Shown here: piece after piece, positions 1-64,000 of the stretch
Numbering within the stretch: position 1 is the stretch's first letter
Layout of the letters: each line of letters starts with the position of its first letter
From: Magnetospirillum sp.
GTDB taxonomy: Bacteria; Pseudomonadota; Alphaproteobacteria; CACIAM-22H2
NCBI GenBank assembly: GCA_027532905.1
Contig: JAPZUA010000002.1
Span: 434,001-498,000 of the forward strand
Length of the DNA stretch: 64,000 nucleotides
Direction of reading: 5' to 3'
Notes under the pieces: model-generated
The model's database searches: none
What the model saw: only the letters and a program-made list of their open reading frames with translations
Told to the model about the DNA's origin: nothing
Translations under genes and position numbers: made by a program

Positions 1-234
1 GGGCGAATGGCCGATACGGCCGGGCTGGCCCTCGCCCCCCATTTCATGACGGTCCTCCACATCCACGTCGCCGCGGCACTGCCGCGCGCGACCTATGTCG
101 AGTTTTACCCCTTCATGGATGACTTGCTGGTCGAAGGTCTGAAGGTTGAGGACGGGATGCTCCTTGTGCCGACGCGACCGGGTCACGGCGTCGAATTCAC
201 CGAGCAAGCTTGGCGCGACTATCGCGTCGCGTGA
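1..234 (+). CDS. Enolase-superfamily (mandelate racemase/muconate lactonizing type) protein, C-terminal end
   Basis: This is the last 77 codons of a gene that begins outside the window; the frame is open from base 1. The visible part carries the end of the enolase-superfamily barrel, with the APHFM motif that normally holds the catalytic histidine, followed by the LHIHVAAALP helix and the C-terminal capping segment (VEFYPF, then a VPTRPGHGVEF stretch). The same order occurs in the complete paralogue immediately downstream, although the two sequences are clearly diverged. The gene ends 23 bases before the next start, so the two are probably co-transcribed. The substrate cannot be read from this fragment; a sugar-acid dehydratase is most likely from family knowledge. 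Confidence 0.8.
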   Translation, partial: GRMADTAGLALAPHFMTVLHIHVAAALPRATYVEFYPFMDDLLVEGLKVEDGMLLVPTRPGHGVEFTEQAWRDYRVA

Positions 235-257
235 ATTGCCCTGAAGAAGGAACGAAA

Positions 258-1364
258 ATGCAGCACAAGATCCGCAAAATCGACGTTCATCTCGTCTCGT
301 ATCCGATCACGGGCGGCTTCGCCGATGCGACGCGCAAGGTCGAAACGATTGGCTTCCTGCTTGTTCGCGTAACGACCGACCAGGGTCTGGAGGGCGTTGG
401 CGTCACCTACCACGAGGTTGGTGGCGAGGCGGCCCGCGACCTTATTCTGCGCAACATGGCGCCGAAACTGATCGGTCGTGATCCGCTTGAGACCGAGGCG
501 ATCTGGCAGGAATTCTTCCACTATCTGCGCGGCGTCGGTCGCAAGGGTCTGATGTACTGCGCGCTGAGTGCCATTGATATCGCGCTGTGGGATCTCAAAG
601 GCAAGATCGCCGGATTGCCCGTCTACAAGCTGCTCGGCGGCAATCTCACGAAGGTTCCGGTCTACGCAAGCGGTGGCTGGACCTCGTACTCGGACGAAGA
701 ACTTGTCGCAGAGATGCAGGGGATGGTCGCGCGTGGCTTCAAGACGATCAAGTTCAAGGTCGGGTTCGATGGCGGACGTGCCATCAACCGCGACGTGGTG
801 CGCGTGCGCAAGGTACGCGAGGCGGTGGGGCCCGACATCCGCATCCTCGTCGATGCCAACAACTGCTTCGATGCGGCGACCGCCGTACAGCTCGCAAACC
901 GGATCCGCGAATTCGACATCGCGCTGTTCGAGGAGCCGGTCTTCGCCGACGACATTCCCGGTCTCGCGCGGTTCAAGCGCGGCACGGATATTCCGCTCGC
1001 CACCGGCGAGCACGAATACACGAAGTTCGGCGTGCGCGACTTGCTGCTAGCCGAGGCGGCCGATATCGTCCAGGTCGATGGCGCGCGCGCGGGCGGCTAC
1101 ACTGAGATGCTAAAATGTGCAGCCCTCACGCAGGCGTGGAATGTCAAGTTTGCACCGCATGCGATGGAAAATGTACATCTTCATCTCGTCGCGGCGGTAC
1201 CGAACGCGCTTTTCCTCGAGCGGCTCTTGATGTTCGAGGAGATCACTGGAAAGGTCTTCAAGGACGCGCCAGCGCCGATCGACGGTTTCATGTACGTTCC
1301 CGATCGACCGGGCCTTGCGCTCGATCTCGATATGGATTTTGTGAAGAGTCACGAGGACAAATGA
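258..1364 (+). CDS. Mandelate racemase/muconate lactonizing-family enzyme (acid-sugar dehydratase-like)
   Basis: A 368-residue member of the enolase superfamily, whose members abstract a proton alpha to a carboxylate using Mg2+. The full catalytic set is visible: a KFKVG motif with the two barrel lysines, the metal ligands VDANN, FEEPV and TGEHE, then QVD and a PHAMENVH segment with the general-base histidine. The ATG at 258 is chosen because GAAGGA lies a few bases upstream and residues from there match the usual N-terminal capping domain; an in-frame upstream extension to 210 would overlap the preceding gene. It lies between a paralogue and an FMN-dependent hydroxyacid dehydrogenase, which suggests degradation of a hydroxy- or sugar acid. 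Racemase, dehydratase or cycloisomerase chemistry cannot be separated by eye. Confidence 0.85.
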   Translation: MQHKIRKIDVHLVSYPITGGFADATRKVETIGFLLVRVTTDQGLEGVGVTYHEVGGEAARDLILRNMAPKLIGRDPLETEAIWQEFFHYLRGVGRKGLMYCALSAIDIALWDLKGKIAGLPVYKLLGGNLTKVPVYASGGWTSYSDEELVAEMQGMVARGFKTIKFKVGFDGGRAINRDVVRVRKVREAVGPDIRILVDANNCFDAATAVQLANRIREFDIALFEEPVFADDIPGLARFKRGTDIPLATGEHEYTKFGVRDLLLAEAADIVQVDGARAGGYTEMLKCAALTQAWNVKFAPHAMENVHLHLVAAVPNALFLERLLMFEEITGKVFKDAPAPIDGFMYVPDRPGLALDLDMDFVKSHEDK

Positions 1365-1383
1365 ATTGGGTAGGTCGGAACCG

Positions 1384-2616
1384 ATGAGTAAAAGCGACGT
1401 TGCGGCGCCGATAGATCCTTGGAAAGCCTTCAGCGGCGCGTCCGGGCGGGGGCGCCTCGCCGGGGTTCTCGCACTGGAGGATTTCGAAGCATTGGCGCGA
1501 AACACGCTGCCGCGGCCAGTTTTCGGCTATGTCGCGGGGGCGGCCGAGACGAATGCGTCGCTCGCGGACAATCGCAACGCGTTTGGGCAATGGAGCTTTG
1601 TCCCGCGCGTGCTGCGGGACGTTGCGGTGCGCAGCCAGACGATCGAACTGTTTGGAACGACCTATGCCGCGCCCTTCGGCATTGCGCCGATGGGGCTTGC
1701 AGCTCTTACCGCCTTCGACGGCGACCGGGTTCTTGCGCGGGCCGCGTCGAAGTGTGGCATTCCTTTCGTCCTCAGCGCCACTTCGCTGACGCCGCTCGAG
1801 GAGGTGATCGAGGCTGCACCGGGAAGCTGGTTCCAAGCCTATCTTCCGGGCGAGGACGCGCGGATCATTGCGTTGCTGGAACGGGTGCGGGCTGCCGGTT
1901 ACAGAACGCTCGTCGTGACGGTCGATCTCCCGGTTGCCGGAAATCGGGAGAACAATATTCGCGCCGGATTTTCCACGCCGTTGCGCCCGAACCTGCGGCT
2001 CATGTGGGACGGGCTGGTTCGGCCGGGCTGGCTTGCTAAAACGTTGTTTCGCACGCTTCTTGTGCGCGGCATGCCGCATTTCGAAAATTCGTTTGCCGAA
2101 AGGGGAGCGCCGCTTCTGTCTTCCAAGGTAGCGCGCGATTTCTCGAACCGCGCCCAGTTCAGCTGGCGCCATATCGAACGGATACGGGATATCTGGAAGG
2201 GAAATCTGATCCTCAAGGGCATATTGAGCCCGGAGGATGCGGCTCTTGCAAAAAAAGCAGGCGCCGATGGGGTGATCGTCTCCAATCACGGGGGGCGCCA
2301 GCTTGACGGCGCCGTGTCGGCCCTTCGGGTTCTTGCGTCGGTTGTCCGCGAAGCGGGCGACATGACCGTCATGATGGATGGCGGAGTTCGGCGCGGCAGC
2401 GACGTGATCAAAGCGCTTGCCCTCGGTGCACGCTGCGTATTCGTCGGACGACCATTCAACTATGCGGCATCGGTGGGCGGCGAAGCCGGCGTGCTTCACG
2501 CCATCGAACTTTTGCGCAGCGAAGTCGACCGCAATCTTGCCATGCTGGGAATTGATCGTATTTCGGGGGTCGATCGACGCATTCTCAGGCACGCTGTTGC
2601 AGATCCAGCTTCCTAG
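1384..2616 (+). CDS. FMN-dependent alpha-hydroxyacid dehydrogenase (lactate/mandelate/glycolate oxidase family)
   Basis: A 410-residue flavoprotein that would oxidise an L-2-hydroxyacid to the 2-oxoacid. Family residues are present in order: the Tyr in GYVAGAAE, the FMN-binding APMG segment, FQAYLP with the substrate Tyr, the lysine of LILKG, the catalytic His in SNHGGRQLD and the phosphate-binding MDGGVRRGSDV loop. The segment around residues 195-240, which is longer than in soluble glycolate oxidase and contains hydrophobic stretches, resembles the membrane-associating loop of lactate and mandelate dehydrogenases. The ATG at 1384 is preferred over a TTG at 1366. The start is 19 bases after the dehydratase gene, so the two probably form one transcription unit. 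Exact substrate unknown. Confidence 0.87.
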   Translation: MSKSDVAAPIDPWKAFSGASGRGRLAGVLALEDFEALARNTLPRPVFGYVAGAAETNASLADNRNAFGQWSFVPRVLRDVAVRSQTIELFGTTYAAPFGIAPMGLAALTAFDGDRVLARAASKCGIPFVLSATSLTPLEEVIEAAPGSWFQAYLPGEDARIIALLERVRAAGYRTLVVTVDLPVAGNRENNIRAGFSTPLRPNLRLMWDGLVRPGWLAKTLFRTLLVRGMPHFENSFAERGAPLLSSKVARDFSNRAQFSWRHIERIRDIWKGNLILKGILSPEDAALAKKAGADGVIVSNHGGRQLDGAVSALRVLASVVREAGDMTVMMDGGVRRGSDVIKALALGARCVFVGRPFNYAASVGGEAGVLHAIELLRSEVDRNLAMLGIDRISGVDRRILRHAVADPAS

Positions 2617-2675
2617 GCGAGGGCAATCCGACGACGCAGCCGAGGCCTTGCCGCTCGGCAGAGGTTGATTGCTCC

Positions 2676-2823
2676 TCGTTTCCATTCGTTTCCCTTAAAT
2701 GCCGAAACTTGTGGAAACCGATATTGAAGATAATGCGATTCTAAAAAACTGGGGAACTGAGGCGCGAGGCATCGCCTCGCGGGGGCGAATCCCGCCGCCG
2801 GGAAACCGATCGGCAGGCTTTTA
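2676..2823 (+). repeat. tRNA-3'-end-like repeat, copy 1 (degenerate, with internal deletion)
   Basis: First of three related intergenic copies in the same orientation (others near 7872 and 31393). Shared features in order: a GTTTCC-rich start with a downstream GGAAAC that can pair with it, a spacer, TGGGGAACT, a GCGAGGC-ATC-GCCTCGC hairpin resembling a class II tRNA variable arm, and a T-arm-like GCGGG-loop-CCCGC ending at 2795. It then runs directly into a hairpin ending CAGGCTTTT that matches the terminator of copy 2. Relative to copy 2, the acceptor-like end and first half of the terminator are missing, consistent with deletion between two CCCGCCG repeats. Reading it as an attachment-site or tRNA remnant is inference. 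Confidence 0.6.
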
Positions 2824-3290
2824 TCCTTTCAGGCGACCGACGAGTTATTGAGACTTTGGCAGGCGGTTCGAATCTTCTCCGGTAGGCGAGTGCCGAGCAA
2901 AAGTGGGCACTATCGTTCGATCGAACCGTTGGAGTGAACCAGTGGGTAGCTTAACCGCGCGTTCGCAGAGCGCGAAGCAGCCGATATTTAAGATGCGTGC
3001 GAATGCGGCAGTTGAGCGAAAAGCCTCACGAACCAATCTCCGCCATAACGGCGTAGACAGAGGACCGCGATGACCAATGCCAGGGCTCAACCCGCAATCG
3101 GGCGAGTTCATAGATTCAGTCCAATGAAGCGCCCCTAATTTTTCATCGTTCTTTTGTCTTACAGGGCAGCAGCACGTTCGTAGGCAGATAGAGCGTACCG
3201 CCCATTCCGTAAAACTCATTAACCAAGTTTTTACCAGAAAACCATATTTACTGTAGCGGCAACAATCCTCCCAATTGCTGGAACCCTCCG
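2824..3290. other. Intergenic region upstream of the histidine kinase gene
   Basis: No gene is supported in these 467 bases. A GGTTCGAATC T-loop-like string near 2867 may be another small tRNA-derived scrap, but no acceptor stem pairs with it. The last 80 bases before the kinase gene become AT-rich and contain TTAA-N7-TTTA at 3219-3233, which is close to the alphaproteobacterial CtrA box (TTAA-N7-TTAA). The promoter of the kinase gene probably lies here, but no convincing -35/-10 pair stands out. Confidence 0.4.
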
Positions 3291-5321
3291 ATGTCGATCG
3301 CCGCTCTTCCGCGTGCAGCCGGTGTGCGGAACGCGCTCATCGCAATCGTCGCCATGTTCTCGCTGCTGGTGTTTGGCGCGCTCGCCATACGCGCAGTGGA
3401 AGCGTGGGGTGACTATGCCGATGCGCGAAAGGCGCAGGACTTCAACGTCGGCGCCAATCTTTATGTGGCTGGCGCGTTCGAATTGCTGCTGGAGCGTCTC
3501 GCCACGAACAATGCGTTGCAGGCAGACGAGCCTGCGGCGGCAGGGGTACGACAGGAAATCGAGACGCGTCGCGCGAATGCGCGCCTCGGTCTCGATGGAG
3601 GTCTTGCAATCCTCGAAACAAAAGAGTTCCCGGGAAAAGCCGAAAGACTGCGCGAGATGCGCGCGGCACTTGCAACAGCCAATGCCATTCGCCAGCGCGC
3701 GGATGCAGCCATCCAGCTTCCAAAGGCGCAGCGCGACGCAGCCCTTCTGCGCGACTTTGTGCCCGTGCTCACGACATCGGTGAACGCCGTACTTGGCATC
3801 TGGTATTCGGCGCTCTACGAGAGCGCCAGTTTCGATGCGGCACTATTTCGCTATGCAGTAGTCAAGGAACTGGGATGGCGTCTGCGTGAAGTGGGCGGCG
3901 TTGAGCGCAACACAATATCGGGAGCCATTTCGGCAGGAATACCGCTCACTGAGGCGCAGTTGGCTGCGAACGCCTCGGTGCGGGCACGCATCGATCAATT
4001 GTGGAGCCAGCTTGAAAATCTTGCCGCAGACAACAACGTGCCACCAGTGGTGCGCGATGCGATTGCCGGCGCGCACCAAGGCTATTTCGGCGATTTCCAG
4101 CGTCTGGCCGAGGAGTTGCGCAAAGCCGGTGTGGAAACCGGCCGCTATCCGATGACGGCAGCGCAGTATGCCGATACGACGACGCCGCAGCTCGGCCGGC
4201 TGCTCGAGATCATGTACGCAGCAGGAAAGGCGAGCGAGGCCCACGCATCGGATATCGTCGAAATGGCTATGCGTACGTTGTTCATGCTGCTCGGCATTCT
4301 TGCCGTTGTCGCTGCGATTGCGGGCGCTGCCGTCTACTATGTTCTCATGCGAATCTTGCGTCCGCTGGACGCTCTCGCAAAGTCGGTCGAATCAATGGCG
4401 GCGGGGAATCTCGATCTCGACGTGCCGGGCGTTTTGCGCAATGACGAACTAGGGACAATGGCGTCGGCTGTCGAAATATTTCGAAAAAATGGCCTGGAGA
4501 CGCGTCGCCTTCAGGCGGCGGCCGCCGCTTCCGAAAAGAGCGAAGCTCTCGCGCGCGAAGCGCTTGCGAAGAACGAGAAGTTGGCCGCGCTCGGCGGGCT
4601 CGTGGCTGGCGTTGCCCACGAGGTAAACACGCCGCTTGGAGTTGCAGTCACGGCCACCTCTCTGCACAGCGAAGCGCTCAAAGATATCCTCGGCGCTTTC
4701 GAGAAGAAGCAACTTACAGCTAAGAAATTCGAGGAATTCTTCGTCCAAAGTAACGAAGTGATGATCTTGGTGATGCGCAATCTGCAGCGTGCTGCCACCT
4801 TGATTTCGACCTTCAAGAAAGTATCCGTCGATCAGACATCCGATATGCGTCGAAGATTTTTGCTTCGACAGTATATCGGCGAGGTCGTCGATAGTCTGTC
4901 GCCTGCGATTCGCGGGCGGCAGATCCGGATCGAAATCAAGGGCGAGGAAGTGGAGATCGACGGCTATCCCGGCGCGATTGCGCAGATCGCGGCGAACCTT
5001 GTCATGAATGCGCTGATCCATGCTTTTCCCGGACAGGACGCAAACGGCTCTATCTGCATCTCCGTCGCAAGACAGGAGAACGCATTGGTGCGAATTACCT
5101 ATCGCGACGACGGCGTTGGGATGGACGACGAAGTCCGCCGAAAAGTTTTTGATCCCTTCTTCACGACCAAACGCGGCCAAGGTGGCACTGGGCTTGGGAT
5201 GACGATCGTTCACAATCTCGTGGTTGATCGTCTCGGCGGAACGATCGATATTCGTAGCCAAGTGAATGATGGCGTCAAAATCGAAATCGTCGTTCCGGTC
5301 GTGTCGCCAGGGCTGAATTGA
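3291..5321 (+). CDS. Membrane-bound sensor histidine kinase (HAMP, HisKA-type, HATPase)
   Basis: A 676-residue transmembrane sensor kinase. Two membrane segments (about residues 14-34 and 328-352) enclose a periplasmic sensor domain of roughly 290 residues that I do not recognise. A HAMP domain follows (352-405), then an alanine-rich coiled coil, and a phosphoacceptor motif VAHEVNTP with His443. The ATPase part is complete: N box NLVMNALIHAF, G1 box YRDDGVGM, F box DPFFTTKR and G2 box GTGLGM. There is no attached receiver domain. The next intact gene is an HD-GYP response regulator about 800 bases downstream, a plausible partner, although an IS remnant now separates them. The ribosome site before the ATG is weak. 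Confidence 0.9.
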   Translation: MSIAALPRAAGVRNALIAIVAMFSLLVFGALAIRAVEAWGDYADARKAQDFNVGANLYVAGAFELLLERLATNNALQADEPAAAGVRQEIETRRANARLGLDGGLAILETKEFPGKAERLREMRAALATANAIRQRADAAIQLPKAQRDAALLRDFVPVLTTSVNAVLGIWYSALYESASFDAALFRYAVVKELGWRLREVGGVERNTISGAISAGIPLTEAQLAANASVRARIDQLWSQLENLAADNNVPPVVRDAIAGAHQGYFGDFQRLAEELRKAGVETGRYPMTAAQYADTTTPQLGRLLEIMYAAGKASEAHASDIVEMAMRTLFMLLGILAVVAAIAGAAVYYVLMRILRPLDALAKSVESMAAGNLDLDVPGVLRNDELGTMASAVEIFRKNGLETRRLQAAAAASEKSEALAREALAKNEKLAALGGLVAGVAHEVNTPLGVAVTATSLHSEALKDILGAFEKKQLTAKKFEEFFVQSNEVMILVMRNLQRAATLISTFKKVSVDQTSDMRRRFLLRQYIGEVVDSLSPAIRGRQIRIEIKGEEVEIDGYPGAIAQIAANLVMNALIHAFPGQDANGSICISVARQENALVRITYRDDGVGMDDEVRRKVFDPFFTTKRGQGGTGLGMTIVHNLVVDRLGGTIDIRSQVNDGVKIEIVVPVVSPGLN

Positions 5322-5334
5322 TCGCCGCTTCGTT

Positions 5335-5690
5335 TCCAAGGCAAGGGTCGGGCCGAGACCGATGTCGTTGAGCTTCGCCGTCTCGGGCAACGATGCAATA
5401 CACGTCCAGTGCAGATCGCGACAAGTGCTGTCCGCGAACAGCGCATTAAAACAAGTCAGGGCTTGGGAGATCATGCTCTGCTCGACCGATGCGTATCGAG
5501 TTCGACGCGGCCGTCGTCGGTGAGCCGGATCAGCCCCAACCGGAGCGACAAGTGCATCGCGTTGAACTTCGGGGGTTTGCCGGACGCGGTGTTCATTTGC
5601 GCACGCAGCCACGGGTCGAACGCAGCGATAGTCGGCTTGGAGCCGACCCGCGGACGGGCGCGGGTGGCTATCGGAGGTCAATAGCCCATT
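5335..5690 (-). mobile_element. Decayed C-terminal fragment of an IS66-family transposase
   Basis: Reading the minus strand from about 5690 to 5490 gives SKPTIAAFDPWLRAQ, then a GK-containing stretch, then IRLTDDGRVELDT. This parallels the IS66 TnpC catalytic region (SKPIV-x-WL, SGKS, FLDDGR-x-E-x-D). After a stop and a frame change the fragment continues as NALFADS, then IASLPETAKLNDIG, matching NALFAGSDGG and IASLIETCKLNGV-D of the same family. At least one frameshift and a stop make it non-functional; no terminal repeats or tnpA/tnpB are visible. The match is to remembered family consensus, not to a search. It shows that the gap between the kinase and the response regulator was disturbed by transposition. 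Confidence 0.72.
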
Positions 5691-6116
5691 CAGCAGGTGT
5701 TTCACATATATGTATTGAAAACTATTCAAGCAAACCGAGTTAGCTCTTCTATCGATAACCGAAGAATAGAAACCCTTTGGCTATTCAGAAAACAGATATC
5801 TTTGCAGATGGTTATCTCCTGTCACTCGAACGAAAGGGGCAATAAGTACTGCAAAAATAATAAAATTTTCTCAAAACGAACGGTCCCGCAACTAACGAAC
5901 TTTGAATTCTAATTGCCGCTGGTGAAATTCACATTCTGCAACTGGAGTTTTTTTAATCATGTTTAGAATTGTGTAATTGCGAGGGGCCAGAGATAGGCGG
6001 AGCATTGATCTGCGGTGGTTCAGTGTGAACTTTGCTTAGACTTTCTTAACCTTCGCTCCGCTACTTATGTATACGAACTGCGACAAAGTATCTTCTAGTC
6101 GTCGCTTACGGGGGGC
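5691..6116. other. AT-rich intergenic stretch upstream of the HD-GYP regulator
   Basis: About 425 bases with no supported gene and a base composition visibly richer in A and T than anything else in the window (runs such as AATAATAAAATTTTC near 5857). It directly follows the IS66 remnant and probably represents transferred or uncaptured DNA. The final 100 bases, containing AGACTTTCTTAACC and TATGTATACG, presumably carry the promoter of the downstream regulator, but I cannot place it confidently. Confidence 0.4.
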
Positions 6117-7676
6117 ATGTGGTCAATGTCGGGTATGTTGGAGGACAGCTTCATCGAGAATACGGCGATAGAGGCGAAAGCGTCTCAAAAAATTTGGCAT
6201 ATTCTCGTTGTCGATGACGATAAAGAGGTACACGCGGTTACGCGCCTTGCGCTTCGGGACATGCGTTTTGAAAACGGGCGCGTCGAGATCGTCAGCGCGC
6301 ATTCGGCGCAGGAAGCTCGTGCTTTGTTGACGAAAGAGCGGAGGAACCGGTTCGCGATTGCCATCGTCGATGTCGTGATGGAAACCACTACTGCGGGCCT
6401 TGATTTGGTGAAGTTCATCCGCGACGACATCAATAATGCCATCGTTCGGATTTATCTGCGCACCGGGCAGCCCGGCCACGCTCCGGAGCGCGCGGTTATT
6501 GACGGTTACGATATCAACGGCTACCACGCCAAGGCTGAGTTGACGGCACAGGCGCTCTATACGTCGGTCCTGGCGGCTTTGCGTTCGTACCGTGACCTAG
6601 TTGCGATCGAACGCGGGCGCCGCGGACTCGAGTGCATTCTGCGCTCGTCGCAAAGTCTGCTTGGTTTTGCGAATATGGGGCAGTTTGCGAGCAGCGCTCT
6701 CGAACAATTGACGGCGCTAATCCACGTCGAAAACGACGCCGTCTATGTCGGTCAGAGTGGGCTGACTGTTATCCAGGCTTCTGACGATTATCGTATTCTT
6801 GCGGGGATCGGCGAATATCGCGAGGCGTTGGGACGCACCGCCTGGGAGGTTCTGCCCGCTCATGTTGTCGATCGTCTACGTCGCGCCGAGAGATCTGGCG
6901 AAGCGATTGCTGGCGACAATTGGATCGCCGTGAAGGCGCCGAGCGGTGACGCGAACGCGCTGCTGCATCTCGACATCGACCGGCAACTCGACGACGTCGA
7001 GCTAAATCTTATCAACGTGTTCGCGCAACAGACGGGCTTGGCGTTTGCGAATGTCCGTCTGACCGAAGAGATTCTCGAGACGCAGCGCCAGATCGTCTAC
7101 GTCCTTAGTGAATCGATCGAAGCGCGTTCGCGCGAAACTGGAAACCATATCCGCCGCGTCGCCAAAACTGCGGCGCTGCTTGCCGAACTTTGCGGTATGG
7201 ACGCCGACACGCAGACGCTGCTCGAGGCGGCAGCGCCGTTGCACGACATCGGCAAGATTGTCGTTCCCGACGCGATCCTGAACAAGCCCGGAAAGCTCGA
7301 CCCCGGCGAGTGGACGATCATGCAAAGCCATGCGGCCGCAGGGGCTGAAATCCTCGCCAAGTCGCGCGGTCCGGTTTTCGAAGCGGGAGCAATTATCGCG
7401 GCCCAGCACCACGAAAGATGGGACGGCAGTGGGTATCCTGCCGGTCTTGCAGGTGATTCGATCCACATCTACGGGCGCATCGCCGCAATCGTCGATGTTT
7501 TTGACGCCTTAGCATCGGACCGTTGCTACAAGAAGGCGTGGCCGCTTGAACGGGTCGTCGCGCTTATCCGCGAGCAAAGCGGCGTCCATTTCGATCCCCT
7601 GCTTGCCGAACTGCTCCTCGGGAATCTTGAGCGATTCGTCGCGATACGTGATGCTTATCCGGACGTCGTCGTCTGA
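6117..7676 (+). CDS. Response regulator with DUF3369 and HD-GYP domain (probable c-di-GMP phosphodiesterase)
   Basis: A 519-residue cytoplasmic signalling protein. The N-terminal receiver domain (about 27-150) has the acidic pair DDD at 33-35 and the phosphoacceptor Asp85 in AIVDVV. A GAF-like DUF3369 region (about 165-315) follows. The HD-GYP domain has LHDIGK (His376-Asp377), HHERWDGSGYP (431-441) and DVFDAL, so metal ligands and the GYP signature are intact. Family knowledge predicts hydrolysis of cyclic di-GMP controlled by phosphorylation. The histidine kinase upstream is the likely partner. A GGGGGG run touches the ATG at 6117; the ATG at 6126 would have better spacing, so the start is uncertain by three codons. 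Confidence 0.9.
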   Translation: MWSMSGMLEDSFIENTAIEAKASQKIWHILVVDDDKEVHAVTRLALRDMRFENGRVEIVSAHSAQEARALLTKERRNRFAIAIVDVVMETTTAGLDLVKFIRDDINNAIVRIYLRTGQPGHAPERAVIDGYDINGYHAKAELTAQALYTSVLAALRSYRDLVAIERGRRGLECILRSSQSLLGFANMGQFASSALEQLTALIHVENDAVYVGQSGLTVIQASDDYRILAGIGEYREALGRTAWEVLPAHVVDRLRRAERSGEAIAGDNWIAVKAPSGDANALLHLDIDRQLDDVELNLINVFAQQTGLAFANVRLTEEILETQRQIVYVLSESIEARSRETGNHIRRVAKTAALLAELCGMDADTQTLLEAAAPLHDIGKIVVPDAILNKPGKLDPGEWTIMQSHAAAGAEILAKSRGPVFEAGAIIAAQHHERWDGSGYPAGLAGDSIHIYGRIAAIVDVFDALASDRCYKKAWPLERVVALIREQSGVHFDPLLAELLLGNLERFVAIRDAYPDVVV

Positions 7677-7755
7677 CATGCCGAAATATTCGCTGCGTCA
7701 AGAAATTCTGTCTGAGCAGTGTCGCCGTTTCGGCGCTGCGGGCGGCTGAAAATTC

Positions 7756-7812
7756 GTTCAATGGTAACGTTGGTCCCTAGAACACAACTTCGCACGGTTG
7801 GCGCCATTGAAC
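7756..7812. repeat. Nine-base inverted repeat, GTTCAATGG / CCATTGAAC
   Basis: Perfect 9-base arms at 7756-7764 and 7804-7812 are separated by 39 bases, between the HD-GYP gene and repeat copy 2. It could form a hairpin or be the ends of a tiny decayed element. It has no U-run, so a terminator role is not supported. Confidence 0.35.
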
Positions 7813-7871
7813 TATCGCCGAGGTTTCCAATTTTGGGGCGGGCGTCGGTGTCCCTCTCGATGCGCACTCAT

Positions 7872-8050
7872 TGCCTTTGGTTTCCACTCGATTCCCCTCG
7901 TTGCGAGAGATTTCGGAAACTGACATTGAAATCTTTCGAGTTTTAAAAGCTGGGGGACTTGAGGCGCGAGGCCTCGCCTCGGTTGCTTCGGATCCCGCCG
8001 CTCCGACCACTAAAGAAGCCCGCCGCCGGGAAACCGGTCGGCGGGCTTTT
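7872..8050 (+). repeat. tRNA-3'-end-like repeat, copy 2 (most complete)
   Basis: Begins TTTGGTTTCCACTCGATTCC, shares GGAAACTG and TTTTAAAAGCTGGGG with the other copies, then has a CGAGGC-CTC-GCCTCG hairpin, a T-loop-like TTCGGAT, the string CCCGCCGCTCCGACCA and a strong terminator. The order variable-arm hairpin, T-arm, acceptor strand, CCA, terminator is what the 3' half of a class II tRNA gene looks like. The T-stem does not pair well here and there is no 5' half (no strand pairing with CGCTCCG lies upstream), so it is not a working tRNA. The remaining gap (7677-8096) contains no gene. A tmRNA acceptor end is an alternative origin. Confidence 0.62.
8018..8050 (+). terminator. Rho-independent terminator at the end of repeat copy 2
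   Basis: GCCCGCCG pairs with CGGCGGGC, with an inner CCGG/CCGG helix, one bulged base and a GAAA tetraloop, followed by TTTT. The opposite strand also ends in a T-rich run, so it may serve the minus-strand iolE transcript as well as anything reading rightwards from the HD-GYP gene. Confidence 0.8.
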
Positions 8051-8096
8051 GCGTTTGGCGTCCGAAGCACTCAAATGTGCTTGCAGTGGGATGTCC

Positions 8097-8984
8097 TCAA
8101 AGTCCGGCGGCGGCGGCCGTTTGGCGCAGATAATCGTGCCCCTTGCGGGCGTAGGTCAGCGGATGGGCGCGGGCCGGGTCCTGTTCGGCCTCGACGACCA
8201 GCCAGCCACGATAGTCGGCCGCTTTAAGGGCGGCGAGGATCGGCGGATAGTCGATCGTACCGTCGCCCGGAACGGTGAATACGCCCGATAGCACTGCTTC
8301 GAGAAAACTTAGATCGGCGGCCTTTGCGGCGGCAAGTTCAGCTCTGCGCACGTCCTTGCAATGCACGTGCACGATGCGTGTGCCGTGGCGCTTTGCGACA
8401 CGCAGCGGATCGCCGCCGGCATAGGTGAGATGGCCCGTGTCGAGCAGCAAGCCCACGTCGGGCGTGGTCGCCGCCATCAACGCGTCGATCTCGGCCTCGG
8501 TCTGGATCACGGTTCCCATATGGTGATGGTAGGCGAGGCGTACGCCGCGCGTTGCCATTCGCGAACCGAGCTGGGACATGCGCGTACCGAGATCGGCAAT
8601 CTCGGCCGGTGCGAGCGTGCGCCGCATTGCAAGCTTGGCGCTGCGGTCGCCATGTACGCAGCCGGTTGTTTCCGCGAACACCATCGCGGTGGAATCGCAC
8701 GATGCCAACAACGAGAGATGGCTCGCCATCGCCGCCCATTCGTCCTCGACGCTGCGGCCGAGCAGATTGGCACTATACCAGCCCGAGACAACCCGAAGCC
8801 CATGGCGCGCCATCGTCTTCTTCAAGGCCGCTGGCTCGCGCGGAAACTTGTTGCCGAGCTCCATGCCGTCATAGCCCGCGACCTTCGCTTCCGCGAGACA
8901 GGTTTCGAGGGGCGTGTCGCCGCCAAGTTCGGGCATATCGTCGTTGGTCCAAGTCAGCGGATTGATTCCGATCGGGCAAGGCAT
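8097..8984 (-). CDS. iolE: Inosose dehydratase (sugar phosphate isomerase/epimerase fold)
   Basis: A 295-residue TIM-barrel enzyme of the xylose isomerase-like family. The N-terminus IGINPLTWTNDDMPELGG is characteristic of IolE, which dehydrates 2-keto-myo-inositol to the cyclic trione. Metal-binding segments are visible: a YHHHMGT stretch, LLLDTGHL, VHCKDV and the C-terminal VVEAEQD glutamate. Length fits the family. It starts three bases after the iolD stop, so iolD and iolE form one operon transcribed leftwards, ending near the bidirectional terminator at 8018-8050. The neighbouring iolD and divergent iolG support an inositol-type pathway. Confidence 0.9.
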   Translation of the reverse strand: MPCPIGINPLTWTNDDMPELGGDTPLETCLAEAKVAGYDGMELGNKFPREPAALKKTMARHGLRVVSGWYSANLLGRSVEDEWAAMASHLSLLASCDSTAMVFAETTGCVHGDRSAKLAMRRTLAPAEIADLGTRMSQLGSRMATRGVRLAYHHHMGTVIQTEAEIDALMAATTPDVGLLLDTGHLTYAGGDPLRVAKRHGTRIVHVHCKDVRRAELAAAKAADLSFLEAVLSGVFTVPGDGTIDYPPILAALKAADYRGWLVVEAEQDPARAHPLTYARKGHDYLRQTAAAAGL

Positions 8985-8987
8985 GTT

Positions 8988-10814
8988 TCAAGCACCCAAT
9001 GTTTGGCGGTTACGGTTGCGAAGATAGGCTGCACGCCGTTTTCGTGCGGCAGCCCCGCGCGGCATGTCGTCGATCGCGACGTCCCACCAGGCACCGCCTT
9101 CCTGCGTGCTTATCCGCCGGTCGGTATCGATCACGATCACGCTGGTGGTTTTTGCGATCCGCGCGCGGGCAAGTGCGCCCGGCAGGGCCGCAAGGCCGTC
9201 GACTTTCTCGGCAATTGCGCCCAGTGCCGCCGCATGGGCGGCGAAATCGACATGCGGGTGCGCATCGTCGAGGCTGTTGTTGAAGGGGGCTCCGCCCGTG
9301 GCGCGCTGCAGCCGTTCGATGCAGCCGAAGGCGCGATTGTCGAGCACGATGACGATGAGTTTGGCGCCGAGGGCGACCGAGGTCGAGATCTCGGAATTCA
9401 TCATCAAATAAGAGCCGTCGCCGACGAGCACCACGACTTCGCGCTTCGGCGCGGCAAGCTTGGCGCCGAGACCGCCCGCGATCTCGTAGCCCATGCACGA
9501 ATAGCCGTATTCGACATGGTACGAGGTCGCGTCGGTCGCCTGCCAGAGCTTGTGAAGCTCACCTGGCAAGCCGCCGGCCGCGCACACAACGATATGCGGA
9601 AATCCGCAGACGAATTTGTTGACGGCCCCGAGCACTTGCGCGTCGCTGGGCAGCCCTGGGCTTGCGCGCAAAATCGTTTCAACACTGCGATGCCAGGCTT
9701 TGGCGCTGCGCGTTGCGGCGTTCGTCCACGCGGCGGGCGCCTGCCAGCGCCCGAGTGCTGCGTCGAGGGCGCTTAAGCACGCGCCGGCGTCGCCGACGAG
9801 CGGAACAGCGCCGTGTTTGTGCGCATCGAACGCGCCGACATTGATCTGGACGATCTGCGCGTCGCCGAAAATCGTGCGCGAGGCTGTCGGGAAATCGGCG
9901 AGGCGCGTGCCGATCGCGAGTATCAGATCGCAGCGCGCGGCCGCTTGGTTTGCAGCTGCCGTGCCGGTGACGCCGAGTGCGCCGAGATTTATAGGATTGT
10001 CGCTTGCAATCGCACCCTTGCCGGCCTGGGTTTCGGCACAAGGCAGGCCGCGCGCCGCCAGAAACGCTGCAAGCTGCTTTTCGGCGAGTGCGTATTTGAC
10101 TCCGCCGCCGACGAGCACAAGCGGTCGCTTCGCGCTTTTGAGCAGGGCTGCCACCGCTTGCACGCTTTTCCGATCCGGGATCGGGCGTAGAATGCGGTGC
10201 AGGCGGGGCGAAAAAAAATCGACAGGGAACTCGGCGCTTTGCGTCTGCACGTCCTGCGGCAACGCGAGCGTTGCTGGCCCGCATTCGGCCGGATCGAGCA
10301 GCACCCTCAGGGCGGCGGGCAAGCTCGTCAGCAGCTGTTCAGGGCGCGTCAGCCGATCGAAGTAGCGCGATACCGGGCGGAACGTGTCGTTGGCCGTAAT
10401 CGTCGGATCGCCGAAATTTTCGATCTGCTGGAGCACCGGATCGGGTCGGCGATCCGCAAATACGTCGCCCGGCAGCAGCAGAACCGGCAGACGGTTCACA
10501 TGCGCAAGCGCTGCGGCCGTCACCATATTTGTAGCACCTGGTCCGATCGAGCTCGTGCAGGCCATCATGCGGCGGCGCGCGTGCGTTTTGGCGTAAGCGA
10601 TTGCGGCGAGCGCCATCGCTTGTTCATTATGGGCTCGCAAAACCGGCAACTCGCGGCGATGGGCGTGAAGGGCGGGCCCAAGGCCTGCGACGTTGCCGTG
10701 CCCGAAAATCGCGAAGACGCCCCCGAACAATGGCAGAGGCCCGGCCGATGTTTCGACCGACTGTGCGGTCAAGAATCGAATCAAGGCTTTTGCCAAAGTG
10801 AGACGCAGGCGCAT
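8988..10814 (-). CDS. iolD: 3D-(3,5/4)-trihydroxycyclohexane-1,2-dione hydrolase (ThDP-dependent)
   Basis: A 608-residue ThDP enzyme of the acetolactate-synthase fold. IolD opens the inositol-derived ring to 5-deoxyglucuronate. The N-terminal pyrimidine-binding domain has the activating glutamate in LRAHNEQAMALAA, and the C-terminal domain has the diphosphate-binding LVGDGSYLMM motif with the following asparagine-rich segment (VLDNRAFGCIERLQ). The ATG at 10814 is chosen because GAAAGGGGA lies seven bases upstream; an ORF extension to 10880 is not supported. It is divergently transcribed from iolG across a 149-base promoter region and followed at three bases by iolE. Confidence 0.9.
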   Translation of the reverse strand: MRLRLTLAKALIRFLTAQSVETSAGPLPLFGGVFAIFGHGNVAGLGPALHAHRRELPVLRAHNEQAMALAAIAYAKTHARRRMMACTSSIGPGATNMVTAAALAHVNRLPVLLLPGDVFADRRPDPVLQQIENFGDPTITANDTFRPVSRYFDRLTRPEQLLTSLPAALRVLLDPAECGPATLALPQDVQTQSAEFPVDFFSPRLHRILRPIPDRKSVQAVAALLKSAKRPLVLVGGGVKYALAEKQLAAFLAARGLPCAETQAGKGAIASDNPINLGALGVTGTAAANQAAARCDLILAIGTRLADFPTASRTIFGDAQIVQINVGAFDAHKHGAVPLVGDAGACLSALDAALGRWQAPAAWTNAATRSAKAWHRSVETILRASPGLPSDAQVLGAVNKFVCGFPHIVVCAAGGLPGELHKLWQATDATSYHVEYGYSCMGYEIAGGLGAKLAAPKREVVVLVGDGSYLMMNSEISTSVALGAKLIVIVLDNRAFGCIERLQRATGGAPFNNSLDDAHPHVDFAAHAAALGAIAEKVDGLAALPGALARARIAKTTSVIVIDTDRRISTQEGGAWWDVAIDDMPRGAAARKRRAAYLRNRNRQTLGA

Positions 10815-10963
10815 CCGATTTCCCCTTTCGAAGCCGCAAAACGCATCTTCGAGATATTTTCGCAAGCGATTCGCCGACAATACCGCTTTCTTGATTTATT
10901 TTTGTAACATTAGTGTCATAAACTTCCGGCAACAAGAATAAGTGTCGTCCTAAGGGGAGCCCA
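10815..10963. promoter_or_regulatory. Divergent iolD / iolG promoter region
   Basis: The 149 bases between the divergent iolD and iolG starts must carry both promoters. The AT-rich centre (10890-10925) has TTGATT at 10891 as a possible -35 for iolG, with TCATAA at 10916 as a weak, overspaced -10. No clear operator palindrome is visible and no iol regulator gene lies next to it. iolG has a good ribosome site (AAGGGGAG). Confidence 0.35.
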
Positions 10964-11956
10964 ATGATTCATATCGCGCAATTCGGTGCCGGTCGCATCG
11001 GCCGCATTCATGCCGCCAATCTTGCGGCTGGCGATTCGGCTCGGTTGCGCTACGTGGTCGATGTCGATGCGACGGCGGCCGCCGACCTCGCACAGCGCTA
11101 TGGCGCGACGGCAGTCGATGCCAGAACTGCCCTTGCCGATCCCAAGGTCGGGGCAGTGCTGATCGCGTCTTCGACCGACACGCACGCCGACTATTGCATC
11201 GCCGCTGCCAAGGCCGGCAAAGCGATCTTCTGCGAAAAGCCGATCGATCTGTCTTTGAAGCGCGTCGATGCGTGCCTGAAGGCCGTTGCAGTAGCCAAGG
11301 TGCCGATGTTCGTCGGCTTCAACCGTCGCTTCGACCCGTCCTTCGCGTCGCTGAAGGCGCGTATCGATGCGGGCGAAATCGGTCCGGTCGAGCAGGTCGT
11401 GATTTCGAGCCGCGATCCGGGGCTGCCGCCACTCGGCTATCTGAAGGTTTCGGGCGGACAGTTCCGCGACATGACGATCCACGATTTCGATATGGCGCGT
11501 TGGCTCCTGGGCGAGGAGCCGGTCGAGGTGATGGCCATGGGCTCGGCACTGGTCGATCCTGCCGTGGCCAAGGTCGGCGATACGGACAGCGTAATGGTAT
11601 TGCTGCGCACCAAGTCCGGGCGTCTGGCGCACATCAACAACAGCCGCCGTGCCAGCTACGGCTACGACCAGCGCATCGAAGTGCATGGTGCCAAGGGCCG
11701 CATGATCGCCGGCAATCTGACGCCGACCAGCGTCGAAAAAGCCGACGCGACCGCTGTCAGTTCGGACAAACCGCTTTACTTCTTTCTTGAGCGCTATGCC
11801 GAGGCCTATCGCCACGAACTCGCGGCATTCGTGTCCGCACTCTCCAAAAAGAAAAAAATGCCGGTCGATGCGAACGACGGCAGGCGCGCGCTCGTGCTCG
11901 CTGAAGCCGCTCTCGAATCCTGCCGTCGCGGCCGTGCGGTCAAGGTGCAGGGATGA
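10964..11956 (+). CDS. iolG: Inositol 2-dehydrogenase (Gfo/Idh/MocA family)
   Basis: A 330-residue NAD-dependent dehydrogenase that would oxidise myo-inositol to 2-keto-myo-inositol, the substrate of IolE. The Rossmann motif GAGRIG is at residues 8-13 and the family EKP motif (catalytic lysine) at 91-93. The C-terminal domain carries GGQFRDMTIHDFDMARW, the signature that places substrate-binding Asp and His residues in inositol dehydrogenases. It starts the rightward operon and overlaps the next gene by ATGA. A scyllo- or chiro-inositol dehydrogenase is possible. Confidence 0.88.
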   Translation: MIHIAQFGAGRIGRIHAANLAAGDSARLRYVVDVDATAAADLAQRYGATAVDARTALADPKVGAVLIASSTDTHADYCIAAAKAGKAIFCEKPIDLSLKRVDACLKAVAVAKVPMFVGFNRRFDPSFASLKARIDAGEIGPVEQVVISSRDPGLPPLGYLKVSGGQFRDMTIHDFDMARWLLGEEPVEVMAMGSALVDPAVAKVGDTDSVMVLLRTKSGRLAHINNSRRASYGYDQRIEVHGAKGRMIAGNLTPTSVEKADATAVSSDKPLYFFLERYAEAYRHELAAFVSALSKKKKMPVDANDGRRALVLAEAALESCRRGRAVKVQG

Positions 11957-12735
11957 AGAACCGGCGCGTCGACGGCCAGATTCTGCTGATCACCGGCGCC
12001 ACGCAAGGCCTCGGCGAGGCGATCGCGCGCGAGGCCGCAGCCTTGGGGGCAGCAGGTATTTGCATTACGGGGCGCAACCAAGCGCGCGGGAAGCGCGTGG
12101 CCGAATCGCTCGCGGCCGCCGGTTGCCCTGCTGAATTTGTTGCGGCCGACCTTGCCGACGAAGCGGCAACGCGCGCCGTCTTCGAAGCAGCCGTCAAGCG
12201 GTTTGGGCGCGTCGATGGGCTGGTGAATTCGGCGGCATTGACCGATCGCGGCACCATCGAAAACACGCCCGTCGAATTGTGGGACCGGCTCTTTGCCGTG
12301 AATGTGCGAGCACCCTTCGTGCTGACGCAGGCCTTCGTGCGCCATGCCAAGGCGCGTGGCGGCGGCGGGTGCATTGTCAATATCATCACGCGCTCGGCCC
12401 ATGGCGGCCAGCCGTTCCTGACCGCGTATTCGGCTTCGAAGGGGGCTCTTGCAACGCTCACCAAAAATGTCGCCAACGCCGTGCGCGGCGATCGCATCCG
12501 TGTGAACGGCCTGAATATCGGCTGGATGGAAACGCCAGGCGAACACGCGATCCAGGCGCGCGACGGCAATCCAGTGGACTGGCTCGCCAAGGCCGAGCCG
12601 GGCCAACCGTTCGGGCGCATTCTGAAACCCGACGACGTGTCGGCGCTCGTTCTTCATCTTTTGTCGCCGGCCGGCGAGATGATGACGGGCTCCGTGGTCG
12701 ATTTCGACCAAAACGTTATGGGCGCCTACGACTGA
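11953..12735 (+). CDS. Short-chain dehydrogenase/reductase
   Basis: A 260-residue classical SDR. The cofactor motif TGATQGLG lies at residues 14-21, a conserved NSAA at 92-95, the catalytic serine near 148, and the YSASK active-site tyrosine and lysine at 159 and 163. The start overlaps the iolG stop (ATGA), so the two are translationally coupled. Association with iolG suggests oxidation or reduction of an inositol or a related polyol or keto-sugar, but the sequence alone does not identify the substrate. Confidence 0.85.
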   Translation: MKNRRVDGQILLITGATQGLGEAIAREAAALGAAGICITGRNQARGKRVAESLAAAGCPAEFVAADLADEAATRAVFEAAVKRFGRVDGLVNSAALTDRGTIENTPVELWDRLFAVNVRAPFVLTQAFVRHAKARGGGGCIVNIITRSAHGGQPFLTAYSASKGALATLTKNVANAVRGDRIRVNGLNIGWMETPGEHAIQARDGNPVDWLAKAEPGQPFGRILKPDDVSALVLHLLSPAGEMMTGSVVDFDQNVMGAYD

Positions 12736-12755
12736 ACCGCAAATCAAACTTCAAT

Positions 12756-12765
12756 AGAAGGAGAT
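12756..12765 (+). promoter_or_regulatory. Strong ribosome binding site of the binding-protein gene
   Basis: AGAAGGAGAT, eight bases before the ATG at 12774, is a near-perfect Shine-Dalgarno sequence. It fixes the start of the periplasmic binding protein, because an open frame extends nearly 500 bases further upstream inside the SDR gene. It also explains how the binding protein could be made in excess within the operon. Confidence 0.8.
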
Positions 12766-12773
12766 ACCGAAAA

Positions 12774-13799
12774 ATGAAAACGCATCGTTTGGCAGCGCTG
12801 GCCGTGGCTTTCGGCACGCTTGCCGCAATTCAGCCAGCCGCCGCGCAAGGCCAGCTTTCGGTTTACTGCTCGGTCCAGGAGGAATGGTGCCGTCCGATGG
12901 CCGCCGCGTTCGAGCGCGAAACCGGCATCAAGGTCAACATGACCCGCAAATCTTCGGGCGAGACCTACGCTCAGCTTAAGGCCGAGCGCCAGAACCCGCG
13001 CGGCGACGTGTGGTGGGGCGGGACGGGCGATCCGCATCTGCAGGCCGCCGAGGAAAATCTCACGGCCGAGTACAAATCGCCGATGCTGAAGGATCTCTAC
13101 GACTGGGCGACGCGCCAAGCCGAGCTTTCGAAGTACCGCACCGTCGGCATCTATTCCGGCGCGCTTGGTTACTCGTACAACACGCGCACGCTCGCCCAGC
13201 GCAATCTTCCCGAACCCAAATGCTGGCGCGACCTTGCCAAGCCCGAGTACCGCGGCGAGGTGCAGGTCGCCGACCCGAACTCGTCGGGTACGGCCTATAC
13301 GATGCTGGCCTCGCTCGTGCAGATTTTTGGCGAGGAACAGGCCTTCACCTTCATGAAGGCGATGCATCCGAACGTGAACCAGTATACGCGTTCGGGCGCC
13401 GCACCTGCACGCGCTGCGGCGACCGGCGAAACGCTGATCGGTATCACCTTCCTGCACGACGCGGTCACGCAAGCGCTGACGGGTGCGCCCGTCAAGCTCG
13501 TGGCACCGTGCGAAGGAACCGGTTTCGAAATCGGCTCGATGTCGATCGTGCGCGGGGCGCGTAACATGGCCAATGCGCGCAAATTCTACGACTGGGCGCT
13601 CACGCCGGCGGCCCAGAACCTCGCCGAAGAAGCCAAATCGTTCCAGATCCCGTCCAACAAGGCGTCGAAGATTCCTGCCGCTGCACCGCGCATGCAGGAT
13701 ATCACGCTGATCCAGTACGATTTCCAACGCTTCGGGTCGGCCGCCGAGCGCGACCGGCTGCTGCAGCGTTGGACGCGCGAAGTTCGCGGCGGTTCTTGA
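12774..13799 (+). CDS. Periplasmic binding protein of an Fe3+/hexose-phosphate/phosphonate-type ABC importer
   Basis: A 341-residue type 2 periplasmic binding protein with a Sec signal peptide (residues 1-24, cleavage after AAA). The mature start QLSVYCSVQEEW, the GDVWWGG segment and the KAEYRGEV-like and NSSGTAYT segments are typical of the FbpA/ThiB/AfuA group. That group includes ferric iron binders but also thiamine, 2-aminoethylphosphonate and hexose-phosphate binders. Iron-coordinating paired tyrosines near the C-terminus, as in FbpA, are not obvious. Four cysteines (32, 39 and two later) could form disulfides. The permease follows 12 bases later and the ATPase after that. The inositol gene neighbourhood argues for a polyol or sugar-phosphate ligand rather than iron. 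Confidence 0.85.
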   Translation: MKTHRLAALAVAFGTLAAIQPAAAQGQLSVYCSVQEEWCRPMAAAFERETGIKVNMTRKSSGETYAQLKAERQNPRGDVWWGGTGDPHLQAAEENLTAEYKSPMLKDLYDWATRQAELSKYRTVGIYSGALGYSYNTRTLAQRNLPEPKCWRDLAKPEYRGEVQVADPNSSGTAYTMLASLVQIFGEEQAFTFMKAMHPNVNQYTRSGAAPARAAATGETLIGITFLHDAVTQALTGAPVKLVAPCEGTGFEIGSMSIVRGARNMANARKFYDWALTPAAQNLAEEAKSFQIPSNKASKIPAAAPRMQDITLIQYDFQRFGSAAERDRLLQRWTREVRGGS

Positions 13800-13811
13800 G
13801 GCCAGGCACAG

Positions 13812-16004
13812 ATGCGTCGTCTTGTTCTGACTTGGGCGTGCGCGGCAGCGGTCGCTTTCGCGCTCGTCCCCTGGCAGTTGCAAGAAGACGGATTCTTCGC
13901 TTTCGAATGGCTTGCGCAATACCCGGGCGACACGGCGTCGCCCGGGCTTTTTTACGCGCTTGGCGAACGGCCCTGGCTGTGGGGCGTGGTGCTGCCTATC
14001 CTGCTCGGCTTTTCCGCACTCGCCTTCGACCGCGCGGATAAGCGCTTTGGCCGAATGCTGATTGCGGCGGGCGCACTCGGCATCGGCTACACGCTGGCGC
14101 AGGGTTTCGCGATCGGCATCGTCGGTCTCAAATGGGAATGGCTTGCGACCCTGGTCGGACCGATCGATACGCAGCAGTTCGGTTTCGGCTGGGGAGCAGT
14201 CGGCGTTCTTGCGGCCTTCGTCGTTTGGATATCGCTTGGCATCGCGGCTCTCGGCATGTTCCGCGGCGACGCATTTGTGGCAGGCGGCGTCGTCATTTCG
14301 AGTGTCTTGATCCTCGCTTTCGTGTTCTTCCCCATCGCGACGATGCTCGCGGGCGCCATGACGGACGAGGCGGGCGATCTGGCGCTAACGCTGTTTTTCC
14401 GTCGCCTCTTCGCCGACGACGTGTGGGGACTCGCCTGTTTCTACAGCACGCGCCCCTGCGGCGTGATGTTCAATACGATTGTGCTGGGTCTCATCACCGG
14501 CACGGTTTCGACTTTGATGGGGCTTGGGTTCGCTCTCGTCGTGGTGCGCACGCAGTTTCCGTATCGACGCGCACTGCGCGCATTGACGATCCTGCCGATC
14601 ATCACGCCGCCGTTCGTGATTTCGCTTGCCATCGTCGTCCTGTTCGGGCGTACGGGTATCGTCACTTCATTTCTCGACGAAGCCTTCGGCATTCCGCCCA
14701 CGCGCTGGATCTACGGCCTGCCGGGTGTTGCGATCTCGCAGCTTCTGTCGCAGATCCCGGTTGCGTTCCTCGTCATGATCGGCGTGGTCGAGGCAATCAG
14801 CCCGTCGCTTGAAGAAGCCTCGCAGACGCTGGGTGCGTCGCGCTGGCAGACCTTCCGTACCGTTACATGGCCATTGCTGCGGCCGGGGCTTGCGGCGGCC
14901 TTCTTGCTCGGCTTCGTCGAAAGCCTGTCGGATTTCGGCAATCCGCTGGTGCTCGGCGGCAATTTCGACGTGCTCTCGACGAAGATATTCTTCGCTATCG
15001 TCGGCGCCCAGCACGATCCGGGGCGTGCCGCCGTGCTTGCCCTGCTGCTGCTGTCGCTCACGCTCGGGGCCTTCTGGCTGCAGACGCGCTGGCTCGGTCG
15101 CCAGAGCTACGTAACCGTGACCGGCAAAGGCGATGCGGGCCTTTCCGCCGAACTGCCCAAAACGCTGCGGCGCGTTCTCTATTGGACGACGATTCCGTGG
15201 GCGGTATTCACGGCCGTAACCTACGCAATCGTCGTCTTCGGCGGTTTCGTGCGCGACATCGGCCGTTTCGATCTCGAGTTCACCTGGCGCCACTATCTCG
15301 ATGCGTTCCGCGTCGAGAACACGGAGCGCGGCTGGTTCTTCTCGGGCTCGGCCTGGGACTCGCTCGCAACGACCCTCGAAGTGTCGGCTATTTCGGCACC
15401 GCTTACTGCGGCCCTGGGCTTGCTGGTCGCGTATCTGCTCGCACGCCAGCGCTTTGCCGGCAGCCGCACGTTCGAGTTCATGACGATGCTGTCCTTCGCC
15501 ATTCCCGGCACGGTCGTCGGCGTATCCTACATTCTTGCTTTCAACGTTCCGCCACTCGAGCTGACCGGCACGGGCCTTATCCTCGTGATCTGCTTCGTGT
15601 TTCGCAATATGCCGGTCGGCGTGCGCGCAGGCATGGCGGCACTCTCGCAAATCGACAAAAGCCTCGACGAGGCCTCGATGACGCTGGGTGCCCGCACCGG
15701 CCAGACCGTTCGTCGCGTCGTGATGCCGCTGTTGCGTCCGGCGATCGTGGCGACACTCGTCTTCAGTTTCGTGCACGCGATGACGGCGGTTTCGGCCGTC
15801 GTGTTCCTCACGAGTGCGCGCCACAATATGGCGACGGCCTATATCGTCGGACGCGTTGAGGCGGGCGAGATCGCGCTTGCCATCGCCTATTCGACCGTGC
15901 TCATCGCGATCATGGCTTTGGCGATTCTGCTGATCCAGTTCGCTGTGGGTCGCCGCGAACTTGGGCGGCGCGGGCAACAGGCAGCAGCTTTGGGCGGACA
16001 CTGA
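13812..16004 (+). CDS. ABC transporter permease, two fused membrane domains (FbpB/ThiP type)
   Basis: A 730-residue inner-membrane protein with about 14 or more hydrophobic segments. Two copies of the EAA loop that docks onto the ATPase are visible: EEASQTLGASRWQTF near the middle and DEASMTLGARTGQTV near the C-terminal end. This shows two permease domains on one chain, as in FbpB, ThiP and AfuB. An extra block of about four hydrophobic segments precedes the first domain. It lies between its binding protein (12 bases) and the ATPase (8 bases), so the importer is complete. Confidence 0.9.
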   Translation: MRRLVLTWACAAAVAFALVPWQLQEDGFFAFEWLAQYPGDTASPGLFYALGERPWLWGVVLPILLGFSALAFDRADKRFGRMLIAAGALGIGYTLAQGFAIGIVGLKWEWLATLVGPIDTQQFGFGWGAVGVLAAFVVWISLGIAALGMFRGDAFVAGGVVISSVLILAFVFFPIATMLAGAMTDEAGDLALTLFFRRLFADDVWGLACFYSTRPCGVMFNTIVLGLITGTVSTLMGLGFALVVVRTQFPYRRALRALTILPIITPPFVISLAIVVLFGRTGIVTSFLDEAFGIPPTRWIYGLPGVAISQLLSQIPVAFLVMIGVVEAISPSLEEASQTLGASRWQTFRTVTWPLLRPGLAAAFLLGFVESLSDFGNPLVLGGNFDVLSTKIFFAIVGAQHDPGRAAVLALLLLSLTLGAFWLQTRWLGRQSYVTVTGKGDAGLSAELPKTLRRVLYWTTIPWAVFTAVTYAIVVFGGFVRDIGRFDLEFTWRHYLDAFRVENTERGWFFSGSAWDSLATTLEVSAISAPLTAALGLLVAYLLARQRFAGSRTFEFMTMLSFAIPGTVVGVSYILAFNVPPLELTGTGLILVICFVFRNMPVGVRAGMAALSQIDKSLDEASMTLGARTGQTVRRVVMPLLRPAIVATLVFSFVHAMTAVSAVVFLTSARHNMATAYIVGRVEAGEIALAIAYSTVLIAIMALAILLIQFAVGRRELGRRGQQAAALGGH

Positions 16005-16012
16005 GGGGCGAC

Positions 16013-17092
16013 GTGGCAAAATCACTGAAAAAGGGACCGGCATCGGTTGAGTTTCGGAACGTCGTCAAGAAATACGGCACGATCGCGGCCGTCGATGGCG
16101 TGTCCTTCACAGTGGAGCCTGGAACGCTGGTGACGCTGCTGGGCCCGTCGGGCTGCGGCAAGACGACGACGCTGCGGCTGGTCGCCGGGCTTGAAATCGC
16201 GACATCGGGTCAGATTCTGATTGGTGGGGCGGACGTCACACGCCTGTCGGCGGCCGACCGCGACGTATCGATGGTGTTCCAGTCCTACGCGCTGTTCCCG
16301 CACATGAATGTGCTCGACAATGTCGCGTACGGGCCGAGCGTGCAGGGGGTCGCTAAGGCCCATGCGCACGAGATGGCGCGCGAGAAACTGCGCTTGGTGG
16401 GGCTTGCGGACTACGATCTGCGCCTGCCGTCGGAACTGTCAGGCGGCCAGCAACAGCGCGTTGCGGTCGCGCGCGCGCTCACGCTCGAGCCGCAGGTGCT
16501 GCTGTTCGACGAGCCTTTGTCCAATCTCGACGCCAAGCTGCGCCGCCGCGTGCGCGAAGACATCCGGGATCTGCAGCAGAGCTTAAATCTCACCGTCGTC
16601 TATGTGACGCACGACCAGCAAGAGGCGTTGGCGGTTTCGGATCGTGTGATCGTGATGTCGAATGCGCGCATCGCCCAGGCGGGCAGTCCGCGCGATCTCT
16701 ACGAATCGCCGGCCAGTCTGTTCGTCGCCGACTTCATGGGCGATTCGAACATCGTCGAGGCCGAGATCGTGTCGGTTGCCGACGGTTCAGCGTGCACGCG
16801 GCTTGCCGACATCGTATTGGAACTCCCGGCGCGTGGGCTTGGGCCGGGTCCGGTCAAGATCGCGATCCGGCCAGAGGCCTTGGCCGTATGCTTGGTAAAA
16901 CCCGTATTGCCGAGTATCGACGGAACCGTCGCGAAAGCGGCCTATCTCGGCACGCACATGGAATACACGGTGACGACGGCGGCAGGCGATCTCTTTGTCG
17001 TCGACAAGAACGTGGCCGAGCCCAAGGCGCCGGGTACGGGCCTGTGGCTGGGACTCACGCGTATCGGCGTTGCTTTGGTGCCGAGGTCGTGA
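16013..17092 (+). CDS. ABC transporter ATP-binding protein (FbpC/PotA type)
   Basis: A 359-residue ATPase that powers the importer encoded just upstream. Walker A GPSGCGKT is at 44-51, Q-loop Gln90, signature LSGGQ at 142-146, Walker B LLFDE at 163-167 and switch His200. The C-terminal third is a TOBE-type regulatory domain. The start is GTG, with TGAGGGGCG directly upstream; the gene ends in GTGA shared with the next start. The closest family members serve iron, polyamine, thiamine or sugar-phosphate uptake. Confidence 0.9.
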   Translation: MAKSLKKGPASVEFRNVVKKYGTIAAVDGVSFTVEPGTLVTLLGPSGCGKTTTLRLVAGLEIATSGQILIGGADVTRLSAADRDVSMVFQSYALFPHMNVLDNVAYGPSVQGVAKAHAHEMAREKLRLVGLADYDLRLPSELSGGQQQRVAVARALTLEPQVLLFDEPLSNLDAKLRRRVREDIRDLQQSLNLTVVYVTHDQQEALAVSDRVIVMSNARIAQAGSPRDLYESPASLFVADFMGDSNIVEAEIVSVADGSACTRLADIVLELPARGLGPGPVKIAIRPEALAVCLVKPVLPSIDGTVAKAAYLGTHMEYTVTTAAGDLFVVDKNVAEPKAPGTGLWLGLTRIGVALVPRS

Positions 17093-18072
17093 CGCGCCCG
17101 CTCAATATCTGCATGGTCGGATACGGCATGATGGGGGCCTGGCATTCGGCCGCATTGCGGCGGCCGGATGTCGTGCTGCATACGCTCGTCGGCCGTCGCG
17201 CCGAGGCAGCGCAGGAATTCGCGGCGCGCTTCGGCTATCGCCATGTTGCGAGCGATCTTGCCCAAGCGCTCGCCGATCCGGCGATCGACATTGTCGTGCT
17301 GGGCTCGCCCAGCGAGCTGCACGAGGCGCAGGCAATCGCGTGCCTGGAGGCGGGCAAGCACACGCTGATCGAAATCCCGATCGCGATGAGTTTTGCCGGT
17401 GCCGAGCGCGTGGTAGCGGCAGGCGAACGAAGCGGACAAGTCTACGGCGTTTGCCATCCGATGCGCTATCGCCGCGAGCGGATTGCCTTGCGCCAGCGCC
17501 TTGCGGCGGGCGAGGAGAAAATCCGCCACATTGCCGGACGGTTTTTCATTAAGCGGCTTGTCAATGTCGGGGCGACCGGCTATCGGCGCAGCTGGATCGA
17601 CAATATCCTGTGGCACCATTTCTGCCACTTCGTCGATCTAGCGGCGTATCTGCTTGCCGAAGATCCGATCGTGCGTGTGCAGAGCCAGATGGGACCCTGC
17701 CATCCGACGACCGGCATTCCGATGGAATGCGTGTTCCTCGGCGAGACGGCAGGGGGTGCTTCGGTGATGGTGCATGGCTCGTACCATGCGACGTTCCGCC
17801 TCTACGACAAGCTTATCGTCACTGACCGCGAAACCTATCTCTACGATATTCTCGGCAACACATTGCGGACCGAGACCGGCTTGGCTGCAATCGAGGACGA
17901 GCAGACCAATTGCGCCCGCGTGATCGACGATTTTCTTGCGGCCGTGCAGGCGCGTCGTGCGCCGCTAACCTCAGGCCCCTCGGTGCTGCCGGCGATGCGT
18001 CTGCTGCAGCAAGTGCAGGACGCCTGGGATGCGCGTCACGGCGCTACGGTACTCGCCGGCCGTCCGATCTAA
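17089..18072 (+). CDS. Gfo/Idh/MocA-family oxidoreductase with EIP in place of EKP
   Basis: A 327-residue NAD(P)-dependent oxidoreductase. The cofactor motif VGYGMMG is at residues 10-16. The usual EKP motif reads EIP at 95-97, so the conserved lysine is absent. Together with the RSWIDNILWHHFCHFVDLAAY segment, which supplies several histidines, this recalls the subgroup that includes LigC (carboxy-hydroxymuconate semialdehyde dehydrogenase); that comparison is from memory and should be tested. The GTG start overlaps the ATPase stop. Being the last gene of the iolG-SDR-ABC operon, it probably acts on the imported compound. Confidence 0.82.
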   Translation: MTRPLNICMVGYGMMGAWHSAALRRPDVVLHTLVGRRAEAAQEFAARFGYRHVASDLAQALADPAIDIVVLGSPSELHEAQAIACLEAGKHTLIEIPIAMSFAGAERVVAAGERSGQVYGVCHPMRYRRERIALRQRLAAGEEKIRHIAGRFFIKRLVNVGATGYRRSWIDNILWHHFCHFVDLAAYLLAEDPIVRVQSQMGPCHPTTGIPMECVFLGETAGGASVMVHGSYHATFRLYDKLIVTDRETYLYDILGNTLRTETGLAAIEDEQTNCARVIDDFLAAVQARRAPLTSGPSVLPAMRLLQQVQDAWDARHGATVLAGRPI

Positions 18073-18085
18073 GGCGGGTAGAGGC

Positions 18086-19024
18086 TCAAGGCGCAGGCGT
18101 CAGCTGTTCGACTTGAATTCTTGCCGCAAGCGCTCGGGTTGCGTCGCGCGTTGGCGGTGTTGCGCCTGTTTCTAGGCAGGCGGCCGCCCCGGCCGCGACC
18201 GCGTAGGCGAGGTGCGATGCCGGATCTTCGCCCGGTCTCGCCATTCGGCTCGCGAGCATGCCCGCGATACAAGCGTCGCCCGCACCGACCGTATCGACAA
18301 CCTCGATGGTCGGCGGGCTCGCGCGCCAATGGCCTGTGGGCGTGAAAAGATGCGCACCGGCCGCCCCTTGCGTATAGAGCCACCAGGCCTGCGGATTCCA
18401 TGTGCGCACGCGCGCGAGCGTGGCCATCGGTTCGGTTGTTCCGGTGAGGCCGACCAGATCCTCGTCGGACAGCTTGATTACTCGTGCAAGGCGGCACATG
18501 CGCTCGAAGGTCGGGGTGTAGCCGGCGTCCATCAAATTCCGAAAGTTTGGATCGTAGCTAATGGCGACACCGCTCGCCTTCAGCGCGCTTGCCATTGCAA
18601 CGAGCCGATCGGCGAGCGGCGGGCGGGCAAGGCTAATGCCGCCGAAATGAACCCATTGGGCGGTTTGTGCCCAACCGTCGGGCAGCAACAGCGGATCGAA
18701 ATGCAGGTCGGCGCTGTTGTCGCCGATGAAGGAATAGCGCGGCGGAGCCGTCTCGACGACGATCGCAAGCAGCGGCGAACGTCCGACGCGCTGCAGAAAA
18801 CGCGGATCGAGCCCGGCGGCTGTGTTTGCGCGCTGCAAGGCATCGCCGAACCAGCAGCGGCTGATCGCACCGGCAAAAGCACTGTTAATGCCTTGGGCGG
18901 CGGCCGCGCGCGCCACGTTCCAAGTCGAGCCGCCGACCTTGCTGACCCACGTCTCGTCGCCCGTGCGAATGAGATCGGTGAGCGCTTCGCCGACAGCGAC
19001 GAAATGCGGAAGTGCTTGCGCCAT
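18086..19024 (-). CDS. PfkB-family carbohydrate kinase (fructokinase-like)
   Basis: A 312-residue sugar kinase. The N-terminal GEALTDLI and KVGGSTWNVARAAAAQG segments form the sugar-binding di-glycine motif of PfkB kinases, and DTVGAGDACIAG near the C-terminus is the second signature with the catalytic aspartate. The overall pattern is that of bacterial fructokinases. It lies four bases after the AGE-family isomerase gene, as the last gene of the TRAP operon. If that isomerase makes fructose from mannose, this kinase would deliver fructose-6-phosphate. It is not like IolC in its N-terminal sequence. Confidence 0.85.
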   Translation of the reverse strand: MAQALPHFVAVGEALTDLIRTGDETWVSKVGGSTWNVARAAAAQGINSAFAGAISRCWFGDALQRANTAAGLDPRFLQRVGRSPLLAIVVETAPPRYSFIGDNSADLHFDPLLLPDGWAQTAQWVHFGGISLARPPLADRLVAMASALKASGVAISYDPNFRNLMDAGYTPTFERMCRLARVIKLSDEDLVGLTGTTEPMATLARVRTWNPQAWWLYTQGAAGAHLFTPTGHWRASPPTIEVVDTVGAGDACIAGMLASRMARPGEDPASHLAYAVAAGAAACLETGATPPTRDATRALAARIQVEQLTPAP

Positions 19025-19028
19025 CGCC

Positions 19029-20234
19029 CTAGGCCCGCAGTGTCTTCAGGATTTCGTAGCAGGCACCTGTCGTATGGTAGTCGACCTTGCCGGCCGGGCT
19101 TTTTTCGTCGGTCGTGTTGACGTTGGCGCGCGTCAGAAGCCGGAACCACGCCCCGTGCTCGTGGTCGATCCAATGGCGCCAGCAATAGGCCCACAGCCGG
19201 TCGTACCAATCCCAGTAAAACTGTTTACCGGTACGGTGCGCAAGAACAGCGGCCGTCGCCATGCTTTCGCACTGGACCCAATGGTATTTGCGGTCGTCGC
19301 AGATCGAAAAGTCCGGGGCGAAGCCGTAAAAGAGACCGCCATGCGTGTCGTCCCAGGCGTGCCGGAAGGCGCTTTCGAACAGTGCTTCAGCTTTGGGCAG
19401 CAGCCAGGGCAGGGCACGCTGCTGCTCGATCAAGATCAGCAGCTTCGCCCACTCGGTGAAATGGCCTGGCTGGTAGCCCCAGGGCCGGAAGATGTTGGTC
19501 ATGTCGTTTCTGTTGTAGTCCCAATCGACCGACCAGTCGCTTTTGTAGTGCTCCCAGATCATCAACCCGTCGGTCAGTGCCGCCTGCCGCTGGACGATGT
19601 TCGAGGCCACGCATTCCGCGCGGTCGAGATACTTGATGTCGCCTGTCGCCTCGAAAGCGGCAAGGCAGGCCTCGGTCGCATGCATGTTGGCGTTTTGGCC
19701 GCGATAGGGCAGGAGCTGCCAGTCTGCGGTTGCTTCGTCGGCATAGAGGCCTGCGGCAGGCTCCCAGAAACGCCGTTCCATGAGTTCGAACGTTTCCTCG
19801 AGCCATTCGCGCGCTTCGGCGATGCCCGCCATCGCGGCATGCGCATAGGCGAGCAACACGAAGGCAAGGCCGTAGCAATGGTTCGTCGCGTCGAGAATTT
19901 GCGCAGAGCCATTCTGCCAGCGCAGCTGCCAGGCATAGCCGCCGGTGGACGGGTTGCGATGCGCGCGGCGCAGGAATTCGACCGCATGGCGCGTATTGTC
20001 GCGATAGGTTTGGCTCTCGGGAAAATGCCGTGCTGCCATCGCCCACAAAAAAACGTAGCGTGTGCTGCTGACGAGGTGGCGCGTGCGCGCGTCGTAGATC
20101 GTGCCGTCGTCTTTGAGGAAATGGAAAAAGCCGCCGCTCGGGTCGTAGGCGCGCGGATGGTAGAAATCGAGCGTGTGGCTCACATGCGCAAGGATGGCTT
20201 TGCGGCTGCGAAAATCGGGCGGGTTCGGTTGCAC
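19029..20234 (-). CDS. AGE-family sugar isomerase/epimerase (D-mannose isomerase-like)
   Basis: A 401-residue (alpha/alpha)6-barrel protein of the N-acylglucosamine 2-epimerase superfamily. Recognisable segments include GGFFHFL, NANMHATEACLAAFEATGD, RPWGYQPGHFTEWAKLL and HGAWFRL, which supply the conserved histidines and arginine of the active site. The RPWGYQPGH-EW block is typical of the aldose-ketose isomerase branch (YihS, mannose isomerase) as much as of true GlcNAc 2-epimerases. The start is GTG at 20234, 17 bases after the TRAP permease stop and preceded by AGAGG. With a lyase upstream and a fructokinase-like gene downstream, mannose to fructose is the most economical reading. Confidence 0.83.
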   Translation of the reverse strand: MQPNPPDFRSRKAILAHVSHTLDFYHPRAYDPSGGFFHFLKDDGTIYDARTRHLVSSTRYVFLWAMAARHFPESQTYRDNTRHAVEFLRRAHRNPSTGGYAWQLRWQNGSAQILDATNHCYGLAFVLLAYAHAAMAGIAEAREWLEETFELMERRFWEPAAGLYADEATADWQLLPYRGQNANMHATEACLAAFEATGDIKYLDRAECVASNIVQRQAALTDGLMIWEHYKSDWSVDWDYNRNDMTNIFRPWGYQPGHFTEWAKLLILIEQQRALPWLLPKAEALFESAFRHAWDDTHGGLFYGFAPDFSICDDRKYHWVQCESMATAAVLAHRTGKQFYWDWYDRLWAYCWRHWIDHEHGAWFRLLTRANVNTTDEKSPAGKVDYHTTGACYEILKTLRA

Positions 20235-20251
20235 ATCGACCTCTGGAAAAA

Positions 20252-21538
20252 TTACCGCCCGAGAATGAGATTAGGCAGCCACGTTGTCAAAGGCGGCCAG
20301 AGCGTGATCGCCAGCAGCACGCCCAGCAGCGGCAGCAGCCACGGCACAATTGCCCGCGACATTGCCGCAAACGAGATGCCTGCGATCTTCGAAGTCACAA
20401 ACAGCACCACACCCACGGGCGGCGTAATCGTTCCGATCATTAGATTCAGCACGAAAACGAGCCCGAACTGTATCGGATCGATGCCGAACTGCGCCGCCGC
20501 CGGCGTGAGGATCGGGATGAGGATCAGCATGGCGGCGAGCGCTTCCATGAAGCAGCCGACGACCAAGAGAAGAAGATTGACGGCTAGCAGAAAAACCAGC
20601 GGATCGCCGACGAGTGCCACGATCTGTGGACCCACGGTCTGGGGGATCCGGGACAGCGACAGGCACCAGCCCAAAGCCGAAGCCGTCATGACCAGTGCGA
20701 GGACAACGCCGGTCGTCTCGACCGTCTCGGCGGCGATGCGGGGCAAGTCGCGAAGATCGAATTCGCGATAGACGAACAGGCCAAGGACAAGGGCATAGAC
20801 CGTGGCCACGCCCGCAGCCTCAGTTGGGGTAAAAATGCCGGCGATCATGCCGCCGAAAAGAATCACGGGTGTCATCAATGCCCAATGCGCGCGGCCATAG
20901 GCACGAAGGAGTCCGCGAAAGCCGGGAAAGGGGTGGCGCGGCAGGCCGCGCTTGCGCGCAATGTAGCTCACCATTGCCATCAACGCGCCCGCCATCAGCA
21001 ATCCCGGTATGACGCCTGCAAGGAAAAGGCCGCCGATCGAAACGTCCGCCGAAACGCCGTAGATGACCATCGGCAGCGACGGCGGGATAATCGGGCCGAT
21101 CGTCGCCGACGCGGCGGTAATGGCCGCTGCCGTTTCGGCGTCGTAGCCTTCGTCTTTCATGGCTTTGATTTCGAGCGTTCCTACGCCGCCCGCGTCCGCG
21201 ACGGCCGAGCCCGACATGCCGGCGAAGATCACGCTTGCCAGAATGTTGGCGTGGCACAATCCCCCGCGAAGCCACCCGACGCACGCTGTCGCGAAAGCAA
21301 AAATGCGATCCGTGATGCCCCCCGAATTCATGATGTTGCCCATCAAGATGAACAGGGGCGCCGCCAGCAAAGGGAAGGAGTTTGCCGCCTGCGCGATTTT
21401 CTGCGGCACGATCGAGGGCGTGATGCCGGTTGCGAACACGAAGACTAGCGCAGCAACGCCCATCGACACGTAGAGCGGCATGCCCAACATCAAGGCCGCA
21501 AACCAGCCGGCCAGGATCCAGCTCATTGTTTCGATCAT
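20252..21538 (-). CDS. TRAP transporter large permease (DctM family)
   Basis: A 428-residue inner-membrane protein with about 12 hydrophobic segments. The family is shown by PLFILMGNIMNSGG, FAGMSGSAVADAGGVG, IGPIIPPSLPMVIYG and the C-terminal LNLMIGTITPPVGV. The ATG at 21538 overlaps the stop of the small permease gene (ATGA); an upstream extension in this frame lies within that gene and is rejected. With DctQ and DctP it forms a Na+-coupled importer for an organic or sugar acid. Confidence 0.93.
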   Translation of the reverse strand: MIETMSWILAGWFAALMLGMPLYVSMGVAALVFVFATGITPSIVPQKIAQAANSFPLLAAPLFILMGNIMNSGGITDRIFAFATACVGWLRGGLCHANILASVIFAGMSGSAVADAGGVGTLEIKAMKDEGYDAETAAAITAASATIGPIIPPSLPMVIYGVSADVSIGGLFLAGVIPGLLMAGALMAMVSYIARKRGLPRHPFPGFRGLLRAYGRAHWALMTPVILFGGMIAGIFTPTEAAGVATVYALVLGLFVYREFDLRDLPRIAAETVETTGVVLALVMTASALGWCLSLSRIPQTVGPQIVALVGDPLVFLLAVNLLLLVVGCFMEALAAMLILIPILTPAAAQFGIDPIQFGLVFVLNLMIGTITPPVGVVLFVTSKIAGISFAAMSRAIVPWLLPLLGVLLAITLWPPLTTWLPNLILGR

Positions 21539-22026
21539 AGTATCTTCACGGCTTGCGGGGCGATGGGCCCCTTGAGGGCTTCCCAAATCTGCACGCAGGC
21601 CTGCATCAGCACAGCGATGGCGGCAATCGGCACGGGAATGTAGAGCAGGGCCGCCGACAGCGGCACGCTGATCCATTCGACGTCGAGGTTGCGCTCGATC
21701 AGCACGGGTCCGTAGATCAGCATGGCGCTGGCGAGCGCAATGACGCCAAGTTGGATTGCGATCTCCGCCACGCGGCGCGCAAGCGGCGGCAGAAGATCGA
21801 TGAGCACGTCGATCCGGATGTGGCTGCGCTTGCGCGCGGCGAGCATCCAGCCGACGAACCCCGTCCATACCAGAAGATATTGGGCTGCTTCGTCCGTCCA
21901 GGGGAGAGGCGCGCCGAGTTGACGCGAGACGACCCCGGCGACGACGCTGCCGAGCAGCGCCATCAGTAGAACAAAAGCAGCGGCGCGCATGCCGAAATCG
22001 GCCGCGCGCCGCATCGTGTCGATCAT
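21535..22026 (-). CDS. TRAP transporter small permease (DctQ family)
   Basis: A 163-residue membrane protein with four hydrophobic segments. The SRQLGAPLPWTDEAAQYLLVW segment between helices two and three is the DctQ hallmark. The start at 22026 is chosen because its ATG overlaps the stop of the binding-protein gene; the longer form starting at 22062 would run into that gene. The gene ends in ATGA with the large permease. Confidence 0.9.
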   Translation of the reverse strand: MIDTMRRAADFGMRAAAFVLLMALLGSVVAGVVSRQLGAPLPWTDEAAQYLLVWTGFVGWMLAARKRSHIRIDVLIDLLPPLARRVAEIAIQLGVIALASAMLIYGPVLIERNLDVEWISVPLSAALLYIPVPIAAIAVLMQACVQIWEALKGPIAPQAVKIL

Positions 22027-23015
22027 AAGGCGCGCAACGCTTCGAACGTGTCGCGGCCCCAACGTTCCGCAAACTGCGCAGGTACGCGCGCGAGCACCGG
22101 GTCGCGGAACAGCTTGAGATCGGGCTCAATCACCGTCATCCCAGCGGTGCGCAACGTTGCGACAAGTCCGGCCTCTTGCCCCAGCAGTTCCTGATCCTGC
22201 CATTTCGCACCGTTGGCGATCGCCGTCTGCAGAATGTCGCGGTCGGCATTGCGCATGCCCCGCCAGAACGCTTCGTTTACGATCACCAGCCGCGGCGTGA
22301 TGATGTGTTCGGTCAGAACCAGGAAGCGCTGCACCTCGAAAAACTTGCCGCTCTGGATCGTCGGAAGCGGATTTTCCTGGCCGTCGACGGCCCCTTGATT
22401 GAGGGCAAGGTAAAGTTCATTGAAATTGACCGGCGTTGCCTGAGCGCCCCACGCTTCGGCCATCGCGCGGAAGACGTCGACTGGCGGAACGCGCAGTTTG
22501 AAGCCGGCCATGTCGGCCGGTGTGCGCACAGCTTTGCTGCCTGTCGTCAGATGCCGTTTTCCGTAGTAAGTGACGGCCGCAAGTCGCATGCCGCGGCGTG
22601 CGACGAGATCGTCGTTCATGCGCAGGAACTGCGGTGCCGCCGCCGCTTTCGCCATATGTGCCGCGTCGCGCCACAGATAGGGCGCTTCAATGACCGACAA
22701 GGCAGGCAGCAAGGCCGCAAGCGCCCCGGCGCCGTCGGTTGTGATCTGCAAGGCCCCCGCCGAAACCGCTTCCATCATGTCGCGGCCCGAACCGAGCTGG
22801 CCGTTGGGGAAAGTCTGAATATCGATGCGCCCCGACGTCTTCTCACGCACTTCGGCGGCGATGCGATCAATCATCTGCACCTGCGGATGCGTCGGTGCAA
22901 GCATCTCGCCCCACCGGATCGCCGTTGCTTGCGCGCGTGCGATGGTCGGCGTCGCTAGCAGCCCGGCCGTCGCCGCCGTGCCAGCCAACAATCCGCGTCG
23001 TGAAATTCGAGACAT
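22023..23015 (-). CDS. TRAP transporter substrate-binding protein (DctP family), Tat-type signal
   Basis: A 330-residue periplasmic protein. The signal peptide starts MSRISRRGLLAG, with a twin-arginine motif, and ends in ARA near residue 28, so Tat export is likely. DctP features follow: MIDRIAAEVREKTSGRIDIQTFPNG-type helix, the segment around GFKLRVPP with the conserved carboxylate-binding arginine, and NELYLALNQGAVDGQENP. TRAP ligands of this group are usually organic, sugar or sialic acids. A GGGAGAAG ribosome site precedes the ATG. Ninety bases separate it from the upstream regulator gene; they contain a short GGCGC/GCGCC hairpin. Confidence 0.92.
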   Translation of the reverse strand: MSRISRRGLLAGTAATAGLLATPTIARAQATAIRWGEMLAPTHPQVQMIDRIAAEVREKTSGRIDIQTFPNGQLGSGRDMMEAVSAGALQITTDGAGALAALLPALSVIEAPYLWRDAAHMAKAAAAPQFLRMNDDLVARRGMRLAAVTYYGKRHLTTGSKAVRTPADMAGFKLRVPPVDVFRAMAEAWGAQATPVNFNELYLALNQGAVDGQENPLPTIQSGKFFEVQRFLVLTEHIITPRLVIVNEAFWRGMRNADRDILQTAIANGAKWQDQELLGQEAGLVATLRTAGMTVIEPDLKLFRDPVLARVPAQFAERWGRDTFEALRAL

Positions 23016-23106
23016 GGGCTCTTCTCCCTAGTTGCGGCGCTTTGGTGCGCCTTTTGTTGAACTGTTGGGATCCATTGCACGCGGCATGCGATCATCGAGG
23101 CTCCTC

Positions 23107-23769
23107 TTACATCTCCATGGCCCGCAGTCGCGCGTCCTGGATATGGGCGCCCAGGGCGGCTTGCGCGCCGAGAGCGTCGCGCGCTTCCATTTTCTCGACG
23201 ATGCCGAGATGTTCGCGCATTACGGTTTCCACGCGACTCGGGTCTAGACGCGTTTCGGCCTGGCGAATGAGGCGAATCTTGATCGAGTTCACGCGGTATG
23301 CACTCGAAACGATGTCGTTGCCCAAATAGTCGATGATGGTGTCGTGCATGTTCCAGTCGACGATCTGCGCACGGCGAATTACGTCGGCCGTTACACGTCT
23401 GCGCGCATCCTTGATGACCCGCTCGTGGGCTTCGCGCAGTCTCTGGAACTCGGCCAAAGGTGCGTCGCGAACGAAAACCGCAACGGCCTCGCGCTCGAGC
23501 ATCAAGCGGAACTGGAATGCGCAACGGATCAAGCTCAGATCGACATGGGCAACCTGCATGCCGCGCTGCGGCACCGTGACGATCAGGCCTTCGGCTTCGA
23601 GCCTCGGCACCAGTTCGCGGATTGCGCCAAGCGGCAGGCCGGTGATCTCGACCAATTCGCGTTGGGTCACGAACTGACCCGGGACGATCGCTCGCGCCAA
23701 CAGCCGATCGGTGAACGCAGCATAGGCGCGTTCACGCAACTTCGGCGTTTCAGCGCTCGCCTCGCTCAT
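23107..23769 (-). CDS. GntR-family transcriptional regulator (FCD domain)
   Basis: A 220-residue regulator. The winged helix (about 10-75) includes TQRELVEITGLPLGAIRELVPRLEAEGL, and the C-terminal all-helical FCD domain (about 85-215) includes the histidine-bearing segments WNMHDTIID and MREHLGIVEKM that bind a metal and an acidic ligand in FadR/VanR relatives. It overlaps the lyase gene stop (ATGA) and therefore lies inside the operon it presumably controls. The CTAACATGTTAG palindrome upstream of the operon is the obvious candidate target. Confidence 0.88.
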   Translation of the reverse strand: MSEASAETPKLRERAYAAFTDRLLARAIVPGQFVTQRELVEITGLPLGAIRELVPRLEAEGLIVTVPQRGMQVAHVDLSLIRCAFQFRLMLEREAVAVFVRDAPLAEFQRLREAHERVIKDARRRVTADVIRRAQIVDWNMHDTIIDYLGNDIVSSAYRVNSIKIRLIRQAETRLDPSRVETVMREHLGIVEKMEARDALGAQAALGAHIQDARLRAMEM

Positions 23770-24671
23770 TCGGCCGCGACCGAGGCCGTTGCCGCGTCGA
23801 AGCGCAATTCGAGCGCGCGCGCGCGCGCCGCATCGAGCTCAATCACGGGCGCGCGCATGCGCAGCCATTCGGGGTCCTTCTGCCGCCACGCGATCAGTGC
23901 TTTGACCGCAGGCATGAAGGGATCTGCGATAATCGCAGTTACGCACGCGGCGATTCGCGGATCGTCTTTTCCCTCCCACGCGGCCGGCCGCAGAATATCC
24001 GGACGCAGGTTGGCAAGCCCGCAGATCGACCCCGATCCGCCTTCGCGGACCGCGCGCGCAAGCAGGCGCTCGTCGCCGACGAGAATCTGCAGATCCTTGT
24101 GCGCATCGAGGAAGGATTTTGCCGACTCCCAGCTGCCCGTGCTGTCCTTGATGCCGATCACGGCTTCGGGAAACGCTTTGCGCAAACGCCCCAGCAATGC
24201 GGGAGAAAAGGCGACGCGTGTCATGCTCGGGATATGGTAAATCAGCACGTCGCGCAGCCGTCCGCCGAGCCGCTCGAACACGGCGGCATACCAGCGAAAC
24301 ATGCCCTCTTCCGACGGATCGGGAAAGTAGAAGGGCGGCGCCAAAAGCAGGGCGCGGCACCCATAGTCGTAGCCCGCGCGGCATTGTTCGACCGTTTCGC
24401 CGATCGTTGCAGCCGTAACGCCGGCGATTATCTGTTTGGGGAGATCAAAGCCCGCACCGGCTAGGGCGCCCAACGCGGCATGACGCTCCGCAAGATCGAT
24501 CGAAGCACCTTCGCCGGTGGTGCCGAACATCGTCACGCTGTCGCAGCCATCGTCGAGCACCCAGCGCGCTTGCGCCAAAGTGCGCGGCAGGTCGATAGCA
24601 CCGTTCGGCAGAAACGCTGTCGAGAGGGCGCAGGAGAGACCGATGCGCGGGTTGGACTTCGATACGGACAT
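23766..24671 (-). CDS. DapA/NanA-family aldolase (Schiff-base lyase for a 2-keto acid)
   Basis: A 301-residue TIM-barrel enzyme. GTTGEG is at residues 50-55, the active-site tyrosine in IYHIP at 145, and the Schiff-base lysine in GIKDSTG at 175. Family members condense or cleave pyruvate with an aldehyde: dihydrodipicolinate synthase, N-acetylneuraminate lyase, and 2-keto-3-deoxy sugar-acid aldolases or dehydratases. Context (TRAP importer, AGE isomerase, sugar kinase, FCD regulator) favours a catabolic lyase. It is the first gene of a seven-gene leftward operon, read from a promoter region holding two CTAAC-type operators. Confidence 0.88.
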   Translation of the reverse strand: MSVSKSNPRIGLSCALSTAFLPNGAIDLPRTLAQARWVLDDGCDSVTMFGTTGEGASIDLAERHAALGALAGAGFDLPKQIIAGVTAATIGETVEQCRAGYDYGCRALLLAPPFYFPDPSEEGMFRWYAAVFERLGGRLRDVLIYHIPSMTRVAFSPALLGRLRKAFPEAVIGIKDSTGSWESAKSFLDAHKDLQILVGDERLLARAVREGGSGSICGLANLRPDILRPAAWEGKDDPRIAACVTAIIADPFMPAVKALIAWRQKDPEWLRMRAPVIELDAARARALELRFDAATASVAAE

Positions 24672-24704
24672 GATGGCGAACTCTCCCCAAAAGAACTTCG
24701 ATTG

Positions 24705-24716
24705 CTAACGGTGTAG
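24705..24716. promoter_or_regulatory. Second, degenerate copy of the CTAAC operator
   Basis: TGCTAACGGTGTAGAG (24703-24718) matches the palindrome-centred sequence at 24740-24755 at 13 of 16 bases, 37 bases away. It lies between the palindrome and the lyase start. Two related sites at this spacing upstream of one operon suggest cooperative binding of the operon's own FCD regulator. This is an inference from sequence only. Confidence 0.5.
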
Positions 24717-24741
24717 AGCGCTTGCGCAGCCTCTGTCAATG

Positions 24742-24753
24742 CTAACATGTTAG
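24742..24753. promoter_or_regulatory. Palindromic operator CTAACATGTTAG
   Basis: A perfect 12-base palindrome, 71 bases upstream of the lyase start and between the divergent lyase and lacI-type genes. FCD-type GntR regulators bind short palindromes of this sort, and the operon encodes one, so it is the likely operator for the TRAP/lyase operon. Confidence 0.6.
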
Positions 24754-24848
24754 AGTCCTTCTTGCGCGTCTCGACATCCGCGCGTCGCTTCGAGGTCTCG
24801 GTCGCTGTGGGCGCGAGATTTGGGCGTACGTTAATCGCATCGTGCCGC

Positions 24849-24876
24849 TTGACGTCCAAATCGTTTTGGATATAGC
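24849..24876 (+). promoter_or_regulatory. Promoter with embedded LacI-type operator upstream of the LacI-family gene
   Basis: TTGACG (24849-24854) and TATAGC (24871-24876) with a 16-base spacer form a good sigma-70 promoter. Inside the spacer, CCAAATCGTTTTGG (24856-24869) has perfect 5-base arms around a central CG, the form preferred by LacI/GalR regulators. The arrangement would let the LacI-family protein repress its own gene and the sugar ABC operon behind it. Confidence 0.65.
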
Positions 24877-24908
24877 ATTTCCTCAATAACTCGAAAGATG
24901 AGGGGGAG

Positions 24909-25991
24909 ATGACGCTGCGCCGCTTGGCCGACGAACTCGGCCTTTCTCCCACCACTGTTTCGCGCGCATTGGCCGGCTACGACGATGTGGCGGCGGCGAC
25001 ACGTGCCAAAGTCGTGCGGGCTGCCAAGCGACTCGGCTATGTGCCCAATGCCGCCGCCGTCGGTTTCCGCACTGGGCGCAGCCGGGCGGTCGGCGTGGTT
25101 TTGCCCGCCCAGCCCGGCCATTTCGACGATCCATTCTTTCTGCAAGTATTGACGGCGATCGGTCGTCGCCTTGCCGAAGCCGATTTCGATCTGCTGGTCG
25201 CCGCCGCCCAGCCCGGCGAGGCCGAGCTCAAAGTTTATCGCAGGCTCGTCGATGCGCGACGCGTGGACGGCATGATCGTTGCGCGTGCCAGACTCGACGA
25301 CGAACGCATCGCGTTTCTGCAGGACCGCGATTTTCCGTTCATCGTGCACGGGCGGACGCGCACGAAGCGGCCCTATGCGTGGCTCGATATCGACGGTCAC
25401 GCGGCTTTTCGCGACGCAACGCTGCGCCTTGCGGCGATGGGCCATCGGCGCATTGCGCTCATCAATGCGCCGGACCACTACACCTTCGCGCACTACCGCG
25501 AAGCGGGCTGGCGTACAGCACATGCGGCACTCGCAATGCCGACGGGGGAGTTCCGTGCGGCCGAAGCCACCGAAGAGAACGGCCATCGCCTTGCGGCCGA
25601 GCTCTTGGCGCTGCGCGTGCCGCCGACCGCGCTACTGTGCGGCACCGATCGTTTGGCCGTCGGCGCGTTGCGCGCGATCGCCCAGGCAGGGCTTGGGGCA
25701 GGTCGCGATGTTTCGGTGATCGGCTACGACGATCTGCCGGTCGCAAGCTACACGCAGCCCGCCTTAACCACCGTTGCGCAACCCTGGACGCAAGCGGGCG
25801 AAAAGCTCGTCGAAATGCTGCTTGCACTTTTTGCGGGCGCCAAACCCGAAATGCTCTGTGAATTGTGGCAAGGCAAGCTCGTCGTGCGCGGGTCCGATGG
25901 ACCGGCACCAGGCCACGATACGGAAAAAGACGTCAAAACGACGCACGTAAAAAAGGGAGAGAAACCAAATGCGCAAACAACTCATCGCTAG
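24909..25991 (+). CDS. LacI-family transcriptional regulator
   Basis: A 360-residue repressor-type regulator. The N-terminal helix-turn-helix (LRRLADELGLSPTTVSRAL, about residues 3-21) and hinge helix are followed by a periplasmic-binding-like sensor domain with the VIGYDDLPVASYTQPALTTV signature near the C-terminal end. GAGGGGGAG precedes the ATG. The protein runs about 30 residues beyond the usual end of the family in a lysine-rich tail, and the gene overlaps the next one by 23 bases in another frame, so the downstream ribosome site lies inside it. It should control the sugar ABC/GH63 operon that follows. Confidence 0.9.
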   Translation: MTLRRLADELGLSPTTVSRALAGYDDVAAATRAKVVRAAKRLGYVPNAAAVGFRTGRSRAVGVVLPAQPGHFDDPFFLQVLTAIGRRLAEADFDLLVAAAQPGEAELKVYRRLVDARRVDGMIVARARLDDERIAFLQDRDFPFIVHGRTRTKRPYAWLDIDGHAAFRDATLRLAAMGHRRIALINAPDHYTFAHYREAGWRTAHAALAMPTGEFRAAEATEENGHRLAAELLALRVPPTALLCGTDRLAVGALRAIAQAGLGAGRDVSVIGYDDLPVASYTQPALTTVAQPWTQAGEKLVEMLLALFAGAKPEMLCELWQGKLVVRGSDGPAPGHDTEKDVKTTHVKKGEKPNAQTTHR

Positions 25992-27249
25992 TGCGGCGAT
26001 TCTGCTGGGGCTCGGCTTCCTGCCGCAAGCCCAGGCTCAGGAAACCGTCTTTATGTCGACGCAGCTGCGGCCAATCGAGGAAGCGCAGAAAGTGCGCGAC
26101 GTGATCCTCAAGGGTTTTGCCGGGCAGGCGGTCTATGTGACCGAGCAGCCGCAGCAGCTTAATGTGCGCATGCGCGCCGAAGCGGCCGCCGGTCGTCGTA
26201 CGGTCAGCGTGATTGGCGCCCTTCACGGCGAATTGCAGCCGTTGCAGCCGATGGGTGCTCTCGACGACATCTCGGACGTCGCCGCAAAGCTCGCCGATCG
26301 AGGTATTCCCGCCAATCTGATGTCGCTCGGCAAGCTTGGCGGCAGCACGCAGGCCTATATTCCGTGGATGCAGGCGACTTACATCATGGTCGCCAACCGC
26401 CAAGCGTTGCCGTTCCTGCCGGCAGGTGCCGACATCAACGCGCTCAGCTACGACCAGCTCAAGGAATGGGCGAAGAACGTGCGCGAGCGCACCGGCCAAC
26501 GCCGCCTCGGCTTCCCGGCTGGGCCGACGGGGCTGATGCCGCGCTTCTTCCAGGGCTATCTCTATCCGTCCTACACCGGCAGCGCCGTCTCTGCTTTCCG
26601 CTCGGCCGAAGCCGAAGCGATGTGGACGAATTTCAAGGACCTCTGGCAGTACGTGCAGCCCAACTCGACCAGCTACAATTTCATGCAAGAGCCGTTGCTG
26701 GCCGACGAAGTATGGATTGCGTTCGACCATGTGGCGCGCGTGCTTGATGCATTGCGCCAGCGGCCCAACGATTTCGTCACGTTCCCGGCACCCGCCGGCC
26801 CGAAAGGCCGCGGCTACATGCCCGTCGTTGCGGGCCTGTCGATCGCCAAGGACGCGCCGAACCGGGCAGGGGCTGTGGCGCTGATCGACCATCTGAGCAC
26901 GGCGCGCACGCAGCTTGTGACCGCGGCCGAAGTCGGCTTTTTCCCGGTCGTCAAAGCCGATCTGCCGGCCGATCTTGCCCCCGGCGTGCGACTTGCCGCC
27001 AACGCGATCGCGCTCACGCAGAATGCGCGCGACGCCCTCGTGAGCCTCCTGCCGATCGGGCTCGGCGACAAGGGTGGGGAGTTCAACAAGGTCTATATCG
27101 ACACGTTCACGCGTATCGTGCTGCGCAACGAGCCGGCGCGCGCCGTGCTCGACCGCGAGGCCGAGAATCTGCGCGCGATCATGAATGCGACGGCTGCACC
27201 GTGCTGGGCCCCGGATCCGGTCAGCACGGGCGCTTGCCCGGTCAACTGA
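25969..27249 (+). CDS. Sugar ABC transporter substrate-binding protein
   Basis: A 426-residue extracellular solute-binding protein of the family 1 (sugar) type, with a Sec signal peptide ending AQA near residue 24. The hinge and ligand-cleft pattern is seen in the SLGKLGGSTQAYIPWMQATYIMVANRQ region, FPAGPTGLMPRFFQGYLYP, and a C-terminal helix rich in alanine. The ATG at 25969 has AAGGGAGAG upstream and lies inside the end of the lacI-type gene. The C-terminus has two cysteines (PCW and GACP) that may form a disulfide. Permeases and ATPase follow, so this starts a complete importer. Confidence 0.87.
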   Translation: MRKQLIASAAILLGLGFLPQAQAQETVFMSTQLRPIEEAQKVRDVILKGFAGQAVYVTEQPQQLNVRMRAEAAAGRRTVSVIGALHGELQPLQPMGALDDISDVAAKLADRGIPANLMSLGKLGGSTQAYIPWMQATYIMVANRQALPFLPAGADINALSYDQLKEWAKNVRERTGQRRLGFPAGPTGLMPRFFQGYLYPSYTGSAVSAFRSAEAEAMWTNFKDLWQYVQPNSTSYNFMQEPLLADEVWIAFDHVARVLDALRQRPNDFVTFPAPAGPKGRGYMPVVAGLSIAKDAPNRAGAVALIDHLSTARTQLVTAAEVGFFPVVKADLPADLAPGVRLAANAIALTQNARDALVSLLPIGLGDKGGEFNKVYIDTFTRIVLRNEPARAVLDREAENLRAIMNATAAPCWAPDPVSTGACPVN

Positions 27250-27312
27250 GCGAAAGAGGTGCAGGCGGAGCCGCTTCCCGGTTCTGCCTGTACCCCGACC
27301 GCCTGAACGCAA

Positions 27313-28164
27313 ATGCAAGCGCGCCCCGCTTATCTGCCCTACCTGCTGTTGGCACCGTCGGTGTTGTTCCTGGCGGCGTTCTTTCTCTATCCGCTTGCCG
27401 AAACGATCCTGCTGTCGCTGCGCACGGCCGAAGGATTCTCGCTCGACAATTATCGCCGCATGGCGGGCGACCTCAATTTCGCCTCGGCCCTGGGCAATAC
27501 GTTCCTGCTCGTGGGCGTGGTAGTGCCGCTGCAGATAGCGCTGGCGCTCGGCCTTGCCCAGATGCTCACGAAGATTTCGCGCGGACGCGAAATGGTGCTG
27601 TGGGTCTGGACGATCCCGATGGGCGTGTCGGATCTTGCCGCAGGGCTCGTCTGGCTCGCCCTGTTGACCGACCGCGGCTACGTGAACAGCGCCCTCTTCG
27701 CCCTCGGCCTAATCGACGGGCCAACCGGCTGGCTCTCCTACGAAACGCCGATTACGCTGTTCGTCGCGATCGTGCTGGCCGAGGTGTGGCGCGCGACCGC
27801 GATTGTTCTCGTGATCCTCGTTGCAGGCTTCGGCCTCATTCCGAAAGAATACGGCGAGGCTGCCGAGATATTCGGCGCCACGCCTTGGCAGCGCTTCACG
27901 CGCGTGACCTTACCTCTGCTCAAGCCGAGCCTGCAGACGGCGCTTATTCTACGCACCGTGCTAGCGTTCGAGGTCTTCGCGGTCGTTTTTGCGTTGGGCG
28001 GTCGGAATTTTCCGGTGCTCGTCAGCGAAGCCTATGTCTGGCAGTTCGAAAACCAAAGCTACGCCGTCGCCGCTGCCTATGCGGTCGTCGTAATGGCGAT
28101 CTCGCTTGCGGCGACGGCGCTCTACCTGCGCGTGCTGCGGACCAAGCCGGAGGCGCGGCTGTGA
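27313..28164 (+). CDS. Sugar ABC transporter permease (MalF/UgpA type)
   Basis: A 283-residue inner-membrane protein with six hydrophobic segments. The ATPase-docking EAA motif is EYGEAAEIFGATPWQRFTRV, followed by TLPLLKPSL. The gene starts 63 bases after the binding-protein stop and its last base is shared with the ATG of the second permease. An open frame that crosses this gene in another register is a shadow. Confidence 0.9.
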   Translation: MQARPAYLPYLLLAPSVLFLAAFFLYPLAETILLSLRTAEGFSLDNYRRMAGDLNFASALGNTFLLVGVVVPLQIALALGLAQMLTKISRGREMVLWVWTIPMGVSDLAAGLVWLALLTDRGYVNSALFALGLIDGPTGWLSYETPITLFVAIVLAEVWRATAIVLVILVAGFGLIPKEYGEAAEIFGATPWQRFTRVTLPLLKPSLQTALILRTVLAFEVFAVVFALGGRNFPVLVSEAYVWQFENQSYAVAAAYAVVVMAISLAATALYLRVLRTKPEARL

Positions 28165-28967
28165 TGCGCCCGCGCAGTCTCCTGTTTTGGGCTGGTGTCG
28201 CGACGATGTGCGCCTGGGTGCTCGTGCCGATCTGGCTCATCGCAGCCGGTGCGATTGGTGGACGCCAAGGCGTGTTTCTGTGGCCCAAATCTATGCTGCC
28301 CCCTGAGTTTACCTTTTCGGCGCTCGCGCTGTTCTTGCGCATCGAAGGGGTAGGCAAGGCGCTGTGGAACAGCATGACGGCCGCCGCGATGACGATGGTG
28401 TTTGCGACATTGCTGGGCACGCCCGCCGGCTATGCGCTCGCACGCTTCTCGTTCCGCGGCCAGAACGCTTATCGGTTGCTGATTCTGCTTACACGCGCTT
28501 TTCCGATCGCGATCCTCGCATTGCCTTTGACGGTCGCGTTCATCCGCTGGGGACTCTACGACACGACGCTCGGCGTGGCGCTCGTCCATACGGCGCTCGC
28601 TCTGCCGTTCGCGGCCCTCGTCACGTCGAGCCTGTTCGTCGGCATTCCGCGCGAACTCGAAGAGGCGGCTTGGATTTTCGGCTGCACAAGGCTGCAGGCC
28701 TTCGTCAAAGTCGTTCTGCCGCTGGCCTTGCCCGGCATTGCGGCAACCGGCCTGTTCGCCTTCGTGATCTCGTGGAACGAGGTGTTTGCCGCCTCCGTGC
28801 TCACGGTACGCGAGCGCACACTGACCGCGTATCTGCTGACCGTGCTCTCGGAATCGCCGCTGCATTTCCGTTTCGCCGGCGGGCTCGTGCTTATCCTCCC
28901 GTCGGTCGTCTTCATCTTTGCCGTGCGTCGCTATCTGTTTGCGATGTGGGGCATTGCCAACCGCTGA
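28164..28967 (+). CDS. Sugar ABC transporter permease (MalG/UgpE type)
   Basis: A 267-residue membrane protein with six hydrophobic segments and the EAA loop ELEEAAWIFGCTRLQAFVKV. The ATG at 28164 overlaps the preceding stop by one base (TGATG). The frame is open far upstream, but that part is a shadow of the first permease gene. It forms the heterodimeric membrane channel together with that permease. Confidence 0.9.
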   Translation: MRPRSLLFWAGVATMCAWVLVPIWLIAAGAIGGRQGVFLWPKSMLPPEFTFSALALFLRIEGVGKALWNSMTAAAMTMVFATLLGTPAGYALARFSFRGQNAYRLLILLTRAFPIAILALPLTVAFIRWGLYDTTLGVALVHTALALPFAALVTSSLFVGIPRELEEAAWIFGCTRLQAFVKVVLPLALPGIAATGLFAFVISWNEVFAASVLTVRERTLTAYLLTVLSESPLHFRFAGGLVLILPSVVFIFAVRRYLFAMWGIANR

Positions 28968-28975
28968 GGAAGCCA

Positions 28976-30028
28976 ATGGCCGGAATCTCGATCGAGAGCG
29001 TGCGCAAGAGTTTCGGGAGCATGACGGCGCTCAAGGAGCTTTCGCTCAATATCGAGGACGGCGAGTTCGTCGCGTTGCTGGGCCCGTCGGGCTGCGGCAA
29101 GACGACGCTGCTGCGCATCGTGGCCGGGCTCGAGACGCGCAGCGCTGGCCGTATCCTCGTCGGCGGACGCGACGTGAGCGACCTGCCGCCGCGGGAGCGC
29201 AAGCTTGCGATGGTGTTCCAGAACTATGCTGTGTTCCCGCACATGACGGTGTACGAAAACATCGCTTTCGGCTTGCGCATGGCCAAGGCCGATCGCACCA
29301 AGGTCGACCGACAGGTCCAGCGCGCGGCGGGCCTCATGCATATCGAGCATCTGCTGGCCCGCCATCCGGGGCAGCTTTCTGGCGGCCAGCGCCAGCGCGT
29401 GGCTGTCGCGCGTGCGCTTGCGGTCGAGCCGAGCGTGCTGCTGATGGACGAACCTTTGTCCAATCTCGATGCGTTGCTGCGCATGGAGATGCGCGCCGAG
29501 CTCAAAGCCGTGCTGCGCGAGGCGGGCACGACGACGCTGTACGTCACGCACGATCAGACCGAAGCGATGGGGCTTGCCGACCGCATTGCGGTTATGCGTG
29601 ACGGCCGGATCGAGCAGCTCGCTCCGCCGATGGCGGTCTATCGCACGCCTGCGACGGTTTTCGTCGGTTCGTTCGTCGGTGCACCGCCGATGAATTTTCT
29701 GCGCTGCCAGGCCATCGACGGCACAGTCGCGATCGGTGCGTTGAAGCTCGCCTGTCCGCGCACCAGCGGCGAGATTGTCATGGGCGTGCGCGCCGAGGAT
29801 TTGTTGCCGGCGACGGCCGACACGGGGCTGCCTTTCGAGGTGCGCGTGGTCGAACCGCTGGGCGCCCATGCGCTGCTGACCGGGAATGCGCACGGCCAGC
29901 AGGTCCGCGTCGTTTATGCGGGCGAACGCGATGTTGCGGCCGGCGAAACGCTTCATCTTGCCCCCATCGCGGGGCGCATTTGCTGGATGGATGCGGCCGA
30001 CGGCCGCGCAATAGAAGGACGTACATGA
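28976..30028 (+). CDS. Sugar ABC transporter ATP-binding protein (MalK/UgpC type)
   Basis: A 350-residue ATPase. Walker A GPSGCGKT is at 36-43, Q-loop Gln82, signature LSGGQ at 134-138, Walker B Asp-Glu at 158-159 and switch His192. The C-terminal 110 residues form the MalK regulatory (TOBE) domain. The start is eight bases after the permease stop with GAGGAAG upstream, and the gene overlaps the hydrolase gene by ATGA. It energises the importer encoded just upstream. Confidence 0.92.
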   Translation: MAGISIESVRKSFGSMTALKELSLNIEDGEFVALLGPSGCGKTTLLRIVAGLETRSAGRILVGGRDVSDLPPRERKLAMVFQNYAVFPHMTVYENIAFGLRMAKADRTKVDRQVQRAAGLMHIEHLLARHPGQLSGGQRQRVAVARALAVEPSVLLMDEPLSNLDALLRMEMRAELKAVLREAGTTTLYVTHDQTEAMGLADRIAVMRDGRIEQLAPPMAVYRTPATVFVGSFVGAPPMNFLRCQAIDGTVAIGALKLACPRTSGEIVMGVRAEDLLPATADTGLPFEVRVVEPLGAHALLTGNAHGQQVRVVYAGERDVAAGETLHLAPIAGRICWMDAADGRAIEGRT

Positions 30029-31290
30029 ACGCGTATATCGAAAAGGCGCAGGGTATTCTGCGCGCAAACGACAAGGGCGGCTACACCGTGCCGACGGCTC
30101 GGCTCTATCCGTTCCAGTGGAATTGGGACTCGGCCTTCGTTGCAATGGGCTGGCAGACATTCGACGAGGCTGCCGCATGGCGCGAAGTCGAGAGCCTGCT
30201 CAAGGGCCAATGGGACGACGGCATGGTGCCGCATATCGTGTTCCACACCGCGAGCGACCAGTATTTTCCGGGGCCCGACGTGTGGGGCACGCACCATGCG
30301 CCGTCCACATCCGGCATCACACAGCCGCCGGTGCTCGCCTCTGCCGTTGCACGGCTCGTCGCCAACGCGCGCGACAAAGGCCTTGCCGAGGCGAAAGGAG
30401 CGGCGATCTATCGGCAGCTTTTGGCCAACCATCGCTGGTGGTCGCGGGCGCGCGATCCGCTGCAGACGGGCCTCGTGGCTGTGCTGCATCCGTGGGAAAC
30501 AGGGATGGACAACAGCCCAGCTTGGGATACAGCGTTTGCGCGCGTACCTACAAACACCACGACGGTCGTCAAGCGACGCGACACGAGCCACGTCGATGCC
30601 GGACATCGCCCGCACAACATCGACTACCAGCGGTTCATCCATCTGGTCGATTGCTATCGCGATGCGGGCTGGGATCCGGCGCGGATGTGGCAGGTCGCGC
30701 CTTTCAAAGTTGCCGATGTTTCGATCAACGCCATTCTGGTGCGCGCGGAAGTTGATCTGCTGGGGCTCGCCGCGCGCTTCGGCACGGCCGCCGAGCAGGC
30801 CGAGATCGCGAAGCGAGCTACGCGCATGAAGCAGGCACTCGCGACGCTATGGCAGCCAAAGCTCGGCCTATTCGGCTCGCGCGATCTGATCGCCGATGCG
30901 CCGATCGAGGTTGCGACCTCGGCAGGCTTCTTGCCGCTATATGCCGATGCAGCGAATGCCGCACAGGCTGCACAGATGGGGGCTACGCTCGACCGTTGGC
31001 GTTCTCAAGTGGACGTCCTCGTTCCCTCGACGCCACCCGAATCCCCGGCTTTCGAAGCGCTACGCTATTGGCGCGGACCGGTCTGGGCCGTTGTCAATTG
31101 GATGATCGCCGACGGTTTTGCGCGCGCGGGCGACGCGGTGCACGCACAGCAGATTTCGGCGTCGACGCGGAGCGCCATTGAACGGGCGGGCTTCGGCGAG
31201 AATTTCAATCCGCTCAGCGGTGCGGCCGGCGGCGGCGGCACCTTTTCGTGGACGGCAGCGATCTATCTGCTGCTCGCGGAGAAGGGCTGA
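30025..31290 (+). CDS. GH63/MGH1-type glycoside hydrolase (glucosyl- or mannosyl-glycerate hydrolase-like)
   Basis: A 421-residue (alpha/alpha)6-barrel hydrolase without a signal peptide, so cytoplasmic. Family landmarks are FQWNWDSAF near the N-terminus, WETGMDNSPAWD with the probable acid residue, DYQRFI, a YWRGPVWAVVNW block and GENFNPLSG with the probable catalytic glutamate. These fit the MGH1-type domain of clan GH63 enzymes that hydrolyse mannosylglycerate or glucosylglycerate. It is the last gene of the LacI-ABC operon (ATGA overlap with the ATPase), so it probably cleaves the imported solute. A trehalase-like role on another small glycoside is the main alternative. Confidence 0.82.
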   Translation: MNAYIEKAQGILRANDKGGYTVPTARLYPFQWNWDSAFVAMGWQTFDEAAAWREVESLLKGQWDDGMVPHIVFHTASDQYFPGPDVWGTHHAPSTSGITQPPVLASAVARLVANARDKGLAEAKGAAIYRQLLANHRWWSRARDPLQTGLVAVLHPWETGMDNSPAWDTAFARVPTNTTTVVKRRDTSHVDAGHRPHNIDYQRFIHLVDCYRDAGWDPARMWQVAPFKVADVSINAILVRAEVDLLGLAARFGTAAEQAEIAKRATRMKQALATLWQPKLGLFGSRDLIADAPIEVATSAGFLPLYADAANAAQAAQMGATLDRWRSQVDVLVPSTPPESPAFEALRYWRGPVWAVVNWMIADGFARAGDAVHAQQISASTRSAIERAGFGENFNPLSGAAGGGGTFSWTAAIYLLLAEKG

Positions 31291-31392
31291 TGGTATCGGC
31301 AACCATCTGTCGCTGCGGACGGGCGCTCCTCAGGCCACGTTGTCTCAAGATAAAACAAACATAGCAGGATGTCGCATTCGACGTGCCCTTAG

Positions 31393-31530
31393 TGCCCTTG
31401 GTTTCCGCTCAGTTTCCTTTGACGCGTCAAACACCGGAAACTGGTATTCAAAACGTTCGAATTTCGGCCAAATGGGGAACTGGAATGCGAGGCATCGCCA
31501 AGCGGGGTTCGATCCCACCGCTTCGTTCCG
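31393..31530 (+). repeat. tRNA-3'-end-like repeat, copy 3
   Basis: Starts TGCCCTTGGTTTCCGCTCAG, like copy 2, then has a strong stem-loop: CAGTTTCC pairs with GGAAACTG around a perfect TTTGACGCGTCAAA palindrome. It continues through AATGGGGAACTGGAATGCGA and the T-arm-like GGGGTTCGATCCC, then CACCGCTTCG. No terminator follows. It fills most of the 382-base gap after the GH63 gene; nothing else in that gap looks like a gene. Confidence 0.62.
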
Positions 31531-31672
31531 GCGATGTCGAGCCGAAATCTCGGCAAGGATGCACGCGCTGCGGCGGCTCGCTTTCCGAACGCCCTCGGCT
31601 GTTGCGGCGATCAATTGCGAAATCAGATCGCGGTAGCGGAATAGGATCTCAGGCATTTGGTGTCACAATCGT

Positions 31673-32332
31673 ATGGCGGTCGCAAATTTTTTGGGCCATG
31701 CTTTTGCAATGCGCGACAATTTCGACGTCACGGCCCGCTCGCAGCTGTTTGATCCCGCATCGCAGTATGTGGGGCCTTCGCGGCTCGACGAATTCACGTT
31801 AGCCGATTGGAATCTTCTGGCAGCGCAACGCCCGCCCTACCAGGCAGCGCTGCAGGCGAGCCAAGCGCTTCGATTGCTGGCGGCGTCCAAAGACGATCCA
31901 AGCTTCGGCTACCACGTCAACAATTATCGGCATTGCGTGCAGGCGGCGACCTTGGCGCTGGCCGACGGGCGCGATGACGACTATGTCGCGGCAGCGTTGC
32001 TGCACGATATAGGCTTCATTGCGTGTCCAACGTCGCACGGTCGATTTGCGGCGCAATTGCTCGCCCCCTATGTCGACGAACGAATGGTCTGGATTGTCGA
32101 GCGCCATGCCGATTTCCAGGCCCATCACTACAACGAGCACCCCAGCGCCGACCGTCGTGCCCGTGAGCGCTGGCGTGGACATCCGCATTTCGAGGCGGCA
32201 GCCGAATTCGTGCATCGCTACGACCAATGCACGGTCGATGCCGAGGCCAAAGAGGAGGCGCTTTCGACTTTCGAGCCGATACTGCAGCGCGTGTTTGCGC
32301 GCCCACCGCGCGCCCTGCCGCCTTTGCCCTAG
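31673..32332 (+). CDS. HD-domain protein with PhnZ/MIOX-like metal ligand set (possible diiron oxygenase)
   Basis: A 219-residue soluble protein. Potential metal ligands are His87 (in NNYRHCVQ), His111-Asp112 (LLHDIGF), His122, His145 (ERHADFQ) and Asp184 (HRYDQC). Six ligands in this order are those of the mixed-valent diiron HD oxygenases (PhnZ, TmpB, myo-inositol oxygenase) rather than of simple HD phosphohydrolases, although some phosphatases also have two metals. The substrate is unknown. The start is uncertain: the ATG at 31673 has no good ribosome site and the ATG at 31709 would begin MRDNFDVTAR, near where I recall relatives starting. It stands alone between repeat copy 3 and an amino-acid ABC gene. 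Confidence 0.72.
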   Translation: MAVANFLGHAFAMRDNFDVTARSQLFDPASQYVGPSRLDEFTLADWNLLAAQRPPYQAALQASQALRLLAASKDDPSFGYHVNNYRHCVQAATLALADGRDDDYVAAALLHDIGFIACPTSHGRFAAQLLAPYVDERMVWIVERHADFQAHHYNEHPSADRRARERWRGHPHFEAAAEFVHRYDQCTVDAEAKEEALSTFEPILQRVFARPPRALPPLP

Positions 32333-32436
32333 ACGCTCGGGCGGTGCCGCCCCGATCCAACGGAATCTTGACGCCATCGACCCACCGTCTAGTGTGACGG
32401 TTCGGATATCCCCTCTACCAGCCAAGGAGCCTTCAG

Positions 32437-33255
32437 ATGAATCGCCGCGATCTTGCCCGCGTGATCGGTACGGGTTTTGTCGGGGGGGCGACGCTCGCCG
32501 CCGCCCAAACCGCCCAAGCCCAAGCGCCTGCCGCCGCCGGGCGTTCGCGCCTCCAGCAGATCCTCGAGCGCGGCACCATGCGCGTCGGCACCACGGGCGA
32601 TTTCAACCCGATGAGCTTCCGCGACACGACGACCAACTCGTATCAGGGCTTCGACGTCGAAGCGATGACCCAGCTCGCCGCCGATTCCGGGGTGCGCGTG
32701 GAATGGGTGCAGACCGAGTGGGCGCAAATCGTGGCGGGGATCGGCGCCAACCGGTTTGACATTTTTTCGGGCGCCTCGGTGACGATGGCGCGCGCCCGCG
32801 GTGCAGCGTTCACGGCACCTTATTTCGAGTTCAGCTCGGTGCCCGTGGCCGCGAAGCCGGCAGCGGCGCGCTTTGCGACGTGGGAAGCGATCAATGCCGA
32901 CGGCGTGCGCGTGGCCGTGTCGATGGGCACCGTGTTCGAAGATCAGGCGAAAGCCCATTTCCCGCGCGCGCGCATTGTCTCGGTGCAGGCGCCTGCGACT
33001 GGCTTCCAGGAAGTGTTGGCTGGGCGCGCGGATCTGACATTGACCAGCAATGTCGAGGCGTCTTCGCTGATCCGCCGTTTCGACGCCTTGACCCTGCTGG
33101 CTGCCAGTGTCCAGCCGCGCAACCGCCGTCCGGCGGCCTTCATGATGGCTCAGGACGATCCCGTGTGGCTGAACTACGTCAATACCTGGGTCGCCCTAAA
33201 GGCGCGCGAAGGTTTCTTCGAAGCGCTCGAGAACAAGTGGCTGCCCAAATCCTGA
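32437..33255 (+). CDS. Amino-acid-type ABC transporter substrate-binding protein
   Basis: A 272-residue family 3 solute-binding protein. The N-terminus MNRRDLARVIG resembles a twin-arginine signal and is followed by a long alanine-rich h/c-region ending near AQA. GTMRVGTTGDFNPMSF, GFDVEAMTQLA and DIFSGASVTMARARG are the ligand-binding motifs of this family; the related cyclohexadienyl-dehydratase subgroup looks similar. AAGGAGCC lies upstream of the ATG. Its permease follows with an overlap, but there is no ATPase gene nearby. An imperfect GGGCGG/CCGCCC hairpin at 32349 lies just before its promoter region. Confidence 0.85.
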   Translation: MNRRDLARVIGTGFVGGATLAAAQTAQAQAPAAAGRSRLQQILERGTMRVGTTGDFNPMSFRDTTTNSYQGFDVEAMTQLAADSGVRVEWVQTEWAQIVAGIGANRFDIFSGASVTMARARGAAFTAPYFEFSSVPVAAKPAAARFATWEAINADGVRVAVSMGTVFEDQAKAHFPRARIVSVQAPATGFQEVLAGRADLTLTSNVEASSLIRRFDALTLLAASVQPRNRRPAAFMMAQDDPVWLNYVNTWVALKAREGFFEALENKWLPKS

Positions 33256-34031
33256 CGCGCCGAATCCTGACGCGGCTGCCCGCGCGCCGGACCGCGACGA
33301 TCCTGGCTATGGCCGGGGTCTTCGCGCTGTCCGGCTGCGGGGGGCATTCCTACAATTGGGGGTGGTACGTTGTTTCGCCGCTCGATTCGCGCGGCCTCAA
33401 GAACCTTGCCTTCCTCGCCGACGGCATGATCGCGACCGTGATGCTGTCGCTCGTCGCGATCGCGATATCGGTCGTACTGGGCGCCGGCCTTGCGATCGTG
33501 GGTCTGTCGCGCGTGCCCGCGCTGCGCGCGCTCAATCGCGTCTATGTCGAGGTCTTCCGCGCCATCCCGGTGCTGGTGCTGCTGCTCTGGGTCTATTACG
33601 GGCTGCCGGTCGTCGCGGGCATCCAGTTCAGCGTGATGGCGGCGGGTATCGCCACGCTTGCTTTGTCTGATGCAGCGTTCGAGTCCGAGATTTTTCGCGC
33701 GGGCATCCAATCGGTCGCCCTCGGCCAGAGCGAGGCAGCGATGAGTCTTGGGCTCACGCGCTGGCAAACGATGCGTTTTATCGTGCTGCCGCAGGCCATC
33801 CGCCGAATCCTCCCGGCGTTGGGCAACCAATTCGTCTACGTGCTGAAGATGAGTTCGCTGATCTCGGTTGTGGGCTACCAGGAGCTTACGCGCCGCGCCC
33901 AGGAACTGGTGCTGATCGAATATCGACCGCTGGAGATCTACACGATGCTGGTCATCGAGTATCTGCTGCTGATCCTCGTCGTGTCGTGGCTGGTGCGCAG
34001 GCTCGAAGCGCGCATGGCGGCCGGGCGCTAG
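33237..34031 (+). CDS. Amino-acid-type ABC transporter permease, lipobox-like N-terminus
   Basis: A 264-residue permease of the His/Glu/Gln family with about five hydrophobic segments. The EAA-type loop is GQSEAAMSLGLTRWQTMRF followed by VLPQAIRRILPALGN. The start is unsettled: GTG at 33237 overlaps the binding-protein gene by 19 bases; ATG at 33309 is the alternative. The N-terminus reads AMAGVFALSGCGG, which looks like a lipoprotein signal with a lipobox, unusual for a permease. The stop codon shares the CTAG palindrome with the stop of the convergent creatininase-family gene. Confidence 0.84.
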   Translation: MAAQILTRRILTRLPARRTATILAMAGVFALSGCGGHSYNWGWYVVSPLDSRGLKNLAFLADGMIATVMLSLVAIAISVVLGAGLAIVGLSRVPALRALNRVYVEVFRAIPVLVLLLWVYYGLPVVAGIQFSVMAAGIATLALSDAAFESEIFRAGIQSVALGQSEAAMSLGLTRWQTMRFIVLPQAIRRILPALGNQFVYVLKMSSLISVVGYQELTRRAQELVLIEYRPLEIYTMLVIEYLLLILVVSWLVRRLEARMAAGR

Positions 34032-34801
34032 CTCGAGCCCAGGAACGCCTCGTAATCCTGCGCCAAATCCTCGACGGCCAAGGCGATCAGCTTTTCGCCT
34101 GCGGCCCGCGTCGCCAGGGCCGAATCCGAAATCACACGACCGTCGGGAAAACGCCGCCGATAATCGGCCGCTTCGTAGTAGTTGTCACCCGAATGCTCCA
34201 GCAGATCGTTGCGCCCATGCGAGGGCGGGGGTGCTAGGTTGAATTCGCTGATCGCTTCGGGCCAAGCCGCGAGCGTGATCGCGATCTCCGATGGCGTGCC
34301 GTGGAAGCCCTCGCTTGAGCCGTAGAGTTCGCGCCGCAGCGCATCGACGCGCGGCAGTTCCCACCAGCTTTTCAGCTTGCAGCGTATTTTCACGTCAGCG
34401 TCGCGCCCGGCCATCGACAGGTCGGCGTAGAATTCCTGGAAGGCGGTGCGCGTTGGTGCCACGTTGCCGCCATGACCGTTCAGGAAATAGATGCGCTCGA
34501 ATCCGGTGCGCGCAAACGACGCCACATAGTCGCGCACGACCGCCATCAGCGTCGACGGGCGCAACGACAGCGATCCAGGAAAGTCGAGGTGGAACTGCGA
34601 CATGCCGACCTGAATCGTCGGTGCGACGAGCACGCCGTGCGCGGCCCCCATACGGCGCGCGATTGCCTCGGGGCAGAGATAGTCGGTGCCGGTCAGACCT
34701 TCGGGGCCGTGCTGCTCGGTCGAGCCTAGCGGCACAATTATGCCTTTGCTGCGCTTGAGATAGTCCTGAACCTTGGGCCATGTCTGCAATTCGAGCCGCA
34801 T
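34028..34801 (-). CDS. Creatininase-family amidohydrolase
   Basis: A 257-residue metalloenzyme. The metal-binding residues of the family are visible: GSTEQHGPEG with Glu29 and His31, GTD with Asp40, NGHGGN, and an EGFHGTPSEIA segment corresponding to the HAGExETS region. The family includes creatininase, 3-dehydro-scyllo-inosose hydrolase, and amidases of mycofactocin and riboflavin pathways. The ATG at 34801 has GGAAGGAAAG upstream, so the GTG at 34819 is rejected. It is isolated between convergent and divergent neighbours. Sarcosine oxidase 10 kb away makes creatinine use conceivable, but no creatinase is seen. Confidence 0.85.
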   Translation of the reverse strand: MRLELQTWPKVQDYLKRSKGIIVPLGSTEQHGPEGLTGTDYLCPEAIARRMGAAHGVLVAPTIQVGMSQFHLDFPGSLSLRPSTLMAVVRDYVASFARTGFERIYFLNGHGGNVAPTRTAFQEFYADLSMAGRDADVKIRCKLKSWWELPRVDALRRELYGSSEGFHGTPSEIAITLAAWPEAISEFNLAPPPSHGRNDLLEHSGDNYYEAADYRRRFPDGRVISDSALATRAAGEKLIALAVEDLAQDYEAFLGSS

Positions 34802-34870
34802 GTCTCTTTCCTTCCGCACGCACTTGGCGCCACACTAGCCGCTTCAGTTTCCCACGCGAAGGCATTTGCG

Positions 34871-35503
34871 ATGTTCCTCTATGCGACCGCTTTGTCGAGC
34901 TACAGCCTCAAAGTCCGCATCGCCGCCGCGTTGAAAGGCTTGGCACTCGACATCCGTGAACCGCCCGGCGGCTATCGCAGTGCTGAATATCGCGCGATTG
35001 TGCCTGCCGGAACGGTTCCAGCGTTGGTCGACGGCGATTTCATTCTGGCTGAGTCGGACACGATCCTCGAATATCTCGAGGATCGCTTTCCGCAGCCGCG
35101 TTTGCTGCCTGCCGATCCGCGCGGCCGGGCGCGCGCGCGCTTTTTGGGGCGGCTGCACGATCTGCGTTTTGAGCCCAAGCTGCGCGCGTGTTTCGGGGCC
35201 GTCGCGAGCGGCCAACCGCCGCAAGACGCCGCTGCCGGGATTGCCGCTGCCCTGACGTTGCTCGAAGCCGAGCTCGATCCCGAAGGTCCGTATGCGGTCG
35301 GAATTTCGCCGACCTTGGCAGACTGTGCATTTCCCGCGAGTTTTGCGATTCTCGATGCCCTCGAACCGGTGTTCGGCTGGTCTGTGTCGTATACGCAGCG
35401 CGTCACGCGCTGGCGCCAGGCGATGGCGGCACATCCGGTCTTCGAAAGCCTGCTGGGGCCCTATCGCACCACCGTTGCCGCTTGGATTGCATCCAAACGC
35501 TGA
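34871..35503 (+). CDS. Glutathione S-transferase family protein
   Basis: A 210-residue thioredoxin-fold plus helical-domain protein. The N-terminal SSYSLKVRIAAALKGL carries the serine/tyrosine region that activates glutathione in zeta and related classes, IVPAGTVPALVDGD has the cis-proline, and LAESDTILEYLED binds the gamma-glutamyl part. The C-terminal helical domain has the SPTLADCAF motif that caps folding. Maleylacetoacetate isomerase or a stress-type transferase are both possible. It is divergent from the creatininase-family gene with 69 bases between starts. Confidence 0.85.
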   Translation: MFLYATALSSYSLKVRIAAALKGLALDIREPPGGYRSAEYRAIVPAGTVPALVDGDFILAESDTILEYLEDRFPQPRLLPADPRGRARARFLGRLHDLRFEPKLRACFGAVASGQPPQDAAAGIAAALTLLEAELDPEGPYAVGISPTLADCAFPASFAILDALEPVFGWSVSYTQRVTRWRQAMAAHPVFESLLGPYRTTVAAWIASKR

Positions 35504-35593
35504 AACGGCGCCCGACGGCATCGGTCTCGCAAGTGCGAGGGATTTGCGTCAGTTATTATATCGAATGTCGGACAAACGCCGAGAGCCTTTGCG

Positions 35594-35900
35594 ATGATCA
35601 AGTGTTTCGTGTTCGCGATACTGTTGTGGCTGGTTCTGGCGTCGACATCGGGCCATGCCGCCGACATTAAGATCGGCATGGCAACCCCGCCGACCGTCAT
35701 CGATCCGCACGCCGCCGAAATCGGTCCCAATGTCGATGTGCGCATGCATATGTTCGGCTCGCTGGTGCGCATGGGCGCCAACGAAGAACTGCGCCCGTCG
35801 CAGGCCGAATCGTGGTGCCTGGTCGAAGCGCCGCTGGTGTGGGAGTTCAAGCTGCGTGCGGGCGTCAAGTTCCACGACGGCGCGCCGATAACGATGCACG
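35594..35900 (+). pseudogene. Dipeptide/oligopeptide ABC binding protein, N-terminal fragment
   Basis: The reading frame starts with a normal signal peptide (hydrophobic core, ending GHAA) and continues IKIGMATPPTVIDPHAAEIG, then FGSLVRM and KFHDGAPIT, which match the first 100 residues of a family 5 solute-binding protein, normally about 500 residues long. Homology stops near 35892 and the frame ends at 35938 inside an IS3 relic on the other strand. The rest of the gene and its permeases are absent, so it is a broken gene left after insertion and deletion. Confidence 0.8.
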
Positions 35901-35972
35901 ATGCGCCACCAGCACGTCGATCTGCCGTAGCTACGTGATGATCTGCTCGGCGCTATGTCGCTTCTTGGGTAT
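35901..35972 (-). mobile_element. Relic of an IS3-family transposase OrfA (N-terminal end)
   Basis: Read on the minus strand, codons give IPKKRHSAEQIIT, a stop, then LRQIDVLVAH. This is the start of an IS3-family OrfA (consensus of the type MPKKRHSAEQIVTLLRQ). The initiator is ATA and an in-frame TAG interrupts it, so it is dead. It abuts the truncated binding-protein gene, implying that the insertion and a later deletion removed both the rest of that gene and the rest of the IS. Confidence 0.7.
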
Positions 35973-36361
35973 CTTTTCGGGCTCCTTTCCAAACTGACTA
36001 CCTCAATCAGCCTGGTCCAAGAAAATCCGGTCAGGTCACACCATCGATCGGGATCGAGGCGCGCATCGCAATGATGTCGGGCATGGCCAACATTCGAACC
36101 TCGACCTTATAGGATTTCGAGGCGGGACGGTCGTTGGAGATCGCGGCCTTGCTCGAGACGTCATGCGAGATCGGCCGACTCACCGGGGGTGCGCCCCGGG
36201 GCTCGAAAAGTTGGGCCGTTTGCTGCGCAATGCCGAGGCGCGCCGCTACGTCGCACGGGGACCATGAATTCCGCGACGGCGCATGTCAGGCAAACTCATT
36301 CGACAGGGAGCAAGACGCGTTCTAGGCTTTGGTCCGCACGGTTGGGAGGAATTTCTTGGGC
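35973..36361. other. Decayed intergenic region after the IS3 relic
   Basis: About 390 bases without a supported gene. The minus strand has a stop-free frame of 84 codons (36034-36285) without a start codon, containing DVAARLGIAQQTAQ and SKSYKVEVRMLAMPDIIAMR, which looks protein-like but which I cannot assign. The last part leads into the aminotransferase gene with GGGAGGA at 36344-36350. Confidence 0.35.
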
Positions 36362-37498
36362 ATGACGGCAGATAAATCGGGCGGCGCGGAGCGGTCTGCG
36401 TTGCAGTGGGCGTCGCAGACTGTTCGCGAACTACCGCCTTACAAGGGGCCGACGACGTTTTCGGACTATCCGGATCCAGCACGTCGGCCGCGCCTCATCC
36501 ATCTCAACGAATCGCCTTATCCGCCATCGCCGCGCGTCGCCGAGGCGATCGCCGCCGCAATGCACGATCTCAATCGGTATCCCAACATTTATGGTCGCGA
36601 CCTTGTCGATGCGATCGCGCGCGATGCGGAGATGCCAGCCGGACGCATCGTGCTGGGATGCGGCAGCGACGAGTTGATCCAATTGATCTGCCAGGTCGCA
36701 TTGGCGCCCGGCGACGAGGCCGTTGTCCCGGCGCCAAGTTTTCCGCGCTACGGCTTGTCGACGCGGCTTGCGGGCGCCCAGATCAGGCGCGTCGCACTTG
36801 ATGCCGGTGGGGCGTGCGACGCAGCCGCAATTCTGGCCGCGATCGGCCCGCGCACGCGGCTTGTCTTTTGCTGCACGCCCAACCCACCGTCGGGTGGCAT
36901 GATGGGCGAGGCGGCATTGCGCGCCGTCGTCGAAGGCGTTCCCGACAATGTATTGCTCTATCTCGACGAGGCGTATTTCGAGTTTGGCCGCCACGCGGGT
37001 GGACCGGACACGCTGGCACTGCTGCGCGCGCGCAAAGGACCTTGGCTGTCGACGCGAACTTTCTCGAAAGCGTATGCGCTGGCGGCTTTGCGGGTCGGCT
37101 ACGCAATCTGCGGCGACGATTCGGTCGCCCAGGCGTTGCGCCGCGTCAAGCTTCAATTCAACGTGCCGACCTTGAGCCAGGCCGCCGCATTGGCGGCCTA
37201 TCGCGACCAACCTTACCTTAGTGAGCTGTTGGACAGGAATGCTGCCGAGCGCCAACGTTTGGCCGATGGTTTGGCCGCACTCGGTGTGGCCGTATTGCCG
37301 TCGGCGGCCAATTTCGTGTCGTGTGTGATGCCGGGGTCGGCTTCTGCGGCGATGGTGGCCCTCGAGACACGCGGAATTTTGGTGCGCGACTGGCGCGACC
37401 CGGCACATCTGTGCGAGTTGCGCATCGGCGTCGGTCTTGCCGCCGACACCGACGCGACACTCGGAGCCTTGGCCGACCATCTTGCGGGCCGTACATGA
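36362..37498 (+). CDS. PLP-dependent aminotransferase, histidinol-phosphate aminotransferase (HisC) family
   Basis: A 378-residue fold type I aminotransferase. Landmarks are HLNESPYPPSP near 48-56, GCGSDEL at 99-105, CTPNPPSG at 171-178 with the cofactor-binding asparagine, LDEAYFEF at 201-208, and the PLP lysine in TFSKAYALAALR (Lys236). The ATG at 36362 is preferred over upstream codons because of GGGAGGA at a usable distance. It overlaps the ThDP decarboxylase alpha gene by ATGA, so this is not a histidine operon copy; it probably supplies the 2-keto acid that the decarboxylase uses, such as sulfopyruvate, phosphonopyruvate or an aromatic keto acid. Confidence 0.87.
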   Translation: MTADKSGGAERSALQWASQTVRELPPYKGPTTFSDYPDPARRPRLIHLNESPYPPSPRVAEAIAAAMHDLNRYPNIYGRDLVDAIARDAEMPAGRIVLGCGSDELIQLICQVALAPGDEAVVPAPSFPRYGLSTRLAGAQIRRVALDAGGACDAAAILAAIGPRTRLVFCCTPNPPSGGMMGEAALRAVVEGVPDNVLLYLDEAYFEFGRHAGGPDTLALLRARKGPWLSTRTFSKAYALAALRVGYAICGDDSVAQALRRVKLQFNVPTLSQAAALAAYRDQPYLSELLDRNAAERQRLADGLAALGVAVLPSAANFVSCVMPGSASAAMVALETRGILVRDWRDPAHLCELRIGVGLAADTDATLGALADHLAGRT

Positions 37499-38022
37499 AA
37501 AAACTGCCGATGCGCGGTGCGACGATTATTGCCGAGCTCAAAAAAGCGCGCGTCGAGTTCGTCGTTGCGGTGCCCGACATCGTCACCAGCGACGGACTTT
37601 TGTGGCCGCTCTCGCGCGATGCCGACATCAAACTCGTTCGCATTTGCAAGGAAGACGAAGGCATTGCGATCTGCGCAGGGCTTGCCTTTGCCGGGCGCCG
37701 CGCCGTGCTGCTGATCCAGCAGACGGGACTGCTCGATTCCATCAACGCGCTGCGCGCGGTCGGCGTGGAATACGAACAGCCCGTCGTGATACTGGTGGGC
37801 ATGCAGGGCAAGGAGCCGGACGTCGCCCCGCGTCAATCGGCAAAATACGGCGTTCGCATAGTGGAGCCTATCCTCGAGGCGATGGGTGTTGCGCATCGTT
37901 GGATCGAACATGCGCCGGACGAACGCGAAATCGCGCTGGCCATCGCACGCGCCTACGAAACCTCGCAGCCGGTTTGCCTGCTCATCGGCCAGCCGCCGTC
38001 GGCGGAAGGCGGGGCCGCATGA
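37495..38022 (+). CDS. ThDP-dependent decarboxylase, pyrimidine-binding (alpha) subunit
   Basis: A 175-residue protein matching the N-terminal domain of ThDP decarboxylases, with VVAVPDIVTSDG near the start, the cofactor-activating glutamate in ICKEDEGIAICAGLAFAG, and LIQQTGLLDSINALRAVGVEY. Separate alpha and beta chains of this size are known for sulfopyruvate decarboxylase (ComD/ComE), and phosphonopyruvate decarboxylases are closely related. It overlaps both neighbours by ATGA. Assignment of the substrate is inference from size and context. Confidence 0.82.
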   Translation: MKKLPMRGATIIAELKKARVEFVVAVPDIVTSDGLLWPLSRDADIKLVRICKEDEGIAICAGLAFAGRRAVLLIQQTGLLDSINALRAVGVEYEQPVVILVGMQGKEPDVAPRQSAKYGVRIVEPILEAMGVAHRWIEHAPDEREIALAIARAYETSQPVCLLIGQPPSAEGGAA

Positions 38023-38582
38023 TGAAGCGCGATGAATGTCTGCGCCTGTTGGCAGCCATGGTCCGCGACGAAGCGATTGTGGCGACCTATCAAGCGGCGT
38101 TCGATTGGATGGCGATGGCGCCGCGCGATCTCAATTACGTTTCGATCGGTGCCATGGGCCTTGCCTCCTCGCACGGTCTGGGGCTCGCCTTGGGGCGCCC
38201 CGACAAGCGCGTTATCGTGCTCGACGGCGACGGCAGCTTGCTGATGAATCTCGGCAGCCTCGCAAGCGTGGCGGCGGCGTCACCGCGCAATTTTGTGCAT
38301 CTTGTGTGCGAAAACGGTGTGTACGAAGCCAACGGCAGTCATCCGCTCCCGGGGCAGGCGAATCTCGATTTTGCCGCCATTGCCAAAGGTGCAGGCCTTG
38401 CCAATGCCCGCATGATCGCGTCGCTCGATGCCTTTGCTGCCGATCTGCCCGAAATCCTCGCAGGCGAAGGCCCCATTTTCCGCGCATTGCGCGTCGAGGC
38501 GGGTGCACCCAGTCCGCAAGACTACGCCTTCATCCATGGTGCTCCGGCGCGCCAGCGCTTCAAAGCGGCGTTCACGCGCTAG
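38019..38582 (+). CDS. ThDP-dependent decarboxylase, diphosphate-binding (beta) subunit
   Basis: A 187-residue partner chain with the ThDP motif VLDGDGSLLMN followed by the asparagine-rich end (VCENGVYEANGSH), and the SIGAMGLASSHGLGLAL segment typical of the C-terminal domain in sulfopyruvate and phosphonopyruvate decarboxylases. The start ATG overlaps the alpha stop; a second ATG follows immediately. The last 11 bases overlap the end of the convergent LysR gene. Together with the aminotransferase it forms a three-gene coupled unit. Confidence 0.84.
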   Translation: MMKRDECLRLLAAMVRDEAIVATYQAAFDWMAMAPRDLNYVSIGAMGLASSHGLGLALGRPDKRVIVLDGDGSLLMNLGSLASVAAASPRNFVHLVCENGVYEANGSHPLPGQANLDFAAIAKGAGLANARMIASLDAFAADLPEILAGEGPIFRALRVEAGAPSPQDYAFIHGAPARQRFKAAFTR

Positions 38583-39507
38583 CCGTCTCGATGAAGGCGG
38601 CCGTCTCGGCGAGAAGCCACGTGCGGAATGCCGCTATTTTTGGTGCCGAAAGCTGGCGCTGCGGACACACAAAATAGTAGTCATAGCCGCTGGGTATCGC
38701 GAGATCGAAAGGGCGCACCAGCCGCCCGGCGGCCAAATCGTCTGCAACGAGCGGCAGCCGGCCAAGTGCGACGCCAAGTCCCTCGATCGCCGCCTGAATC
38801 GACATGTTGGACTGGCCGAACCGGCGGCCTTTTGCGAGATCGACATTTGCAATTCCGGCCGCTTCGATCCAACTCTGCCAGCCCGGCATCCGGTCGCTCA
38901 AGCGCATGATGTCGTCGTGCAGCAACGGCACATTTTTGATGTCGGCCGGTTTCCGTAGGCCCTTCGGCCCGTCCATCAAGCGCGGCGCGCAGACCGGAAA
39001 CATCGTTTCGTCGAGAATCTTTTCGACATGCAGACCCGGATAGCGGCCGGTACCGTAGCGGATCGCCACATCTGCCTCGCCTTGGCTGAAATCCGCCAGC
39101 TGCCCTGTCGTCGCGATCGCCAGTTCGATCTCGGGATGCTGCGCATCGAAGCGGATCAACCGCGGGAACAGCCACTTCACGGCAAAGCCGGGCAGGGTGG
39201 AGACGGTGAGGCGCGGGCCCGTGTCGGCCGTAGTCAATTCGCGGATTGAGTCGGCGACGACACGCAAGCCCTCGCGCACCGCGACTGCCAGCGCGTCGCC
39301 TTTGGGCGTCAGCGTGATGCGCCGCGGCTCGCGATGGAACAGTTCGAACCCAAGTTGGTCCTCGAGGCTGTGGATTTGGTGGCTGATGGCGCTTTGGGTG
39401 AGGCCCAACTCTTCGGCTGCCATCGTAAAACTGCCCAGCCGTGCCGCCGCCTCGAAGGCGCGCAAAGCGGAGATCGGCGGCAAGATGCGAAGCGGCGATA
39501 CAGGCAT
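38572..39507 (-). CDS. LysR-family transcriptional regulator (GcvA-like)
   Basis: A 311-residue regulator. The N-terminal helix-turn-helix reads FTMAAEELGLTQSAISHQI (about residues 27-45), followed by LEDQLGFELFHREPRRITLTPKG, the family linker. The effector domain has LTVSTLPGFAVKWLFPRL and VAIRYGTGRYPG, as in GcvA and AmpR relatives. It is divergent from the 2-oxoglutarate oxygenase gene with 63 bases between the starts, a classic LysR arrangement, and convergent with the decarboxylase genes. Confidence 0.9.
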   Translation of the reverse strand: MPVSPLRILPPISALRAFEAAARLGSFTMAAEELGLTQSAISHQIHSLEDQLGFELFHREPRRITLTPKGDALAVAVREGLRVVADSIRELTTADTGPRLTVSTLPGFAVKWLFPRLIRFDAQHPEIELAIATTGQLADFSQGEADVAIRYGTGRYPGLHVEKILDETMFPVCAPRLMDGPKGLRKPADIKNVPLLHDDIMRLSDRMPGWQSWIEAAGIANVDLAKGRRFGQSNMSIQAAIEGLGVALGRLPLVADDLAAGRLVRPFDLAIPSGYDYYFVCPQRQLSAPKIAAFRTWLLAETAAFIETASA

Positions 39508-39570
39508 GAACGATGCTCACTTGAGTTTGTCTATATAGCTGGGTATTTTCAGAGTAACAGACAGTCGCTC

Positions 39571-40581
39571 ATGAATAAAGTCGATGAAAGCAGCACCATG
39601 GCTTATGCGCGCGCAACCGAAATTTCCATCGATGAAATCCCGGTTGTCGATGTCGGCGGCTTGGTATCGGGCGATCCTGCCCAGATATTGGCGGTTGGTA
39701 TGGCGATGCGCCAAGCGGCCGAAGAGATCGGGTTTTTCTACGTCGCCAACCACGGCGTCGATGCGGCAATAACTGCGCGCGCCTACGCGGCCAGCCGCGC
39801 GTTCTTCGCGCAATCCGAAGAGCAGAAGCGCCGCGTGACGATCGATGCGCGCCATCGCGGCTTTCTTTCGGTAGGCGAAGCCAAAATGTATCGCGGCGCC
39901 AAGATCGATCTCAAAGAAAGTTTCCTTTGGGGTCTCGAGCTGCCGGCCGAGGATCCCGACGTGGCGGCCGACAAGCCGTTGATGGGACCCAACCAGTGGC
40001 CTGCCGAGATGCCCGAAATGCAGGCCGCACTCTACGCCTACTATCTCGCGATCTGTGCGTGCGGCCAGCGCCTGCTGACGGGGCTCGCCGCAGCACTGGG
40101 GCGCGATCCTTCGTTTTTCGCGGCCTCGTTCGCGAAGCCGTTGGCGCGCGGCTCGGCGATCTACTATCCGCCGCAGCCTGCCGATCTGGGCGAAATGCAG
40201 TTCGGCGTGGCGCCGCACACCGATTACGGCGGCCTCACATTGCTGTCGCAGGACGATGTGGGCGGCTTGCAGGTGCTCGCCAAAAGCGGCCAGTGGGTCA
40301 CGGCGCATCCGATTGCGGATACCCTGGTCGTCAATATCGGCGATCTGATGCAGCGTTGGACGAACGGTCGACTCAACTCGAATGCGCACCGTGTGGTCAA
40401 TGCGTCAGGGCGTACGCGCTATTCGATGGCTGTGTTCTTCGATCCGCATCCCGACACGAAAATTGATCCGCGCGATCTGCTCGACGATCCTGCCGACGCG
40501 AAATATCCGCCGACCACCTGCGGCGACTATATCATCGAGCGCTTCGGCAAGGCCTTCAAGTATCGCCAGACAAAATCCTGA
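39571..40581 (+). CDS. 2-oxoglutarate/Fe(II)-dependent oxygenase (isopenicillin N synthase family)
   Basis: A 336-residue oxygenase. The metal triad is His216 and Asp218 in APHTDYGGL and His273 in NSNAHRVVN; the 2-oxoglutarate-binding RYS (Arg283, Ser285) follows. The N-terminal DIOX_N region has IPVVDVGGL and EIGFFYVANHGV. Bacterial relatives act on amino acids, gibberellins or ethylene formation; the substrate is unknown here. The start at 39571 is chosen over an ATG nine codons later; neither has a clear ribosome site. Likely under control of the divergent LysR gene. Its last 26 bases overlap convergent soxG. Confidence 0.87.
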   Translation: MNKVDESSTMAYARATEISIDEIPVVDVGGLVSGDPAQILAVGMAMRQAAEEIGFFYVANHGVDAAITARAYAASRAFFAQSEEQKRRVTIDARHRGFLSVGEAKMYRGAKIDLKESFLWGLELPAEDPDVAADKPLMGPNQWPAEMPEMQAALYAYYLAICACGQRLLTGLAAALGRDPSFFAASFAKPLARGSAIYYPPQPADLGEMQFGVAPHTDYGGLTLLSQDDVGGLQVLAKSGQWVTAHPIADTLVVNIGDLMQRWTNGRLNSNAHRVVNASGRTRYSMAVFFDPHPDTKIDPRDLLDDPADAKYPPTTCGDYIIERFGKAFKYRQTKS

Positions 40582-40960
40582 TCCGCAACGCTTCGGCGAG
40601 CCACCCGGCTAGCCATTCACCGTAGGATCGCTCGCAACGCAGCACATAGCCATTTGCGCGTCGTTGGAGCACGATCGCGATCTCGCCAAGCCGTGTGCGG
40701 CCTGCAAAATCGGCGGGCAACCTGTCGAAATCGAGCGCAATCCCTTGCGCGAGCAACGCGGCAGCACTCGGCCCTTCGACGGCAAAGGCGACGTATCCGT
40801 GCGACATGTCGATCGCGTAGCCGCCGGGCGGCGGCGCACATGTGCTCAAAACAAGCGAAAGGTTGGGCTCGATCGCCAAATGCGGCACATCGGGCCGCAG
40901 CGGCGAAAGGATTGCCGTCAGCGTTTCGGGCGGCAAAGCGGCGACGGTCGTTTTAGCCAC
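40556..40960 (-). CDS. soxG: Sarcosine oxidase gamma subunit
   Basis: A 134-residue subunit whose SRTDL-like folding and short length match the gamma chain of heterotetrameric sarcosine oxidase; GYAIDMSHGYVAFAVEGPSAAALLAQG is the recognisable stretch, followed by TRLGEIAIVLQRR and the ERSYGEWLAGWL end. The start is GTG at 40960, overlapping the soxA stop by 8 bases. It is shorter than typical SoxG (about 180 residues), because the N-terminal extension is reduced. It is the last gene of the nine-gene operon and runs 26 bases into the convergent oxygenase gene. Confidence 0.75.
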   Translation of the reverse strand: MAKTTVAALPPETLTAILSPLRPDVPHLAIEPNLSLVLSTCAPPPGGYAIDMSHGYVAFAVEGPSAAALLAQGIALDFDRLPADFAGRTRLGEIAIVLQRRANGYVLRCERSYGEWLAGWLAEALRIRILSGDT

Positions 40961-43799
40961 GCTGGCGTTCTCCTTTGGGATCGAAGAAAACCGGTGCGAC
41001 GACCGTGGCGTGCGCAATTCCGCCCGGCAGCGAGATCGCAACTTCGCTGCCAATGCGCTTGCGCCCGTCTTCGAGCAGGCCCATTGCAAGCGAGCGGCCG
41101 AGCGTATCGCTCCAGCAGCTTGCCGTCACATAGCCGCGGCTTGCGGCTGCATCGGGCTTCAGGATCGCAGCACCCTCGGGCAGCACAAAGTTTGGGTCGC
41201 GTGCCAAAAGGCCTACGCGTTGTGGCCGTCCGCCCTGATCCGCGCGATTGCGCTGCACGGCCTGCTTGCCGATGAAATCAGCCTTTTCGATGTGCACGGC
41301 AAAGCGCAAACCCAGATCGTCCGGGTCGGCAATTCCGTCGCAATCGTGCCCGACGGAGACATAGCCTTTTTCGATGCGCAGCACGTGATTTGCTTCCGAG
41401 CCGACGGGTGTTAGGCCATAAGCTTTTCCTGCCTCCAGCAATCGAAGCCAGAGGTCAGGTGCTGCCCGCGCGGGCGCAAATATCTCGAACGAGACTTCGC
41501 CGGTGAAACCGGCGCGCGCGACACGCACGTCGCAGCCCGCGATACGGGCGTCGGCGATCGCCATGAATGGAAACTCCGCCGGCAGTTCCACACCTGCCGC
41601 ATTGAGGACCTCGTGTGCGCGCGGCCCGCAGAGCACAAGATCGGCCCATTGTTCGGTCACCGGCAACACATGCACCGCAAGATCGGGCCGCAGGATCTGA
41701 CGCGCATAACAAAAGCGCTGGAGGCAGGCATCGGCATTACCGGTCGTAGTCGTTACAAAAAATCGATCGGGGCCGAGTCGAAACACGATGCCGTCGTCAA
41801 ACAGCCGTCCGTCTTCGTGCAGCTGCAAGCCATAGCGCCCAAATCCGGGTTTGAGATCGGAGAGGCGCGTGCAATAGACGAAATCGAGAAATGCGCCGGC
41901 ATCGGGGCCGACAATTTCGAACTTACCGAGCGGCGAAGAATCGTAGATGCCCGCGGTGTTGCGCACGGCGCGGCACTCGCGCCTTGTCGCGGCGTCCAGA
42001 TCCTCGCCTGCGCGTGGATAGTAGCCGGGCCGTCGCCAATTGGCGCCGGCCTCGTACATGACGGCGTTTTCGGCTTCGTGCCACGCGGTAAGCGTGGTGG
42101 TGCGCGACGGTTTCAGCAGCGCGCCACCAAAATCCGAAATTGCCCCGAAAGGCAGCGGCACAAAAGGCGGCCGATAGGTCGTTGTACCGGCAGCGGCCGG
42201 TGCGATGTCGCGCGCGCGCGCCAGCACGTCGATCGCGTTCATGTTGCCGAAGCGCCCCTGGTCGGGTGCCATGCCCGCCGTCGTGTAGCGCTTCATCAAC
42301 TCGACCGAATCGTAGCCCTCGCGGACAGCAAGGCGAATGTCGTCGGCTGTGACGTCGGCGGCGACATCGACGAATGCCTTGCCCGTTCCGTCGCCGGTTT
42401 CCCAGCGCGCCAATAGCGCACCCGGCGACGGAACTGGCGCTTTCGGTGGCGTACCGGGCGATGCGGCAAAACCTGTTGCAGCGCACGCAACGAGGCCCGT
42501 ATGTCGGCCGTCGGCGACAACATCATCGTGGGCGAAACGGCCGTTGCACGCACCGGCACTCCAGCAGTTCTCGTGCGGGCCATCGGGAACGAACGCCGCG
42601 ATCGCTCGGTCGAAGCGCAGTTTGCCGCCGGCGTGCGAATGCAGATGCACGGCCGGCGTCCAGCCTCCAGCCATCGCCAGCGTATCGCAGGCAAGCTCCA
42701 GCCCGCGCGCTGGTTGGCCGAGTGGTGCGATGCGAACCTTGTGCAAAGGGGCACCCGATGCGGCGACAACGCCGTGTCCGGGATAGAGAGCGATGCCGTT
42801 GTGCGCGGCGAAATCCCTGTGCTCGGGCTCGATCTCGTCGCGCAGATCGGCGATTGCGACGACTGTAACGCCGGCGGCCGCGAGTGCGGAAATATCGGCA
42901 TATGCCGCACCATTGTTGACCGTCGCGACAATACGTCGACCGCAGGCGACCTTGTCGTGCTGCGCATAGGCGGCAACGGCTGTGAGGAGCATAACGCCGG
43001 GCCTATCGTTGCCGTCGAAGACGAACGGGCGCTCGAATGCGCCCGTTGCGACCACAATGGAACGCGCGCGGATTTTCCACAGCCGCATTTCCAGACCGCC
43101 GGAGCGCGGGCGTTCCAAAGCCACGATCAAGCCGCCATCGTAGCGCCCCGTCGCCACTGTATCGTGTAGAATGTGGACATTGTGTCGATTGCGCAACGCG
43201 GCTGTCGCTGGCGTAGCGCTTAAGGCTTCGATCAGCCACACGCGCGCGGCCGGATTTTCCGAAGCTGCTTCAGCTGCCGCAAGACCTGCCGGGCCGGCGC
43301 CGATCACCAGCACATCGCAATACGCGAAGCGTTTGAGAGAAGCGAGCGGTTTCGCGGTTTTGGGCAGTGTGCCGAGGCCAGCCAGAGCGCGGATCGCGGG
43401 CTCGAACAGCGGCCACATCCGACCGCGCGGTCCGCGAAAGGTTTTGTAGTAGAAGCCGGCTGGCATCAATGCGCCGAATGCGCCGAGCACGCTTGCGACG
43501 TCGAAGCGGGCCGACGGCCAGCAATTGATGCTGCGCGCCTTCAGGCCATCGGCGACTTGCAGCTGAGCTGCAGGGAAGGTTCCTTCGGACGTTTGGACCA
43601 GGATATTGGGCTCGCACCAGCCGTAGCCGGCGATGCCGCGCGGGCGATGGTATTTGAAGCTCCGGCCGGTGACGGAAATGCCGTTTGCGAGCAGGGCCGC
43701 CGCCAAGCTTTCGCCGCGTCGCGCTTTGAGCGGCATCCCGTCGAACGTCGCCACGACGCGTTCGCTCTGCGCGATGCTTTCGAGACGATAGCCGCTCAC
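40953..43799 (-). CDS. soxA: Sarcosine oxidase alpha subunit
   Basis: A 948-residue flavoprotein/folate-binding subunit. An N-terminal ferredoxin-like domain (GESLAAALLANG, then SFKYHRPRGIAGYGWCEPN) precedes an NAD-binding oxidoreductase domain with CDVLVIGAGPAGLAAA, and the C-terminal half is a GcvT-like aminomethyltransferase domain (RRPGYYPRAGED, GIYDSSPLGKFEIVGPDA, GFTGEVSFEIFAP) that moves the methyl carbon to tetrahydrofolate. The GTG at 43799 overlaps the soxD stop (GTGA). Oxidises sarcosine or a related N-methyl amino acid together with SoxB, D and G. Confidence 0.92.
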   Translation of the reverse strand: MSGYRLESIAQSERVVATFDGMPLKARRGESLAAALLANGISVTGRSFKYHRPRGIAGYGWCEPNILVQTSEGTFPAAQLQVADGLKARSINCWPSARFDVASVLGAFGALMPAGFYYKTFRGPRGRMWPLFEPAIRALAGLGTLPKTAKPLASLKRFAYCDVLVIGAGPAGLAAAEAASENPAARVWLIEALSATPATAALRNRHNVHILHDTVATGRYDGGLIVALERPRSGGLEMRLWKIRARSIVVATGAFERPFVFDGNDRPGVMLLTAVAAYAQHDKVACGRRIVATVNNGAAYADISALAAAGVTVVAIADLRDEIEPEHRDFAAHNGIALYPGHGVVAASGAPLHKVRIAPLGQPARGLELACDTLAMAGGWTPAVHLHSHAGGKLRFDRAIAAFVPDGPHENCWSAGACNGRFAHDDVVADGRHTGLVACAATGFAASPGTPPKAPVPSPGALLARWETGDGTGKAFVDVAADVTADDIRLAVREGYDSVELMKRYTTAGMAPDQGRFGNMNAIDVLARARDIAPAAAGTTTYRPPFVPLPFGAISDFGGALLKPSRTTTLTAWHEAENAVMYEAGANWRRPGYYPRAGEDLDAATRRECRAVRNTAGIYDSSPLGKFEIVGPDAGAFLDFVYCTRLSDLKPGFGRYGLQLHEDGRLFDDGIVFRLGPDRFFVTTTTGNADACLQRFCYARQILRPDLAVHVLPVTEQWADLVLCGPRAHEVLNAAGVELPAEFPFMAIADARIAGCDVRVARAGFTGEVSFEIFAPARAAPDLWLRLLEAGKAYGLTPVGSEANHVLRIEKGYVSVGHDCDGIADPDDLGLRFAVHIEKADFIGKQAVQRNRADQGGRPQRVGLLARDPNFVLPEGAAILKPDAAASRGYVTASCWSDTLGRSLAMGLLEDGRKRIGSEVAISLPGGIAHATVVAPVFFDPKGERQRG

Positions 43800-44020
43800 G
43801 GCGCAAACCGATTTGAAGCGCTGTCGCGGGTTAGACGCAGCCATTGCCGACAGCCATGGCGATGCCACCACAGCTCCGCCGCAATGCCTTTGGCGTTGAT
43901 GCGGCCGTAAAGCTCGCGTGCGAGATTTTCGCGCGCGACTGGATGGGCGGGCGCTTCGCCCAGGCAAACGAATTCGCCTTGTTCGCGCGGGCCGCAATGC
44001 GGGCAGGGGACAAGCTGCAT
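43796..44020 (-). CDS. soxD: Sarcosine oxidase delta subunit
   Basis: A 74-residue zinc-binding subunit. CPHCGPREQGEFVCLGEA at the N-terminus supplies the first cysteines, then ELYGRINAKGIAAELWWHRHGCRQWLRLTRD provides the conserved His and Cys and the tail. Length is a little below the usual 90-100 residues, the loop after the first cysteines being short. It sits between soxB (stop at 44026, five bases away) and soxA (GTGA overlap). Confidence 0.88.
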   Translation of the reverse strand: MQLVPCPHCGPREQGEFVCLGEAPAHPVARENLARELYGRINAKGIAAELWWHRHGCRQWLRLTRDSASNRFAP

Positions 44021-44025
44021 CGCGT

Positions 44026-45273
44026 TCAATCCCGGTTCGACGCGCCGGCGGTCTCGTAGAGCGGGCGGCCGCGTTCGAACCGTGCCAGCGCAAAAGCCTC
44101 GATCGCCGAACTTGGCGCATCGTTCGCGACGAGATCGGCGAACGCGGCTCCGCCGGCGGGTATCGCCTTGAAGCCGCCCGAGCCCCAGCCGATATTGAGA
44201 TAGAGCCCTTCGACCGGTGATTTCGAAACGATGGGCGAGGTGTCGTGGCACAGATCGATCGCACCCGCCCATTGGCGCAGCAACGCGACGCGACCCAAGA
44301 CCGGAAACAACTCGACCAAGCTCGAGACGACGCGCTCGAGGACGGCAAACTCGCCGCGCTGCACGTAAGAAGATACGGGATCTGATCCGCCGCCGATGAC
44401 CAATTCGCCTTTGTCCGACTGGCTCAGATAGACCGAACCGGGGCAATTGACGATGCAAGACAGCATCGGCTTCAACGGTGCCGACACAAAAGCCTGCAGC
44501 GGCACGGTCTCGATCGGAAGGCGCACATCGGCGGTTTGCGCCAGCACGCTTGCATGCGCTGAAACGGCTAGCGCCACTTTGGGCGCAGCAACGAAGCCTA
44601 GCGTGGTCTCGATGCCTGCGACGCGCCCGCCCTCGCGTCGGATGGCGGTCACTTCGCAATTTTGCACGATATCCACGCCCAACGCGTCGGCAGCGCGCGC
44701 ATAGCCCCAGGCAACCGCGTCGTGGCGCGCGACACCCGCCGTCGGATGCCAGGTCGCGGCGAGGATCGGCAGGCGCTTGGGTCCGTCGAGATCGAGGATC
44801 GGCACATGCGCTTGCGCCTCGCGTGGCGTCAGGATGTCGAACGGCACGCCTGCCAAATGCAGGATCGATTGGCGGCGTTTGACGTCGCGCAGCTTGGCCC
44901 AGGTCTGGATGAGGTCGATTTGGCCGCGTTGGGAGAACATCGCGTTGAAACCGAGCTCGCCCGACATCTCGCGCCACATGCGCAAGCCCTCTGCATGCAG
45001 GCGGATCGACGGCTCGCGCAGATAGTTGGCTCGGATCGTCACGGTGTTGCGCCCGGTATTGCCGCCACCGATCCATCCCTTATCGACGACGAGGATGTCG
45101 CGCAGGCCATGGCGGCGCGCCAAGTAGTAGGCCGTTGCCAGCCCGTGCCCACCGGCACCGACGATGGCGATGTCGTAGCGGCTGCGAAGGGCAGGGCTGC
45201 GCCAGGCGCGCGGCCAGTTGCGATGGCCGGAGAGCGCGTTACGCGCCAGAGCGAAGATTGAATAGGCAGACAT
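44026..45273 (-). CDS. soxB: Sarcosine oxidase beta subunit
   Basis: A 415-residue FAD-dependent oxidase of the DadA/MSOX superfamily. The dinucleotide motif is IAIVGAGGHGLATAYYLA, followed by VDKGWIGGGNTGRNT, the SoxB-type covalent-flavin region, and a C-terminal GLYLNIGWGSGGFKAIPAGG. The ATG at 45273 lies six bases after the stop of the AhpD-like gene; longer frames upstream are shadows. SoxB contains the site where the N-methyl amine is oxidised. Confidence 0.92.
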   Translation of the reverse strand: MSAYSIFALARNALSGHRNWPRAWRSPALRSRYDIAIVGAGGHGLATAYYLARRHGLRDILVVDKGWIGGGNTGRNTVTIRANYLREPSIRLHAEGLRMWREMSGELGFNAMFSQRGQIDLIQTWAKLRDVKRRQSILHLAGVPFDILTPREAQAHVPILDLDGPKRLPILAATWHPTAGVARHDAVAWGYARAADALGVDIVQNCEVTAIRREGGRVAGIETTLGFVAAPKVALAVSAHASVLAQTADVRLPIETVPLQAFVSAPLKPMLSCIVNCPGSVYLSQSDKGELVIGGGSDPVSSYVQRGEFAVLERVVSSLVELFPVLGRVALLRQWAGAIDLCHDTSPIVSKSPVEGLYLNIGWGSGGFKAIPAGGAAFADLVANDAPSSAIEAFALARFERGRPLYETAGASNRD

Positions 45274-45278
45274 GTTGC

Positions 45279-45887
45279 TCAGACATGCTCCCAATCGTCG
45301 AGCTTGTCGCTGTTGGGCGGCGAGAAGCCGAGCAGGTCGCCCGCCGTCGTAACGCCAAGACCGTTGAGCAGCCGATTGGAATAGTTGAAATAGGCGCAGA
45401 CTTGGTTCGCTTCGAAGATTTCGGCATCGCTTGCGCCTGCGTTGCGTGCCGCGAGCACGTCGCTTTCGGCCATGCGCTGCGGTTCGAGCGTCAGCTTGTG
45501 AACGTAGCGCAGGAGCCCAAGCTCCTTGCCGTCGAAGATTTTCTCCGGCTCGCGCCCGGCCAAGGCCGCGTAAATCTTTTTGGCGCGATCTTCGTCCTTG
45601 AGCAGACGCGTCAAGCCGGCAAAATGGTGGGCGACCGAATAATCGCAGCGGTTGGCCAGGCTCGTATAGATGCCGAGGCATTCGAGGAACCACACCGGCA
45701 GGGAATTGCCCGAATGGTGCAGCACGCTTTTGTAGAGCGCGCTGTGCCCCTCCATCGTATGCGGGCGCAGCGAGTGGATCTTCATCACGTTGTCGATCGC
45801 ACCACCCGGACCTTTGACGCGGTCGTAGAGCTCGCGCAGATAGCCGGACGATTCGTCGTATTGCAGCATCTGGATCCAGGCAGTCAT
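45279..45887 (-). CDS. Carboxymuconolactone decarboxylase/AhpD-fold protein, CxxS instead of CxxC
   Basis: A 202-residue helical protein of the AhpD-like superfamily (peroxidase-related type). The active segment reads FLECLGIYTSLANRCDYSVAHHF, where the usual CxxC-x(2)-H pattern is reduced to CxxS, leaving one cysteine. A second region, EANQVCAYFNYSNRLLNGLGV, is the family's C-terminal helix. AAGGAGACG lies upstream of the ATG at 45887; longer frames are rejected. Its place between two flavin oxidases that release hydrogen peroxide suggests a protective or accessory role, but the changed motif makes peroxidase activity doubtful. Confidence 0.8.
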   Translation of the reverse strand: MTAWIQMLQYDESSGYLRELYDRVKGPGGAIDNVMKIHSLRPHTMEGHSALYKSVLHHSGNSLPVWFLECLGIYTSLANRCDYSVAHHFAGLTRLLKDEDRAKKIYAALAGREPEKIFDGKELGLLRYVHKLTLEPQRMAESDVLAARNAGASDAEIFEANQVCAYFNYSNRLLNGLGVTTAGDLLGFSPPNSDKLDDWEHV

Positions 45888-45924
45888 CTTGGCGTCTCCT
45901 TGATGGTTTTTGTCGATGAGGCGA

Positions 45925-47169
45925 TCAGGCGTAGCGCAACGGTGAAAACGGCGAAAGATCGATCGGCGGCGTTTTGCCCGCGACGAGGTCGGCGACAATG
46001 CTGGCGGTTTTTGCGGCGAGCGTCACACCCAGATGCGCGTGTCCGAAGGCAAAGACGGCGCGTGACGTTGCCGGTGCAGGGCCGAGCACGGGTAGCCCGT
46101 CGGGCAGCGACGGCCGGAACCCCATCCACAGGCTGGGATCGCTCGCGTCGAGTGCGGGCATCAGGCGCTTGGCGCTCGCTATTAGCTGTTCCGCGCGCCG
46201 ATAGTCGGGTGGCAGATCGAGCCCGGCCAGTTCGACCGTGCCTGCAAGGCGAAGCCCGCCGGCCATCGATGTGACCGCGTATTTGCCTTCACCGTCGATG
46301 AGCTGGGCGGGAAGTTCGAGGCCGGGACGCGGCAGCATCGCGTGGTAGCCCCGTTCCACGTCGAGCGGCACTTTGGCGCCCAGTGCCGCCGCAAAAGGCT
46401 TCGAATGGGCGCCGGCCGCCAGCACGAACTTGTCGCACCGCCAATCGCCGCCTTGCGTGCTGAAGGCAACGCCATTCGCCTCCGGCGCAATGCGATCGAT
46501 GCGCGCGCGCACGATGCGCCCGCCTTTGGCTTCGAAGGAAGCCGCAAGTCCGTCGCAGAGCGCGCCCGGATCGACGACATGCCCGGCATCGGGCGCAAAA
46601 ACGCCGAAGCGATACTCGGGTGCGAGCATCGGCGCAAAATTCTGCAGCCAAGCCCTGTCGACTTCTTCGAGACGCACGCCGCGCTTGCGGCGCAGCGCAT
46701 GCGCCGGTTCCGCACCGTCGCGGCTCGTTTGCTTGGCATAGACGTAAAGCAGACCCTGGCGGCGCAGCAGATGCGCTAATCCCGCACGCCCGGCAAACGC
46801 GGCCCATATGTCGCATGCGTCGAGTGTGAGGGCGGCAAGCGCTTTTGAGATCGCTTCGACGCGATGCGGGCGGGCCGCCCACACAAAATGCCATAGCCAC
46901 GGCAGCAGTTGCGGCAAATAGGCCGGCCGGATCGTCAAAGGCGATGCGCTGTCGAGAAGCATGCGCGGCAAGGCGCGCAACGTGGCCGGCATCGCGACGG
47001 GGGCGACCCAGCCCGGCGTGATGCCGCCTGCATTGCCGAACGAAGCGCCTCGACCGGGCGACGGATCGAACAGCGCCACCTCGCGCCCGGCATCGGCTAG
47101 CGCAAACGCGCATGCGAGGCCCACGACGCCGCCGCCCAGGATCGCGATCTCGACGCGCGAAGCGCTCAC
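45925..47169 (-). CDS. FAD-dependent amino-acid oxidase/dehydrogenase (DadA-like)
   Basis: A 414-residue flavoprotein. The N-terminal IAILGGGVVGLACAFALADAG is the FAD motif, GASFGNAGGITPGWVAPVAMP is the D-amino-acid dehydrogenase signature, and the C-terminal WMGFRPSLPDGLPVLGPAP followed by FAFGHAHLGVTLA completes the family pattern. The GTG start overlaps the permease stop (GTGA). Probably oxidises a D- or N-substituted amino acid imported by the ABC system encoded just upstream, feeding the sarcosine oxidase. Confidence 0.88.
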   Translation of the reverse strand: MSASRVEIAILGGGVVGLACAFALADAGREVALFDPSPGRGASFGNAGGITPGWVAPVAMPATLRALPRMLLDSASPLTIRPAYLPQLLPWLWHFVWAARPHRVEAISKALAALTLDACDIWAAFAGRAGLAHLLRRQGLLYVYAKQTSRDGAEPAHALRRKRGVRLEEVDRAWLQNFAPMLAPEYRFGVFAPDAGHVVDPGALCDGLAASFEAKGGRIVRARIDRIAPEANGVAFSTQGGDWRCDKFVLAAGAHSKPFAAALGAKVPLDVERGYHAMLPRPGLELPAQLIDGEGKYAVTSMAGGLRLAGTVELAGLDLPPDYRRAEQLIASAKRLMPALDASDPSLWMGFRPSLPDGLPVLGPAPATSRAVFAFGHAHLGVTLAAKTASIVADLVAGKTPPIDLSPFSPLRYA

Positions 47170-48080
47170 TTGAAGCGACCCAAACGCCGTTCGAGCCGCG
47201 CAAACAACAGCGACAGCGACCAGCACATCAGAAAATAAAGAAATGCCACCACGATCCATACTTCGAAGATGCGCGTCGTGGTCGCCGCCACCTCGTTGCC
47301 GAGGAACGTAAGGTCCTGGATCGAGATCAGCGACACGATCGAGGAGTCTTTGACGAGCGAGATAAACTGGCCTGCCAGCGGCGGCACGGTACGTTGGATC
47401 GCCTGCGGCAGAATGACGAGCCGCAGGATGCGCCCGCGCCCAAAGCCCATCGACTTGGCGGCTTCCCATTGGCCCTTGTCGATCGACTGGATGCCGCCGC
47501 GCACGATTTCGGCGACGTACGCCCCCTCGAACAACGCCAGGCACACGACCGCCGAGACGAGGGCAGGCAGGAATTGCGGCGGCCCGAGCAGCAGTTCGAT
47601 CGCGGCGCGAGTCTGGGGCGAAGCGCCGCGCGCCCACGTGTCGAGCCCGAGTGCCGGGACTATTTGGCTCGTCAAAAAGAAATAGACCACGAAGATGAAG
47701 ACGAGCGGCGGCACGTTGCGGATCGCTTCGACGTAGCTGCGCGCCACGAGGCGCAAGAACAGCGATTGCGACACGCGCGCCATGCCCATCGCACCGCCGA
47801 TCACGGCAGCGAGAAATGCGGCCCATATGCTGATGCGGACCGTAGTCCATAGGCCTTTGAGGATGAGATTGGGAACCCAAGAGTCCTGCGCGGCGTCGTA
47901 GCGCACGATGAAATTCCAGACCGGTGCCCAATTCCAATTGTAGTGGAGCACGGTCTGCGCGCGCCAGCCGACATAGACGCAAGCCGCCGCAACGCACAGC
48001 ACGATCGCCAGATCGAGAGGGCCAAACCGCCGCCGGTTGTCAACCGGCGGCGGCAGGCTGTCTTGCAGGGTGTGGCTCAC
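47166..48080 (-). CDS. Polar amino-acid ABC transporter permease
   Basis: A 304-residue permease. Hydrophobic segments at about 25-45, 78-105 and three more, with the EAA loop GQWEAAKSMGFGRGRILRL and VILPQAIQRTVPPLAG. The GTG at 48080 overlaps the binding-protein stop (GTGA); the longer form that starts at 48143 lies in that gene and is rejected. Pairs with the permease encoded at 48961 to make the heterodimeric channel. Confidence 0.88.
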   Translation of the reverse strand: MSHTLQDSLPPPVDNRRRFGPLDLAIVLCVAAACVYVGWRAQTVLHYNWNWAPVWNFIVRYDAAQDSWVPNLILKGLWTTVRISIWAAFLAAVIGGAMGMARVSQSLFLRLVARSYVEAIRNVPPLVFIFVVYFFLTSQIVPALGLDTWARGASPQTRAAIELLLGPPQFLPALVSAVVCLALFEGAYVAEIVRGGIQSIDKGQWEAAKSMGFGRGRILRLVILPQAIQRTVPPLAGQFISLVKDSSIVSLISIQDLTFLGNEVAATTTRIFEVWIVVAFLYFLMCWSLSLLFARLERRLGRFK

Positions 48081-48910
48081 TGCGCCTGCTGGTCGCGCCA
48101 TTCGCGACCCTTGAACCAATAGGCTTGGCGTTCGGCAAGCCAACCGTCGAGTTGGCGGTTCTGGATCCAGTTGTTGAGGAAGTTCAGCGAATCCGGATCG
48201 CCCTTGCGCACCGCCATTGCGTCCGCTTGGCGCACGAGCGGCTCGGCAAACGGTTGGAACAGCGTGTCGGGATTGTCGAGGGCCGCGAAGACCGGGCGCG
48301 GCACTGTGCCGATCATCCCGTGTGCGCGTCCGTTGGTCACTTCCAGCAGCGCTTGCGCGTCGTCGTCGAACTGGCGCAGCGTCGCCTTCGGGAACAGGCG
48401 CTGTGCCGCGGCTGCCGCAGACGAGCCGCGACGCGTCACGAGCGTGACGTTGGGTTTGTCGAAATCCGCGACTGTCGAAAAGCCGTTTGCCAGGCGCTTG
48501 TTCGCCACCACGTCAACGCCCGTCGCCGAGTAGGGGGCCGTGAAATTGACCGTGAGATTGCGCGCGGGCGTGATCGTCATGCCGCCGATGATGAAATCGA
48601 ACTGGCCCGCGATCAGGGCCGGAATGATGCCGTCCCATGCTGTCGGCACGAACTCGGCGCGCACGCCCATGTCTTCGGCGAGCTTTTTGGCGACGTCGAT
48701 CTCGTAGCCGATCAGTTCGCCCGCCTTGTTGCGGAACGCCCACGGCACGAATGTGGCCATGCCGACGCGCAAGGTGCCGCGTTTTTTGATGTCCTCGATG
48801 GCGCTCGTTTGCGACAGCGCCTGGCGCGCGTCTTGGGCCTGGGCCGCGAGCGGTACCATCAAAGCGACGGCTGCCGCCGCCGCGATTGCCAGTTTTCTGA
48901 AGTTGAACAT
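48077..48910 (-). CDS. Polar amino-acid ABC transporter substrate-binding protein
   Basis: A 277-residue family 3 binding protein with a Sec signal peptide ending AQAQ near residue 26. GTLRVGMATFVPWAF, GYEIDVAKKLAEDMG, DFIIGGMTITPARN and the following NFTAPY segment form the ligand pocket typical of polar amino-acid binders; the Arg in PARN binds the ligand carboxylate. It lies between the two permease genes. No ATPase is encoded in the operon. Confidence 0.9.
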   Translation of the reverse strand: MFNFRKLAIAAAAAVALMVPLAAQAQDARQALSQTSAIEDIKKRGTLRVGMATFVPWAFRNKAGELIGYEIDVAKKLAEDMGVRAEFVPTAWDGIIPALIAGQFDFIIGGMTITPARNLTVNFTAPYSATGVDVVANKRLANGFSTVADFDKPNVTLVTRRGSSAAAAAQRLFPKATLRQFDDDAQALLEVTNGRAHGMIGTVPRPVFAALDNPDTLFQPFAEPLVRQADAMAVRKGDPDSLNFLNNWIQNRQLDGWLAERQAYWFKGREWRDQQAQ

Positions 48911-48960
48911 AGTGTCTCCTGTTTGGGTCGTTCGTTTGCTTTAGCCTGGGAATTGGGAAG

Positions 48961-49785
48961 TCAGGTTTTCATGCGTCGCTCGATCTGCGACACGCCAAGC
49001 GACATGGTACCGGTGACGACAAGATAGATCGCCGCCACTGTGAGCCATATTTCGAAGGTAAGAAATGTGTCGGCGATTACGTTGCGACCTTCGTTGGTGA
49101 GATCGAAAACAGCGATCACGCTGACGATGGAAGAGTGCTTGACCAGCGATACCGACAGGCCGGTGAGCGGCGGCAGCACGAGGCGCAGCGCTTGCGGCAG
49201 CACGACGTGGCGATAGAGGGCGGCCTTCGAAAGGCCCAGGCTGCGGCCGGCCTCCCACTGGCCCTTGGGTACGGCTTCGATGCCTGCTCGGAAGATCTCT
49301 GCCGCGAATGCGCCTTCGAAAACCGCAAGGCACAGAATGCCGGTCCAATGGCGCTCGATGCCCAGGATCGGCGCCAGCACGAAATAGAAAAGATAGAGCT
49401 GCACCAGCAGCGGCGTGTTGCGGATCGCTTCGACATAGATGCGCACCAGCCATTCGCCCGCCAGCGAATTCGAGCGTCGCAAGATCGCCGCGAACAACCC
49501 GATCGTGATCGTGAGCACGAGTGCCCAGGCGCTGATCTCAAGCGTGACGAGCAGGCCTTTGGCGAGCGGGCCCAGATAGATTTCGCCGTCGATCTCGCGA
49601 TAGAGGAAGCGGGGGACCCGATACCATTGCCAGTTATATCCCATGCTGCTGGCACCCTTAACCGTGGCCCAGATCAAGAAGGCAGCAAACAGCACGAACT
49701 GAACGGAATCCGAAAGCCGCCGCCACGCAAACGGTGCTGCGGGTGCGCGCATGTCTGGAGCGGAGGATGCGCTCGTACCGCTCAT
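48961..49785 (-). CDS. Polar amino-acid ABC transporter permease, first gene of the sox operon
   Basis: A 274-residue permease with about five hydrophobic segments and an EAA loop GQWEAGRSLGLSKAALYRH followed by VLPQALRLVLPPLTG. It is the first gene of the minus-strand operon that continues through the binding protein, second permease, DadA-like, AhpD-like and soxBDAG genes. The 132 bases between it and hutD presumably hold the operon promoter; I cannot place it. Confidence 0.88.
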   Translation of the reverse strand: MSGTSASSAPDMRAPAAPFAWRRLSDSVQFVLFAAFLIWATVKGASSMGYNWQWYRVPRFLYREIDGEIYLGPLAKGLLVTLEISAWALVLTITIGLFAAILRRSNSLAGEWLVRIYVEAIRNTPLLVQLYLFYFVLAPILGIERHWTGILCLAVFEGAFAAEIFRAGIEAVPKGQWEAGRSLGLSKAALYRHVVLPQALRLVLPPLTGLSVSLVKHSSIVSVIAVFDLTNEGRNVIADTFLTFEIWLTVAAIYLVVTGTMSLGVSQIERRMKT

Positions 49786-49917
49786 GCCTAGTGGGTCCCG
49801 TTTTTTGCGCGTCTCACGCGGCTATGTCCCAGTATCCAGCTAATTTCCGAGCAAGAACCCTGCCATATCCGGCTTCAGGACGGGGTCAAAAGAATCTCAT
49901 GCAGCCACCAAGTTCTG

Positions 49918-50505
49918 TCATGTGTCGGTACCCAGCCACAGATCGATTCTACAGAGCGTCAAAGTGCCCTCCGGAGCAAGCGAGATCACTCCGTCGGCGC
50001 TGGTAAGCACGCTGCAGTCGCCGTCGTAGAGCTGCGAAACTGGCACGTTCCCGCCGATCATCGCGCCGGCGCCGCGGATGAGCAGCAGCAGGATGTCGCC
50101 CGCCGCCGCGTAGTCGCCGGATGCGGCAGTTATGCTTTTCGACACGGTGCAGCGCGCGCGTCCGCGCCGCGCCATGACGTTGAGATCGAGTATCGGTCCG
50201 CCGATAAGCCGCGCGTTGAGGGGAAGGTCTCCCGGGAAGGCGTACGGGGGCGAGCCCGGCGTCAACCGGATCGCCGCGTTGCCCTGCGGCTCGAGAACGA
50301 TGCCGGCGCCCTCGAGAACGGTCAGGTTCCGGTCGATGCCGGGAAAAACCGAAAATGGACCGTTGCTTGCGACGCGCGCCATGCTGACACGCCAATCGAA
50401 TACATCGAGAGACGCATCTGCCGGGGAGACCACGATCTCGGTCGTTTCGCCGCCGCCGTTTTTCCATGGCATCGTCCGGCAGTCCGAGCTTCGGATGATG
50501 CGCAT
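49918..50505 (-). CDS. hutD: HutD-family protein
   Basis: A 195-residue cupin-like protein. The N-terminal CRTMPWKNGGGETTEI is the HutD signature, then FDWRVSMARVASNGPFS and GIDRNLTVLEGAG. HutD is not an enzyme of the pathway; it is thought to limit or tune hut expression, probably by binding urocanate or a product. It starts nine bases after hutU and ends the hutI-H-G-U-D operon. Confidence 0.9.
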   Translation of the reverse strand: MRIIRSSDCRTMPWKNGGGETTEIVVSPADASLDVFDWRVSMARVASNGPFSVFPGIDRNLTVLEGAGIVLEPQGNAAIRLTPGSPPYAFPGDLPLNARLIGGPILDLNVMARRGRARCTVSKSITAASGDYAAAGDILLLLIRGAGAMIGGNVPVSQLYDGDCSVLTSADGVISLAPEGTLTLCRIDLWLGTDT

Positions 50506-50514
50506 GGCTGCCGG

Positions 50515-52179
50515 TCAGGCGATGCTTGGGAGGTCGAGCCGGTGGGTGCGCGCGCAGTCTTTGGCGATTTCGTAGCCCGCGTCGGCATGGCGCATCACGC
50601 CCGTCGCCGGATCGTTCCACAACACGCGCTCGATGCGCCTTGCCGCCTCCGGCGTTCCGTCGGCGACGATCACCATGCCGGCATGCTGCGAAAAGCCCAT
50701 GCCCACACCGCCGCCGTGATGCAGCGATACCCAGGTCGCACCCGATGCGCAGTTGAGCAGCGCGTTCAGCAGCGGCCAGTCCGACACGGCGTCCGAGCCG
50801 TCCTGCATCGCTTCGGTCTCGCGGTTTGGTGAGGCGACGGATCCTGAGTCCAGATGGTCGCGACCGATGACGACGGGCGCTTTCAGTTCGCCGCTGGCAA
50901 CCATCGCATTGAAAGCGAGGCCCAAGCGGTGGCGGTCGCCAAGCCCGACCCAGCAAATGCGCGCGGGTAGACCCTGGAACTTGATGCGCGCACGCGCCAT
51001 GTCGAGCCAATTGTGGAGATGCGCATTGTCGGGGAGCAGTTCTTTCACCTTTGCGTCGGTGCGATAGATGTCTTCCGGATCGCCCGACAACGCGGCCCAG
51101 CGGAATGGCCCGATGCCGCGGCAGAACAGGGGCCGAATGTAGGCCGGAACGAAACCCGGAAAATCGAAAGCGTCCGCAACACCTTCTTCGAGCGCCATCT
51201 GGCGGATGTTGTTGCCGTAGTCGACGGTGGCGATGCCCATTTTGTGGAAATCGAGCATGGCGCGCACATGCCCCGCCATCGACTGCTTGGCGGCCTTCAC
51301 CACGCTCGCGGGATCGCGCTCCTTGCGGGTTTGCCATTCGGCGAGCGTCCAGCCTTTCGGTAGATAGCCGTTGAGCGGATCGTGGGCCGACGTCTGGTCG
51401 GTCACGCAATCGGGCCGCACGCCGCGCCGGACGAGTTCAGGAAACACGTCGGCGGCATTGCCGAGAAGGGCGACCGAGATTGGTTTGCGCTCTTTGCACG
51501 AGCGCTCGACGATCGCGAGCGCTTCGTCGAGGTCCTTGGCTTGCACGTCGACATAGCCGGTGCGCAGGCGCATTTCGATGCGGCTCGGCTGGCACTCGAC
51601 CGCAAGGCAGGATGCGCCGGCCATGGTTGCGGCCAGCGGCTGAGCGCCGCCCATGCCGCCGAGGCCGGCAGTGAGGATCCATTTGCCCACGAGGCTGCCG
51701 CCGAAATGGCGCCTGCCCATTTCGACGAAGGTCTCGTAGGTGCCCTGGACGATGCCTTGCGAGCCGATATAGATCCACGATCCCGCCGTCATCTGGCCGT
51801 ACATCATCAGGCCCTTGCGGTCGAGTTCGTTGAAATGCGCCCACGTTGCCCAATGCGGCACGAGGTTCGAGTTCGCGAGGAGCACGCGCGGCGCATCGGC
51901 GTGGGTACGGAAAACGCCGACCGGCTTTCCCGATTGTACGAGCAGGGTCTGGTCGTCTTCGAGATTGCGCAGGCTTGCCACGATCCGGTCGAAGCTCGGC
52001 CAGTCGCGTGCCGCGCGCCCGATGCCGCCATAGACCACGAGTTCGCCCGGATGCTCGGCCACGTCCGGATCGAGATTGTTCATGAGCATGCGCAAGGGCG
52101 CTTCCGTCAGCCAGCTCTTGGCGGACAGCGCCGTGCCGCGCGCGGCGCGTATCGTGCGGCTATTGTCGATGCGGGTCAT
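50515..52179 (-). CDS. hutU: Urocanate hydratase
   Basis: A 554-residue cytoplasmic enzyme that converts urocanate to 4-imidazolone-5-propanoate using tightly bound NAD+. [41 protein letters not shown] and, near the C-terminus, [20 protein letters not shown] are the urocanase hallmarks, and length fits the family exactly. The ATG at 52179 overlaps the hutG stop (ATGA) and has GAAAGGAACG upstream. Confidence 0.97.
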
Positions 52180-53006
52180 GGCGTTCCTTTCGAAAAGCGG
52201 CTGCAAGCGACGAGAATTTTCCGCAAGCTTTCGCGGACCGGTACTGCATAGGCAGGATCGTAGGAAGGCGGCCAGTTGCCCGGATCGGGCGCACCTGACG
52301 GCTCCGGCAGATAGCTCCGGCAGGCAAGCTCCATCTGAACCGCGTGCACGCCTTTGTCGGGATTGCCGTAGGCACGCGTGATGTAGCCGCCTTTGAAACG
52401 GCCGTTTACGACATGGCCCATGCCGCTTGCCGCGCAAAGCGCCGCAACGATCTCTGCAAGCGCCGGGTCGCAAGAGGCACCCGAATTGGTGCCGATATTG
52501 AACGCAGGCAGCGTTCCTTCGAACAGGCGCGGTATGGTGGAGCGGATCGAGTGGCAGTCGTAGAGGACGACCTGCCGGTGTTGAGCGCGCAGGCGCGCGA
52601 GCTCGCTTTCGATGGCGCCGTGGTAGGGATCGAAATAGGCAGCACGGCGTTCGGCGATTTCGGGCGTACCGGGTGCGTTGCCGTCGCGATAGAGCGGCTC
52701 GCCGTCGAACGTTTCGCTCGGGCACAGCCCGGTCGTCGCCTGTCCTGGATAGAGCGAGGCGCCGGACGGATCGCGGTTCACGTCGATGACCGAGCGCGAA
52801 ATTGCGGTGCGCACGATGGTGGCGTCGAGATCGGCGGCAAAATCGTACAGCTGTTCGATCCACCAATCGGCGTCTTTGCGGGCAAGCCAGGGAGACACGA
52901 AGCGCTGTTCGAGGGCCGCCGGAATTTCTGTGCCCGTGTGCGGCATGCTGAGCAGGAGCGGCGCTTCGCCGCGCCGTACCGTCAGCCATGTCGGGTGCGC
53001 GCGCAT
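52176..53006 (-). CDS. hutG: N-formylglutamate deformylase
   Basis: A 276-residue zinc hydrolase of the FGase family. [44 protein letters not shown] and LYDCHSIRS give the metal and substrate residues. It would hydrolyse N-formylglutamate from HutF to glutamate and formate. Its ATG follows the hutH stop directly, with no intervening base, and it overlaps hutU by ATGA. Confidence 0.94.
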
Positions 53007-54551
53007 TCAGCGACCGTGGGGATGAAGCGAGGGAAGATCGCGGCCAGCCGCACGTACAAGTGCACCGGAGACGACAAGGTCGCGCGCATGCGCGATGTCG
53101 GGAGCAAGAAAGCGGTCGTCGCCGAGGGTCGCGACATTCGTGCGCAGCAGTGTGCGCGCGGCTTCGAGGCTTGGGCTGGACGCAAGTGGGCGATGGAAGT
53201 CCGCCCCTTGGGCTGCGACCAGCAGTTCGATGCCGACAATCCAAGAAGCGTTCGCGGCCATGTCGTGCAGACGGCGCGCACCATGCATCGCCATCGACAC
53301 GTGGTCTTCCTGGTTGGCCGATGTCGGGATCGAATCCACACTTGCGGGGTAGGCGCGCTGTTTGTTCTCGGAGACCAGCGCTGCGGCAGTGACTTGCGGG
53401 ATCATGAAGCCTGAATTCAGTCCGGGCTTGGGCGTGAGAAACGCAGGCAGGCCCGACAAAGCCGGATCGACCAGCATCGCGATGCGCCGCTCGGCAAGCG
53501 AGCCGATCTCGCACAGTGCCATCGCGATCATGTCGGCGGCAAAGGCGACAGGTTCAGCGTGGAAATTTCCGCCCGAGATCACGTCGCCTTCGTCGGCAAA
53601 AACCAGCGGATTGTCGGAAACACCGTTTGATTCGACCGCAAGGGTCGTCGCCGCTTGGCGCAGCAGATCGAGGCAAGCTCCCATCACTTGGGGCTGGCAG
53701 CGCAGGCAATACGGGTCTTGCACGCGCTCGTCGCCGACGAGGTGGGAGGCGCGAATGGCGCTGCCTTCCATCAAGCCGCGAAGGGTTGCGGCGACTTCGA
53801 TCTGGCCCGCATGACGACGAACCGCGTGGATGCGCGGATCGAACGGCCCGTCTGAGCCGCGCGCCGCGTCGGTTGCGAGAGCACCCGTAACAAGAGCTGC
53901 CTGAAAGACGCGCTCGGTTTCGAACAGACCGGCGAGTGCAAGGGCTGTCGAAGCTTGCGTGCCGTTGAGGAGTGCGAGCCCTTCTTTAGGGCCGAGCACA
54001 AGCGGTGCGAGTCCGGCCGAGCGGAGTGCATCGCTTGCCGGTACGTGCGTGCCGGCGACGGAAAACGCGCCGACGCCAAGCAAGGCTGCGGTCATATGGG
54101 CAAGCGGCGCCAAATCACCCGAAGCTCCGACCGACCCTTGGCCTGGCACGACGGGGATGAGACCTCGATCAAGACAGGCGGCGAGATGGTCGAGTGTGGC
54201 AAGCCGGATCCCGGACACGCCCTGGGCGAGGTTCGCCAGTTTGAGCACCATCATCAGCCGCACGACTTTGTCGGGCAGCGGGGCGCCGACGCCAGCGGCA
54301 TGGGAAAGCACGATATTGCGCTGGAGGGCGGCCAGGTCGTGCGGTTCGATGCGCACATTGGCGAGTTTGCCGAAGCCTGTATTGATGCCGTAGACCGCAT
54401 AGCCCGTCGCCAAGATCGTTTCGACCGTTTTCGCGCTGCGTTCTACGTTATTCCGGCAGGCAGGATCGAGCGCGGCGCCGTCGCCAAAATAGATGCGGCG
54501 CCACGACGCAAGAGATACAGCACCGGGTTCGATATCGACTTGCATGCTCAT
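53007..54551 (-). CDS. hutH: Histidine ammonia-lyase
   Basis: A 514-residue lyase that removes ammonia from L-histidine to give urocanate. The Ala143-Ser144-Gly145 triad in [14 protein letters not shown] cyclises to the MIO cofactor, and the catalytic tyrosine lies in [10 protein letters not shown] (Tyr54). Other family features are [13 protein letters not shown] and the glutamine-rich [16 protein letters not shown] segment near the C-terminus. The ATG at 54551 overlaps the hutI stop and has GAAAGGACG upstream. Confidence 0.97.
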
Positions 54552-55756
54552 CGTCCTTTCCAGACGCGCGAGTGCAGCGGATTGAAGCCCATGCGATAGA
54601 CGAGTTCGGCCGGACTCTCGACATCCCAGATCGCAAGGTCGCAGAATTTTCCGCCTTCCAGCGTGCCCACTGAAGCGGTGCGCCCGAGGGCTGCGGCCGC
54701 ATGGCGGGTCACGCCCAAAAGGCATTCGTCGACCGTCATGCGGAATAGCGTGGCGCCCATATTGAGTACAAGAAGCATCGACGTCAGCGGCGAGGTGCCC
54801 GGATTGCAGTCGGTCGCAAGCGCCATCGGCACGCCGAATTTGCGGCACAGTTCTGTCGGCGGCAATTGCGTGTCGCGCAGGAAGTAGAATGCGCCGGGAA
54901 GAAGGACCGCGACCGTTCCGGCCTTTGCCATTGCCTGCAAGCCGACTTCGTCGGTGTGTTCGAGGTGGTCGGCCGACAGAGCGCCGTAGCGTGCGGCAAG
55001 GGCTGCACCGCCGAGATTGGAAAGCTGGTCGGCGTGGAGCTTGACCGGAATACCGTGCGCTTTCGCCGCGTCGAAGACGCGTGCCGTTTGTGCGGGCGAA
55101 AATGCGATTCCTTCGCAGAACGCATCGACGGCATCGGCCAGATTTTCGCGCGCGAGGGCAGGCAGCATGTCCGTGCAGACGATCTCGATATAGCGGTCCT
55201 TGTCGCCGTTGAACTCGGGCGGCAGTGCATGGGCCCCCAGAAAGGTCGTGCTCACGCGAATATCGCGTTTCGTTTCGAGCGCGCGCGCGACGCGGAGCAT
55301 CCGCATCTCCTCGGCGCGTTCAAGTCCGTAGCCGGACTTGATCTCGATTGTCGTCACACCCTCGGCGATGAGGCGGTCGAGCCGGGCGAGGGCACTCGCG
55401 ACGAGGCTCTCGTTGCCAGCCGCGCGTGTCGCCCTCACCGTCGACGCGATGCCGCCGCCGGCGGCGGCGATCTCGGCGTAGGAAGCACCCGCTAAGCGCA
55501 TTTCGAACTCCCGCGCGCGGTCCCCGCCGTGAACGAGATGCGTATGGCAGTCGATGAAGCCCGGGGTTATCAGGCGTCCCGCGCAGTCGATCGTGTGTTT
55601 GGCGTCTGTCGGCTTCGGAAGATCGGCTTCAGCCCCAACGAAGGCGATGCGGCCGTCGCGCGCGGCGACTGCACCGCGTTCGACCAGCCCCAACGGACCG
55701 GACCCGGTTGCCATCGTCGCCAGCCTCGCGTTCCGCCACACAGTGTCGAAGGTCAT
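54548..55756 (-). CDS. hutI: Imidazolonepropionase
   Basis: A 402-residue amidohydrolase that opens imidazolonepropionate to N-formimino-L-glutamate. [11 protein letters not shown] gives the metal-binding His71 and His73, [11 protein letters not shown] and [11 protein letters not shown] the substrate region, and [11 protein letters not shown] the metal-binding aspartate. It is the first gene of the leftward hut operon, starting 21 bases from the HutC-type operator. Confidence 0.96.
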
Positions 55757-55777
55757 GGGCGACGCTCCTTCCCGAAT

Positions 55778-55787
55778 TGTCTAGACA
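55778..55787. promoter_or_regulatory. HutC-type operator TGTCTAGACA with nearby half-site
   Basis: The perfect 10-base palindrome TGTCTAGACA lies in the 87-base gap between divergent hutI and hutF; a second TTGTCTAG half-site is at 55807-55814. HutC operators in other proteobacteria contain TGTATAGACA- or TGTATATACA-type cores, so this is the likely site where HutC represses both operons until urocanate binds. Confidence 0.75.
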
Positions 55788-55843
55788 TAATCCAGCGCAC
55801 CTGATGTTGTCTAGCCGCGTTCTTGCTGTGTAGGCTGGATGCC

Positions 55844-57208
55844 ATGGCCCGATTTGAATTCTTTTTCGACGCCGCACTTTTGCCGGACGGCTGGGCGCGC
55901 GACGTCGAAGTCGCCGTCGTCGATGGAATGATCCATGCCGTCGTGCCCGGTGCCGCCGCTGGCGGGCGACCGCGCATCGCAGGTGCAGTATTGCCGGGTC
56001 TGCCCAATCTCCACAGTCATGCTTTTCAGCGCGCCATTGCCGGATCGACGGAAAGGCGTGGGCCGGCAAACGACAGTTTCTGGACGTGGCGGGAAGCGAT
56101 GTACCGCTTCGTCGATCATCTCGGCCCCGACGACATCGAGGCGATATCGGCGATGGCCATGATGGAGATGCTGGAGGGCGGCTTCACCAGTGTGGCCGAA
56201 TTCCACTATCTCCATCATGACCGGCACGGACAGCCTTACGCGGACAAAGCCGAGCTTTCGACGCGCATCGTCGCGGCAGCGGCGCAAACGGGCATCGGCC
56301 TTACGTTGCTTCCCGTTCTTTACGCACAGGGCGGCTTCGGCGGCCTACCGACGGAAACCCGGCAGCGCCGCTTTATCAACCGGATCGACGACTATCTCGT
56401 CCTGCACGAAAAGGCGCGCGATGCGGTGGCGTGTTTGCCGCACGGTGCCATCGGAGCGGCACCGCACAGCTTGCGGGCCGTGACGCCGGAAACGCTCCGC
56501 GCCCTTCTCGACGCAGATGTCGGCGGCCCAGTCCATATCCATATCGCCGAGCAGATCCAGGAAGTCGAGGCGTGCATCGCCTGGAGCGGACGGCGCCCGG
56601 TTGAATGGCTGCTGTCGAACGCCCCGGTCGATACGAACTGGTGTCTTGTCCACGCGACCCATTTGACGCCTTCGGAAATCGCCGCGTTGGCCGCGTCGGG
56701 TGCTGTTGCGGGCTTGTGTCCGACGACGGAGGCCAATCTCGGCGATGGGCTGTTCGAGGGCGCCGCCTTTCTGGCGACGGGCGGACGCTACGGCGTGGGC
56801 TCGGACTCGAATGTTGAGATATCCGCCGCGCAAGAGCTGCGCTGGTTCGAATACGGCCAGCGCCTCAAGGATCGAAGCCGCAACGTGGCGACGGCGCGGG
56901 AAGGCCAATCGACCGGCGAAGCGCTCTACAGAGCCGCAGCTGCCGGCGGGGCGCAGGCGTTGGCCCAGCCGGTCGGCGCAATAGCGTGCGGCAAACGCGC
57001 GGACTTCGTTGTTCTCGACACTTCGCACCCGTCGCTTGCCGCAATGGAGCCGGCGCAATGGCTCGACGGCTACGTTTTCGTTGCAGGGCAATCTGCCGTC
57101 ACGCAAGTGTATGTCGCCGGTGTGCGCGTGGTCGAGGGTGGCCGGCATGTGCGCCGCGACGCGATCGCGTCGCGCTTCGTTGCGACCATGAAGCGAATTT
57201 TGAAGTGA
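55844..57208 (+). CDS. hutF: Formimidoylglutamate deiminase
   Basis: A 454-residue amidohydrolase that deiminates N-formimino-L-glutamate to N-formyl-L-glutamate, the substrate of HutG. PGLPNLHSHAFQRAIAGS (His57, His59), the Q/R-rich FAE-type HIHIAEQIQEV, and GVGSDSNVEIS (metal-binding Asp) fit HutF. The ATG at 55844 is chosen; the preceding codons lie in the operator region. It overlaps hutC (GTGA). Confidence 0.94.
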   Translation: MARFEFFFDAALLPDGWARDVEVAVVDGMIHAVVPGAAAGGRPRIAGAVLPGLPNLHSHAFQRAIAGSTERRGPANDSFWTWREAMYRFVDHLGPDDIEAISAMAMMEMLEGGFTSVAEFHYLHHDRHGQPYADKAELSTRIVAAAAQTGIGLTLLPVLYAQGGFGGLPTETRQRRFINRIDDYLVLHEKARDAVACLPHGAIGAAPHSLRAVTPETLRALLDADVGGPVHIHIAEQIQEVEACIAWSGRRPVEWLLSNAPVDTNWCLVHATHLTPSEIAALAASGAVAGLCPTTEANLGDGLFEGAAFLATGGRYGVGSDSNVEISAAQELRWFEYGQRLKDRSRNVATAREGQSTGEALYRAAAAGGAQALAQPVGAIACGKRADFVVLDTSHPSLAAMEPAQWLDGYVFVAGQSAVTQVYVAGVRVVEGGRHVRRDAIASRFVATMKRILK

Positions 57209-57963
57209 ACGCGCCAGCCCATCTGCATCAGCGCATCCGCGCCGACATCGAAGGACGGATCCGTTCGGGCACTTGGCCGCCTGGACACCGTATTCCCTCC
57301 GAGCAGGCAATGACGGTCGAATATGGCTGCTCGCGCATGACGGTCAGCAAAGTTCTGTCGGCCCTTGCGGCGCAAGGTCTCCTCACGCGTCGCAGGCGCG
57401 CGGGCTCCGTGGTTGCGGCCCCGACCTCCGATCTCGCCGTTATGCAGATTCAGGATTTCGTGCTCGAGGCCGCGCGTTCGGGCAAGCGCTACGAACACAG
57501 GATTCTGCGGCGCGTCGTTGCACCGATCGACCGCGAAACGGGCGCGCGGCTCGATCTCAGAGCCGGAGCGCCGGTGCTCATGGTGGATACGCTCCATCTG
57601 CTCGAAGGCATGCCGCAGGCCTTCGAGCAGCGGATTGTCAATCTCGCGGCCGTTCCCAGTGCGCGCAACGCAGAGTTCAAAACCTTGCCGCCGGGGACGT
57701 GGCTCCTGCAGCGCGTGCCTTGGAGCGACGCAGAACACGTCATTCACGCTATCAATGCCGATGCGGTTTTGCGCCGACGGCTGAAGATTGCGACTGGGTC
57801 TGCCTGTCTTGTCCTAGAGCGCCGCACATGGCAGGGCGGGCGGCTGTTGACTGAGGCACGGATTTTTTATCCGGGCAGCCGCCACCGACTGGTCGGCCGA
57901 TTTTCGCCGACTGGGAACGCGGCTTTTGGCGTCGAAGCTGGGCATGTCGGCGCGCAGCGGTAG
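57205..57963 (+). CDS. hutC: Histidine utilisation repressor (GntR family, UTRA domain)
   Basis: A 252-residue repressor. The winged-helix domain (about 7-72) has RIPSEQAMTVEYGCSRMTVSKVLSALAAQGL, and the UTRA effector domain follows, with AFEQRIVNL and the LPPGTWLLQRVPWSDAEHVIHA segment typical of HutC. The start is GTG, overlapping the hutF stop. Urocanate is the expected inducer. The end is 46 bases from the convergent kinase gene. Confidence 0.93.
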   Translation: MNAPAHLHQRIRADIEGRIRSGTWPPGHRIPSEQAMTVEYGCSRMTVSKVLSALAAQGLLTRRRRAGSVVAAPTSDLAVMQIQDFVLEAARSGKRYEHRILRRVVAPIDRETGARLDLRAGAPVLMVDTLHLLEGMPQAFEQRIVNLAAVPSARNAEFKTLPPGTWLLQRVPWSDAEHVIHAINADAVLRRRLKIATGSACLVLERRTWQGGRLLTEARIFYPGSRHRLVGRFSPTGNAAFGVEAGHVGAQR

Positions 57964-58009
57964 CCTTCGGCGGTCCAGAGTTCGGTCTCAGAGCAGCCGG
58001 CAGAAGGCG

Positions 58010-58948
58010 CTATTTGGAGATGGCGGAAACAAAGGCGGTCAATTCGGCTGCGGTTGGTGCCGATGCCGCCGCACCTTGCCGCGAAACGCAAAGCGCACCT
58101 GCACTGCACGCGTACTGCACCGCCGCCCCAATATCCGCACCGCTGCAAGTCTGAACTGCTAGGGCAGCATTGAAGCAGTCGCCTGCAGCAACGCTGTCCA
58201 CGCACACGACTTCGGGTGCCGCGAAACTTTGGCGAAGCAGTGGGGTGCTTGCAAAAGCTCCGCGTGCGCCAAGTTTGAGCACGACCGCGCGAAATCCCAT
58301 GCGATGCAGCGCATCCGCCGCTTTCGCGACCGCCGCCGGTTCCGACGGCGCGATGCCCGTGAGCATTTCCGTTTCGGTTTCGTTGGGGGTAACGAAATCG
58401 ACGAGGCTTGCAAGGGCCGACAAGGATCCGTCGGTCGGAACCGGGGCTGGGTCGAGCACGATGCACGCGCCAATACCCTTGGCTATTTGGGCTGCGCGCA
58501 GATTGTCGGACGGCGCGCGCTCGCATTGCAGAAGCAGAGCGCTTGACGGCGTTAGAGCTTCTGCAAGGGTCCGGAACTCGGCGTCGCGTGCAGCCAAGTT
58601 GGCGCCAGAGATGACCGTGATCGCGTTGCGACCCGCCGCATCGACGAGGATCGAGGCCATGCCGGTCGCGTGCGTTCGGGCAGCGCCGATGAGGTCTGTC
58701 GCAAGTCCGAAACGGGCAAGTTCTTGGAGAACGAATGCGCCAAAGACGTCGTCGCCGACGTTTCCGAGCAGTCGCACGCGTGCGCCGAGCCGGTGGGCCG
58801 CGATCGCTTGGTTGGCGCCCTTGCCGCCGAGGTTGAGCGCGTAGTGATCGCCGAATCTCGTCTCGCCTAGAGCGGCCGCTTTGTCGGCATAGACGCAAAT
58901 ATCCGCGTTGACGCTTCCGAAGACGCAGATGTCGATCGCATGCTTCAT
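58010..58948 (-). CDS. PfkB-family kinase (ribokinase-like)
   Basis: A 312-residue sugar kinase. GSVNADICVYADK and NLGGKGANQAIAAHRLGA are the N-terminal ribokinase signature, and DSVAAGDCFNAALAV near the C-terminus holds the catalytic aspartate in the anion-hole motif. The ATG at 58948 is chosen over a TTG ten codons upstream. It follows the second PfkB gene (45 bases away), both transcribed leftwards and divergent from the nucleoside phosphorylase. Ribose or a related pentose, or a nucleoside, is the likely substrate. Confidence 0.87.
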   Translation of the reverse strand: MKHAIDICVFGSVNADICVYADKAAALGETRFGDHYALNLGGKGANQAIAAHRLGARVRLLGNVGDDVFGAFVLQELARFGLATDLIGAARTHATGMASILVDAAGRNAITVISGANLAARDAEFRTLAEALTPSSALLLQCERAPSDNLRAAQIAKGIGACIVLDPAPVPTDGSLSALASLVDFVTPNETETEMLTGIAPSEPAAVAKAADALHRMGFRAVVLKLGARGAFASTPLLRQSFAAPEVVCVDSVAAGDCFNAALAVQTCSGADIGAAVQYACSAGALCVSRQGAAASAPTAAELTAFVSAISK

Positions 58949-58993
58949 TTGCGGTTTTCCGTCACAGGATGAATTCAAGAGCTCGCATACGCG

Positions 58994-59890
58994 CTAGCCC
59001 TTGTCGAGGTCCGACAGGATCGCCGTCATTTCGGCGCGTGTCGGAAACGATGCGGTGGTGCCGCGACGGGTGACCGACAGCGAAGCCGCGTTTACGGCAG
59101 CTTGGGCTGCGAAAAGGATCGGTCGGCCGGCGCACAGCAGGGCGGCGGCGACGCCTGCAAGAACGTCGCCTGCACCGGCGGTGTCGATTGCTTCGACGTG
59201 CGGCGCAGAAACGTGCGTGAGGCCAGCCGTGCTGGCGATGGCCGCACCTGTCTCGCCGAGGGTCACAATTGCCGTTCCTGCACACGCGGCGCGGAGTGCC
59301 GACGCGTCGGCACTGCCGACGATCATCGAACATTCGACCGCGTTCGCCATAACGACGTCGCACAGCGCGAGGCAGGGCCGCATGTCCCACGCGAGCGGTG
59401 CGGTGTTCAGCAGCGTTGCCGCACCGCGCGTGCGGGCGAGGCCAAGTGCTTCGAACGTCGTTTCGGCCGTCAGATTTCCCTGGACCAACAGCATGTCGCC
59501 TTGCGCGAGGTCGGCCAGTGCCGCACGCGCATGCGAAGGCGTGAGCGTGTGCGCACAGTGTGCGCTCGACAAGATCATATTCTCGCCGGAACCTGCGACC
59601 CAGATTGACGAATGATCGGTCGGGTGCGGCATTGCGATCCAGCGCGCTGCAATAGCGGGAAAACCGGCGACCGTTTCCCGCAGATACATTCCGTCGCTGT
59701 CGTTGCCGATTGGCGCTGCGAAAACGCAGGTCGCCCCGGCATTGGCTGCTGCGAGCGCTTGATTTAGTCCTTTGCCGCCGGCACACCGCACCATGTGCTC
59801 CGCCAGCAGCGTCTCGCCGGGATTCGGCAGGCGTGCTGCATTGAGGACGACGTCGATGGTCGCGTTTCCAAGAACAAAAACGCGGTTCAT
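58994..59890 (-). CDS. PfkB-family kinase (second, ribokinase/nucleoside-kinase-like)
   Basis: A 298-residue kinase. VLGNATIDVVLNAARLPNPGETLLA and CAGGKGLNQALAAANAGA form the substrate-binding motif, and DTAGAGDVLAGVAAAL the catalytic end. It is diverged from the adjacent PfkB protein, so the two probably act on different substrates. The ATG at 59890 starts the leftward pair; a 198-base region separates it from the divergent phosphorylase gene and presumably carries both promoters, with no operator I can recognise. Confidence 0.87.
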   Translation of the reverse strand: MNRVFVLGNATIDVVLNAARLPNPGETLLAEHMVRCAGGKGLNQALAAANAGATCVFAAPIGNDSDGMYLRETVAGFPAIAARWIAMPHPTDHSSIWVAGSGENMILSSAHCAHTLTPSHARAALADLAQGDMLLVQGNLTAETTFEALGLARTRGAATLLNTAPLAWDMRPCLALCDVVMANAVECSMIVGSADASALRAACAGTAIVTLGETGAAIASTAGLTHVSAPHVEAIDTAGAGDVLAGVAAALLCAGRPILFAAQAAVNAASLSVTRRGTTASFPTRAEMTAILSDLDKG

Positions 59891-60088
59891 TTCCTGCCGT
59901 CCTCTTCTCGGTTGCGTCGATGTTGACAGGCTAGTGAAGCTGCGTCGGCTACGCTAAAGGCGATGTGTCGGCGCATCTGAAGGATCGGACGCTTGCATCA
60001 CGGCGGTCGAGTCACTAGGTTTGCGCATGATTGTTTTCGATCTTTGCGTCTTTGTGGACGCCTGCGCAAGAGATCGCTCGGCGCTGAC

Positions 60089-60901
60089 ATGAGCGGCTCC
60101 GGCACGCCTGCGCCGCGCAAAGCGCATGTTCTTGTCGCCAAAGGTGATCTGCCGCGCTACGTGTTGCTGCCCGGCGATCCGGCACGCGTGCCTTTGATTG
60201 GGCGCGGTTGGTCGAGTTACGAGGAAGTTTCCAACAACCGCGAATTTCGCGTCGGCCGCGGCAAGCTAGACGGCGTTGCGCTCGGCGCTTGCTCGACCGG
60301 CATCGGCGGCCCCTCGACCGACATCGCGGCCGTCGAACTCCATGACGCCGGCGTCGATACGTTCATCCGCGTCGGGACTTGCGCCGCCCTTCAGGCGGAC
60401 ATCGCCTGCGGTTCGCTTGTCATCAGTTCGGGCGCGCTGCGGCGCTCGGGTGCTGCCGACGCCTATGTCGATGCGGGTTACCCCGCCGTCGCGGACCATG
60501 CGGTCACGTTGGCGCTGATCGAGGCGGCCGAATCGCTCGGTGCCGCCTATACGGTCGGCATTTCAGCGAGCGTCGACTCGTTCTTTGCAGGCCAGGACAA
60601 TCCGCCGCCGACCGGCTATCGCCCATCGCATTTCGCGACGCTGATCGACGATTTGCGCCAGCAGCGTGTCGCGAACGTCGAAATGGAGGCCGCCACTCTC
60701 TTCGTCCTTGCGGGCCTCATGGGGTTCCGGGCGGGTTGCGTGTGCGCCGTCGCTTCGAACCGCGCTACGCGCGAGCGTCGGCCGTCCGAAGCGTCGGTGG
60801 AGATGTGCGCGGCCGTTGCTTCGAAGGCGGTCGTTCTGCTGGCCATGCGCGACGCGGCAGCCGCACAGGCCGGGAAACGTTTCTGGTATCCGGGGCTTTG
60901 A
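60089..60901 (+). CDS. Nucleoside phosphorylase (uridine/purine nucleoside phosphorylase family)
   Basis: A 270-residue enzyme of the PNP_UDP_1 family, which cleaves nucleosides with phosphate to the base and (deoxy)ribose-1-phosphate. VLLPGDPARVPLIG supplies the phosphate-binding glycine/aspartate loop, GVALGACSTGIGGPSTDIAAVEL and RVGTCAAL the phosphate and ribose sites, and NVEMEAATLFVLAGL the ribose-binding glutamate. The Met at 60089 begins the conserved region; upstream codons are rejected. The stop overlaps the ATPase ATG by one base, tying it to the peptide-type ABC genes. Confidence 0.88.
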   Translation: MSGSGTPAPRKAHVLVAKGDLPRYVLLPGDPARVPLIGRGWSSYEEVSNNREFRVGRGKLDGVALGACSTGIGGPSTDIAAVELHDAGVDTFIRVGTCAALQADIACGSLVISSGALRRSGAADAYVDAGYPAVADHAVTLALIEAAESLGAAYTVGISASVDSFFAGQDNPPPTGYRPSHFATLIDDLRQQRVANVEMEAATLFVLAGLMGFRAGCVCAVASNRATRERRPSEASVEMCAAVASKAVVLLAMRDAAAAQAGKRFWYPGL

Positions 60902-61887
60902 TGGGTTCCCCCTTGCTGCAGGTCGAGGATCTCGCGGTCGAGTTCGAGACCGGCGGACGGTCGCTCCGCGTTGTCGACGGCGTAGGCTTCGCGCTCGAGC
61001 CTGGCAGATCCCTCGGCATCGTCGGCGAAAGCGGCTGCGGCAAGTCGGTTACGGCCTTGTCGCTGGTGGGTCTGCTGCCGCAATCGAACGCGCAGGTCGT
61101 TTCCGGCCGCGCGATGTTCGCGGGCCGCGACCTGCTCGGGCTCGACGAGGCTGAGCTGCGGAAGGTTCGCGGTGGCCAAATCGGTTTCGTGTTTCAGGAG
61201 CCGATGACGTCCCTCAATCCCGTTTTTACGGTCGGCGATCAGGTCGCCGAAGCGATACGCGCGCACCGCAATCTTCGGCGTGCGGCTGCGCGCGCCCAAG
61301 CGGTCGAGCTGCTTGCGCGTGTTCGCATCTCGGCGCCCGAGCAGCGCATGGACGACTATCCGCACCAGATGTCGGGCGGGATGCGGCAGCGTGTGATGAT
61401 CGCAATGGCTCTGGCGGGGCAGCCGAAGCTGCTTATCGCCGACGAACCCACCACGGCCCTCGACGTGACGATCCAGCTTCAGATCATCGATTTGCTGGAC
61501 GATCTGCGCCGCGACCTGGGCATGGCTTTGATTATCATCACGCACGATCTCGGCGTGATCGCCGAAACGGCCGACGAAGTCGCGGTCATGTATATGGGTT
61601 CGATCGTCGAGCGCACGCGTGTAGCACGCCTGTTCGAAGATCCGCAGCATCCCTACACGATCGGCTTGCTGGCATCGATGCCGGTCATGTCGAGCGGGAA
61701 GGGGCCGCTGACGGCGATCGAGGGTAATGTTCCGCCGCCTGGGCTGGAATTGAGCGGCTGCCGCTTTGCCGCGCGCTGTCCGCTCGCTGATCGACGCTGC
61801 CGCGAGGCGCGCCCGCCGCTTGCCGCGATCGCGGATGGCCACGCGGTTGCGTGCTGGAAGGCGCCGCTGGAGAGGGAAGCCGCATGA
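60901..61887 (+). CDS. Peptide/nickel-type ABC transporter ATP-binding protein (DppD/OppD family)
   Basis: A 328-residue ATPase. Walker A GESGCGKS is at 42-49, the Q-loop is [12 protein letters not shown], the signature MSGGMRQR, the Walker [13 protein letters not shown], and the C-terminal oligopeptide-transporter region ends [12 protein letters not shown] and [11 protein letters not shown], the cysteine-containing Fe-S-like motif. The ATG overlaps the preceding stop by one base, and the gene overlaps the next ATPase by ATGA. Confidence 0.93.
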
Positions 61888-62954
61888 CGGCGCCGATCGT
61901 CGAACTGCGGGGGGCTGTGCGGCATTTCGCGGGGCGAAAAGGCCTGTTCGGGCTGGGTAGCGGGCGCACCGTCCATGCGGTCGATGGCATCGATCTTGCG
62001 GTCGAGCGCGGCGAAACCTTTGCCATCGTCGGCGAAAGCGGCTGCGGCAAGTCTACCTTGGCGCGGCTCGTAACAAGGCTGGTTGCGGTCCAGTCGGGAC
62101 AGGTTCTGTTCGACGGTCAGGATATAACCGCGTTGCCCGAGGCGGCTGTTCGGCGGCTGCGGCGGCGCATGCAGATGATTTTCCAGGATCCGTTCGCGTC
62201 GCTCGATCCGCGGCGCCGTCTTCGCGAGATACTTGGTGCACCGCTCGAACTGCACGGGATAGCGTCGGGTGCTGCGCGCGAGCGGCGCGTCGACGAGCTG
62301 CTCGATCTCGTCGGACTTGCACCCCACCAGCGGGAGCGCTACCCGCACGAGTTTTCGGGTGGACAGCGCCAGCGGATCGGCATTGCGCGCGCACTTTCCG
62401 TTGGCCCAGACCTGATCGTCGGCGACGAGCCGGTCGCGGCCCTTGATGTCTCGATCCAGGCGCAAATCATCAATCTTCTGATCGATCTCAAGGCGCGCTT
62501 CGGCCTCAGTTTGATCGTGGTGTCGCACGATCTTGCGGTCGTCGCGCATATTTCGGATCGCGTCGCGGTCATGTATCTCGGGCGGTTCGTCGAAGTCGGA
62601 CCGGTTGCGCACATCTTCGCTCGGCCGCGCCACCCCTATACGCAGGCGCTGCTGGCGGCGGTCGTGCGTCCCGCTGTCGGTCAAGGTAGCGCGCGCGCAG
62701 TTCTGCCCGGCGACATTGCCAGCGCTATCGCTCCGCCTTCGGGCTGCCGCTTCCGCACGCGATGCCCGCATGCAACGCTGCTCTGTGCCGCCGAAATTCC
62801 GCCGCTTGAGACCACACCGGAGGGCACAAGCGTTGCGTGCCACCGTTGGCGCGAATTGGACGTAAGCCCAGGCTTCGCACCGGAGACCGGGTCGCCGAAT
62901 TTCCGTGCACGGCTTGCGATCTTGCGCGAGCGACGCGGTACCGCGACGGTCTAG
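61884..62954 (+). CDS. Peptide/nickel-type ABC transporter ATP-binding protein (DppF/OppF family)
   Basis: A 356-residue ATPase partner. Walker A GESGCGKS is at 50-57, the Q-loop region is MIFQDPFASLDPR, the signature FSGGQRQR, the Walker B LIVGDEPVAALD, and the C-terminal CRFRTRCPHA motif is present. The ATG at 61884 overlaps the DppD stop. The permeases are not in the window; they may lie beyond the right edge with the binding protein. The gene ends 15 bases from the convergent amidotransferase-like gene. Confidence 0.92.
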   Translation: MTAPIVELRGAVRHFAGRKGLFGLGSGRTVHAVDGIDLAVERGETFAIVGESGCGKSTLARLVTRLVAVQSGQVLFDGQDITALPEAAVRRLRRRMQMIFQDPFASLDPRRRLREILGAPLELHGIASGAARERRVDELLDLVGLAPHQRERYPHEFSGGQRQRIGIARALSVGPDLIVGDEPVAALDVSIQAQIINLLIDLKARFGLSLIVVSHDLAVVAHISDRVAVMYLGRFVEVGPVAHIFARPRHPYTQALLAAVVRPAVGQGSARAVLPGDIASAIAPPSGCRFRTRCPHATLLCAAEIPPLETTPEGTSVACHRWRELDVSPGFAPETGSPNFRARLAILRERRGTATV

Positions 62955-62969
62955 ACTTGGCGCTGGGCG

Positions 62970-63758
62970 CTAAGCGGCTTGCGTGAGCCAAGCTGCAGCT
63001 TGTCCGAACAGGCGCGCATAGCCCGGCCAGTCGACAAAGCGTCGCGGCAGCCAATGCGGGCCAATGTCCGAGGTCCAGGCGAGCGTCCGGCCCTTTTTAT
63101 ACGTGCCAGCGACCAGAAGCGGGTGCCCACCGCAATCGACGGGCAAACGCGCGAGGACCGTTCCGGTTGCTTTGGGCGCCACTTCGTTTGCCCCGAGCAG
63201 AACCGGCCACTTGCCTTTGAAGCCAGCGAGGATCGGATGGCGCCGCCCGCTCGCCGTCACGTCGGCCACGAAGCCTTCGGGGATTTCGAGCCGGTCGTCG
63301 GTTTCGCGCATCTTCACGGGCAGAATCTCTTCGATCGGTGTGCGTGCATAACGCGCCGATCCGTTGATGCCCTGGAAGCTCAGATAGCCGCCGACCATCA
63401 TGAACCCGCCACCGCCCGCGACGTAGTCGCGCAGCAGCTTCAGGCGATTGGGCGAGGGCTTGCCGTGCAGCCAAACGTCGGGCGGCAACAGCAGCGTGTT
63501 CGATCCGATGTCGCTCAGTACGACCGCGCTGTACGCGCCGAGAGCCGCAGCGGTCGACGGAAACTCGGCTGCCGCGAGATGGTTCGGCAGATAGTCGACG
63601 TCGAAGCCGTGCTTATCGAGCGCGCGCACGAAGTCTTCGCCCCCGAGATGGTAGGTAGCGCTCGAGAACTGATCCCAGCCTTTCACGTGGTAGGCGCTGG
63701 TCGCCCAAGATTCGCCGGCCAGCAGGATCTTCGGACGCGCTTTGCGTTTTGCTGCCAT
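62970..63758 (-). CDS. Glutamine-amidotransferase-like (GATase1-fold) protein, cytoplasmic
   Basis: A 262-residue protein of the class I glutamine amidotransferase-like fold. ILLAGESWATSAYHVKGWDQFS, VVLSDIGSNTLLLPP, DYVAGGGGFMMVGGYLSFQG and the LAWTSDIGPHWLPRRFVDW end match a family often found next to peptide/nucleoside-type ABC genes; it lacks an obvious nucleophilic cysteine in the elbow (GG-YLSFQG), so amidotransferase chemistry is doubtful. The ATG at 63758 is chosen; longer frames run into the binding-protein gene. It lies 7 bases after that gene's stop. Confidence 0.78.
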   Translation of the reverse strand: MAAKRKARPKILLAGESWATSAYHVKGWDQFSSATYHLGGEDFVRALDKHGFDVDYLPNHLAAAEFPSTAAALGAYSAVVLSDIGSNTLLLPPDVWLHGKPSPNRLKLLRDYVAGGGGFMMVGGYLSFQGINGSARYARTPIEEILPVKMRETDDRLEIPEGFVADVTASGRRHPILAGFKGKWPVLLGANEVAPKATGTVLARLPVDCGGHPLLVAGTYKKGRTLAWTSDIGPHWLPRRFVDWPGYARLFGQAAAWLTQAA

Positions 63759-63765
63759 GGCTGGA

Positions 63766-64000
63766 TCAGGACTCCAGCCAAGCGTCGCCGAGCGCAAAAC
63801 CACCGTCGGGATACTGGGTCCAGCGCAGGCGGCTCGAAGAGGCCTGGATGATCGAGTCGAACTGGAAGAACAGCAGCGGCGCATCTGCTGCGAGCTGCTG
63901 CTGCACCTCGCGATAGAGCTGGGCACGCCGTGCCTGGTCGGAGGAAATCCGTGCCTCGCCCAGCAGCGCGGTCGTCTTTTCGCTGGCATAGCCGGTGAAG
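63766..64000 (-). CDS. Peptide/nickel-type ABC substrate-binding protein, C-terminal end
   Basis: The last 77 codons of a family 5 solute-binding protein whose start lies beyond the right edge. RRAQLYREVQQQLAADAPLLFF and the final FALGDAWLES are the usual C-terminal helix and end. With the two ATPase genes on the opposite strand and the amidotransferase-like gene, it completes a split ABC importer. The binding protein may accept a nucleoside conjugate or peptide. Confidence 0.85.
   Translation of the reverse strand, partial: FTGYASEKTTALLGEARISSDQARRAQLYREVQQQLAADAPLLFFQFDSIIQASSSRLRWTQYPDGGFALGDAWLES

Follow-up and report, generated by a model that had tools for sequence, protein, structure and literature searches.

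A Seven-Gene TRAP Transporter Operon of Magnetospirillum sp. Probably Joins an L-Fucose-Type Sugar-Acid Module and a Mannose Module

Organization of the Operon

An operon that combines a lyase, a TRAP transporter, and a predicted mannose isomerase raises the question of whether the lyase itself provides the mannose. The initial annotation proposed that it does, by cleaving the nonulosonic acid KDN. The window (the whole stretch of 64,000 nucleotides that was analyzed) carries all seven genes on the minus strand at 18086–24671, listed here in the order of transcription:

23766–24671, minus strand, DHDPS/NanA-superfamily class I lyase (PF00701, 95 bits)
23107–23769, minus strand, GntR/FCD-family regulator (PF07729/PF00392), overlapping the lyase gene by 4 nt
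22023–23015, minus strand, TRAP substrate-binding protein DctP (PF03480, 230 bits)
21535–22026, minus strand, TRAP small permease DctQ (PF04290)
20252–21538, minus strand, TRAP large permease DctM (PF06808, 409 bits)
19029–20234, minus strand, AGE-family isomerase, predicted D-mannose isomerase (PF07221, 372 bits)
18086–19024, minus strand, PfkB-family kinase, predicted fructokinase (PF00294, 130 bits)

The successive gaps are −4, 91, −4, −4, 17, and 4 nt, and this nearly gap-free arrangement is as in a single operon. The same gene order is seen in a second species of the genus (loci L032 and L056) with protein identities of 81–97%, which indicates that the cluster is real and not a chance grouping. 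The span and order originally described for the operon, with all seven ORFs supported by Pfam, are thus confirmed.

Gene order and spacing favor the KDN pathway. TRAP would import KDN, the lyase, as a new subfamily, would release pyruvate and D-mannose, and AGE and PfkB would convert the mannose to fructose-6-phosphate. We consider this pathway unlikely on the evidence below. Its corollary is equally unlikely: in relatives with the same TRAP-lyase cassette, the freed mannose would instead be oxidized by an aldo-keto reductase (AKR) and a lactonase.

The Lyase and Its Genomic Neighbors

The lyase contains Tyr145, Lys175, and the motif GTTGEG, as a class I lyase, and its nearest relative in the PDB is 3b4u (262 bits). 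Two models of NanA (N-acetylneuraminate lyase) give it 44.2 bits and 45.4 bits against cut-offs of 382 and 281, respectively, which argues against KDN. The Asp-Glu pair in GDE (residues 199–201) lies near the position of GYDE in sialate lyases, and is a point for KDN. A DapA identity was rejected: the score is 101 bits against a cut-off of 206, and Met150 occupies the position that presumably corresponds to the substrate arginine of DapA.

The lyase was compared across about 80 related genomes, and neighbors were counted at 89 lyase loci. The lyase-FCD-TRAP unit is found without AGE and PfkB in ~50 other alphaproteobacterial loci, with identities up to 97%. Neighbors of the lyase are FCD regulators (73 loci), DctP (51), fuconolactonase-like proteins (46), sugar ABC transporters (44–45), the L-fucose mutarotase FucU (43), AKR (34), and UxaA/GarD-like dehydratases (11). 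AGE and PfkB adjoin the lyase in this genus only and are absent from every other lyase locus retrieved, which is a further point against KDN. In seven loci (L060, L062, L066, L069, L072, L075, and L090), the operon position of AGE-PfkB is filled by AKR-lactonase-FucU. This exchange can be read in favor of KDN, and against two separate modules: AGE-PfkB could stand in for the sugar-oxidizing genes and process an aldose that the lyase releases. Next to the lyase of the Reyranella/Enhydrobacter clade, the dehydratase is the only one of these genes, suggesting that the lyase cleaves the product of the dehydratase.

In the phylogeny, the lyase of the window is nested within a clade whose neighbors are oxidative L-fucose-type genes (support 98/91 and 100/98), and it is the single lyase of this group in its genome. 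Since the neighbors elsewhere are oxidative, AGE-PfkB is confined to this genus, and the genome has this sole lyase of the group with the oxidative set and the dehydratase at other loci, the lyase is most likely a 2-keto-3-deoxy-aldonate aldolase of the L-2-keto-3-deoxyfuconate (L-KDF) type. Its predicted products are pyruvate and lactaldehyde, not mannose.

Oxidative Genes at Other Loci of the Genome

AKR, lactonase, and FucU genes are grouped at C1:199.5–201.8 kb, with 73, 66, and 79% identity to the best cluster members. A UxaA/GarD-type dehydratase gene (C1:107784) shows 79% identity to the lyase-linked gene of Tagaea. The mutarotase, 1-dehydrogenase, and lactonase genes characteristic of L-fucose route 1 are thus linked to the lyase across the 89 loci and, in the window genome, lie at another locus; the aldonate dehydratase of that route (UxaA/GarD or enolase type) is also encoded. 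In the window genome, the lyase lacks both the dehydratase and the oxidative set as neighbors, which weakens the case for an oxidative module.

Of 43 lyase-bearing genomes, 42 encode the dehydratase (37 at ≥69% identity); among the 286 others, about 68 do (about 24%; 7 at ≥69%). These are raw genome counts that ignore kinship, with a lyase-bearing set rich in Bosea, a point against the oxidative module. The lactonase (202 bits against 400 for fuconolactonase) and FucU (67 against 141 for fucose mutarotase) belong to the same superfamilies as the named families and score below the curated cut-offs, as do the dehydratase and AKR. These scores also tell against the assignment, and they do not single out one exact sugar.

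Known substrates of the dehydratase family are altronate, galactarate, idonate, D-arabinonate, L-fuconate, and L-galactonate (PMC6336799); mannonate is not among them, which is unfavorable to KDN. In route 1, mutarotase, dehydrogenase, lactonase, dehydratase, and aldolase act in sequence (PMC11199699). The L-fucose genes of Campylobacter jejuni comprise a dapA-like first gene, uxaA, an amidohydrolase gene, and a repressor gene whose product binds upstream of dapA (PMC12566272). The present system resembles this non-phosphorylating route (FucM-FucA-FucB-FucC-FucH; cj0481–cj0490 with FucR in C. jejuni) in having a DHDPS-family lyase first, an operator upstream, a lactonase-type amidohydrolase, and a UxaA-type dehydratase (PMC12566272). 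It differs in that the cassette has an FCD regulator, TRAP (often plus a sugar ABC transporter), and AKR instead of an SDR dehydrogenase, and in that the window genome has the feeder genes and the dehydratase elsewhere and AGE-PfkB appended.

The claimed release of mannose from KDN is not upheld: the lyase scores well under the NanA models, and the genes that accompany its family are those for L-fucose-type oxidation and the UxaA/GarD-type dehydratase. The alternative offered with that claim, cleavage of another sugar acid, is the better half of the proposal.

Regulator, Operator, and Binding Protein

The regulator scores 23.2 bits with the NanR model (cut-off 260); its best model is another FCD family, likewise below the cut-off. 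The operon is similar to the sialic acid SiaPQM-NanR-NanA operons in its superfamilies (DHDPS-type lyase, FCD-type regulator, and DctP-type TRAP), but its lyase and regulator are far under the NanA and NanR models, and the neighbors differ. The SiaP/N-acetylneuraminate lyase locus of S. meliloti was considered as a yardstick for sialic acids and given little weight, because its annotation is itself unproven.

A candidate operator lies upstream of the lyase gene:

24742–24753, no strand, perfect palindrome CTAACATGTTAG, candidate FCD operator just upstream of a minus-strand TTGACA −35-like box

The operator CTRACATGTYAG occurs once in the 4.26-Mb genome. Upstream of the lyase, the motif is exact in 46 of 80 loci and has one mismatch in 9 more; it is seen twice elsewhere in 1.31 Mb. 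A search of the window genome allowing two mismatches gave scattered sites, fewer than the control, and none adjoining the AKR/lactonase/FucU or dehydratase loci, so a shared FCD regulon could not be shown there. With one FCD operator, the seven genes look like one unit, for which a single pathway is the easier explanation, and this speaks against two modules.

In the alignment, DctP keeps the arginine (carboxylate) of KLRVP, and QENPL. Relative to SiaP, NGTR is replaced by GKRH and RVPN by RVPP, and residues around TYAEFGR differ; part of these SiaP residues presumably bind the ligand, and a protein that binds KDN need not match SiaP. Among the relatives of DctP is the TRAP binding protein 4pf6 (149 bits), whose structure was reportedly solved with 3-deoxy-D-manno-octulosonate (KDO).

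This relationship is a point for a KDO pathway, in which TRAP imports KDO, and the lyase yields pyruvate and D-arabinose, the latter being oxidized through AKR, lactonase, and dehydratase. The D-arabino configuration would suit these enzymes and FucU. However, a second aldolase would be required, the Reyranella/Enhydrobacter arrangement points to a different lyase substrate, and D-arabinose is not known as a substrate of AGE mannose isomerases, so that we regard the KDO pathway as very unlikely. No description of such an operon turned up in our literature search on KDN in combination with TRAP or a mannose isomerase, or on KDO with TRAP.

The Mannose Half and the Divergent Operon

AGE is closest to the D-mannose isomerases of Xylella (3gt5, 507 bits) and Marinomonas (5x32, 475 bits, residues 6–399). 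The three histidines that form part of the active site in YihS-type aldose-ketose isomerases are all present in it (His185, His258, and His387). The best NCBIfam model is D-mannose isomerase (NF051846), at 211 bits below its cut-off of 600. Full-length similarity and the three histidines are common to AGE, Marinomonas 5x32, and the AGEase of Pseudomonas geniculata, whereas the operon context of AGE is different and its mannose activity is a prediction. For PfkB, the best NCBIfam model is fructokinase, below the cut-off, and the best PDB match is fructokinase 5ey7. Conversion of mannose to fructose and then to fructose-6-phosphate by AGE and PfkB is a reasonable prediction (PMC7762179), and these two steps of the initial annotation probably stand. 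The fit of AGE to D-mannose is also in line with KDN.

The initial annotation left out a divergent operon at 24909–31290, which bears on the interpretation:

24855–24870, no strand, LacI-type palindrome TCCAAAACGATTTGGA between the divergent operons, with the same sequence upstream in L056
24909–25991, plus strand, LacI-family regulator (PF00356/PF13377)
25969–27249, plus strand, putative binding protein of a sugar ABC importer, assigned by position, without NCBIfam match; the set is co-conserved in L032
27313–28164 and 28161–28967, plus strand, sugar ABC permeases (Pfam)
28976–30028, plus strand, MalK-like ATPase of the sugar ABC importer (Pfam)
30025–31290, plus strand, GH63 hydrolase, predicted mannosylglycerate (or glucosylglycerate) hydrolase by similarity to TTHA0978

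The palindrome TCCAAAACGATTTGGA is the sole site within the window at up to three mismatches. GH63 matches Thermus thermophilus TTHA0978 (2z07/4wva) at 397 bits over residues 7–416, and the mycobacterial glucosylglycerate hydrolase at 209–217 bits; the best NCBIfam model, NF047898, gives 362 bits, below its cut-off of 550. It resembles TTHA0978 and the GgH of M. hassiacum in its full-length match, which is better to the mannosylglycerate enzyme. Unlike them, GH63 of the window, with its predicted substrate, is paired with an ABC importer, a LacI regulator, and a mannose isomerase.

Among 385 genomes, AGE is found in 8 and GH63 in 13; the 4 that contain both have them always ≤10 kb apart. Two genomes with AGE and GH63 outside the genus have neither the lyase nor the TRAP cassette alongside. 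In genome G109, which shows no lyase or TRAP match, the LacI-ABC-GH63 operon is divergent from AGE, and genes resembling those for mannosyl-3-phosphoglycerate phosphatase and glucosyl-3-phosphoglycerate synthase lie 3′ of AGE. A search in the genus of the window, run without a positive control, did not find such a glucosyl-3-phosphoglycerate synthase.

From these similarities and linkages, mannosylglycerate, taken up through the divergent operon, is the more likely source of mannose rather than the lyase. The GH63 protein as a nearer source, together with the failure of a search of the genome to find a BNR-type (BNR_2) sialidase, adds to the case against KDN as the origin of the mannose.

The whole divergon could form a single regulon dedicated to mannosylglycerate or other glycosyl-acids, with ABC and TRAP importing variants, GH63 freeing mannose, and the lyase taking a by-product. 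Two species of the genus have the divergent layout in common, and the shared intergenic region holds the LacI palindrome. The lyase-TRAP cassette and AGE/GH63 are, however, separate in other genera, and no lyase is known to have a role in mannosylglycerate breakdown; such a regulon is improbable.

Two Joined Sugar Modules

Two sugar modules have probably been fused in the operon: one for L-fucose-type sugar acids and one that leads from mannose to fructose-6-phosphate. Gene content, conservation, the operator, co-localization, and co-occurrence, on which this is built, are direct observations.

The first module, comprising the lyase, the FCD repressor, and the TRAP importer, would serve a non-phosphorylating oxidative route for L-fucose or a sugar of like configuration (D-arabinose or L-galactose). 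TRAP would bring in the sugar acid, and the dehydratase encoded outside the operon would form the 2-keto-3-deoxy acid. The lyase would split this into pyruvate and a short aldehyde, in the case of L-fucose L-lactaldehyde. The AKR dehydrogenase, lactonase, and mutarotase may channel the free sugar into the same route, and the FCD protein would act as a repressor from CTAACATGTTAG. In the second module, AGE and PfkB would take D-mannose to fructose-6-phosphate, the mannose being supplied from mannosylglycerate imported and hydrolyzed through the divergent LacI/ABC/GH63 operon. What each protein acts on, how the genes are regulated, and which way the flux runs are here predicted from sequences.

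This correction averts annotation of the operon as one for KDN use. The lyase-FCD-TRAP unit can be seen as a cassette for sugar acids that is widespread among Alphaproteobacteria; its operator is clear, and its predicted substrate class is open to testing. Some AGE mannose isomerases likely function in mannosylglycerate use.

Lyase loci and gene order

The seven ORFs of the operon were found where the initial annotation had placed them, and their matches to the named families are well above the Pfam cut-offs. In transcription order, the genes are separated by -4, 91, -4, -4, 17, and 4 nt. Both the seven-gene order and the divergent operon recur in a second species of the genus, represented by a Telmatospirillum-labelled MAG (L032/L056), whose seven genes are 81–97% identical to those of the window.

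Features of the window and of contig C1 of its genome
18086–24671, minus strand: lyase, FCD regulator, TRAP transporter (DctP-DctQ-DctM), AGE isomerase, PfkB kinase
24909–31290, divergent operon: LacI regulator, ABC importer, GH63 protein
C1:199,480–201,778: aldo-keto reductase (AKR), lactonase, and FucU, together; same clusters as at lyase loci (73, 66, and 79% to best members)
C1:107,784: dehydratase, 79% identical to the gene beside the Tagaea cassette (lyase-FCD-TRAP unit)

By sequence, the lyase belongs to the class I lyases of the DHDPS/NanA superfamily, with catalytic Tyr145 and Lys175 present. It scores far below both the curated DapA and NanA cut-offs, and its nearest PDB relative, 3b4u, is titled only dihydrodipicolinate synthase.

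A single scan of 84,980 genomes yielded 80 loci with close lyase relatives. The lyase adjoins an FCD regulator in most of them, DctP-DctQ-DctM come next in about 50 (identity up to 97%), and AGE and PfkB are beside the lyase only in the window's genus. Clusters of predicted genes at 89 lyase loci include FCD (73), DctM (53), DctP and DctQ (51 each), COG3618-type lactonase (46), sugar ABC components (44–45), FucU-type mutarotase (43), AKR (34), and UxaA/GarD-type dehydratase (11); these counts are lower bounds, many loci being contig-limited, and genes were called by a simple codon-usage script, with approximate start codons and small genes possibly missed.

Seven Beijerinckiaceae/Methylobacterium-type loci show lyase-FCD-DctP-DctQ-DctM-AKR-lactonase-FucU on a single strand. 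Thus, the oxidative genes occupy the position of AGE-PfkB in the window. In the Reyranella/Enhydrobacter clade, the dehydratase directly follows the lyase. The maximum-likelihood tree nests the window lyase in a clade whose loci carry the oxidative genes beside the lyase (98/91 and 100/98 support), so AGE-PfkB is most simply a late addition to the operon.

Other arrangements were also seen. The lyase-FCD-ABC locus of Mycobacterium sp. KBS0706 (L109) groups with Inquilinus limosus (97/86 support); this genome record is apparently alphaproteobacterial, either mislabelled or contaminated. In two loci (L059:16651–18629, L063:16725–18703), DctM is followed directly, in the same orientation, by genes for a MurQ-type etherase and an AnmK anhydro-MurNAc kinase, those in L063 being identified by sequence likeness only. 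At L058:1069–4338, where FCD and TRAP are absent, genes for an ABC ATPase and an alpha-glucosidase/alpha-xylosidase-like protein immediately precede a lyase of the group.

Putative operator

The lyase start is preceded, at a distance of 70 nt, by the perfect palindrome CTAACATGTTAG, with a TTGACA box immediately after it. In the 200 nt preceding the lyase, YTRACATGTYAR is present exactly in 46 of the 80 loci and with one mismatch in 9 more; it occurs twice elsewhere in 1.31 Mb, never in shuffles, and as a single copy in the window's genome. From this linkage to lyase upstream regions, we infer that the FCD protein binds YTRACATGTYAR.

Dehydratase and other sugar-acid genes

Only one lyase of the group was found in the window's genome, the window's own. 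The dehydratase is found at E<=1e-60 in 42 of 43 cassette genomes versus about 68 of 286 class-wide, and at >=69% identity in 37 of 43 versus 7 of 286, both uncorrected for kinship; several families are represented among the cassette genomes.

A second, more distant sugar-acid cluster (L148, G000:C1:299–309 kb) combines a UxaA-like gene (37%) and a 30% lactonase relative with genes for AKR, an ABC importer, an enolase-type protein, and LacI. A gene at window 258–1364 resembles enolase-superfamily sugar-acid dehydratases; it fits the talarate/galactarate dehydratase model best, scoring under that model's cut-off. TPP-enzyme and xylose-isomerase-like TIM-barrel genes at 8097–12735, near a Gfo/Idh-like gene (10964–11956), are suggestive of an inositol-type catabolic locus.

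Source of mannose

AGE matches 3gt5 at 507 bits and the Marinomonas mannose isomerase 5x32 at 475 bits, and has the three active-site histidines of YihS-type isomerases (PMC7762179). PfkB is closest to fructokinases. The mannose half of the initial annotation thus stands for the enzymes; mannose from the lyase is not supported, mannosylglycerate being the nearer probable source.

GH63 scores 397 bits to the Thermus thermophilus mannosylglycerate hydrolase versus 209–217 to the mycobacterial glucosylglycerate hydrolase, although glucosylglycerate may be its substrate instead. Among 385 genomes from the class, 8 carry AGE, 13 carry GH63, and four (two of the window's genus) carry both, always within 10 kb. 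G109 and G272 have no lyase, FCD, or TRAP match within the 15 kb examined; in G109, AGE is followed by mannosyl-3-phosphoglycerate phosphatase-like and glucosyl-3-phosphoglycerate synthase-like genes. G263 and G037 have AGE genes (64–65% identical) with LacI-type regulators and an ABC transporter next to them and no lyase. The GH63 likeness and the co-localization with AGE away from the lyase make mannosylglycerate, via the predicted GH63 hydrolase, the nearer explanation for mannose.

Substrate of the lyase

The operon had been read as a KDN pathway, in which AGE-PfkB handle the aldose released by the lyase. Its best remaining argument is that AGE-PfkB replace AKR-lactonase-FucU at the equal position, as each set could process such an aldose. 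The lyase's neighbours, its NanA score, the finding that nothing in the window's genome matches BNR_2 sialidases, and the independent mannose source speak against it, and the pathway is improbable. HiSiaP binds KDN >300x more weakly than Neu5Ac (PMC4646407), so SiaP-likeness alone would not predict KDN uptake.

In a Campylobacter jejuni operon, the first gene is dapA-like and is accompanied by uxaA genes and one for an amidohydrolase; a repressor binds upstream of dapA (PMC12566272). Members of the UxaA/GarD superfamily include D-arabinonate enzymes, and gene context assigns others to L-fuconate and L-galactonate (PMC6336799). Neither lactonase nor mutarotase reaches the cut-off of its family model, so a class and not a single sugar is indicated. 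As the alphaproteobacterial genes are of the same types as those of C. jejuni, the lyase is best read as a predicted aldolase for an L-fucose-type 2-keto-3-deoxy acid.
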